The notes under the pieces were generated by a model. That model made no database searches. It saw only the letters and a program-made list of their open reading frames with translations, and was not told where the DNA came from. The position numbers were made by a program, and so were the translations under genes. This document shows, one piece after another, positions 1 to 36,140 of a stretch of 36,140 nucleotides of DNA (positions are counted from its first letter, which is position 1; every line of letters begins with the position of its first letter). The stretch is from NCBI GenBank assembly GCA_021325315.1, contig JAJPHK010000086.1:1-36140 (forward strand), given 5' to 3'. The DNA comes from Alphaproteobacteria bacterium. Lineage in GTDB: Bacteria > Pseudomonadota > Alphaproteobacteria > Rhizobiales > Xanthobacteraceae.

Positions 1-2112
1 ACCGACAACGTCAACCTCCTGGCGGCGAATCTGACGACGCAAGTCCGCAACATCGCCGACGTCACCACCGCGGTCGCGCGCGGCGACCTTTCGCGCAAGA
101 TCACCGTCGAAGTCAGAGGCGAAATTCTCGAATTGAAAGACACCATCAATACGATGGTCGACCAGCTGAACGGTTTCGCCTCGGAAGTGACGCGCGTCGC
201 GCGCGAGGTCGGCACCGAAGGCAAGCTCGGCGGTCAGGCGGTGGTGCCGGGCGTCGCCGGCACGTGGAAGGATCTCACCGACAACGTGAATTTCATGGCG
301 GGGAACTTGACCTCGCAAGTCCGCAACATCGCCGAGGTCGCGACCGCCATCGCCGGCGGCGACTTGTCCAAGAAGATCACGGTGAACGTGAGCGGCGAAG
401 TCCTGCAGCTTAAGGAAACCGTCAACACGATGGTCGATCGCCTGAACGCCTTTGCGAGCGAGGTGACGCGCGTGGCGCGCGAGGTCGGCACCGAAGGCCG
501 GTTGGGCGGTCAGGCGAACGTGCAAGGCGTCGCCGGCACCTGGAAGGATTTGACCGACAGCGTCAACTTCATGGCGAGCAACCTCACTGCGCAGGTGCGC
601 AACATTGCCGAAGTGTCGACCGCGATCGCGAGCGGCGACCTTTCGAAGAAAATCACCGTCGAGGTGAAAGGCGAGATCCTCGAACTCAAGGACACCATCA
701 ACACGACGGTCGATCAGCTGAACGCGTTCGCAAGCGAAGTGACGCGCGTCGCGCGCGAAGTCGGCACCGAGGGCAAGCTCGGCGGCCAGGCCGTGGTGCC
801 GGGCGTCGCCGGCACGTGGAAGGACCTCACCGACAACGTGAACCTTTTGGCGGGCAATTTGACCACGCAAGTCCGCAACATCGCGGAGGTCACGACCGCG
901 GTCGCGAGCGGCGACCTTTCGCGCAAGATCACCGTCGAGGTGAAAGGCGAGATTCTGGAACTCAAGAACACCATCAACACGATGGTCGATCAGTTGAACG
1001 CTTTTGCCTCGGAAGTGACGCGCGTGGCGCGCGAGGTCGGTACCGAAGGAAGACTTGGCGGTCAGGCGGCGGTGCCCGGCGTCGCCGGCACATGGAAGGA
1101 CCTCACCGACAGCGTCAATTTTATGGCGAGCAACCTTACCAACCAGGTGCGCAACATCGCCGAGGTCGCAACCGCGATCGCGAGCGGCGACCTTTCGAAG
1201 AAAATCACCGTCGACGTCCGCGGCGAGATGCTGCTTCTGAAGGATACGCTGAACACGATGGTCGAGCAGCTTCGCTCCTTCGCGGGCGAGGTGACGCGCG
1301 TGGCGCGCGAAGTCGGTACTGAAGGCAAGCTGGGCGGCCAGGCAAACGTGCCGGGCGTCGCGGGCACTTGGAAGGATTTGACCGACAACGTCAACTTCAT
1401 GGCGAGCAATCTCACGAACCAGGTGCGCAATATCGCGGAAGTCACGACCGCGGTCGCGCGCGGCGACCTTTCGCGCAAGATCACGGTGGACGTGAAGGGC
1501 GAAATTCTTGAGCTCAAGAACACCATCAACACGATGGTCGACCAGCTGAACGCTTTCGCAAGCGAAGTCACGCGCGTGGCGCGCGAAGTCGGCACCGAAG
1601 GAAAACTCGGCGGTCAGGCGACGGTGCCTGGTGTCGCCGGAACCTGGAAAGACCTCACCGACACCGTGAACGTGATGGCGGCGAACCTCACCGAGCAGGT
1701 GCGCGGCATCGTGAAGGTCGTTACCGCAGTCGCGAACGGCGATTTGAAGCAGAGCCTCACCGTTCAGTCGAAAGGCGAAGTCGCGGCGCTCGCTGAAACG
1801 ATCAATAACATGACCAACACGCTCGCGACTTTCGCCGATCAGGTGACGAGCGTGGCGCGCGAAGTCGGCGTCGAGGGCAGGCTCGGCGGCCAGGCGAACG
1901 TGCCGGGCGCCGCCGGCACGTGGAAGGATCTCACGGGTAACGTGAATCTGCTCGCGGCGAATCTAACGACACAGGTGCGCGCTATCGCGCAGGTCGCGAC
2001 CGCCGTGACCAAGGGCGACCTCACGCGCTCGATTAAGGTCGACGCGCGCGGCGAGGTGGCGGAGCTGAAAGACAACATCAACACCATGATCGGCAATCTC
2101 CGTCTCACGACG
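1..2112 (+). repeat. Tandem 276-bp coding repeats (poly-HAMP array)
   Basis: The same landmark (GTGACGCG or a close variant) recurs at 187, 463, 739, 1015, 1291, 1567 and 1843, exactly 276 bp apart, which is 92 codons. A further partial unit lies before 187. The first six copies are very similar at DNA level. The last copies diverge (GDLKQS and GDLTRS instead of GDLSKK/GDLSRK), as expected at the junction with the GAF and kinase part. The array continues upstream of the window, so the total copy number is unknown. Confidence 0.95.
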
Positions 2113-4857
2113 GAGCGGAACACCGAACAGGACTGGCTCAAGACCAATCTCGCGAAATTCACCAACATGCTGCAGGGCCAGCGCGACTTGTCGTCCGTCG
2201 GCCGCCTGTTGCTTTCCGAGCTCACGCCGCTCGTCGACGCGCAATTGGGGGCGATCTACCGCGCCGACGGCGGCAAGCTGCATTTGCTTTCCGCTTACGC
2301 CGACGACCCCGTGCACGGCCACCCCGAGATGCTGAATATCGGCGAGGGGTTGATCGGCCAATGTGCGGCCGACAAGCGCCGGATGCTGATCACGGAAATG
2401 CCCGTGGCGTCGGTGTCGATTGGATCGGCGCTGTTCCGCGCGGTCCCGCAAAACATCATCGTGCTTCCGGTGCTGTTCGAAAATCAGGTCAAGGCGGTGA
2501 TCGAGCTTGCGTCGCTCTCTACTTTCACGCCGTTGCAAATCACTTTCCTCGACCAGCTCACCACCAATATCGGCATCGTCCTGAACTCGATCGAAGTGAC
2601 GATGCAAACCGAGCAGCTGCTCAAGCAATCGCAGCAGCTGGCCGCCGAACTGCAATCGCAGCAGACCGAGCTGCAGCAGACGAACGAGCAGCTCGAACAA
2701 AAGGCGCAACAGCTCGCCGAGCGAAACGTCGAAGTCGAGCGCAAGAATCAGGAAATCGAACAGGCACGCGGCGCGCTCGAGGAAAAGGCGAGCGAGCTTG
2801 CGCTCACCTCGAAGTACAAGACCGAGTTCCTCGCGAACATGTCGCACGAACTGCGAACGCCGCTGAACTCCATTCTCATTCTCGGCCAGCAGCTTGCCGA
2901 CAATCCGGACGGGAATCTCACCGGCAAGCAGGTCGAATTCGCGCGTACCATTCACGGCGCGGGTACGGATCTGCTCAATCTCATCAGCGACATTCTCGAT
3001 CTCTCGAAAATCGAATCCGGCACCGTCACCGTCGACGCCGAGGAAGTGTTTCTCGCAAACCTGCTCGACGCCACCGCACGGCCGTTCCGGCACGAGGCGG
3101 AGACGCGGTCGCTATCGTTCGATGTCGAGATCGACTCCAGTCTCGATCGCAGCATCACGACCGACTCTAAGCGTCTGCAGCAGGTGCTCAAGAACCTCTT
3201 GTCGAACGCCTTCAAGTTCACCGAACGGGGCGGCGTGAGCCTGAAGGTCTCCGCTGCCGTGGGCGGCTGGAGCGCGGGTCACGCGGTCTTAAGCCACGCG
3301 CCTGCAGTGGTCGCATTCGAGGTCGCCGATACCGGTATCGGTATTCCGCACGATAAGCAAAAGATCATTTTCGAGGCGTTCCAGCAGGCCGATGCGAGCA
3401 CCAGCCGCAAATACGGAGGTACGGGCCTCGGACTCGCGATCAGCCGCGAACTCGCAGGCCTCCTGGGTGGCGAAATCCAGTTGCGCAGCACGCCCGGCGT
3501 CGGCAGCGCGTTCACCCTATATTTGCCGGTACGCTACGTCGGTCCGCACGTTTCCACGCGTACTTCGCCGCAAACACAGCCGCAAGCTTTGGTGCCGCAG
3601 CACGCTGTTCTTCCTGCTCCGGGCAACGTGCCGGAGCGACCGGCCGAACACATCCCGGACGACCGTTTCGATATTCAGCCGGGCGATTCCATCCTGCTCA
3701 TTGTCGAGGACGATCCGCACTATGCCCGCATCGTAATGGATCTTGCGCGCGACCACGGCTTCCGTGTGCTGGTGGCGGCCCGCGGTGTCGATGCGCTCGA
3801 TCTCGCGCAACAATTCCAGCCGACGGCGATATCGCTCGACGTCTTCCTGCCGGACATGCTCGGTTGGACTGTTCTCAATCAGTTGAAACAGAATCCGCTT
3901 ACGCGCCACATTCCTGTGCAAATCATCACGCTCGACGAAGATCGCCAACACGCGCTTGCATGCGGCGCATTCTCCTTCGTCAACAAACCCTCGACTCCGG
4001 AAGGCATCGCCGCGGCGCTTGAGCGGATCAAGGAATACTCCGCTCCGCGAAAGAAACGTCTCTTGGTGGTCGAGGACAATCCGGCCGAGCAAAAAAGCAT
4101 CACCGAGCTTTTGAGTCATGACGATATCGAGATCGTCACCAACGGGACCGGCAGCGAGGCGCTGGAAACGTTGCGCCGGCGGCCGTGCGATTGCGTGGTA
4201 CTCGATTTAAAACTGCCCGATATGTCGGGTTTCGAGGTGCTCGAATCCATCCGCGCCGACAAGGACCTTTCGGATGTGCCTGTGGTGGTGTTCACGGGCC
4301 GCGAATTGTCGGCGGAAGAAGACGCGCGGCTGCATACGATGGCGCGCAGCATCGTGGTGAAAGGCGTCGAGTCGCCCGAGCGCCTCTTGGACGAGACCGC
4401 GTTGTTCCTGCACCGGGTCGTCACCGACCTTCCGGCGGAAAAGCAGCGCATGCTGGAGCGTCTGACGAATTCCGACGACGATCTCGTCGGCCGGACGGTA
4501 CTCGTGGTCGACGACGACGCCCGCAACATTTTCGCACTGAGCTCGGTTCTCGAGCGCCGCGGGATGCGCGTCTTGACGGCGACCACGGGGCAGGAGGCAG
4601 TGGCGATCACCAAATCCACGCCGGAACTCAGCCTCATCTTGATGGATATCATGATGCCGGAAATGGACGGCTATCAAACGATCGCTGCCATCCGCGAGCA
4701 GCCATCGTTCCGGAGACTGCCGATCATCGCGCTCACCGCCAAAGCCATGAAGGGTGACAGAGAGAAGTGCCTCGAGGCGGGCGCCTCCGATTATCTCGCA
4801 AAACCCGTGAATACGGAGCAACTCTTGTCCGCGCTAAGGATCTGGCTGCACCGGTAA
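1..4857 (+). CDS. Poly-HAMP hybrid histidine kinase with GAF and three receiver domains (5' end outside window)
   Basis: The reading frame is open from base 1, so the start lies upstream; 1,618 residues are visible. Residues 1 to about 700 are tandem HAMP-type units of 92 residues, each with [19 protein letters not shown] and LNAFASEV elements. A GAF-like domain (about 711-868) and a Gln/Glu-rich coiled coil follow. The HisKA domain has the phospho-accepting His949 in a SHELRTPLN motif. The HATPase domain has its N box near residue 1065 and a GTGLGLAIS motif. Three receivers follow, with predicted phospho-Asp at about 1280, 1402 and 1549. The layout resembles fungal group III (Nik1-type) kinases and large rhizobial homologues, which are cytosolic stress or osmosensors. 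No membrane segment is visible in this part. It is probably co-transcribed with the kinase gene 6 nt downstream. The signal sensed is unknown. Confidence 0.95.
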
Positions 4858-4863
4858 GCGACA

Positions 4864-6723
4864 ATGACGAACCCGGCGCAAGACCAAGTGAATATTCTTC
4901 TCGTCGACGACCAGCCGGCGAAGCTCTTGAGCTACGAGGCGATCCTGCATGGCCTGGGCGAGAATATCTTGAAGGCGACGTCCGGCCGCGAGGCGCTGGA
5001 ATATCTCCTGAAGACCGAAGTCGCGGTCGTGCTGCTTGACGTTTGCATGCCCGATCTCGACGGTTTTCAGCTCGCCGCCATGATCCGCGAGCATCCGCGT
5101 TTTCAGAAAACGGCGATGATCTTCATCTCGGCGATTCATTTGAGCGAAATGGACCGGCTGCGCGGCTATGAAATGGGCGCGGTCGACTATGTTCCGGTAC
5201 CGGTGATCCCGGAAGTCCTGCGGGCGAAGGTGAAAATCTTCGCCGAGCTCTACCGCAAGACACGTGAGTTGGAACGGCTGAACGAAGATCTTGAGCGGCG
5301 CGTGGCCGAGCGCACCGCCGAGCTGGAGAGCTCGAATGCGCAACTTTTGAAAAGCGAGCAGCGCCGCTCGCTCGCGCTCGCCGCGGGCAATATGGGCTCT
5401 TGGAATTGGGAGCGCTCTACCAACGAATTTTCGTGGGACGAAGGCCAGTACCGGATTTTCGGGCTGGACCCGAACGAGTTCAAGCCTACGGCGGAATCGT
5501 TCCGCGCATTAATTCACCCCGACGACTGGAACGATCTTGCACCCACGTTCATGCAATTGATGGAAAAGGGCGAGCCGTTTCAGGCCGAATTCCGAATCCG
5601 GCGTCCCGACGACGAAGCCTGTTGGTGCGTGACCAGCGCCGCAGCAACGCTCAATTCGGCGGGCGAGGTCGTCCGCATCAGCGGCGTCATGACGAACATC
5701 ACCGAGCGCAAACAGGCGGAAGAGCGGCAAACGTTGCTCGCGAGCGAGGTCGATCACCGCGCGCGCAATGCGCTCGCGATCGTCCAGTCGATCCTGCGGC
5801 TGACGAAGGCCGATACGGTGCAGGCATACGCCGCGGCGGTGGAAGGGCGGATCAAGGCGCTATCGCATGCCCATTCGCTACTGTCGCAGTCGCGCTGGAG
5901 CGGTGCGGACTTCCGGCGCCTCCTGGATGAGGAGCTTGCACCCTATAAACTCGGTCCGGACAAAATCAGGATCGAAGGTCCCGACGTTCATCTCGGCCCG
6001 GCGGCGGCGCAGACGCTTGCGTTGACGCTGCACGAAATGGCGACGAATGCCGCGAAATATGGCGCGCTTTCGACGGCCACCGGTTCGCTCGAAGTCGTAT
6101 GGGCGGTCGAGAAGGGCGATCTCGTCGTAAAGTGGACGGAAAAAGGCGTCCCCTCCGTCCACAAGCCGCCGATCGTGGGCCTCGGCACACGCATCATCAA
6201 ACAGAGTATCGATGCGCAGCTCGGCGGCCAAATGAAAAACGAGTGGCGCAGCGACGGGCTCCATTGTGTCTTGCACATACCACTCGAAAAGGTGACGAAT
6301 TCAACGGGCGCTAAGCGGCAGGGAACGAACGCGGCCGCTCCTGCCGTGAAAAAAATCGCAGGCAATAGGGTGCTGATCGTCGAGGATGAAAGTTTGGTCG
6401 CGATGGAGCTCGGCGAATGCTTGCGGGATATGGGATTCGAGATTGTCGGCTCGGTTTCCAACCTTGACGACGCGAAGGAAATCGCCGTGCAAAAAGACTT
6501 CGACGGCGCGATTCTGGACATCAACCTTGCCGGGCAGCTCGTCTATCCCGTCGCCGACATTCTGGTGAAACGCCGCAAGCCTTTTGTCTTTGTCACCGGC
6601 TATCGCGCTGAGGCGATCGATGATCGTTTCAAGGACATTTTCGTCCTGCAAAAACCGATCGACCGCGCGCTGCTCGCGGGCCTGTTCGAAATGGTGGACA
6701 AACCAAAATACATGAGCGCGTAA
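4864..6723 (+). CDS. Receiver-PAS-HWE histidine kinase-receiver hybrid protein
   Basis: A 619-residue soluble signalling protein. The N-terminal receiver (about 9-130) has acidic residues D15/D16 and phospho-Asp59. A coiled linker and a PAS domain (about 175-285, ending in TNITERKQAEE) follow. The HWE-family kinase core has its phospho-His in EVDHRARNAL, the HEMATNAAKYGAL N box and the diagnostic W-x-E in VKWTEKG. A C-terminal receiver (about 500-610) retains the conserved Lys in LQKPID. In the first receiver that Lys is lost: the segment reads DYVPVPVIPE. The gene follows the poly-HAMP kinase after 6 nt, so the two are probably one operon and may exchange phosphate. HWE kinases are typical of alphaproteobacteria and often feed the general stress response; whether this one does is inference. 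No strong Shine-Dalgarno is visible before the ATG. Confidence 0.92.
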   Translation: MTNPAQDQVNILLVDDQPAKLLSYEAILHGLGENILKATSGREALEYLLKTEVAVVLLDVCMPDLDGFQLAAMIREHPRFQKTAMIFISAIHLSEMDRLRGYEMGAVDYVPVPVIPEVLRAKVKIFAELYRKTRELERLNEDLERRVAERTAELESSNAQLLKSEQRRSLALAAGNMGSWNWERSTNEFSWDEGQYRIFGLDPNEFKPTAESFRALIHPDDWNDLAPTFMQLMEKGEPFQAEFRIRRPDDEACWCVTSAAATLNSAGEVVRISGVMTNITERKQAEERQTLLASEVDHRARNALAIVQSILRLTKADTVQAYAAAVEGRIKALSHAHSLLSQSRWSGADFRRLLDEELAPYKLGPDKIRIEGPDVHLGPAAAQTLALTLHEMATNAAKYGALSTATGSLEVVWAVEKGDLVVKWTEKGVPSVHKPPIVGLGTRIIKQSIDAQLGGQMKNEWRSDGLHCVLHIPLEKVTNSTGAKRQGTNAAAPAVKKIAGNRVLIVEDESLVAMELGECLRDMGFEIVGSVSNLDDAKEIAVQKDFDGAILDINLAGQLVYPVADILVKRRKPFVFVTGYRAEAIDDRFKDIFVLQKPIDRALLAGLFEMVDKPKYMSA

Positions 6724-6798
6724 GCTTCAGGCGGAAGAGTTCCGGAAATCGGAACGGAAATTATCGAGCAAATCGCTCCGTGCCTCGAAAATCGCAAT

Positions 6799-6827
6799 GT
6801 GACGGCCGCCGGAAAGCGATGCATAAT
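6799..6827 (+). promoter_or_regulatory. Candidate sigma-70-type promoter for the aldehyde dehydrogenase gene
   Basis: GTGACG (6799-6804) and CATAAT (6822-6827) are separated by exactly 17 nt, about 27 nt before the ATG at 6854. That ATG has an AGGAG at 6841-6845. The hexamers match the consensus imperfectly, so this is a candidate only. The 130-bp gap also holds an inverted repeat, GTTCCG/CGGAAC (6739-6755), just after the upstream kinase gene. Confidence 0.35.
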
Positions 6828-6853
6828 CTAGCGGCGGCGGAGGAGCTTGAGCG

Positions 6854-8302
6854 ATGCTGACCAAATCGAAAATTTATTCCGGCCTGATGCGGATCGGAGG
6901 ACGCGAGGTTTCGGCCTCAGGCGTCATCGAAGTGCGCTATCCCTACACCAACGAGGTGATCGGGACGGTGCCGGCCGGCGGCGCCGAGCACGCACGCGAG
7001 GCTTTCGAAATCGCGGCAAACTATCGCGCGAAATTGTCGCGCTACGAACGTCAGCAAATCCTGCTCAAAACCGCGGATTTGATCTGGGATCGCCGCGAGA
7101 CGATCTCCGATCTAATCACGCTCGAACTCGGCATTTCGAAGAAGGATTCGCTTTATGAGTGCGGCCGTGCCCGCGACGTCTATACCCTTGCGGGCCAGCT
7201 GTGTCTAATAGACGACGGCCAGTCCTTCGCCTGCGATATCACCCATCACGGCAAAGCCCGCCGCATCTTCACCAAACGGGAACCGCTGCGCGCGATCTCT
7301 TCGATCACGCCATTCAACCATCCGCTCAACATGATTTCGCACAAGATCGCGCCCGCGATCATGACGAACAACTGCATTGTCTGTAAGCCGACGGAAAAGA
7401 CGCCGCTCACGGCGATCCTGCTCGCCGATATTCTCTACGAAGCCGGCCTGCCGCCGCAGATGCTGTCGGTAGTGACGGGCATGCCCGATGATATCGGCGA
7501 CGAAATGGTGACGAACGAGAATATCGAGCTCATCACCTTCACCGGCGGCGTCCGCGTGGGGAAGCTGATCGCGCAGAAAGTAGGCTACAAGCGCGCCATT
7601 CTCGAGCTCGGCGGCAACGACCCGCTGATCGTCATGGACGATCTGAGCGACAAGGACATCGAGCGCGCGGCGGCGCTCGCTGTCGCAGGCGCCACCAAGA
7701 ATTCTGGCCAGCGCTGCACAGCGGTGAAGCGCATTCTGGTCGAGGAGACGGTGGCGGGTCGCTTTGTCGAGCGCGTGCTGCATCACGCGAAGAAGATAAA
7801 GTTTGGCGATCCGATGGATCCGGAGACCGATCTCGGCACCATCATCGACGAGCCGACCGCCGCAGAATACGAAAAGCGCGTGGCCGCCGCCGTGAAAGAG
7901 GGCGCCAAGGTGCTCTACGATCCGGGCCGCAAGGGCGCGCTGCTTCCGCCGATCGTGATCGACCATGTGAATCCGCGCTCGGAACTCGTGCTGGAGGAAA
8001 CTTTCGGGCCGATCATTCCGATCATTCGCTGCCGCGGAATCGATAACGTGATTGCGACCTCGAACGGCACGGCATTCGGTCTATCGTCCGGTGTCTGCAC
8101 CAATCGGCTGGATTATGCGATGCGATTCATCGAGGAGCTCAAAGTCGGTACCGTGAACATTTGGGAAGTTCCGGGCTACCGCACGGAGATGTCGCCGTTC
8201 GGGGGCATTAAGGATTCCGGAAACGGGACGAAAGAGGGCGTGATCGAAGCGGCGCGCGCTTACACCAACCTCAAGACATTTTCGCTGCCTTGGGGAGAGT
8301 GA
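6854..8302 (+). CDS. NAD(P)-dependent aldehyde dehydrogenase, phosphonoacetaldehyde dehydrogenase-like
   Basis: 482 residues, full length for the ALDH superfamily. Catalytic landmarks are visible: Asn155 in TPFNHPLN, the cofactor turn FTGGVRVG near 229, general base Glu251 in ILELGGNDP, nucleophile Cys288 in NSGQRCTA, and the C-terminal [15 protein letters not shown] motif. The [12 protein letters not shown] stretch and the C-terminal [20 protein letters not shown] remind me of phosphonoacetaldehyde dehydrogenases (PhnY group) and related lactaldehyde dehydrogenases. Specificity for phosphonoacetaldehyde is therefore a family-level guess. No phosphonate transaminase or hydrolase is adjacent. 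The start has a good AGGAG 8 nt upstream. A molybdenum hydroxylase set follows after 134 bp, so a shared role in aldehyde or N-heterocycle oxidation is also possible. Confidence 0.85.
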
Positions 8303-8436
8303 CGTTTCGATTTCGTCCATGCAACGAATATGTCGGGAAGTCTGCGGAGCAAGCGGCGCTGTACATAGCTTAGAAAGGCTGTAGGCTAGCGCCGGGAGAT
8401 GGGGGCTACTTTCGCGATTGTGAAGGAGCGGCCCAA

Positions 8437-9717
8437 ATGCGTTTTCGCCAGGTCATATTTGGGATCATTGCCGTCGTTCTTCTTGCAGTCATCGGCGGCT
8501 ATGCTTGGACCTGGCGCCCCGCGCTTGCGGCGATTTCCGCCAATCAAAAACCGGCCGCCGACAAACAGGCCGTTCGGCTGGGCGCGGAACTCGCCGCGAT
8601 CGGAAATTGCGCCGACTGTCACACGACGATCGGCGGCACGCCCTATGCCGGCGGCCGCGCAATCCCGACGCCGTTCGGCACGATTTATGCGAGCAACCTG
8701 ACGCCCGATCCCGAAACAGGCATCGGCACCTGGTCGGAAGAAGCCTTCCGCCGCGCGATGCGCGACGGTGTCGATCGGGAAGGGCGCCAGCTCTATCCCG
8801 CCTTTCCTTATGATCACTTCACCAAAGCGACCGACGCCGACATTCACGCGCTGTATGTTTTCCTGATGAGCAAGGCGCCGGTGAAAAATTCGATTCCGGC
8901 GAACCAGCTGGACTTCCCCTTCAACTACCGGCCGATCGTCGCAGGCTGGAAAGTGCTTTTCTTGCGTGAGGCGAGCCTTGAGCCGGATCCCGGCAAAAGC
9001 GCCGAATGGAATCGCGGGCGCTATTTGGTCGAGGGCCTCGGCCACTGCGGCGCCTGCCACACGCCGCGAAATGCATTGGGTGCGGAGAGAAGAAATAGCG
9101 CCTATGCCGGCGGCGTGGCGGAAGGATGGAATGCGCCGCCTCTGAATGCGGCGTCATTGGCCGCGCATCGATGGACGGTGGATCAGCTTGCCGAGTATCT
9201 CTCCACCGGCTGGCACAAATTACACGGGGCGGCGGCAGGCCCGATGGCGGACGTTGCAAAAAATCTCGGCCAGGCTTCGGACGGGGATGTCCGCGCGATC
9301 GCGACCTATATCGCGAGCCTCTCGCAACAGCCGCGAACCGCGAACAACGTGCCGCCTACGCCACGCGACAACTTCGTGAAGAACGTGTCCCCGGAAGTGG
9401 CGGCGATCTATGCCGGTGCCTGCGCGAATTGCCACAACGACCGAAACGATGTCGGGCCGTCCAAAGCCGTATCGCTCGGTTTTAGCACGGCGGTGCGGCA
9501 AGCGGACCCCTCGAACACCGTTCGCGTCATCATGCACGGTATTCATGCCTATCAAACGAACGGCGGTCCTTACATGCCGGCTTTTGACGGCATCCTGACC
9601 GACAGACAGATCATTTCTCTCGCGCAATATGTGCGCGCCCGCTACACCGACCAGCCCGAATGGACGGATGTAAAAAAAGAAATCGATAAAGCAAGACGAG
9701 AAGGAGTGAGGCCATGA
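8437..9717 (+). CDS. Membrane-anchored tri-haem cytochrome c, electron acceptor of the Mo hydroxylase
   Basis: 426 residues. A single hydrophobic N-terminal segment (about 6-25) exports or anchors the protein, with the rest in the periplasm. Three CxxCH haem-binding motifs are visible, at Cys58-His62, Cys204-His208 and Cys329-His333, as in the cytochrome c subunits of alcohol dehydrogenases and of IorAB/NicAB-type hydroxylases. It should pass electrons from the adjacent molybdopterin/[2Fe-2S] enzyme to the respiratory chain. An AAGGAG precedes the ATG. The last codons overlap the next gene by 4 nt (ATGA), which indicates translational coupling. The upstream 134-bp gap shows a GGCGCT/AGCGCC inverted repeat (8355-8393) but no clear promoter. 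Confidence 0.92.
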   Translation: MRFRQVIFGIIAVVLLAVIGGYAWTWRPALAAISANQKPAADKQAVRLGAELAAIGNCADCHTTIGGTPYAGGRAIPTPFGTIYASNLTPDPETGIGTWSEEAFRRAMRDGVDREGRQLYPAFPYDHFTKATDADIHALYVFLMSKAPVKNSIPANQLDFPFNYRPIVAGWKVLFLREASLEPDPGKSAEWNRGRYLVEGLGHCGACHTPRNALGAERRNSAYAGGVAEGWNAPPLNAASLAAHRWTVDQLAEYLSTGWHKLHGAAAGPMADVAKNLGQASDGDVRAIATYIASLSQQPRTANNVPPTPRDNFVKNVSPEVAAIYAGACANCHNDRNDVGPSKAVSLGFSTAVRQADPSNTVRVIMHGIHAYQTNGGPYMPAFDGILTDRQIISLAQYVRARYTDQPEWTDVKKEIDKARREGVRP

Positions 9718-10169
9718 CGATTACGCTGAAAGTCAATGGCAAGTCGCACGAGATCGACACCGATGCATCGACGCCGCTGCTCTACGTCTTGCGCAACGAT
9801 CTCGGATTGCACGGTCCAAAATTCGGATGCGGCTTGGGACAATGCGGCGCCTGTACGGTTCAGGTCGGCGGGCGCGCTATGTTCTCTTGCATCATGCCGA
9901 TCGCCGCGATCGGCGGGCGCGAGATCACGACGGTCGAAGGACTGCTGGAAAACGGAAAGCCCAACAAGGTCCAGCAGGCTTTCATAGACGAACAGGCCGC
10001 GCAATGCGGCTATTGCATCGCCGGCATGGTGATGCGCGCGCAATCATTGCTGCAGACAAATCCCAAGCCCACCGAAGCCGAAATTCGCCAGCACATGCGG
10101 CCCAATCTTTGCCGCTGTGGAACTCACGCCGCGATCCTGCGCGCCGTCAAGCGTGCGGCGGCAGCATAA
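9714..10169 (+). CDS. [2Fe-2S] subunit of xanthine dehydrogenase-family oxidoreductase (IorA/CoxS-like)
   Basis: 151 residues, standard for the small subunit of molybdenum hydroxylases. The plant-ferredoxin-type cluster ligands are Cys39, Cys44, Cys47 and Cys59. The second, helical cluster ligands are Cys98, Cys101, Cys133 and Cys135 (QCGYC and CRCGTH). It carries electrons from the Mo cofactor subunit to the cytochrome. It overlaps the cytochrome gene by 4 nt and is 11 nt from the next gene, so the three form one operon. It has no signal peptide; small subunits of this type are generally thought to be exported together with a Tat-bearing partner, and the large subunit here has a twin-arginine motif. 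Confidence 0.95.
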   Translation: MTITLKVNGKSHEIDTDASTPLLYVLRNDLGLHGPKFGCGLGQCGACTVQVGGRAMFSCIMPIAAIGGREITTVEGLLENGKPNKVQQAFIDEQAAQCGYCIAGMVMRAQSLLQTNPKPTEAEIRQHMRPNLCRCGTHAAILRAVKRAAAA

Positions 10170-10180
10170 GGGAGGAAGCC

Positions 10181-12403
10181 ATGAACGCGCCTTTCTCGCC
10201 TTCACGCAGGGATATCCTCAAAGGGACGAGCGCACTCGTCGTCGCTTTTTCGCTCGCAGGCTCGCGCCTCGAAGCATTCGCACAGAATGCGCCCGCTGCG
10301 GCGGCAAAACCCGTTACGCCCGATCAGGTCGATACGTTTCTTGCGATCGATGAAAAGGGCGCCGTCACGGTCTATGCCGGCAAGGTCGATCTCGGCACCG
10401 GCGTCCGCACCGCATTCGCCCAGATGATCGCCGACGAACTCGACGTTCCGTTCGAAAAAGTCAGCGTCATCGAAGGCGATACTGCGCTCACGCCCGATCA
10501 GGGTCCGACTTACGGCAGCCAGTCGATCCAAAACGGCGGCGTGCAGATCCGCCAGGCGGCGGCAACGGCCAAAGCCGCGCTGCTCGAGGAAGCCGCGAAG
10601 CGGCTAAACGTCGCGAAAGAGGATTTGATCGTGACGAATGGCGCCATCGGCGCCCGGTCGAGCAACCAGACCGTGACCTATGGCGAGCTGATCGGCGGCA
10701 AGCAATTTATGCTCAAGCTCGATCCTGCGGCGCCTACGAAAAAGGCCGCCGACTATAAGCTCGTCGGCAAGCCGATTCCCCGTCTTGACGTTCCCGGCAA
10801 GATCACCGGCGCATTCACCTACATGCAGGATTTTCGCGTTCCCGGTATGTTGCACGGCCGGGTCGTGCGTCCGCCGGCGCTCGGCGCGAAGCTCACCAAT
10901 GTTGATGAATCGTCGGTCAAGCAGATTCCCGGCGTGAAGGTCGTTCGCGAGGGGGATTTCCTCGCGGTGGTCGCCGACAACGAATGGAACGCGGTTCGTG
11001 CCGCGCGCGAACTGAAATCCTCCTGGTCGAAATCGGAAACTTTGCCTGACGAGAAGAAGCTCTGGGAGCACGTCCGCAACACGAAAATCGTGAAGGACGA
11101 TGTCACGAGCAATATCGGCGATACCAAAGCCGCTATGGCGGCGGAAGGAAGGAAGCTTTCAGCCACCTACGATTTCGCCATTCACACCCACGGTTCGATC
11201 GGACCGTCCTGCGCAATCAGCGAATTCAAGGACGGGAAGCTCACGTGCTGGTCGGCGTCGCAAGCAACCCACAATTTGCGCAAGCAGCTTGCGAAGATGT
11301 TTTCGATGCCGCTCGACGACGTGCGCTGCATCTATATCGACGGCTCCGGCTGTTACGGCCGAAACGGCCACGAAGACGCGGCCGCCGATTCCGCGCTGCT
11401 CGCGAAGATCACGGGCAAGCCCGTGCGCGTGCAGTGGTCGCGCGCCGACGAGCACGGCTGGGATCCGAAGGGGCCGCCGACATTGATCGACCTGCGCGCC
11501 AATCTCGACACCGCCGGTCAAGTTACTGCGTGGGAAGCGGACTTCTTTATCCCGCAAGGCGCGGCCGGCATGGTCGAGTTGGTCGCCGCTTCTCTTTCCA
11601 ACATGCCGACAGATACGGCGCTTTCACCCGGCGGCATCGTGCAGGATTCTGCGATCGGTTATAAATTTCCCAACATCAAAACGGTTTGCCGCCGGCTGGA
11701 AACCACGCCGTTCCGTCCGTCCTGGATCAGGACGCCCGGACGCATGCAGAATACGTTTGCAAACGAGTGCTTCCTCGACGAAATCGCGGCGGCGTTGAAT
11801 GTCGATCCGCTGGAGCTGCGTATCAAATACACCGATCCAGCCGACACACGCGGCCTCGAAACCTTGAAGCGGCTTGAAAAGCTCTCGAAGTGGGAGAGGC
11901 GGCCGTCTCCGCAGAAGAACGTCACCGGCAACGTTGTGAAGGGCCGCGGCGTGAGTTACGTGAAATACGAACTCGTCCGCACCTATGTCGGCGCCGTGGC
12001 GGAGGTCGAAGTCGACCGTACAACGGGCGATATCCGGGTTACGAAGTTCTATGTCGTCCATGATTGCGGACAGATCATCAACCCAGCCGGCGTCGAAGCG
12101 CAGATCGAAGGTAATGTGATTCAGACCGTGAGCCGCACGCTCAAGGAAGAGGTCACCTTCGACCGCAGCATGATCACGAGCCTCGATTGGGCGAGCTATC
12201 CCATTCTCAGGTTTCCAGAAGTCCCCGAGATCGTGATCGAGCTGATCGATCAGCCTGCCGAGAAGCCTTGGGGCGCGGGCGAGCCGACGGCCGCTGTCGT
12301 GCCTTCGGCGATTTCGAACGCCGTCTTCGACGCGACCGGCGCGCGGCTTCGGTCGGTGCCGTTCAAGCGCGATAAAGTGAAAACGGCGCTGCAATCGGCT
12401 TGA
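10181..12403 (+). CDS. Tat-exported molybdopterin-binding hydroxylase large subunit (IorB/nicotinate dehydrogenase-like)
   Basis: 740 residues. The start at 10181 is chosen over an upstream in-frame start because it has GGGAGGAAGCC just before it and begins a clean twin-arginine signal: SRRDILKG, a hydrophobic stretch, then a cleavage region near AFAQN. The body has the aldehyde oxidase/xanthine dehydrogenase Mo-cofactor domains. The C-terminal GAGEPTA contains the Glu that acts as base in this family. Partners are the [2Fe-2S] protein and tri-haem cytochrome upstream. This single-chain, Tat-exported type matches isoquinoline 1-oxidoreductase beta and periplasmic aldehyde or nicotinate dehydrogenases, which hydroxylate N-heterocycles or aldehydes with water as oxygen source. 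The substrate cannot be read from sequence. Confidence 0.92.
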   Translation: MNAPFSPSRRDILKGTSALVVAFSLAGSRLEAFAQNAPAAAAKPVTPDQVDTFLAIDEKGAVTVYAGKVDLGTGVRTAFAQMIADELDVPFEKVSVIEGDTALTPDQGPTYGSQSIQNGGVQIRQAAATAKAALLEEAAKRLNVAKEDLIVTNGAIGARSSNQTVTYGELIGGKQFMLKLDPAAPTKKAADYKLVGKPIPRLDVPGKITGAFTYMQDFRVPGMLHGRVVRPPALGAKLTNVDESSVKQIPGVKVVREGDFLAVVADNEWNAVRAARELKSSWSKSETLPDEKKLWEHVRNTKIVKDDVTSNIGDTKAAMAAEGRKLSATYDFAIHTHGSIGPSCAISEFKDGKLTCWSASQATHNLRKQLAKMFSMPLDDVRCIYIDGSGCYGRNGHEDAAADSALLAKITGKPVRVQWSRADEHGWDPKGPPTLIDLRANLDTAGQVTAWEADFFIPQGAAGMVELVAASLSNMPTDTALSPGGIVQDSAIGYKFPNIKTVCRRLETTPFRPSWIRTPGRMQNTFANECFLDEIAAALNVDPLELRIKYTDPADTRGLETLKRLEKLSKWERRPSPQKNVTGNVVKGRGVSYVKYELVRTYVGAVAEVEVDRTTGDIRVTKFYVVHDCGQIINPAGVEAQIEGNVIQTVSRTLKEEVTFDRSMITSLDWASYPILRFPEVPEIVIELIDQPAEKPWGAGEPTAAVVPSAISNAVFDATGARLRSVPFKRDKVKTALQSA

Positions 12404-12415
12404 TCGGCAGCGCCG
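12384..12415 (-). terminator. Intrinsic terminator of the leftward catabolic operon, overlapping the Mo-hydroxylase stop codon
   Basis: A perfect 9-bp inverted repeat, CGGCGCTGC (12384-12392) and GCAGCGCCG (12407-12415), encloses a 14-nt loop. Read leftward, the stem is followed by TTTTCACTTT, a T-rich tail, so it fits a Rho-independent terminator about 25 nt after the binding protein stop. Read rightward it lacks a T tract, but the stem could still slow transcription. It lies across the last codons and stop of the convergent Mo-hydroxylase gene. A second palindrome, ACCGGCCGGT, lies at 12424-12433. Confidence 0.6.
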
Positions 12416-12439
12416 CTATTCGCACCGGCCGGTTCGCTG

Positions 12440-13453
12440 TCAGCTTCCCGGGAGGTCGTGCACGGCGTCGATGAACATGTCCTTCCAGCTGCTGGGCGTC
12501 ACCGAGATCATTCCGGCGCGGCCCATATACTCGGCCATCATCCCGAGTTTCTGCGGCGTCAGCGTCCAGACATTCACCTTGTCGCGAATGATCTTCTCGG
12601 CTTCTTCAACCGAGATTTTCGAATTGTCGGCTTTCACCCACAACGCAGCCGCCGCGGCCGGGTCGTCGTGGATGAATTTTGTCGCCGCACGCGCCGCGGC
12701 GAGGAAAGCCTGCACGACCTTCGGCTCGCCTTCGTACAGTTTCGCCGTGCCCCACACGACAATGAAAGTGTGCGGCCCTCCGAAGACGTCGTAACTGTCG
12801 AGCACGCGGTGCACGCGCTTGTCTTCGAGCTCCCGGTACATGAAGGGCGCCGAAGTGAAATGCGCCGTGATGCCCGATTGCCCGTTCAAGAGCTGCGCGA
12901 GTCCGTCGGGATGACTGAGCGACACCGTCCATTTGTCGAGCCGGTGCGCTTCGCCTTTGCCCCACTCTTTCTCGGCCGCCATTTGCAGGATGATCGCTTG
13001 CAGCGCGACGCGCACGGCGGGAAGGGCGATGCGGTCCTTGTCGGTGAAGTCCCGGATCGTCTTCACGTTCGGATTGGTGGTGTTCAGCCACTGCGGCATC
13101 GAATTCAGCGCGCAGATACCCTTGATCTTGATGTTGTCCTTCGTGCGCGCCCAAGCGGTGATGAGCGGCCCCGAACCGCCCGACGCGAAATCGAGGTTGC
13201 CCGAGATCAGCGCCTCGTTCATCGGCGGCCCGCCGGTGAAGCGAACCCATTCGGTTTTGAGGTCGAGCCCGAGTTTCTTGCCTTCGGACTCGATCAGTTT
13301 CTTTTCCTCGATGATCGTGAGCGGCAGGTAGGAAATCCCGTATTGCTTGGCGAGACGCACCACACGCGTTTCCGCGCTCGCACTTGTGACGAAAAACGAA
13401 AAAACAAGTACCGCCGCCACGATCGTCCTTTTCAGTCGAACGCCTGTTTTCAT
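12440..13453 (-). CDS. NitT/TauT-family ABC transporter substrate-binding protein (orphan, last gene of operon)
   Basis: 337 residues with an N-terminal signal peptide (basic start, hydrophobic core, SASAET cleavage region), so it should be periplasmic. The mature protein reads as a family-type binding protein of nitrate/sulfonate/taurine transporters (YGISYLPLTIIEE, ASGGSGPL, HFTSAPF). It is very similar along its whole length to the binding protein at 33841-34860; many stretches such as GPPMNEAL and GKKLGLD are identical. No permease or ATPase lies beside it, so it may serve the second transporter or another one. A GGGAGGG lies 5 nt before the ATG. It is the last gene of the leftward operon, 42 nt after the SDR gene, and a terminator follows. 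The ligand is unknown. Confidence 0.93.
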   Translation of the reverse strand: MKTGVRLKRTIVAAVLVFSFFVTSASAETRVVRLAKQYGISYLPLTIIEEKKLIESEGKKLGLDLKTEWVRFTGGPPMNEALISGNLDFASGGSGPLITAWARTKDNIKIKGICALNSMPQWLNTTNPNVKTIRDFTDKDRIALPAVRVALQAIILQMAAEKEWGKGEAHRLDKWTVSLSHPDGLAQLLNGQSGITAHFTSAPFMYRELEDKRVHRVLDSYDVFGGPHTFIVVWGTAKLYEGEPKVVQAFLAAARAATKFIHDDPAAAAALWVKADNSKISVEEAEKIIRDKVNVWTLTPQKLGMMAEYMGRAGMISVTPSSWKDMFIDAVHDLPGS

Positions 13454-13495
13454 GATTCCCTCCCCATCAGTTTATTGTTTTTTTTGAGCCTTGCT

Positions 13496-14239
13496 TTATG
13501 TCGTCAGAATACCTCCGTCGACCGGTATCGTCGCCCCTGTAATGAAGCTCGCACGATCGGAAGCGAGAAAAACCGCGAGATCGGCGATGTCCGACAGTGA
13601 CGCCAGCCGGCCGAGCGGAATCCGCGCGAGAATTCTCTTGAGTGCCTCGTCCGTGAGCAATTTGTGCGTCATCGCCGTATTGACGATCGCGGGCGCAATG
13701 GCATTCACCGTGATCTTGTCCGGCCCGAGCTCGCGCGCGAGTCCTTTGGTCAGGGCTACGACTCCTGCCTTTGTCGCGGCATAAAGCGTGTTGCCGACCG
13801 AGCCTCCGCCACGCTCCGCCGAGACGGAGGCGATGTTGATGATGCGGCCGGAGTGTCGCTGTTTCATTGCGGGAATCGCCGCCTTCACGCAGTACACAAT
13901 GCCGGCGAGATTTACTTGCGAAACGCGCTCCCACTCCTTGGCCGGAAGATCGGCAACGGGGCCCGTCGACAATAAGCCTGCCGCATTGACGAGAATATCG
14001 ATATGGCCGTGTTTCGCCGCGATTTTTTCGAATGCGCTCGCCACCGCATCGGCATCGCCCACGTCGAGGGCGATTGATTTTGCACGAAGCGATGCCGCTG
14101 TCTTTTCGGCCGCATTTCGATCCCGATCAACGATGCAAAGTTTGCAGCCCTCCGCCGCGAGGGCGCGGGCAATCGCCTCACCGATACCCGAAGCGGCGCC
14201 GGTGACGACCGCGATGCGATCCTTCAGGTTCAGTTCCAT
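13496..14239 (-). CDS. SDR-family NAD(P)-dependent oxidoreductase (FabG-like)
   Basis: 247 residues, the classical short-chain dehydrogenase length. The nucleotide-binding TGAASGIG is at residues 14-21, NAAG at 85-88, and the catalytic set is Asn110, Ser138, Tyr153 and Lys157. The C-terminal GATIPVDGG is typical. It would oxidise or reduce a hydroxy/keto group, probably a beta-hydroxy or beta-keto acid given the beta-keto acid cleavage enzyme two genes upstream. Asp38 in IVDRD at the end of beta-2 suggests NAD(H) preference. It sits between the MFS transporter and orphan binding protein genes with short gaps on both sides (31 and 42 nt). No clear Shine-Dalgarno is seen close to the ATG. Confidence 0.93.
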   Translation of the reverse strand: MELNLKDRIAVVTGAASGIGEAIARALAAEGCKLCIVDRDRNAAEKTAASLRAKSIALDVGDADAVASAFEKIAAKHGHIDILVNAAGLLSTGPVADLPAKEWERVSQVNLAGIVYCVKAAIPAMKQRHSGRIINIASVSAERGGGSVGNTLYAATKAGVVALTKGLARELGPDKITVNAIAPAIVNTAMTHKLLTDEALKRILARIPLGRLASLSDIADLAVFLASDRASFITGATIPVDGGILTT

Positions 14240-14270
14240 GGTGAACGCACCGCGGTCATCGATGCCTCCG

Positions 14271-15590
14271 TCAGCTCTTTTCGGCGTAGCTGTCGACGGC
14301 CATGTCGCGTTTATGCGACTCGGTCATCAAGTAGACCGAGAGCGCACTGATGATGCTGACGGCCAGTACATAGAGACAGATCAGCCACGGTTTTCCGCCG
14401 CCGAGCGGCAGCAATGCCGTCGCAATGATCGGCGTGAGGCCACTCGCGAAGATTCCCGAGAATTGATAGACGAACGAAATCCCTGTGTAGCGCACACGGG
14501 TATCGAACAATTCCGAAAAAAGCGCCGCCTGCGGGCCATAAACCGCCGGATAAATAATCGCGAACGGGATTGTGATCGCGATCCAGATCAGGATCGGGGA
14601 GAGCGTTTGCATCAGCCAAAACGCCGGAAATGTCAGTATCCCGATCAGGAGGCCGCCGATGGCGAACAGACGGCGCCGGCCGACCTTATCCGAAATATTT
14701 CCGTAGAACGGCAGCATGACGATCATCAGCGCCGACGAAATCATCACGCCGGCGAGCGCCGTCTGGCGCGGAAGCTGCAAGGTGCCCGCAACATAGCCGA
14801 CGATGAACACGCCGTAGATATTGAAGGTCACGCCTTCGATGTAGCGCGCGCCCAGGCCAAGCAGCGTGTTCTTGCCGTGCGTCTTGAAAAGGTCGAGGAC
14901 CGGCACGGCGGCTACCTTCTTCTCCTGCTTGATGCGATTGAAGGCGGGGGTCTCGAGAACCTTGAGACGGATATAGAGGCCGATAACGATCAGGATCGCG
15001 CTGACCAGAAAGGCGATGCGCCACCCCCACGCGAAAAACTTGTCCTCCGGCAGATAGGAGAGGAAGTAGACCATGCCGGAGCTGAGCAGGAGTCCCGCCG
15101 GAACGCCGACTTGCGGCCAGCTTCCATAGAAGCCGCGGCGGCCCGTAGGCGAATGTTCGACCGCCATCAGCACAGCTCCTCCCCATTCGCCGCCCAGCCC
15201 GAAACCCTGGCTGATGCGCAGCACCAAAAGCATGATGGGCGCCCAGATGCCCACTTGCGCGTAAGTCGGAAGCAGGCCGATCAGGAACGTGGCAACGCCC
15301 ATGATCAAGAGCGTGAGGATGAGCACAGCCTTGCGGCCGATTCGATCTCCGAAGTGGCCGAAAACCACTCCGCCGATGGGGCGCGCGATGAATCCGACGA
15401 AAAAGGTTATGTAAGCGAGCAGCGTTCCGACAAGCGGATCGTAGTTTGGAAAAAAAAGCTTGTTGAGCGCGAGCGGCGTGACTACGCCGTAGAGAAAAAA
15501 ATCGTACCATTCGATCGTCGTGCCGACTGCGCTCGCGAACGCGACTGTTGCAGGTGAAATTTTCTCATCGCCCTTTGCATCTCTCACCAT
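14271..15590 (-). CDS. MFS transporter, metabolite:H+ symporter (MHS) type
   Basis: 439 residues with about 12 hydrophobic segments, so an inner-membrane protein. The cytoplasmic loop motif GDRIGRKAVL after the second helix, and the N-terminal TTIEWYDFFLYG, are hallmarks of the MHS group (ShiA, KgtP, ProP relatives), which bring in organic acids with protons. It lies between the beta-keto acid cleavage enzyme and the SDR in the same leftward operon, so it probably imports the acid that the operon degrades or an intermediate. The locus thus has both an MFS and an ABC uptake route. A GGGGAG lies shortly before the ATG. A very long open frame on the opposite strand here is only a shadow of this gene. 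Confidence 0.93.
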   Translation of the reverse strand: MVRDAKGDEKISPATVAFASAVGTTIEWYDFFLYGVVTPLALNKLFFPNYDPLVGTLLAYITFFVGFIARPIGGVVFGHFGDRIGRKAVLILTLLIMGVATFLIGLLPTYAQVGIWAPIMLLVLRISQGFGLGGEWGGAVLMAVEHSPTGRRGFYGSWPQVGVPAGLLLSSGMVYFLSYLPEDKFFAWGWRIAFLVSAILIVIGLYIRLKVLETPAFNRIKQEKKVAAVPVLDLFKTHGKNTLLGLGARYIEGVTFNIYGVFIVGYVAGTLQLPRQTALAGVMISSALMIVMLPFYGNISDKVGRRRLFAIGGLLIGILTFPAFWLMQTLSPILIWIAITIPFAIIYPAVYGPQAALFSELFDTRVRYTGISFVYQFSGIFASGLTPIIATALLPLGGGKPWLICLYVLAVSIISALSVYLMTESHKRDMAVDSYAEKS

Positions 15591-15619
15591 GTTTCACTCC
15601 CCGTTTGTTTCCCCCGGTG

Positions 15620-16450
15620 TCAGGCCGCGGGCAGTTGCAGTATTTTTCTCGCTTCCGCCGGGCTTGCCGGATGGCGCCCGTATTTCCCGCAGAGATCGGC
15701 GACTCGTTGCACGAGCTCGGCGTTGCTCTTCGCGAGGCGGTCCTTGTCGAATTTGATGTTGTCCTCGATGCCGGTGCGGACATGGCCGCCAAGTTCCAGG
15801 CACCAGTGATTGATCTCGAGCTGTGAACGGCCGATCCCCGCCGCCGACCACGTTGCGTCCGGCATCAATTCTTTCAGTTCGGAGACCAAAAATTCCAGAA
15901 GCTTGCGGCGCGGCGGCAGTGCGTTCGGAATGCCCATCACGAATTGCACTTGGCACGGCCGTTTCAGGAGCCCGCGGTCGGCCATCGTCCTCGCGTTATA
16001 GAGCATCGCGGCGTCAAACACCTCGATCTCAGGCTTGACGTTGTTCTCAAGCATCGACTTCGCGAGATTTTCGACGAGCTCCGGTGTGTTTTCGTAGATA
16101 ATTTTCGCGAAGTTGACCGAGCCGGTCGCAAGCGAAGCCATGTCGGGCTTCAGATGCAGCATGCTGCCGCGTTGGTTTTGATCGCGGCCGCGGCCGCCCG
16201 TGGAGAACTGCACGATCATTCCGGGGCAGTGCTTTTTGATCCCTTCTTGCACTTCCGCGAATAGTTTCGGATCCGAGCTCGGGCTTTCGTCCGGATTGCG
16301 CACGTGAATATGCGCGACCGTCGCCCCCGCCTCGAACGCTTCGTGCGTGGATTCGATTTGTTCCGAAGGCGTGACAGGGACCGCGGGCGTATCCGCCTTG
16401 CGGGGAACGGCGCCGGTGATCGCTACGGTGATGATTGCAGGTGTGGTCAT
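15620..16450 (-). CDS. Beta-keto acid cleavage enzyme (BKACE/Kce, DUF849 family)
   Basis: 276 residues. The family fingerprint is clear: VAHIHVRNPDESPSSD with zinc-binding His47 and His49, QFSTGGRG in the middle, and ELGGHVRTGIEDN near the C-terminus. Members of this TIM-barrel family condense a beta-keto acid with acetyl-CoA and split it into acetoacetate plus an acyl-CoA. The best-known substrate is 3-keto-5-aminohexanoate, but the family covers many beta-keto acids, so the exact substrate here is open. The start overlaps the carboxyltransferase-like gene by 4 nt (ATGA), which ties the two functions together. It is followed by the MFS gene after 29 nt. Confidence 0.93.
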   Translation of the reverse strand: MTTPAIITVAITGAVPRKADTPAVPVTPSEQIESTHEAFEAGATVAHIHVRNPDESPSSDPKLFAEVQEGIKKHCPGMIVQFSTGGRGRDQNQRGSMLHLKPDMASLATGSVNFAKIIYENTPELVENLAKSMLENNVKPEIEVFDAAMLYNARTMADRGLLKRPCQVQFVMGIPNALPPRRKLLEFLVSELKELMPDATWSAAGIGRSQLEINHWCLELGGHVRTGIEDNIKFDKDRLAKSNAELVQRVADLCGKYGRHPASPAEARKILQLPAA

Positions 16451-17898
16451 GCTATTGTTTTGCTGCGTTGGATGAAGTGAAAGGATCGGATGCCGGGCCT
16501 GAGCGCCACTTCCTTGAGAAGGGTGACGAGCGGGGTCGAGGCGAGGGGATAGTTCGTGTTGATGGGGCCTGCTGCCTTGAGCGCCTTGTATTCCTTGTCG
16601 GAATAGAACGCGGCGAGCAGCAAATCGTCGTCGGAGGCGAACGGACCGCGCTCCCGGCGCACTCTTGGAATTCCCGGCTCCAACAAATCGCCGGGCCGCG
16701 CCTTTGTCGGCTCGGCGCCCTGGGTGATGCGATCGAAGAGATTCGGATCGATCGGCCCTGCGATCTCACCGTAGTAGCCGAGCACGTATTTCCGGACTTC
16801 GTCCGGAACGGTCGCATAGCGTTCCTTGCCCATGACGTTCAGCACCGCCTGCGTCATGACAAATTGCGCAAACGGGCTCACGATGATCGGATAGCCGAGA
16901 TCGCAGCGAACGCGCGCCGCTTCTTCGAGCACCTCCGGCAAACGATGCGCGAGCCCTAGCGGCGTGAGCTGCGATTTCAAATTCGAAATCATGCCGCCCG
17001 GCATCTGATGCTCGTAGTGGAATTCATCGTATTCGACGATTTGGCCGAGCGGCTTGTCCTCGCGTTTGGCGATATACCGCAAGCGCTCGGCGACTTCTTC
17101 GACCGGTGCAAGATCGACGGGAACATCGAAGCCCGCGCGCCGGGCGTTGCGTGTGAACCATTCGGTCGCGGGATGCGACGCGCCGTTGGCGAGCGGGGAG
17201 GTGGCGGTGTGAACGACATCCACGCCAAGCTCGATTGCGCGGCAAGCCGTATATGGGGCAAGCCCAGTCAGGCAATGCGAATGCAGATGGAGCGGTAGCC
17301 TGCCGCAGACTTTCTTAATGGCGGGTACGAGCGTTTTTGCCCGTTCCGGCGTCAACAGTCCGCTTGCATCCTTGATATAGATCGCATCGACGCCGAGCTT
17401 GATCAGCTCTTTCGTTTTGCGGGCATAGTATTCGTCGGTGTGAACCGGGCTCAGCGTGTAAACCACGCCGCCTGCCGTATAGAGCCCCACCTTTTTCGCG
17501 GCGCGAACCGGAACGATCATGTTGCGCATGTCGTTCAGCGCGTCGTACGGCGTGTGGTAGCGGATGCCGTTCGCGAAAATCCGCTCGGCCGTGAGCTCCA
17601 CGATATCGTCGGGAAAGAATTCGAAGGTGAAGAGGCTTTGACTCCGCGTCATCACGATCAGCGGGGTTTTCTTCACCCACCCGCTCAGGATGCGCATGCG
17701 CTCCCAAGGATCCTCGCGCAGATAGCGCACGCACACGTCGAAGACCGCGCCGCCCGCAAGATCGATCGCTTCAAAGCCCGCACGATCAAGCCGCGGCGCG
17801 AGATCGGCCATCATCGCGGTCGTTATGCGCGTCGCCCACAGGCATTGCGGGGCGTCGCGAAGCGTCACGTCAACGAGTTGGATTGTGCGTTTTTTCAT
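16447..17898 (-). CDS. OadA/PycB-like biotin-dependent carboxyltransferase without a biotin domain
   Basis: 483 residues from the ATG at 17898, which overlaps the biotin carboxylase stop by one base (TGATG). An upstream in-frame start at 17931 would lie inside that gene. The domain is the HMGL-like TIM barrel plus conserved carboxylase domain of oxaloacetate decarboxylase alpha and pyruvate carboxylase B. Asp15 in TLRDAPQC, Gln18, the candidate carbamylated Lys176 in IYIKDASG and metal-binding HLHSH (204-208) are visible, as is YEHQMPGG. Several positions differ from the usual family: TLRDGHQS becomes TLRDAPQC, HTHD becomes HSHC, and GGQxTNL becomes GGMISNL. It ends without a lipoyl/biotin domain; the carrier is probably the separate gene at 20209. 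The substrate is probably not plain pyruvate, but this is inference. Confidence 0.88.
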   Translation of the reverse strand: MKKRTIQLVDVTLRDAPQCLWATRITTAMMADLAPRLDRAGFEAIDLAGGAVFDVCVRYLREDPWERMRILSGWVKKTPLIVMTRSQSLFTFEFFPDDIVELTAERIFANGIRYHTPYDALNDMRNMIVPVRAAKKVGLYTAGGVVYTLSPVHTDEYYARKTKELIKLGVDAIYIKDASGLLTPERAKTLVPAIKKVCGRLPLHLHSHCLTGLAPYTACRAIELGVDVVHTATSPLANGASHPATEWFTRNARRAGFDVPVDLAPVEEVAERLRYIAKREDKPLGQIVEYDEFHYEHQMPGGMISNLKSQLTPLGLAHRLPEVLEEAARVRCDLGYPIIVSPFAQFVMTQAVLNVMGKERYATVPDEVRKYVLGYYGEIAGPIDPNLFDRITQGAEPTKARPGDLLEPGIPRVRRERGPFASDDDLLLAAFYSDKEYKALKAAGPINTNYPLASTPLVTLLKEVALRPGIRSFHFIQRSKTIA

Positions 17899-19244
17899 CA
17901 GTGCGCTACCCGAAGATTCTCCTCGATCCACCGGGTGTGAATTTCCGCCTGGCCGAATTCCCGCCGGTTCACGAGCTCCGCGTGGAATGGAACGGTCGTT
18001 TTCAATCCCGTCACTTGAAATTGCTCGAGCGCGAGCTTGGCGGTTTCGATCGTTGAAGCGCGGTCTTTGCCGCTCACGATCAGTTTAGCGAGCATCGAGT
18101 CGTAATAGGGCGGCACCGCGTAGTTTTCGTAGGCGTGACTGTCGACGCGGATGTTTTGTCCGCTCGGCGGCCGCCAGCGCTTCAAGGTGCCGGGCGAGGG
18201 CCGGAAATTCTGGCTCGCATCCTCGGCATTGACGCGAAACTCGATCGCGGCGTGGCCGTTCGAAAACATCGAGCCGAAGGAGAGCGGCTCCCCGGCTGCG
18301 ACCCGGAATTGCTCGCGGATCAGGTCCGTTCCGGTGACCATTTCCGTCACCGGATGCTCGACCTGGATACGTGTGTTCATTTCGATGAAGAAGAATTTTC
18401 CGCTCGCCGTGTCGTAGATGAACTCGATCGTGCCGGCGTTCACGTATTTTAGCGACCTGACGAGCGCGACTGCGGCTTCCGCCATTTCGCGGCGGGTTTT
18501 CTGATTGATGACGGGCGAGGGGGATTCTTCGATCAGCTTCTGGTGCCTGCGCTGCACGCTGCAATCGCGCTCGCCGAGATGGACGTAGTTTCCGTGTTTG
18601 TCGCCAAACACCTGAATTTCGATATGGCGCACCTGCGGGAAAAAACGCTCGAGATAAATCTCGCCGTTATTGAACGCCGCCTGCGCTTCCGCGGAAGCTT
18701 GATCGAACTGCGCCCTGAATTCCTCGGCGCGGTTGACGACCCGCATGCCGCGTCCGCCGCCGCCGCCGCTCGCTTTCAAAAGCTGGGGATAACCGATTGC
18801 GCCGGCAGCCGCTTCCGCCGCATCGGCCGAGGTGAATCCGCCTTCGGAACCGGGCACGACCGGAACGCCGATCGAGGCGGCGGCTTGCCGGGCGGCAACC
18901 TTGTCGCCCATCTGGGTGATGCATTCGCTGTTTGGCCCGATGAAATTCAGATCGTTTTCCGCGCATAGCTGGGCAAATTTCGCGTTCTCGGCGAGGAAAC
19001 CATAACCCGGATAGACGGCGTCGCATTTCGTCGCGACGGCGGTTTCAATCAGCGCCGCCGCGTTCAAATAGCTCGCTTTTGGCGGCGGCGGGCCGATGCA
19101 AACGGCATGATCTGCCGCCCAGCGATGCGCCGAATTCGCATCCGCAGACGAATAAACCGCAACGCTTTCCAGCGAGAGCTGCCGACAGGCGCGGACTGCC
19201 CGCAAAGCGATCTCACCACGATTGGCGATCAACACCCGGCGCAA
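17898..19244 (-). CDS. accC: Biotin carboxylase subunit (AccC-like)
   Basis: 448 residues, nearly the same as E. coli AccC. It uses ATP and bicarbonate to carboxylate biotin on a carrier protein. It starts LRRVLIANRGEIALR and carries the ATP-grasp glycine loop (SGGGGGRGM), the HIEIQVFGDK and ERDCSVQRRHQK motifs and the EMNTRIQVEHPVTE active site. The start is read as TTG at 19244, because GGGAGG lies 6 nt before it and the residues upstream match nothing in the family. The alternative ATG at 19304 adds 20 residues and has no ribosome site. It is the first gene of the leftward operon and overlaps the carboxyltransferase by one base. It probably works with the carrier protein across the divergent promoter. 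It may be a specialised paralogue of the housekeeping AccC. Confidence 0.92.
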   Translation of the reverse strand: MRRVLIANRGEIALRAVRACRQLSLESVAVYSSADANSAHRWAADHAVCIGPPPPKASYLNAAALIETAVATKCDAVYPGYGFLAENAKFAQLCAENDLNFIGPNSECITQMGDKVAARQAAASIGVPVVPGSEGGFTSADAAEAAAGAIGYPQLLKASGGGGGRGMRVVNRAEEFRAQFDQASAEAQAAFNNGEIYLERFFPQVRHIEIQVFGDKHGNYVHLGERDCSVQRRHQKLIEESPSPVINQKTRREMAEAAVALVRSLKYVNAGTIEFIYDTASGKFFFIEMNTRIQVEHPVTEMVTGTDLIREQFRVAAGEPLSFGSMFSNGHAAIEFRVNAEDASQNFRPSPGTLKRWRPPSGQNIRVDSHAYENYAVPPYYDSMLAKLIVSGKDRASTIETAKLALEQFQVTGLKTTVPFHAELVNRREFGQAEIHTRWIEENLRVAH

Positions 19245-19310
19245 AGAACGCCTCCCAAGACACGTCACCCCTCTTGCGGGGGATGGACATTCCGACTCTG
19301 GCATCTAAAA

Positions 19311-19350
19311 ATCATATTGCAAGACTTTTTGTTTCGGTTTTTGATACAAA
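19311..19350. promoter_or_regulatory. Divergent control region with a candidate IclR operator
   Basis: Between the biotin carboxylase (left) and iclR (right), an inverted repeat TTTGTTTC (19328-19335), 7 nt, GATACAAA (19343-19350) matches at 7 of 8 positions. Its position 3 nt before the iclR ATG and between divergent catabolic genes fits an autoregulatory IclR-family operator. TATGAT read leftward (19311-19316) could be a -10 box for the carboxylase operon. TTGCAA (19318-19323) and GATACA (19343-19348) are possible rightward hexamers; that -10 would place the start of transcription at the iclR ATG. All are candidates by position and symmetry. Confidence 0.45.
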
Positions 19351-19353
19351 CCC

Positions 19354-20199
19354 ATGCAGCTTCGAACCGGCACTCCACTTTCGAATAAGAATCGACTGAA
19401 AGGCGCCGCCGACCGGCCGGCTTCGACAGAGCCGTCGGGGAAGGCCTTTCCGACGGTCAAAGCCGTTTCGATCCTTGAAGCCATCGCAAGCGCCCGGCGG
19501 CCGCTAAGCGTCACGGAGCTGGGCGTGCTTCTCAGTCTTCCCAAGCCGACCGCGCATCGCATCGTGCGGATGCTGGAGAACGAAGGCCTGATGCAGCGCG
19601 AGCCCGGCAGCCGCCGATTTGTGCCGGGTCCGCGTCTTGTGCGCCTCGGTCTCGGCATTGTCGGCGCCGCCATGTCGAGCGCACCGCGTCATTCCATTCT
19701 GGAAGCGCTTTCACAGAAGATTGGCGAGACCTGCAATTTCGGCATCATCAACGGCAGCCACGTTCTTTATCTCGATCGCGTCGAAGCCGCGTGGCCGCTC
19801 GGCTTGCGGTTCGAATCCGGCTCGCACGTGCCGCTCCATTGCACGTCGATGGGTAAGCTGTTCTTGAGCTGGATGCCGAAACGGAAACGGGCGGTGTTGC
19901 TCCGCTCCCTGCAACTTCTTCGCTACACGGAGAACACCATTACGGACGTCTCGCGGCTCGAAGCCGAGCTCGAGAAAATCCGCGAAGCGGAAGTTTCCAC
20001 CGACAATCAGGAATTCCTCGCCGGCGTCGTCTGCGTCGCCGTTCCTGTCCGCGACCAAAACGGGCATCGGGTAGCGGCACTTGCGATTTCCGCGCCGCTC
20101 GCCCGGATGTCGCTTGAACAAGGATTGCAGCACGTGCCGCTGATGCAGAAGGCGGCGGAGGAGCTCACGGTTACAATCGAAGAAGAACACAAATCATAG
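19354..20199 (+). CDS. IclR-family transcriptional regulator
   Basis: 281 residues. An N-terminal tail of about 30 residues precedes a winged helix-turn-helix (about 33-95: AVSILEAIA, SVTELGVLLSLPKPTAHRIVRML, MQREPGSRRFVPG), followed by the IclR effector-binding domain (about 110-270, with LHCTSMGKLFLSWMP and GVVCVAVPVRDQNG). The winged helix binds operators as dimers, and the C-terminal domain senses small organic acids. It is divergent from the biotin carboxylase operon and is followed after 9 nt by the biotin carrier gene. It is thus placed to control both sides. No Shine-Dalgarno precedes the ATG; an operator-like palindrome ends 3 nt before it, so a leaderless message is possible. Confidence 0.93.
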   Translation: MQLRTGTPLSNKNRLKGAADRPASTEPSGKAFPTVKAVSILEAIASARRPLSVTELGVLLSLPKPTAHRIVRMLENEGLMQREPGSRRFVPGPRLVRLGLGIVGAAMSSAPRHSILEALSQKIGETCNFGIINGSHVLYLDRVEAAWPLGLRFESGSHVPLHCTSMGKLFLSWMPKRKRAVLLRSLQLLRYTENTITDVSRLEAELEKIREAEVSTDNQEFLAGVVCVAVPVRDQNGHRVAALAISAPLARMSLEQGLQHVPLMQKAAEELTVTIEEEHKS

Positions 20200-20208
20200 G
20201 GAGCGGTT

Positions 20209-20691
20209 GTGAGCCTGCGTTACGAGGAAATTGCCGAGATTATGAAGATTATCGACAGCAGCTCTTGTGACGAGCTGATTGTCGAAACAGGGGATGTGAA
20301 GCTCGTGGTGCGCCGAAATGGCGCGCATGGCGCATCGCCGCCAATTGAGCGTCCGCTAGCCGCATCTGCGGCGTCGTCCGCCGTTGCAGCGCCAAGACCT
20401 GCATCTCCCGCACCGGTCGCGCAGCAGGAAAAAATCGAAGCAGGCTCGGGCAAGCTGGAAATCACCGCCCCCATGGTCGGCACGTTTTATCGCGCGCCCA
20501 GCCCCGATGCGCCCGCCTTCGTCGAGCTCGGCAGCGTCGTCAAGAAGGGTCAGCCGCTCTGTCTTATCGAAGTGATGAAACTCTTCACCACCATCAATTC
20601 GGAATTTGATGGCCGCATCGTCCAGATCGGCGCCGAGAACGGCGAACTGGTCGAATACGGCCGCGTTCTGTTCGTGATCGAACCGGCCTGA
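20209..20691 (+). CDS. accB: Biotin carboxyl carrier protein (AccB-like)
   Basis: 160 residues, GTG start with AGGGAG just upstream, 9 nt after iclR. The N-terminal AccB helix region (RYEEIAEIMKIIDSSSCDELIVE), a Pro/Ala-rich linker (about 43-75) and the biotinyl domain are clear. Biotin would be attached to Lys124 in EVMKLF, a variant of the common EAMKM. The thumb loop region APMVGTFYRAPSPDAPAFV, typical of AccB, is present. It probably carries the carboxyl group between the divergent biotin carboxylase and the OadA/PycB-like carboxyltransferase, which lacks its own carrier domain. A general role in fatty acid synthesis is less likely because it sits in a catabolic, IclR-linked unit with an ABC transporter. 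Confidence 0.95.
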   Translation: MSLRYEEIAEIMKIIDSSSCDELIVETGDVKLVVRRNGAHGASPPIERPLAASAASSAVAAPRPASPAPVAQQEKIEAGSGKLEITAPMVGTFYRAPSPDAPAFVELGSVVKKGQPLCLIEVMKLFTTINSEFDGRIVQIGAENGELVEYGRVLFVIEPA

Positions 20692-20779
20692 AGGAGAAAG
20701 CTCGAAACTAAAACGGACAGGAGTGAACCAGCTTCAATTTGCCGTTGCCATTCAACGAAAACAAAACGGGAGGGATGGA

Positions 20780-22048
20780 ATGCAAAAGAAACTGAAATTC
20801 AAATTGCTCGCGGCGGGCCTTTTCGCCGGTTTGCTCTGCAGCCTGACGCCGGCTGTCGCGCAGAACGTTACGCAGTGGGGTTGGCCGCAGCCCTACGAAA
20901 AAGTTTCGGACAAATCGGTTGCGTGGCTGAAGGAAAAAGGCTGGTGGCCGATCGTCGTCGGCTGGCAAGGCCCGTTCTCCGGCCAGAACACCATCAACGT
21001 GGTGATGGACAAGGAAGGGCTCCTCCAAAAGCGCGGGATCGAAGCGAAATTCCAGGTCTTCGCCTCCGGGCCGGAGGTGAACGAATCCGTCGCCGCTGCA
21101 CGCATTCAGGTGGGTAATGGCGGGAATTTTCCGTTCACATCGCTGCTCGATCGCGGTGTGCCGGTGCGCGCGATTGCCGTGGTCGCACCGAATTTGAAGC
21201 ACTCTACGGTCGTCCCGCTTGACTCTCCGATCAAGAAACTCGCCGACTTCAAGGGCAGCAATCCGCCCGCGACGATCGGCATCGTCACCGGCTCGTCGTC
21301 GGAATTTTATTTTACGCAGGCCGCCGAGGTCGTCGGGTTGCAAATCGGCAAGGACGTCATCCTGAAAAACATGCCGCCCGCCGAGCAATTGCTGATGGTC
21401 AAGGGGATCGGCGGGGTCGTCCCGTGGGAACCATCGGTCACAATCATCACGGAAGAGCGCAAGACAGGGCGCGAGATCGACACCATCTTCCCGTACAATT
21501 TTTATGAAGGTCGTTTCTATGTTCGGCAGGAATTGATCGACAACGTGCCGGATGTCGTTCAGGCGATTAGCGACGCCTTCATGGAATCGACGCTCTGGAT
21601 CCGGCTGCATCCTGAAAAGGCCGCCGACTATCTGGCGGCCGAGCCGATGCTGAAAACTTTCGGCAAGGATCTCCTGCTGCAGCAAACGAAGCTCTACAAC
21701 AATCTCTACAAGCCGACCTACAGCTATCCCTTCGCCAAGATGTGGGGCGAGGAAGATTCCCGCATCGCCAAATGGCTGAAAGAGCGGAACCGCATCACCA
21801 AGGCGCTCACGGCGAAGGACTACGAAGCTTCCTTCGACGAGCGTTTCATGCTGAAAACCTATGAAAAGCTCGGCTGGAAAGTTCCCGAGCGCGCGCCGTT
21901 CCTGCCCGCGAACTGGGCCGGCAAGATCGGGCAGCTTCCCTATCCGGCTTATGACAATGCTTTGACGCTGAAAGCGCCGCAGCCCTGGCCCGAACCGGGC
22001 GATTTGACGAAGCCTTGGACTTTCAACGGCAAGACCTACAATCCCTGA
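20780..22048 (+). CDS. NitT/TauT-type ABC transporter substrate-binding protein
   Basis: 422 residues from the ATG at 20780, which has GGGAGGG 5 nt upstream and begins a good signal peptide (KKLKFK, hydrophobic core, PAVAQN). An in-frame start 57 nt earlier would place 19 non-signal residues in front. The mature protein has features of the nitrate/sulfonate binding family (GPEVNESVAAARIQVGNGG, GIVTGSSSEFYF, PEKAADYLAAEP). It is longer than, and clearly different from, the two paralogous binding proteins elsewhere in the window, so it should bind another ligand. It heads a transporter set with the permease and ATPase that follow. A hairpin sits in the 48-nt gap to the permease. Confidence 0.92.
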   Translation: MQKKLKFKLLAAGLFAGLLCSLTPAVAQNVTQWGWPQPYEKVSDKSVAWLKEKGWWPIVVGWQGPFSGQNTINVVMDKEGLLQKRGIEAKFQVFASGPEVNESVAAARIQVGNGGNFPFTSLLDRGVPVRAIAVVAPNLKHSTVVPLDSPIKKLADFKGSNPPATIGIVTGSSSEFYFTQAAEVVGLQIGKDVILKNMPPAEQLLMVKGIGGVVPWEPSVTIITEERKTGREIDTIFPYNFYEGRFYVRQELIDNVPDVVQAISDAFMESTLWIRLHPEKAADYLAAEPMLKTFGKDLLLQQTKLYNNLYKPTYSYPFAKMWGEEDSRIAKWLKERNRITKALTAKDYEASFDERFMLKTYEKLGWKVPERAPFLPANWAGKIGQLPYPAYDNALTLKAPQPWPEPGDLTKPWTFNGKTYNP

Positions 22049-22061
22049 ATGAGATGAGGCA

Positions 22062-22086
22062 GGCGCGGGACTGACCGTCTCGCGCC
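22062..22086 (+). other. Stem-loop between binding protein and permease genes
   Basis: GGCGCGGGAC (22062-22071) and GTCTCGCGCC (22077-22086) pair at 9 of 10 positions around a TGACC loop. No T tract follows, so a full terminator is unlikely. Stem-loops after binding protein genes commonly stabilise the upstream part of the transcript and raise the amount of binding protein relative to the membrane parts. Here it begins 13 nt after the stop codon. Confidence 0.55.
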
Positions 22087-22096
22087 TCTCGCGGCC

Positions 22097-22957
22097 ATGA
22101 GTGAATCGGAAACGCCCATTCAAGAGACACGCATCAATTTGGCGCCTGCGGAACGCACGTCGCCGTCGATCAGCGTGCGCCTCCTTCGCCTTTTCTCCTC
22201 ACTGCCGAATCTCGGCCTGCTGATTTTTCTCATTATCGCGTGGCAATTGGCGTCGACCGTCTGGCTGCCGAGCATCGACCCGCATATGGCGGTGCTGATG
22301 CCGGCGCCGACTTTGATCGCGAAAACCGCGGCCGCGATGATCGCCTCCGGCGAGCTTTTCTATCACTTGACGGCGAGCTTAAAGCGCGAGGCGATGGCGT
22401 TTCTATTCTCCGCGGTCGCTATTCCGCTCGGCATCGCCATGGGCTGGTGGCGCCTGGTTTACAACCAGGTTCAGCCGATCATGGAAATCCTGCGCCCGAT
22501 CCCGCCGCTCGCCTGGATTCCGCTCAGCATTCTGTGGTTCGGGCTCGGCGACGAGCAAAACGAGTTCATTATCTTCCTCGGCATGTTTTTCCCGATTCTC
22601 GTGAACACGATTGTCGGCGTGAAAAACATCGAGCCGAACCTCGTGCGCGCGGCCCGCAGCCTGGGCGCGCCTGAATACAAGGTACTTGGCCGCGTCGTGT
22701 TCAAGGGCGCGCTGCCGCAGATCATCACCGGCGTTCGCATCGGCCTCGGCGTCGGCTGGATGGCGCTGGTCGCTGCCGAGCTTGTTGGTGCGAATTCGGG
22801 CCTCGGCTTCCTCATTAACGACGCCCGCAGCATGTTGCGGACGGACGTGATCGTGGTCGGCATGCTGACGATCGGTTTGATCGGATTGCTGATCGACATC
22901 GCGATCCGGATGATAAGCCGCCGCTTGCTCCCCTGGTCGCTGGCACTCGGCAGATAG
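22097..22957 (+). CDS. NitT/TauT-type ABC transporter permease
   Basis: 286 residues with about six hydrophobic segments, so an inner-membrane BPD-type permease. The conserved cytoplasmic EAA-like loop, RAARSLGAPEYKVLGRV through GALPQI, contacts the ATPase. The C-terminal half (MALVAAELVGANSGLGFLI, DARSMLRTDVIVVGML) is typical of SsuC/TauC/NrtB relatives. It follows the binding protein after a 48-nt gap that contains a stem-loop, and the ATPase starts 10 nt downstream. No good Shine-Dalgarno is visible before the ATG, so translation may be weaker than for the binding protein. The substrate is inferred only from its neighbours. Confidence 0.93.
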   Translation: MSESETPIQETRINLAPAERTSPSISVRLLRLFSSLPNLGLLIFLIIAWQLASTVWLPSIDPHMAVLMPAPTLIAKTAAAMIASGELFYHLTASLKREAMAFLFSAVAIPLGIAMGWWRLVYNQVQPIMEILRPIPPLAWIPLSILWFGLGDEQNEFIIFLGMFFPILVNTIVGVKNIEPNLVRAARSLGAPEYKVLGRVVFKGALPQIITGVRIGLGVGWMALVAAELVGANSGLGFLINDARSMLRTDVIVVGMLTIGLIGLLIDIAIRMISRRLLPWSLALGR

Positions 22958-22967
22958 GGGAACGCGA

Positions 22968-23732
22968 ATGGGCCGTTTGACCGTAAAAGGATTGTCGAAA
23001 GTCTACGGCGAGAGCAGCGCCGCCGGCAGCGTGACCGCGCTTCAGAATGTCTCGTTCGAGGTGCCGGACAATCAGTTTTGCTCGATCCTCGGGCACAGCG
23101 GTTGCGGTAAGACTACGCTCCTGAATATTGCCGCCGGCTTTGAAAAGCCGACATCCGGCAGCGTGATGGTGGACGGCGAACCGATCCGCACGCCCGGCTG
23201 GCAAAATACGATGATCTTTCAGGACTACGCGCTGTTTCCTTGGGCGAGTGTCGCGGACAATATCGCATTCGGGCTCGAGATGAAAAACATGCCGCGCCAC
23301 AAGCGCCTCGACACAACGCAATATTTTATCGGTCTCGTCGGGTTGAAAGGATTTGAAAATAAATACCCCCATCAGCTCTCCGGCGGCATGCGCCAGCGCG
23401 TTGCGATCGCTCGCGCGCTCGCGGTGCGCCCGCAATTGCTTCTGATGGACGAGCCTTTCGCCGCGCTCGACGCGCAAAACCGTGCCTTCATGCAGGACGA
23501 GCTCGTCCGCATCTGGCAGCGGGAGCCGAAAACCGTGATGCTGGTCACCCACAGCATCGACGAGGCGATCAAGCTATCCGACTGCATCGCCGTCATGACC
23601 CGGCGGCCGGGGAGGGTGAAGGAATTCATCCAGGTCGAATTGCCGCGGCCTAGGGATGAAGACGACGCCGCTTACCTGAAATTGAAGCGCAAGCTGCGCG
23701 ACCTGATCCATGACGAAATGGAAGAGCAATAA
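22968..23732 (+). CDS. NitT/TauT-type ABC transporter ATP-binding protein
   Basis: 254 residues. All nucleotide-binding motifs are present: Walker A GHSGCGKTT, Q-loop FQDYALFPW, signature LSGGMRQR, Walker B LLMDEPFAALD and the switch His in THSIDEA. This is the SsuB/TauB/NrtD-like group. It powers the permease encoded 10 nt upstream and closes the rightward iclR-accB-transporter unit. A 317-nt non-coding stretch follows before the lipid transport genes. Confidence 0.96.
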   Translation: MGRLTVKGLSKVYGESSAAGSVTALQNVSFEVPDNQFCSILGHSGCGKTTLLNIAAGFEKPTSGSVMVDGEPIRTPGWQNTMIFQDYALFPWASVADNIAFGLEMKNMPRHKRLDTTQYFIGLVGLKGFENKYPHQLSGGMRQRVAIARALAVRPQLLLMDEPFAALDAQNRAFMQDELVRIWQREPKTVMLVTHSIDEAIKLSDCIAVMTRRPGRVKEFIQVELPRPRDEDDAAYLKLKRKLRDLIHDEMEEQ

Positions 23733-23798
23733 TCATGCGGCTTGCAAATCCACGATCTTTGCTAATGCCTTGATAGAAAAGGCTTTCTCGGAATGCCA

Positions 23799-23858
23799 TT
23801 AACTTTTCATTAACCTAAGAAAGTAAATGCCGTTTAAGTATGGTTACTAAGCTGTTAA
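23799..23858. promoter_or_regulatory. Two CtrA-like binding boxes upstream of mlaE
   Basis: TTAA-N7-TTAA, the full alphaproteobacterial CtrA consensus, lies at 23799-23813 (followed by C, matching TTAAC). A second, one-off copy, TTAC-N7-TTAA, lies at 23844-23858. They are 45 bp apart centre to centre. CtrA is the cell-cycle response regulator of alphaproteobacteria. The placement about 190-250 nt before the permease start suggests cell-cycle control of the lipid transport genes. Confidence 0.5.
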
Positions 23859-23906
23859 TCCGATTGCGGAATATTCGAAGAGCTTGGTACGGGGAACATT
23901 CGTTGC

Positions 23907-24028
23907 GCGTTTCGCCCCGGAGTTTGCGGTCATCGGCTGCCGCTACATAAGCGGCGCGGCTCCTCCGAAACGCTTTTATTGTTTTCCCGTCCTGGCTATC
24001 GGCACGGCAAAAGAGCGTGCGCTCTTTT
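23907..24028 (+). other. Structured leader or terminator-like RNA before mlaE
   Basis: An outer 8-bp perfect stem, GCGTTTCG (23907-23914) with CGAAACGC (23966-23973), encloses GGAG/CTCC pairs and an inner perfect hairpin GCCGCT-ACATA-AGCGGC (23939-23955). It is followed at once by TTTTATTGTTTT. A second perfect hairpin follows, AAAAGAGC-GTGC-GCTCTTTT (24009-24028), just before the ribosome site of mlaE. The first could be an intrinsic terminator for the ABC unit; the second has A and T arms on both sides, like a bidirectional terminator. Together they could also form an attenuating leader. Confidence 0.5.
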
Positions 24029-24049
24029 CGCCGGAGAGGGAGCGGCATC

Positions 24050-25192
24050 GTGACAGCGGGAACATTGACGCTGGTGAGCGGCGAGTCGGGCCGCGGTCAT
24101 ATCCGTTTGGCCGCCGCCGGCGTGTGGACCGCCGAGAACGCGGGCGCCATCGAGCCGCTGATCGAGGCCGCGACCCGTCCCATTCCTTCGCTGAAGAGCA
24201 TCTCGATCGACACGGCGAATATCGAGCGGCTCGATTCTTTCGGTGCCTGGCTTTTGGAACGCGCGCTCCGCACCTGGAGAGATCGCGAATGCGAAGCGAA
24301 TATCGTCGGCCTGAAAGACGATTATCGCGGCCTGTTCGAGAAAGTGCACGCCGCAACACAAAAGCTTCCGCCCCCGCCGAAAAAGCGAAATTCGATCGTC
24401 GCGACGCTCGACAGCGTCGGCCGCACCATGGTCGCGGTGTTCGACGACCTCGTGCTGCTTGCGCAAATGGTGGGCTCGGTGATGACGGCTTTTGGGCGTG
24501 TGCTGCTGCACCCGTCGCGCTTTCGCTTCACGTCGATGGTCAATCACCTGGAGCGGGTCGGCTGGCATGCGCTGCCGATCATTCTGCTGATCACGGTTTT
24601 GATCGGCGCGATCCTCGCACAGCAGGGAATTTTTCACTTCCGTAAATTCGGCGCCGACATTTACGTCGTCGACATGGTGGGCGTGCTTGTCCTGCGCGAA
24701 CTCGGCGTTTTGATCGTCTGCATCATGATCGCGGGCCGCTCGGGCAGCTCTTACACCGCCGAGTTGGGCGCGATGAAAATGCGCGAGGAAGTCGACGCCC
24801 TCCGCACTATGGGCTTCGATCCTGTCGAAGTGCTGATCCTCCCGCGCATTCTCGCAATCGTGATCGCCGTTCCGATTCTTACACTGTTCGGCTCGCTCGC
24901 CGCGCTTTATGGCGGCGGTTTGGTTGCCTGGCTCTACGGCGGCATTGCGCCGGAAGTGTTTCTGTCACGCCTCCGGGAGGCGATCAGCATGCAGACTTTC
25001 GAAGTCGGCATGCTGAAAGCGCCGTTCATGGCGCTCGTGATCGGCGTCGTCGCCTGCGTCGAGGGCCTGCAAGTGCAGGGGAGCGCCGAGTCGCTCGGCG
25101 AGCGTACCACGAACTCGGTGGTGAAATCGATCTTTCTCGTGATCGTACTTGACGGCTTCTTTGCGATGTTCTTCGCCTCAATCGGATTGTAG
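24050..25192 (+). CDS. mlaE: STAS-MlaE fusion, permease of Mla-type lipid ABC transporter
   Basis: 380 residues from the GTG at 24050, chosen because GGAGAGGGAG precedes it; another GTG 33 nt upstream lies inside a hairpin. Residues 1 to about 105 form a STAS-like domain (SIDTANIERLDSFGAWLLE), a fusion common in rhizobial homologues. The rest is an MlaE-type permease with 5-6 hydrophobic segments and the signature RSGSSYTAELGAMKMREEVDALRTMG. It should lie in the inner membrane and move phospholipid or another hydrophobic compound together with MlaF and MlaD. The next gene starts 2 nt after the stop. The long leader and CtrA-like boxes suggest regulated expression. Confidence 0.92.
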   Translation: MTAGTLTLVSGESGRGHIRLAAAGVWTAENAGAIEPLIEAATRPIPSLKSISIDTANIERLDSFGAWLLERALRTWRDRECEANIVGLKDDYRGLFEKVHAATQKLPPPPKKRNSIVATLDSVGRTMVAVFDDLVLLAQMVGSVMTAFGRVLLHPSRFRFTSMVNHLERVGWHALPIILLITVLIGAILAQQGIFHFRKFGADIYVVDMVGVLVLRELGVLIVCIMIAGRSGSSYTAELGAMKMREEVDALRTMGFDPVEVLILPRILAIVIAVPILTLFGSLAALYGGGLVAWLYGGIAPEVFLSRLREAISMQTFEVGMLKAPFMALVIGVVACVEGLQVQGSAESLGERTTNSVVKSIFLVIVLDGFFAMFFASIGL

Positions 25193-25194
25193 CG

Positions 25195-25971
25195 ATGGCG
25201 AACGCGCGGGAGCCCGTGATTCAAGTCAGGGATCTGGTGGTCGAACTGAAATCGAACCGGATCCTGAACGGCGTCACGCTCGACGTCTATCGCGGCGAGA
25301 TCCTTGGTTTCGTAGGCGCGTCCGGCGCCGGGAAATCGGTTCTCACGCGCACGATTGTGGGACTTTTGCCAAAAGTTGAGGGCACGATCGAGGTCTTCGG
25401 CACCAATCTCGACGGCCTCGACGAGGACCAGCGCCGCGATATCGAGCGCCGCTGGGGAATTCTGTTTCAGCAAGGCGCGCTCTTTTCGTCGCTTACCGTC
25501 GGGCAGAACGTCGAATTCCCGATGCTCGAATATCTTGACATCTCTCCAAAACTCATGACCGAAATGGCGATCACCAAGCTCGAAATGGTGGGGTTGAAGC
25601 CCGAGGTTTACCGGAAATACCCATCGGAACTTTCGGGCGGCATGATCAAGCGCGTGGCGCTTGCACGCGCGCTCGCGCTAGATCCGGAAATCCTATTTCT
25701 AGACGAGCCGACCTCCGGCCTCGACCCGATCAGCGCGCACGAGTTCGACCAGCTCATTCTGACCTTGCAGCGCACCTCACAAATGGCGATTTTCATGGTC
25801 ACCCACGACCTCGACAGCCTTTATGCCACCTGCGACCGGATCGCGGTGCTGCTCGACGGCAAGATCGGGGTGACCGGCAATATAGACACGATGCTCGCTT
25901 CGGAGCAGCCTTGGCTGAAGGCCTATTTCCACGGGGCGCGCGCGCGCGTCGGGCAGCACGGAAAGCAATAG
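25195..25971 (+). CDS. mlaF: Mla-type lipid ABC transporter ATP-binding protein
   Basis: 258 residues. Walker A GASGAGKSVL, Q-loop FQQGALFSSLTVG, signature LSGGMIKRVALARALAL, Walker B ILFLDEPTSGLDP and a switch His in THDLDS are all present. The FQQGALFSSLTV and SGLDPISAHEFD segments are characteristic of MlaF/Ttg2A rather than of importers for small solutes. It is 2 nt from mlaE and 11 nt from mlaD, so one operon. It supplies energy for lipid movement between the inner membrane and the periplasm. Confidence 0.95.
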   Translation: MANAREPVIQVRDLVVELKSNRILNGVTLDVYRGEILGFVGASGAGKSVLTRTIVGLLPKVEGTIEVFGTNLDGLDEDQRRDIERRWGILFQQGALFSSLTVGQNVEFPMLEYLDISPKLMTEMAITKLEMVGLKPEVYRKYPSELSGGMIKRVALARALALDPEILFLDEPTSGLDPISAHEFDQLILTLQRTSQMAIFMVTHDLDSLYATCDRIAVLLDGKIGVTGNIDTMLASEQPWLKAYFHGARARVGQHGKQ

Positions 25972-25982
25972 CGGAGGGGATG

Positions 25983-26768
25983 ATGGAACGGAAAGCGAAT
26001 TATGTCTTGATAGGGTTATTCACTTTCGCCGCGATCGCCGCCGCCTTTGCCTTCGTGTTCTGGATTCATCACACGTCGGACAAGAAGACGGGCGTGGCCT
26101 ACCGCGTGATTTTCGACGGCGCGGTTTCGGGTCTTCGCGTCGGAAGCTCCGTGCTCTTCAACGGCATCCGCGTCGGCGAGGTGACCGCGCTCCGGCTCGA
26201 TCCGGAGGCGCCGTCGCAGGTGACGGCGCTCATTGTCGTGAACAAGGCGACGCCCATACGCTCCGACACCTATGTAGGTCTCGAATTTACCGGGCTCACC
26301 GGCATCGCCTCGATTTCATTGAAGGGCATTTCGACAACCGCGCCGCTTCTCGAAAAGGAAGAAGGCGAGCCGCCGAGCCTGCGCGCCGACATCAGCGCGA
26401 GCCAGGACATGATGCAGGCGGCGCGCGACGTGCTCGCAAAAGCCGACGCTGTGATTGTCGCCAATCAGGAGGATCTGCGGAAGGCGATCCGCAACCTGAC
26501 GGCGTTCACCGACACGCTCGCGAAGAACTCCGACAATATCGACGAGATTCTGAAAAACACCAAGGACGCGACCGCCTCCGCGAAGGAGCTGATGGTTTCC
26601 GGCAAGGAGCTCGTGGAGAACGTCGACAAGCGCACCGACGACATGAGCAAGAATTTCAATACGCTCATGAAAACGGCGACAAAACAGGTCGACGTGATTG
26701 GAAAATCCGTTTCGGATCTCGCGAAGAATCCCTCGCGGATCCTCTTCGGCGGCGGCGCTACGCGCTAG
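25983..26768 (+). CDS. mlaD: MlaD-family (MCE domain) periplasmic lipid-binding protein
   Basis: 261 residues from the second ATG of ATGATG, with GGAGGGG just upstream (25973-25979). One N-terminal membrane anchor (about 7-28) is followed by an MCE domain (about 38-118: YRVIFDGAVSGLRVGSSVLFNGIRVGEV, then SISLKG) and a long helical C-terminal part with many Asp/Lys/Ala. MCE proteins form hexameric rings that guide lipids through the periplasm. No auxiliary lipoprotein, MlaC or MlaA gene follows, since the next gene is convergent. The TAG stop shares its CTAG with the stop of the leftward flavoprotein gene, leaving no intergenic space. Confidence 0.92.
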   Translation: MERKANYVLIGLFTFAAIAAAFAFVFWIHHTSDKKTGVAYRVIFDGAVSGLRVGSSVLFNGIRVGEVTALRLDPEAPSQVTALIVVNKATPIRSDTYVGLEFTGLTGIASISLKGISTTAPLLEKEEGEPPSLRADISASQDMMQAARDVLAKADAVIVANQEDLRKAIRNLTAFTDTLAKNSDNIDEILKNTKDATASAKELMVSGKELVENVDKRTDDMSKNFNTLMKTATKQVDVIGKSVSDLAKNPSRILFGGGATR

Positions 26769-28483
26769 GCGACCTGATCCAGCAGGCTCTCGCCGGGCCG
26801 GATACGCGTGAATTCCACGGGCTCGTCGCTGATGCTGATTTTATCGCCCTGGAGCCGCGCCTTGGTGTAACGCGACGTGTTCAGATCGGAGGTCTGCGGA
26901 AAATCCTCGCGGAAATGTGCGCCGCGGCTGTCCTTGCGATGTTCTGCGGCGGCGCAGATCGCGCGGCTCACCAGCGTCAGGTTTTCGAGATTCAGCCGAT
27001 CCATCCAGGTGAGGTTGTAGCGGCGGCTCGTGTCTTCGACGCCGCACGCAGCGATATCTTTCGCGAGCGCATCCAGCGCCATCTTGCCGCGCGCGAGCGT
27101 CTCGCCCGTGCGCAAAATGCCGATATCGTTCCACATCACATCATATAGATGCTCGCGCATCGCGCTGAGATCGCCGGATTTTTTGCCGAGCGGCGCGAAG
27201 GCCCGATCACGCGCGGCTTCGATTGCGGCGCGATCGGGCTCGGGCAGGGCGCTTTTCGGCGCGACGCGCTTGCCCATTACATCGCCGGCAATGCCGCCGA
27301 AGACGGTCGAGTTCGCGACACCGTTTCCGCCCAGGCGGTTCGCACCGTGCACGCCGCCGGTGTCTTCGCCCGCCGCGTAGAGGCGCGGCATGGCGGTGGT
27401 GCAGTCGGTCGAAAATTCCACGCCGCCCATCATGTAATGTGCGGTCGGAATGACTTCGACGCGGCCGGAGGCCAAATCGAAACCGCAATCGGCGCAGCGC
27501 TCGACCATGCCCTTGAAATTCTTGCGGACATTTTCCGGCCCGAGATGGCCCATCTCGATATAGACCCCGCCATGCGGGCTCGCGAAGCCTTTGCGGATGC
27601 GGTCCTGAATCGAACGGCTGACGATATCGCGCGTCGCGCGCTCGCCGCGCTTGTCGTAATCGAACATGAAGCGCTTTCCTTCGGAATCGGTGAGATAGCC
27701 TCCCGCGCCGCGCAGGCCTTCTTCCAGCACCGTGCCGGTCATGCGGGTGCCTTCGCCCGCGAGAAGTCCGGTCGGATGGAACTGCACCATCTCGATGTCG
27801 CGGAGCGCGAGGCCCGCGCGCAGTGCCATCGCAAGCCCGTCGCAGGATTTGTCGCCTGACGGCGTGTGGTATTTGTACATCGTCGGCCCGCCGCCGGTGG
27901 CGAGCAACGTTGCGCGCGCTCGCACGAACAGCGGCTCACCGGAACGCATGTCGAGCATCAACACGCCTGTGAGTTCCGAGCCGTCGGCGCTCGGGATCAA
28001 GTCGAGCGCGCGATGATCCTCGATGCGGCGGACGTCGCGCCGCCAAACCTGCTCGGCGAGCCGGTTGATGATCTCGATGCCCGTGAGATCGCCCTTGTGC
28101 ACCGTGCGGTCGAAGGTTTGGCCTGCGAATGCTTTCTGATGAACGGTGCCGTCCGAGTTGCGGTCGAAGAAACAGCCGAGCTCGTTTTCGAGTTCTCGAA
28201 TCCGCACCTGCGCTTCGGTGACAAGCGTCCAGGCCAGGTCCTGGTTGTTCAGCCACTTGCCGCCTTCGATCGTATCCATGAAGTGCCGCTCGACGGAGTC
28301 GCCCTGCGAAAGGGCGACGTTATAGCCGCCTTGCACCATACGGGTGCAGCCGCATTTGCCGAGAAGGCCTTTCACTGCAATCGTCACGTCGAGGTCGGGA
28401 TTGATTTTCTTCGCATGCAGCGCCGCGAACAGGCCGGCGCCGCCCGCGCCGAGAATGAGGATATCAGTCTCGATCGTTTCCAT
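26765..28483 (-). CDS. Succinate dehydrogenase/fumarate reductase-like flavoprotein subunit
   Basis: 572 residues. The FAD-binding ILGAGGAGLFAALHA opens the protein. Catalytic residues of the family are found by eye alignment: His236 (FHPTG), Arg285 (ATRDIVSRS), His349 (AHYMMGG) and Arg383 (GANRLGGN). Two unusual points: the covalent FAD-linking His of SdhA (SHTxxAQGG) is Cys46 here (GCTRMVQGG), and the substrate-binding Thr of the VTEG motif appears to be Glu254 (LEEGLRGAGG). FAD may be bound non-covalently and the substrate may be other than succinate. It is the last gene of an operon that also encodes the iron-sulfur and membrane subunits. It starts directly after the fumarase beta stop. 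It could act as dehydrogenase or reductase of a substituted C4 acid. Confidence 0.9.
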   Translation of the reverse strand: METIETDILILGAGGAGLFAALHAKKINPDLDVTIAVKGLLGKCGCTRMVQGGYNVALSQGDSVERHFMDTIEGGKWLNNQDLAWTLVTEAQVRIRELENELGCFFDRNSDGTVHQKAFAGQTFDRTVHKGDLTGIEIINRLAEQVWRRDVRRIEDHRALDLIPSADGSELTGVLMLDMRSGEPLFVRARATLLATGGGPTMYKYHTPSGDKSCDGLAMALRAGLALRDIEMVQFHPTGLLAGEGTRMTGTVLEEGLRGAGGYLTDSEGKRFMFDYDKRGERATRDIVSRSIQDRIRKGFASPHGGVYIEMGHLGPENVRKNFKGMVERCADCGFDLASGRVEVIPTAHYMMGGVEFSTDCTTAMPRLYAAGEDTGGVHGANRLGGNGVANSTVFGGIAGDVMGKRVAPKSALPEPDRAAIEAARDRAFAPLGKKSGDLSAMREHLYDVMWNDIGILRTGETLARGKMALDALAKDIAACGVEDTSRRYNLTWMDRLNLENLTLVSRAICAAAEHRKDSRGAHFREDFPQTSDLNTSRYTKARLQGDKISISDEPVEFTRIRPGESLLDQVA

Positions 28484-29092
28484 TTATGCGGCGCCGATCT
28501 TTGCGAGTACGTCCCCGCGCTTGGCGGCAGCACCTGCGTTCACATCCGCGTACATGGAGTTTCCATGGGAATCCATGGTGACGAGGAGAGGGCCGAAACC
28601 CTTGATGCGGAACTTCCACAAGCTCTCGGGATGCAGATCGTCCATATCTACTTCCTCGATCGCCTCGATCCAGGTCGTTTCCAGCGCCGCGGCACCGCCG
28701 ACGACGGCGAGATAGGCGCCGCCGAGATCGCGAAGGGCGTCGAGCGTTGCTTGTCCCATGCCGCCCTTGCCGATGATGAGCTTCACGCCTTCGCGTTCCA
28801 TCAGGGGTCGCGTGAAGCGCTCCATGCGCATCGAGGTCGTGGTGCCGATGCAGAGCGGCTCGTAGCCGGACGAGTTGTCCGGCCGCGGATCGACCTTCTT
28901 CACATTCGGCGCGGTATGCACAACGGCGTGCCCCTTGAGATCGAGCCGTGTCTTGCGGCCCTTGTCGAACATCGCGATCAGCGTCGCGTCGCGAATGCCG
29001 AACAAGGTTTTTTCCAGCGTTACGGTGTCGCCGACCTTGAGCGCGCGGGTTTGCGCGTCGTCGATCGGCATGTTGAGGACATGATGCGCCAT
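28484..29092 (-). CDS. Class I fumarase/tartrate dehydratase, beta subunit
   Basis: 202 residues from the ATG at 29092, with GAGGAAG just before it; the open frame extends to 29143 but that part overlaps the alpha subunit gene. The C-terminal-domain fold of class I fumarases is recognisable: KVGDTVTLEKTLFGIRDATL, GTTTSMRMERF, LIIGKGGMGQATLDAL. It works with the alpha subunit to add water across the double bond of fumarate or a substituted fumarate. Two-subunit enzymes of this kind include fumarases, mesaconases and L-tartrate dehydratases, and sequence alone cannot choose. The gene lies 7 nt after the alpha subunit and directly before the flavoprotein gene. Confidence 0.9.
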   Translation of the reverse strand: MAHHVLNMPIDDAQTRALKVGDTVTLEKTLFGIRDATLIAMFDKGRKTRLDLKGHAVVHTAPNVKKVDPRPDNSSGYEPLCIGTTTSMRMERFTRPLMEREGVKLIIGKGGMGQATLDALRDLGGAYLAVVGGAAALETTWIEAIEEVDMDDLHPESLWKFRIKGFGPLLVTMDSHGNSMYADVNAGAAAKRGDVLAKIGAA

Positions 29093-29099
29093 GGCTTCC

Positions 29100-29972
29100 T
29101 CACTCGAACGCAATGCCGCCCGGCGTGATCGTAGCGCTCGCACGCCGCGCCGAATGGCACTGAATGTTGACCGCGACGGGGTTCATCGTGATATGCGTGG
29201 CCGCGACCTCGACATGCACGCGGAATGCCGTCGATTTTCCGCCCAGTCCTTGCGGCCCGATGCCGAGCTCATTCACGGCCTCGGAGAGCTGTGCCTCGAT
29301 CTTCGCGCCTTCTTCGTCGGCGCATTTCGAGCCGAGCGGGCGGGTGGCCGCCACTTTCGCGAGATGCATACAGACATCCGACGTGCCGCCGATCCCGACA
29401 CCCACGATCGTCGGCGGGCAAACACGGCCGCCGCATTCGATCACCTTGTCGATCACGAAGCGTTTTACGGCGCCGACGCCGTCGGCGGGAATCAGCATCT
29501 GAAGAAACGATCCGTTCTCCGAGCCAGATCCCTTTGGGATCATCTCGATCTCAAGCGTTTCGTCGCGCTCGTCGAAATCGATGTTGATGACAGGCACGCC
29601 GATGCCGCACGAAGTCTGCTCGTTCTTGCGCGTGATCGGATGCACGACGGAGGAGCGCAGAGGATGCTCGGTCGTCGCCCGCGCGCAGCCCTTGCGGATT
29701 GCTTCCTTCATCGCGGCGCCGTCTAGCACGACGTTCTTCCCGATCTTGACGTTGTAGATCGGGATGCCGGTGTCCTGGCAGAGTAGGTTTTTCGTGCGCT
29801 CGGCGACCGCGATATTTTCCACCATCGTGCCGAGCACGGTCTTTCCGGTCGCGCTTGTTTCCTCGCGCATCAGCCGGTCGAAGCCTTGCTTGATGTCGCG
29901 GGGCAACAGCTTCAGTGCGCGGATATAGAGAGTCTTCGCGACCTCTTCGACTTCCTTGATGTCGACCTGCAT
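29100..29972 (-). CDS. Class I fumarase/tartrate dehydratase, alpha subunit ([4Fe-4S])
   Basis: 290 residues with GGGAGG before the ATG. Cluster ligands are probably Cys65 (LLCQDTGIP), Cys185 (VCPPTIVGVGIGG) and Cys272 (NIQCHSARRA), as in FumA-type hydro-lyases with an oxygen-sensitive [4Fe-4S] cluster. Other family stretches are TSCGIGVPVINIDFDE and GIGPQGLGGKSTAF. Paired with the beta subunit, it should hydrate fumarate or a related unsaturated diacid. Its place in a transcript with a succinate dehydrogenase-like complex suggests consecutive steps: dehydrogenation, then hydration. The TSUP permease gene ends 11 nt upstream. Confidence 0.92.
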   Translation of the reverse strand: MQVDIKEVEEVAKTLYIRALKLLPRDIKQGFDRLMREETSATGKTVLGTMVENIAVAERTKNLLCQDTGIPIYNVKIGKNVVLDGAAMKEAIRKGCARATTEHPLRSSVVHPITRKNEQTSCGIGVPVINIDFDERDETLEIEMIPKGSGSENGSFLQMLIPADGVGAVKRFVIDKVIECGGRVCPPTIVGVGIGGTSDVCMHLAKVAATRPLGSKCADEEGAKIEAQLSEAVNELGIGPQGLGGKSTAFRVHVEVAATHITMNPVAVNIQCHSARRASATITPGGIAFE

Positions 29973-29983
29973 GACGGCCTCCC

Positions 29984-30718
29984 TTACAGCACGAGCGTTG
30001 CGCCGGAAACGATCAACAAGACGGCGAGAGCTTGACGGAAGCGCCTGTCGTCGAGCTTACCGAAAAGCTGCCAGCCGATCCAGGTTCCCAAAAGAACCGG
30101 CGGCAGGATGGCGGCGAAAAGCACCAGGCTCGTGCGGTCGAAGGCGACGAGCAGGATTCCCGCCACTGTGATCGCTTGGATAACAATGACATAGGGTTGA
30201 TAGACGGCGCGCGCCATCTCCTTCGACCAGCCGCGCAACTGCGTCCAGATCGTGGGAAGTACGCCCGAATAGCCTCCGATGCCGCCGAGGATGCCGCCGA
30301 TGAATCCGATTGCGCCATCGGCGGTGCGGCCGCCGGCGGTGAAGCTTGGGAGCTTTGGCGCGAGCAGCGCATAAGTTCCGAACGCCACGAGAAAAACGCC
30401 AAGCGCCACTTTCAGCGTGGCGGCGTCGGTATAGGCGAGGAGATAGACGCCGATCGGCACGCCGATGACGCCACCAATGACAAAAGGCGAGAGACGGGAA
30501 AATTCGATGTGACGCCTGAGCGGCCAAAGCGTCGTGAGATGCAACAGAACGCCGGACGCGGTGATCAGAATTGCGGAATGCACCGGATCAATCTTGTGCA
30601 GCCAGATCGCGGAAGCGGCGAGCCCGAACGCAAAGCCGCTCGCGCCGGCGGCGATGCCGCCGACGAGCGCGCCCAGCCACAGGAATTCCAGCGTTTCCAG
30701 GGGTATTCCCGCGATCAT
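29984..30718 (-). CDS. TSUP (TauE/SafE) family membrane permease
   Basis: 244 residues from the ATG at 30718, 4 nt after the upstream cytochrome gene; earlier in-frame starts would lie inside that gene and add non-membrane residues. The protein is almost entirely hydrophobic, with about 8 segments and the repeated glycine-rich pattern of the family (GGIAAGASGFAFG and GGILGGIGGYSGVLPT). TSUP proteins export sulfite or sulfoacetate in taurine pathways, and other members move lactate or other organic anions. In this operon it may export an anion released from the substrate, or import the substrate itself. Both are inference. Confidence 0.88.
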   Translation of the reverse strand: MIAGIPLETLEFLWLGALVGGIAAGASGFAFGLAASAIWLHKIDPVHSAILITASGVLLHLTTLWPLRRHIEFSRLSPFVIGGVIGVPIGVYLLAYTDAATLKVALGVFLVAFGTYALLAPKLPSFTAGGRTADGAIGFIGGILGGIGGYSGVLPTIWTQLRGWSKEMARAVYQPYVIVIQAITVAGILLVAFDRTSLVLFAAILPPVLLGTWIGWQLFGKLDDRRFRQALAVLLIVSGATLVL

Positions 30719-30722
30719 GCGA

Positions 30723-31064
30723 TCAGCCCGCATTGAGAATGAAAACAAGGCCGACCGCGAACACCGCGGCGATGCAGGCGGAAAGCATCGCGAGCGTCTT
30801 CTCGCGGAAATCGAAAAATTCGATCGCAAGCACCCTGAGTCCGAGCGTCATGTGCACGGCAAGCGCCACCACAATCCCCCATTCCGCGAGTTTGACGAGC
30901 GGCTGCCGTGTCAGCTCCAGAAACGCATCGAGCGCGCTCGCGCCGTTCAGCGCGGTCGCCAGCGCGAGAAAATGCAGCGGCAGGAAAATCGCGAGTGCGA
31001 TCCCGGAGAGGCGATGCAAAATCGCCGCGATAAATCCGCGCTGGGTGTGCGATGCGCGCATCAT
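30723..31064 (-). CDS. Succinate dehydrogenase/fumarate reductase-like cytochrome b subunit (SdhC-like)
   Basis: 113 residues from the ATG at 31064, which overlaps the previous stop by 4 nt (ATGA). Three hydrophobic segments are visible. HRLSG near residue 18 is the SdhC quinone-site motif, and the VHMTLGLRV segment supplies a likely haem b His. It should anchor the flavoprotein and iron-sulfur subunits to the inner membrane and pass electrons to or from quinone, together with the membrane protein encoded just upstream. Confidence 0.85.
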   Translation of the reverse strand: MMRASHTQRGFIAAILHRLSGIALAIFLPLHFLALATALNGASALDAFLELTRQPLVKLAEWGIVVALAVHMTLGLRVLAIEFFDFREKTLAMLSACIAAVFAVGLVFILNAG

Positions 31065-31387
31065 GCGTATACCGCGTAGACGGCCCGAAAACCGAGAGCG
31101 AGCAGTAAAAGCGAAAACAGCACTAGCGCGGCGTCGAGCGAGCGTCCGCGCCACGGCGTCCATTCGCGGATGATGCTGCGCAAGCCGATCGGTGCGTGGA
31201 TCGCGACCGCGATGACGAACACGCTATAGAACAGCATGAAGGCGGCGTTCCCGTGCGTGCGCGCAAGGATTTCGCCTGCGGTCAGCCCGCCGCGGATCGC
31301 ATACAGAATCGTCCCGAGATGCACCGCGACCGCGAGCGCGAGCACGAAGGCCGTCAGCCGCTGTGCGACGAAGAGGGCCGGGTTCAT
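31061..31387 (-). CDS. Second membrane anchor subunit of the SDH/FRD-like complex
   Basis: 108 residues from the ATG at 31387, overlapping the iron-sulfur subunit gene by 4 nt. Three hydrophobic segments are visible, with QRLTA near the N-terminus, a His in the first helix (VAVHLG) and a second in IHAPIGLR. The pattern HxxxGLR is shared with the partner membrane subunit, so both look SdhC-family derived. It probably forms a cytochrome b heterodimer. Haem content (one or two) cannot be told from sequence. Confidence 0.8.
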   Translation of the reverse strand: MNPALFVAQRLTAFVLALAVAVHLGTILYAIRGGLTAGEILARTHGNAAFMLFYSVFVIAVAIHAPIGLRSIIREWTPWRGRSLDAALVLFSLLLLALGFRAVYAVYA

Positions 31388-32121
31388 GGTTTGCCCCCCA
31401 GCGAGCGCCAAAAGACCGCCCGCTTCAGACCCGCGATGGAGTAGGTGGGCGCAAGCGATTTGGGGCAGAACTCGGTACAGCTCATATGCGTATGACAGGC
31501 TTGGCAGCCGTCGCTATGCGCGATCGCCTCCAGCCGTTCGGCATTTCCCCGATCGCGCACGTCGTTCACGAGCGTCCAGGCGCGGTTCAGCGCCGCGGGG
31601 CCGAGATAGTCCTTGTCCCACGCGACGACGTCGCAGGCGGAATAACAAATCCCGCAGCCGATGCATTCGATATGTTCATCCACTTCGCGGCGCTTTTTGG
31701 AGCCGGGCGGCACGATCGCGAAATCTTCCGCCGGTTTGTCGCCGGGCTCGAAAGAGCCTCGGGCTTTTTTCCATTTGTCAAAGAACTGCGTCATCTCGAC
31801 CGCGAGATCCTTCACGATGGTGAAGTTGCGGAGCGGCTCGAGTTTGATTTTTCGATCGCCGCCGATCACTTCGCTCACACGCGTGCGGCAGGTCCAGCGC
31901 GGGCGGCCGTTCACGACCATGGCGCAGGAGCCGCAAATGCCGACACGGCAGGCAAAGCGATAGGAGAGGGTAGGATCCTGCTCGCGCTGGATTTCGGTCA
32001 CGACATCGAGCACCGTCTGGTGCTCGCGCCGCGGCGTCCTGAATTCCTGAAAGCTGCCTTCTTCCGTGCCTCGCCAGATTTCCACTTCCAGGACGGAATC
32101 CGGCGCGGCTCGCTCCATCAT
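31384..32121 (-). CDS. Succinate dehydrogenase/fumarate reductase-like iron-sulfur subunit
   Basis: 245 residues from the first ATG of ATGATG at 32121; the frame stays open far upstream, but only as a shadow of the permease gene. The [2Fe-2S] ligands are Cys58, Cys63, Cys66 and Cys78 (CRVGICGSC). The [4Fe-4S] ligands are Cys153, Cys156, Cys159 and Cys219. The third cluster ligands are Cys163, Cys209 and Cys215 (CHTHMSC), which is the three-Cys pattern of a [3Fe-4S] centre as in SdhB. An extra Cys206 is nearby. It links the FAD subunit to the membrane cytochrome. It overlaps the ABC permease gene by 4 nt, an unusual partner for such a subunit. Confidence 0.93.
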   Translation of the reverse strand: MMERAAPDSVLEVEIWRGTEEGSFQEFRTPRREHQTVLDVVTEIQREQDPTLSYRFACRVGICGSCAMVVNGRPRWTCRTRVSEVIGGDRKIKLEPLRNFTIVKDLAVEMTQFFDKWKKARGSFEPGDKPAEDFAIVPPGSKKRREVDEHIECIGCGICYSACDVVAWDKDYLGPAALNRAWTLVNDVRDRGNAERLEAIAHSDGCQACHTHMSCTEFCPKSLAPTYSIAGLKRAVFWRSLGGKP

Positions 32122-33002
32122 GTCTGCATGCCCCACAAATTCACGGTGCGGGCTTCGATGGCGCGGAAAATCACCGACTCGACGAAGAGCCCGATCAGGA
32201 TGACGGTGAGGAGACCCGAGAACACGGTAGCCGTATCGAGCTCGTTCCGCGCCTCGAAGATGTACCAGCCGATGCCGCCCGAGCGCGACGAGACACCGAA
32301 CACAAGCTCGGCTGCGACCAATGTGCGCCAGGCGAAGGCCCAGCCGATTTTCAGACCGGCGAGGATCGAGGGAAACGCCGCCGGAATCAGAATAAGCCCG
32401 ACATAACGCGCGCCTTTCAAGCCTACATTCCGTCCGCCCATGCGCAGCGTCTCGGGCACGGCACGAAAGCCGCTTAATGTATTTAGTGCCACCGCCCACA
32501 AGACCGAGTGGATAATGACGAAGACGAGCGACGGCGTGCCGAGCCCGAACCAGATCAGCGCGAGCGGCAGAAGCGCGATCGCCGGCAGCGGATTGAACAT
32601 CGCGGTCAGTGTCGAGAGAATCCGCGTGCCGAGGCCGCTTGCGACCGCGAAGGTTGTGAATACGGCGGCGATGGCCAGTCCAAACGCATAGCCGATTACC
32701 AGCGTCCGCATCGATGTTATCGTGCGGTTGATCAAGACGCCGTTTTTGATGTCGCGGAAAAAGGTACCGATCGTATCGGTGAAGGTCGGGAACAAGAGGG
32801 AGTTGTTCAGCCAGCGCGCATAGAGCTCCCAGACCAAAATCAGCACGACGAGGATCGCGAAGCGTTGCACCGTTTCGTTCGTCGCGATCCGCTCGAACAG
32901 CGAGAGCGGCCGTTCGACCTCGCCGATCGAACCGGAATCGACGGGTTCGATCTCGAATTCCGGACGTGCGGAAGTATTCGTATTCTGCATCTGACGGCTC
33001 AC
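32118..33002 (-). CDS. NitT/TauT-type ABC transporter permease
   Basis: 294 residues from a GTG at 33002 that overlaps the ATPase stop by 4 nt (GTGA); an ATG 12 nt later is the alternative. About 45 polar residues precede about six membrane segments. The cytoplasmic loop RMGGRNVGLKGARYVGLILIPAAFPSIL is the EAA-like coupling motif. The overlap with the ATPase before it and the iron-sulfur subunit after it shows that uptake and catabolism are translated as one unit. The ligand is unknown and presumably a C4-type acid, if the downstream enzymes act on it. Confidence 0.92.
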   Translation of the reverse strand: MSRQMQNTNTSARPEFEIEPVDSGSIGEVERPLSLFERIATNETVQRFAILVVLILVWELYARWLNNSLLFPTFTDTIGTFFRDIKNGVLINRTITSMRTLVIGYAFGLAIAAVFTTFAVASGLGTRILSTLTAMFNPLPAIALLPLALIWFGLGTPSLVFVIIHSVLWAVALNTLSGFRAVPETLRMGGRNVGLKGARYVGLILIPAAFPSILAGLKIGWAFAWRTLVAAELVFGVSSRSGGIGWYIFEARNELDTATVFSGLLTVILIGLFVESVIFRAIEARTVNLWGMQT

Positions 33003-33838
33003 GCGGTTGCGCCTTCTTTTGCGCCGGGTTGCTTCGGCTTTTCGCCGAACAGGAGATTATGGATACGTTTCGACATCGCGCCGAAATCGACATGGTCGAT
33101 ATTGTTGTAGTTCAGCCGGTCGGTATCGAGCTCCGCCCGCACGCGCCCCGGATGCGGCGATAGCACAAGCACGCGCGAGCCGACGAGGATCGCTTCCTCG
33201 ATCGAATGCGTGACGAACATCACGGTAAAGCGGAGCTGATCCCAGAGCGACAGGAGTTCTTGCTGCATCGAACGCCGGGTGAGTGCGTCGAGCGCAGCAA
33301 ACGGCTCATCCATCAAAAGAATGTCAGGCTCGAGCGCCATCGCGCGCGCGATCGCGACGCGCATTTTCATGCCGCCCGACAACATATGCGGATAGACGTC
33401 CTTGAATTTCGTGAGGCCGACTTTCTCGATGACGGAATTCGCGCGCGCGATCGTATCCTCGCGCGCGAATTTTTTCGTTACCTTCATCGGGAAAAGTACG
33501 TTCTGGAAAACAGTCTTCCAGGGCATCAGTTGCTCGAACTCCTGGAAGACCATCATCCGGTCGGGTCCGGGTGCGTCGATTTTGCGCCCCCGGATCGTAA
33601 TCTCGCCCTCGACCGGCGACATGAATCCCCCGACGGCCTTCAGGAGCGTGGACTTGCCGCAACCTGAAGGCCCGAGGATCACGTAACGGTCGCCTTGGTG
33701 AACGGAGAAGTTCACGCGGTACGTCGCTGTCACGAGATGCCGCGGCGTCTTGTATTGCAGCGTGACTCCATTCACCGCAAGCAATGCCTGGGAAGAGGAG
33801 GGCGCTGGCATGGACATAGGGCGTACGCTCACATTCAC
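32999..33838 (-). CDS. NitT/TauT-type ABC transporter ATP-binding protein
   Basis: 279 residues from the GTG at 33838, 2 nt after the binding protein stop and with GGGAAG 6 nt before it; ATGs at 33817 and 33811 are alternatives. Motifs: Walker A GPSGCGKST, Q-loop FQEFEQLMPW, signature LSGGMKMR, Walker B ILLMDEPFAALD, switch His in THSIEEA. A C-terminal tail follows VRAELDTDRLNYNNIDH. It is the energy subunit of the second transporter. The signature GMKMR differs from the common GMRQR of its counterpart at 22968, so the two transporters are not a recent duplication. Confidence 0.93.
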   Translation of the reverse strand: MNVSVRPMSMPAPSSSQALLAVNGVTLQYKTPRHLVTATYRVNFSVHQGDRYVILGPSGCGKSTLLKAVGGFMSPVEGEITIRGRKIDAPGPDRMMVFQEFEQLMPWKTVFQNVLFPMKVTKKFAREDTIARANSVIEKVGLTKFKDVYPHMLSGGMKMRVAIARAMALEPDILLMDEPFAALDALTRRSMQQELLSLWDQLRFTVMFVTHSIEEAILVGSRVLVLSPHPGRVRAELDTDRLNYNNIDHVDFGAMSKRIHNLLFGEKPKQPGAKEGATA

Positions 33839-33840
33839 CG

Positions 33841-34860
33841 TCAGCTTCCCGACTTGTTGTGGATGGCGTCGATATAGACGTCCTTCCAACTCGCCGGTTT
33901 TTCGGGGATCATGCCGACGCGCGCCATGTAATCGGCGAAGTCCATGACCTTGCGCGGCGTGGTGGTCCACTCGTTTTCCGGCAACTTGATGATGCGCTCA
34001 GCTTCCGCGACGGAGAGCTTGGATTTGTTGTTCTTCACCCAAAGCTCCGCCGCGCCGTGAGGGTCTGACTTGATATATTTCATCGCCTCTTCGAGCGCGG
34101 CGAGGAAAGCTTGCGCGACTTTCGGCTCGCCTTTGTAGACCTTTTCGGTCGCCCACACGGAGTTGAAGGTGTGTGGCCCGCCGAGCACCTCATAGCTGTC
34201 AAGCACGCGGTGCACCCGTTTGTCCTCGAGCTCCTGATACATGAAGGGCGCCGAGGTGAAGTGCGCTGTGATTTCCGATTTGCCGCTCATCATCTGCGCG
34301 AGGCCGTCCGGGTGGCTGAGCGAGACGGTCCACGGGTCGAGCTTGTGTTCCTGTCCCTTGCCGAAGACTTTTTCCGCGGCCATTTGCAGCACGACGGCTT
34401 GAATCGAAACGCGAACGGCGGGAAGCGCGATCCGGTCTTTCTCGGTGAAGTCCTTGATGGTCTTCACGTTCGGATTGATCGTGTTGAGCCAAAGCGGCAT
34501 CGCGTTGATCGCGGCGATGCCCTTGATCTTGATGTTGTTCTTGGTGCGCGCCCACGCCGTCACCAGCGGGCCGACGCCACCGGAGGCGAAGTCGAGATTG
34601 CCGGAAACGAGCGCCTCGTTCATGGGCGGGCCGCCGGTGAACTGCAGCCATTCGGTTTTGATATCGAGACCGAGCTTCTTGCCCTCGGCTTCGAGCAGCT
34701 TCTTTTCCTCCATCACCGTGAGCGGCAGGTAGGAAATACCGAACTGCTTGGCGATGCGAACGGTACGTTCTTCGGCGTTCGCGCCCGTAACGGCGAAAGA
34801 AAGGCCGATGACGGCCGCGAAGAGGGCCAAGCCCCATTTTGATCGAGAAATTCCAGTCAT
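33841..34860 (-). CDS. NitT/TauT-family ABC transporter substrate-binding protein
   Basis: 339 residues with a signal peptide (SRSKWG, hydrophobic core, GANAEE). It is the first gene of the leftward operon, with GGGAG 8 nt before the ATG. The mature sequence is closely similar to the orphan binding protein at 12440-13453 across its length (shared IALPAVRV, HFTSAPFMY, KRVHRVLDSY and SSWKD/ASWKD near the end). It should bind the substrate in the periplasm and deliver it to the permease and ATPase that follow. The similarity of the two proteins suggests ligands of the same chemical class. Confidence 0.94.
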   Translation of the reverse strand: MTGISRSKWGLALFAAVIGLSFAVTGANAEERTVRIAKQFGISYLPLTVMEEKKLLEAEGKKLGLDIKTEWLQFTGGPPMNEALVSGNLDFASGGVGPLVTAWARTKNNIKIKGIAAINAMPLWLNTINPNVKTIKDFTEKDRIALPAVRVSIQAVVLQMAAEKVFGKGQEHKLDPWTVSLSHPDGLAQMMSGKSEITAHFTSAPFMYQELEDKRVHRVLDSYEVLGGPHTFNSVWATEKVYKGEPKVAQAFLAALEEAMKYIKSDPHGAAELWVKNNKSKLSVAEAERIIKLPENEWTTTPRKVMDFADYMARVGMIPEKPASWKDVYIDAIHNKSGS

Positions 34861-34978
34861 AGCATAACTCCCAGTTCTTTTTTGTAGTTTATATATATCC
34901 CCACGTATAATCTGCTATTTTGCGGCGATCGCAACTTATTATTTCGTGGAGGCGTTTCCTCAGTCGATTTTAGGCTCC
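34861..34978 (-). promoter_or_regulatory. Promoter region of the transporter/SDH/fumarase operon
   Basis: This 118-bp gap after gntR is AT-rich. Read leftward it contains TTGCGA, then 17 nt, then ATTATA, and farther down TATATATAAAC, before the ribosome site GGGAG. TTTATATATATC (34888-34899, top strand) resembles the AT core in the other gap beside gntR, so it could be part of a GntR operator. A palindrome GCGATCGC lies at 34925-34932. None of these is certain. Confidence 0.35.
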
Positions 34979-35713
34979 TCACTTCAGATCGGACAGGTAG
35001 TGAAACGTATCAGTTCGGCAGAGAGAAACACGCCATTCCGTCGGCCGCCCGTCGAGCGAATAGGCGGTGCGGTCGATGGCAAGGAGCGGCGTGCCGATCG
35101 CGACGCCCAAATGCTTCGCCTCACGCCGCTTGGCTGCGACCGCTTTTAGTTTTTCCGTTGAGCGCGCGATGGTGACGCCGAACTTCGCGCGGTAAAGCTC
35201 GTAAAGATTGTTCGGAAGATCGAGTTTTTCCGCGGCCGGAAACAGCGCGTGCGGCAAGGTAATGGTTTCCACAATCGCGGCTTTTCCGCTGAGCGAGCGG
35301 ACGCGCTCCAGTTGCAGAACGCGGCTGCCGCTGCGGAGTTTCAGGATTTTCGCGGCATCGGGGCTGGCCGGACGGACATCAATGCCGACAAACTTGCTGC
35401 TGGGAAACTCGCGCTCGCCTGTGTCGGGCGTCAGCCTGAAAAATTGAAAAATGATGCGCGCATCGTCATGCCGCGCGACGAACGTGCCGCGCCCCTGATG
35501 CCGTACGACGAGATTTTCCGCTTCCATCTCGTCGAGCGCTTTCCGCGCCGTGCCGGGCGAAATGCCGAGATCGGCTGCGATTTCCATCTCGCTCGGGATC
35601 GCCTGACCCGCTTGCCATGTGCCGTCGTTGATACGGCTGACCAGGATATCGCGCGCCTGCCGGTAGAGCGGGCGAAAGCCGAGCGCGTTATTGCGGGCTT
35701 CGATGCGGGCCAT
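34979..35713 (-). CDS. GntR-family (HutC/UTRA) transcriptional regulator
   Basis: 244 residues. The N-terminal winged helix (about 12-80) has the GntR pattern: PLYRQARDILVSRI, QAIPSEMEIAADLGISPGTARKALDEMEAENLVVRHQGRGTFVARH. The UTRA effector domain (about 95-235) follows, with LQLERVRSLSGKAAIVETITLPHALFP and PLLAIDRTAYSLDGRPTEWRVSLCRTD. Such regulators usually repress the neighbouring catabolic genes until a pathway metabolite binds. It lies upstream of the leftward operon in the same direction and is divergent from the UxaA-type genes, so it could control both. Confidence 0.95.
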   Translation of the reverse strand: MARIEARNNALGFRPLYRQARDILVSRINDGTWQAGQAIPSEMEIAADLGISPGTARKALDEMEAENLVVRHQGRGTFVARHDDARIIFQFFRLTPDTGEREFPSSKFVGIDVRPASPDAAKILKLRSGSRVLQLERVRSLSGKAAIVETITLPHALFPAAEKLDLPNNLYELYRAKFGVTIARSTEKLKAVAAKRREAKHLGVAIGTPLLAIDRTAYSLDGRPTEWRVSLCRTDTFHYLSDLK

Positions 35714-35790
35714 GCGGGAAGACGAACTCCATTGACTCTTGACTTATATCTTATAGAAGAATTTCGAACTCGCAAGACAGAGGACGCGCG
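35714..35790. promoter_or_regulatory. Divergent promoter region between gntR and the UxaA-type genes
   Basis: TTGACT occurs twice 7 nt apart (35732-35737 and 35739-35744), followed by TATA-N3-TATA (35745-35755). These could be -35 and -10 elements rightward. Read leftward, TATAAG could be the -10 for gntR. The TTATAT core is shared with the gap on the other side of gntR. AGAGGA (35779-35784) is a fair ribosome site for the rightward gene. Confidence 0.4.
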
Positions 35791-36078
35791 ATGGCTATTC
35801 CGCAGTTATTGGTTCACGATAAAAAAGATACGGTCGGCGTGGTGGTGGTCGAGGGCCTCAAGGCCGGGACCGACATGCTCTGCGTTGTGACCGCCGACAA
35901 TTCTTCCTTCAATCTGAAATCGAAGATGGATGTGCCGATCGGCCACAAGATTGCGCTCACCGACATCAAAAAGGGCGACACGGTCATTAAATACGGGCAG
36001 GACATTGGCAAGGCAGTGGCCGATATCGCGAAAGGCGAGCACGTCCACGTTCACAATCTCAAGACGAAGCGGTGGTAA
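35791..36078 (+). CDS. UxaA-family small subunit (SAF domain; SuyA/altronate dehydratase N-part-like)
   Basis: 95 residues, the size of stand-alone SAF-domain subunits such as (2R)-sulfolactate sulfo-lyase alpha (SuyA), and equal to the N-terminal part of altronate or galactarate dehydratases. Family features are HDKKDTVGVVVVEGLKAG, the VPIGHKIALTDIKKGDTVIKYG segment and the terminal HVHVHNLKTKRW. The small subunit works with the larger catalytic subunit, which begins 2 nt downstream. The pair would remove water or sulfite from a hydroxy acid. It is divergent from gntR. Which substrate is used cannot be read from this part. Confidence 0.88.
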   Translation: MAIPQLLVHDKKDTVGVVVVEGLKAGTDMLCVVTADNSSFNLKSKMDVPIGHKIALTDIKKGDTVIKYGQDIGKAVADIAKGEHVHVHNLKTKRW

Positions 36079-36080
36079 TC

Positions 36081-36140
36081 ATGGCGCAGGGCAACGGCAA
36101 ATCGAACATGAAATTTCAGGGCTGGCGGCGCGAGAACGGC
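36081..36140 (+). CDS. UxaA-family large subunit, start only (3' end outside window)
   Basis: Only 20 codons are inside the window. They begin MAQGNGKSNM and reach FQGWRRENG, which fits the start of the C-terminal catalytic part of the UxaA/GarD/SuyB family, usually F-x-GY-x-R-x-DG followed by RVGVRN. The gene starts 2 nt after the small subunit stop, so they are translated together. The identification depends on this short match and on the neighbour. Confidence 0.65.
   Translation, partial: MAQGNGKSNMKFQGWRRENG

Follow-up and report, generated by a model that had tools for sequence, protein, structure and literature searches.

A complex II-type flavoprotein with invariant cysteine and glutamate substitutions and its probable role in organosulfonate catabolism

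Genes at the locus

The window analyzed in this study, a stretch of 36,140 nucleotides that makes up the entire contig C72, carries a minus-strand operon that runs in the order GntR/UTRA regulator, binding protein, ATPase, permease, SdhB, two Sdh_cyt proteins, TauE, hydratase alpha, hydratase beta and, as its last gene, a flavoprotein referred to here as SdhA*. The GntR/UTRA regulator (34979..35713) was identified by domain scan and the SsuA/NMT1-family periplasmic binding protein (33841..34860) by profile and domain scans. The ABC ATPase of the TauB/NtrC type (32999..33970) probably starts internally, near position 33840. The ABC permease (32118..33002) was assigned to the nitrate/taurine type from its sequence and its place between the ATPase and the binding protein. 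The SdhB-like iron-sulfur subunit of 245 amino acid residues (31384..32121) possesses 2Fe-2S and 4Fe-4S cysteine motifs and passed the dhsB model TIGR00384 (187 bits, cut-off 88). Domain scans found Sdh_cyt in both membrane anchors, one of 108 residues (31061..31387) and the SdhC-like one of 113 residues (30723..31064). They are followed by a TauE/SafE family transporter, a sulfite or sulfonate exporter (29984..30730, start approximate), and by the alpha (Fumerase, 29100..29972) and beta (Fumerase_C, 28484..29092, likely start ATG at 29092) subunits of a class I fumarase-type hydratase, all on the minus strand. Profile and domain scans showed that the hydratase subunits carry PF05681 and PF05683. 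The alpha subunit scored above the cut-off of NF004885 (308 vs. 276 bits), the beta subunit scored 142.3 bits against TIGR00723 (cut-off 145.15) and the pair missed the TtdA/TtdB equivalog cut-offs.

The open reading frame of SdhA* (26765..28483) has its ATG at 28483 and its stop at 26765 and encodes 572 amino acid residues. An earlier note on this DNA had given the coordinates of this SDH-like flavoprotein correctly; the gene lies on the minus strand, and the plus-strand reading of the same positions contains stops and was discarded. Domain and profile scans identified SdhA* as a full-length complex II-type flavoprotein, with PF00890 (243 bits) and PF02910 (100 bits) both over their gathering scores. 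However, it remained under the curated cut-off of all NCBIfam models listed. The highest-scoring one was that of TfrA, the flavoprotein of thiol:fumarate reductase (NF004900, 496 vs. 718 bits); the TfrB model has 488 positions, whereas the SdhB partner of SdhA* has only the length given above and is linked to membrane anchors. The scores against SdhA/FrdA models were 430 bits for TIGR01812 (cut-off 567), 340 bits for TIGR01816 (cut-off 727) and 336 bits for NF006686 (cut-off 854), and that against the NadB model TIGR00551 was 342 bits (cut-off 453).

Elsewhere in its genome, the host encodes a canonical SdhA that passes TIGR01816 with 935 bits and has the FAD-linking His and the substrate-binding Thr. 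Its separate NadB, which is 36% identical to SdhA*, passes the NadB cut-off and has Ser at the FAD-His site and Thr at the site of residue 254. Because the same genome encodes both of these proteins, each over its cut-off, SdhA* is not considered to be the Krebs-cycle enzyme. Assignment of SdhA* as SdhA, FrdA, NadB or TfrA was also rejected, as no curated cut-off was reached and two defining residues are missing.

Structural alignment to SdhA/FrdA, which the earlier note had proposed as a check, revealed a common fold: the VIA-align comparison of SdhA* with SdhA/FrdA chains gave Z scores of 34–41 and rmsd values of 3–4 Å over 430–541 residues. An AlphaFold2 model of SdhA* built on a 19-sequence alignment (mean pLDDT 76.7) agreed in fold. 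The model is mute on the geometry of Cys46 and Glu254, because residues 43–50, 120–129 and 239–250 around the active site have pLDDT values below 50.

Divergent from the GntR regulator, a gene on the plus strand (35791..36078) encodes a SuyA-like small subunit of 95 residues in which the domain scan found a SAF domain. It is followed by the start of a suyB-like gene (36077..36140, plus strand), which is cut by the contig end and continues on contig C15; the ends of the two contigs match by an exact overlap of 107 bases. Beyond the overlap, C15 carries suyB-, slcC- and comC-like genes in one direction. The SAF small subunit, the large subunit and the SlcC- and ComC-type dehydrogenases form one operon, and the GD_AH_C domain was seen on an orthologue (L099). 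The best model for the ComC-like protein was that of L-sulfolactate dehydrogenase (NF040650, 197 vs. 500 bits). For the SuyB-like protein, whose assignment is putative and made by gene context, the nearest curated models were those of galactarate dehydratases, with no SuyB model among those scanned. The order suyA-suyB-slcC-comC is that of the set induced on sulfofucose in Paracoccus wurundjeri, to which the formation of pyruvate and sulfite from sulfolactate was assigned (PMC12421959).

Signature residues and FAD attachment

The residue survey covered 92 sequences, namely SdhA* itself, 11 plasmid loci and 80 loci that were the best 80 of the 580 relatives from a search of named genomes. These sequences span Alpha-, Beta- and Gammaproteobacteria, Rhodococcus and two haloarchaea; a relative of SdhA* was present in 18 plasmid records. 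Residue positions were assigned by alignment to SdhA and FrdA of Escherichia coli, the canonical SdhA and the NadB of the host, and the relatives. Cys46, at the site of the FAD-linking His of SdhA/FrdA, and Glu254, at the Thr of the (V/M)TEG motif (Thr244 of E. coli FrdA), were each found in 92 of the 92 sequences. The alignments thus confirmed both placements, which the earlier note had proposed from one sequence. A multiple alignment with His at the flavin site or Thr at the substrate site, named there as refuting evidence, was not obtained with any of the 92 sequences. The note had also read His236, Arg285, His349 and Arg383 as kept, and these residues, together with Glu255 and Arg258, were invariant (92/92).

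Other positions varied. Residue 44 was Cys in 61, Ser in 24 and Thr in 7 of the 92 sequences, and residue 260 was Ala in 76, Ser in 8, Phe in 6, Val in 1 and Glu in 1. The change of RGEGG to RGAGG that the earlier note had pointed out is therefore present in SdhA* but is not constant in the family. As Ala260 is merely typical, the change carries little weight and was dropped as a functional mark. Given that Cys46 and Glu254 occur without exception, whereas Cys44 and Ala260 do not, these two substitutions mark a widespread subfamily, and together they constitute the sequence signature of SdhA*. This signature could re-annotate many database proteins that are labelled as "FAD-binding protein" or "fumarate reductase".

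Similar to SdhA/FrdA, SdhA* has the common fold, the FAD and C-terminal domains, His236, His349, Arg383, Arg285, a Glu255-Arg258 relay and SdhB, SdhC and SdhD partners. Different from SdhA/FrdA, however, it has Cys for the FAD-linking His and Glu for the catalytic Thr, and its operon is tied to sulfolactate and sulfite genes. That SdhA* would be an active enzyme with an altered substrate, as suggested in the earlier note, is well supported at the sequence level by the invariant catalytic residues, the SdhB/C/D partners, conservation across phyla and the pathway context. In E. coli FrdA, Thr244 forms a hydrogen bond to the carboxylate of the substrate that is kept through the transition state (PMC10238741). 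Given that Glu254 occupies this site, it probably helps set the choice of substrate. Cations like DMSP, which were considered as substrates because of Glu254, were rejected since the neighbouring genes handle sulfite.

In complex II, the histidyl-FAD bond shifts the flavin potential upwards by ~100 mV; for complex II relatives whose FAD is non-covalent, an inability to oxidize succinate has been described (PMC9557727; PMC10238741). A dehydrogenase function of SdhA* would require either FAD attachment to Cys46 or a substrate couple that tolerates a lower potential. That Cys46 never varies, whereas position 44 close to it does, speaks for a role of Cys46. Its invariance and the published dependence of succinate oxidation on covalently bound FAD (PMC9557727) make a Cys link a serious option. 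Attachment of FAD to Cys46 as a cysteinyl flavin is thus conceivable, although on balance somewhat doubtful; alternatively, the FAD may be left non-covalent. In the latter case, the published behaviour of complex II (PMC9557727) would favour reduction over oxidation, which is a point against SdhA* as a dehydrogenase. Whether Cys can serve as the FAD carrier at the complex II site becomes a directly testable question.

Gene context of SdhA* relatives and co-occurrence with SuyB

The gene context was counted in 60 relative loci with a length of at least 18 kb. Of these, 43 encoded one or more of SuyB, ComC, SlcC, TauE, YeiH and sulfite dehydrogenase, and 31 of the 43 encoded SuyB, ComC or SlcC. 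Where found, SuyB was ~0.6–7.5 kb from SdhA*. The remaining 17 of the 60 loci contained none of the scored sulfur genes, which is a point against the explanation favoured below.

On plasmids, the loci of Paracoccus ferrooxidans and P. versutus contain genes for YeiH, TauE, Ldh, a hydroxyacid dehydrogenase and a TTT transporter, and that of Methylobacterium radiotolerans contains those for a UxaA pair, Ldh, an NAD(P)-dependent oxidoreductase and TauE. The M. nodulans locus combines a sulfite dehydrogenase with a molybdopterin oxidoreductase, cytochromes c, a sulfate exporter and TauE. Two further plasmid loci, those of Pseudomonas sp. MPC6 (sulfite oxidase, TauE and a CoA-acylating semialdehyde dehydrogenase) and Pseudorhizobium banfieldiae (TauE, a TRAP transporter and a succinate-semialdehyde-type dehydrogenase), also encode TauE. 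A TPP enzyme was present in 31 of 91 loci.

In the haloarchaea Haloarcula and Natribaculum, SdhA*-SdhB is found with TauE and a SuyA/SuyB-like UxaA pair, and in Haloarcula also with Ldh. The fumarase-type hydratase was not found at the SdhA* loci of these two, where a lyase of the ArgH superfamily is present instead. Members of this superfamily make or cleave double bonds in fumarate-like acids. The haloarchaeal lyase passes the argH model and scored 257 bits against the model of the CoM-biosynthesis protein XcbC (cut-off 575). The exchange of the hydratase for an unrelated hydro-lyase speaks for an unsaturated acid that needs hydration as the product of SdhA*.

SdhA* and SuyB also co-occurred across genomes. 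Among 199 genomes of the host's order, SdhA* was found in 27, SuyB in 47 and both in 21, so that SuyB was present in 21 of the 27 genomes with SdhA* vs. 26 of the 172 without it (odds ratio 19.7, p 1.2e-10, computed without correction for phylogeny). Among 380 genomes of the class outside this order, the corresponding numbers were 31, 32 and 19, and SuyB was present in 19 of 31 vs. 13 of 349 genomes (odds ratio 41, p 6e-16, likewise uncorrected). Families that have SdhA* included a genome with both genes in 17 of 20 cases in the order sample and in 11 of 17 cases outside the order. At the threshold used, 12 of the 31 SdhA* genomes outside the order were without SuyB, which also speaks against the explanation favoured below.

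Proposed pathway and alternative explanations

SdhA* very probably belongs to organosulfonate (sulfolactate) catabolism. The gene content suggests that SdhA*BCD would function as a complex II-type, quinone-linked dehydrogenase of a C3 sulfonate analogue of succinate, probably 3-sulfopropionate; it is the sulfolactate genes that point to a C3 sulfonate. Methylsuccinate was an early idea for the substrate, for which the literature search gave nothing useful and over which the sulfolactate genes favour a C3 sulfonate. In the proposed pathway, 3-sulfopropionate would be taken up by the ABC transporter and oxidized by SdhA*BCD to 3-sulfoacrylate, with electrons passed to quinone. The class I fumarase-like alpha/beta hydratase would then add water to sulfoacrylate to form 3-sulfolactate, similar to the formation of malate from fumarate. 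By homology to the described pathway, SlcC and ComC would interconvert the sulfolactate enantiomers and SuyAB would cleave (R)-sulfolactate to pyruvate and sulfite, which could leave the cell via TauE. The conversion of 3-sulfopropionate to sulfolactate via sulfoacrylate is the simplest chemistry that unites a complex II-like enzyme, a fumarase-like hydratase and sulfolactate genes. A Glu beside a sulfonate or carboxylate, however, would be electrostatically odd, which is a point against this proposal. Fairly unlikely in all its parts together, and put forward tentatively, is a counterpart, with sulfonates, of the Krebs-cycle segment from succinate via fumarate to malate, in which a sulfonate-using complex II with FAD on Cys would have a potential high enough to convert 3-sulfopropionate to sulfoacrylate, and the sulfoacrylate hydratase would be fumarase-like in bacteria and of the ArgH superfamily in haloarchaea.

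The SuyAB-SlcC-ComC set with TauE, in the gene order of P. wurundjeri (PMC12421959), would be the downstream half of this pathway; different from that set, it is linked here to genes for a hydratase and a complex II paralogue, which are proposed to make sulfolactate from 3-sulfopropionate. The proposed intermediates are identical to those of homotaurine breakdown in Roseovarius nubinhibens, for which 3-sulfopropionate, sulfoacrylate and sulfolactate were given in the thesis of J. Mayer (as cited in PMC11489063). Our route was derived from gene content before this published one was found. Where PMC11489063 summarizes the thesis, enzymes for the dehydrogenation and hydration are not named. Candidate genes for both are proposed here, and the thesis may already name some. 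According to the same 2024 paper, bacterial degradation of 3-sulfopropionate had been reported in no other source (PMC11489063), and a 2026 review described its mechanism in Bilophila as unclear (PMC12890257). No named enzymes for 3-sulfopropionate dehydrogenation or sulfoacrylate hydration were found in the openly licensed papers searched. 3-Sulfopropionate arises in the metabolism of sulfoquinovose and homotaurine. The cluster gives candidate enzymes for its breakdown and, if the proposal is true, shows re-tuning of complex II to a sulfonate.

The complex could also serve the catabolism of another sulfonate with the same desulfonation genes, such as a substituted C3–C4 sulfonate or sulfosuccinate, which would yield sulfofumarate and a hydroxylated product. 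The neighbouring genes fix the class of pathway rather than the substrate, and the transporter type differs among loci (ABC, TTT and TRAP). However, SlcC, ComC and SuyAB are specific to sulfolactate and fit a C3 skeleton directly. The semialdehyde-type dehydrogenases near some loci also speak against this explanation, and for sulfosuccinate no paper was found in the literature search; another sulfonate is thus considered unlikely. It is very unlikely that SdhA* works as a reductase with a low-potential, non-covalent FAD. In this case, sulfolactate would be dehydrated to sulfoacrylate, and SdhA* would dispose of electrons by reducing the latter to 3-sulfopropionate. In favour of this direction, known complex II enzymes that lose the FAD-linking His have a lower flavin potential and are less suited to oxidation (PMC9557727), and TauE of E. 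gilvus was named as a probable exporter of 3-sulfopropionate (PMC11489063). Nevertheless, SuyAB, sulfite dehydrogenases and sulfate exporters adjoin SdhA*, which implies the oxidative direction, the operon includes uptake transporters, and the named hosts are mostly from aerobic groups.

Oxidation of cysteate (2-amino-3-sulfopropionate) by SdhA*, in the manner of L-aspartate oxidase and upstream of the sulfopyruvate/sulfolactate genes, appears highly improbable. NadB is a relative that similarly lacks the FAD-linking His, a Glu close to the ammonium group to be bound by Glu254 would be chemically sensible, and SuyAB is also used in cysteate degradation (Rein et al., 2005, as cited in PMC12421959). 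NadB, however, keeps Thr at position 254 and needs neither a hydratase nor an SdhB partner. Cysteate oxidation would render superfluous a hydratase that is conserved and, in archaea, swapped for another lyase family. Hardly credible is an ordinary second pair of succinate dehydrogenase and fumarase that backs the Krebs cycle when cells grow on sulfonates, although the sulfofucose-induced "fumarate and tartrate" cluster with TauE was interpreted in this way (PMC12421959). The genome already encodes a canonical SdhA in which His and Thr are both present, the two defining residues are lost in all members of SdhA*, and SdhA* travels with its own membrane anchors and transporter. If SdhA*BCD oxidizes 3-sulfopropionate as proposed, the SdhA* cluster may explain this induced cluster that was left as Krebs cycle-related (PMC12421959). 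This "cluster 3" of P. wurundjeri may resemble the SdhA* operon as seen in other Paracoccus.

Genes accompanying SdhA* in related loci

A gene for a thiamine diphosphate (TPP) enzyme often accompanied that of SdhA*, the complex II-type flavoprotein with the Cys46 and Glu254 signature: it was found in 31 of the 91 loci, for instance at positions 2703-4355 of L099, 12724-14349 of L166 and 6338-7939 of L157. The enzyme has acetolactate synthase and 2-hydroxyacyl-CoA lyase as relatives, and its score was far under the Xsc cut-off. It possibly provides an alternative route for sulfopyruvate. In addition, the SdhA* operons of eight betaproteobacterial loci (L052, L058, L081, L089, L093, L094, L095, and L099) contained a sulfatase-family gene (PF00884, SGSH_C; gene cluster 17), which was positioned between the genes for the membrane anchors and those for the hydratase. 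On plasmid pRHL1 of Rhodococcus jostii RHA1, an ORF was situated upstream of the SdhA* operon (L162, 7685-8686). One stretch of this ORF, when judged by eye, resembled a SuyA/SAF remnant, but no Pfam match was obtained.

Fumarase-like protein and additional flavoprotein of the host genome

On contig C15 of the host genome, a fused class I fumarase-like protein of 498 amino acid residues was encoded on the minus strand (L126, 2869-4365). Near its gene were slcC-comC, a LysR gene and a transporter of the TauABC type. This protein may be a housekeeping fumarase or else another sulfonate hydratase. Moreover, contig C33 encoded an additional flavoprotein of the superfamily (L004, 9545-11239), which was 25% identical to SdhA* and lacked most of the catalytic residues. 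It scored under every cut-off, and its top model was that of the thiol:fumarate reductase TfrA, at 203 bits.

Other gene clusters of the window

A second transport set was found on the plus strand at 20723-23732, consisting of a binding protein (20723-22048) without a Pfam match at 1e-8, a permease and an ATPase. By gene clustering, the permease and ATPase grouped with the ABC genes of the SdhA* operon. The set is possibly a further importer, of either sulfonate or nitrate/taurine type.

Separate from the SdhA* operon, a minus-strand cluster at 12440-19673 encoded an NMT1-like binding protein, a short-chain dehydrogenase, an MFS transporter, a beta-keto acid cleavage enzyme (BKACE), a PYC_OADA/HMGL-like carboxylase subunit and a biotin carboxylase, and was adjoined by an IclR regulator gene on the opposite strand. 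It looks like a catabolic route that combines carboxylation and cleavage. Finally, the plus strand also carried genes for two kinases at 133-6723: a sensor kinase of 1574 residues, which contained GAF, HisKA and receiver domains in addition to many HAMP domains, and, after it, a receiver-PAS-HWE kinase. Consecutive genes on this strand, at 6854-12403, encoded an aldehyde dehydrogenase, a cytochrome c and a molybdopterin-binding large subunit.
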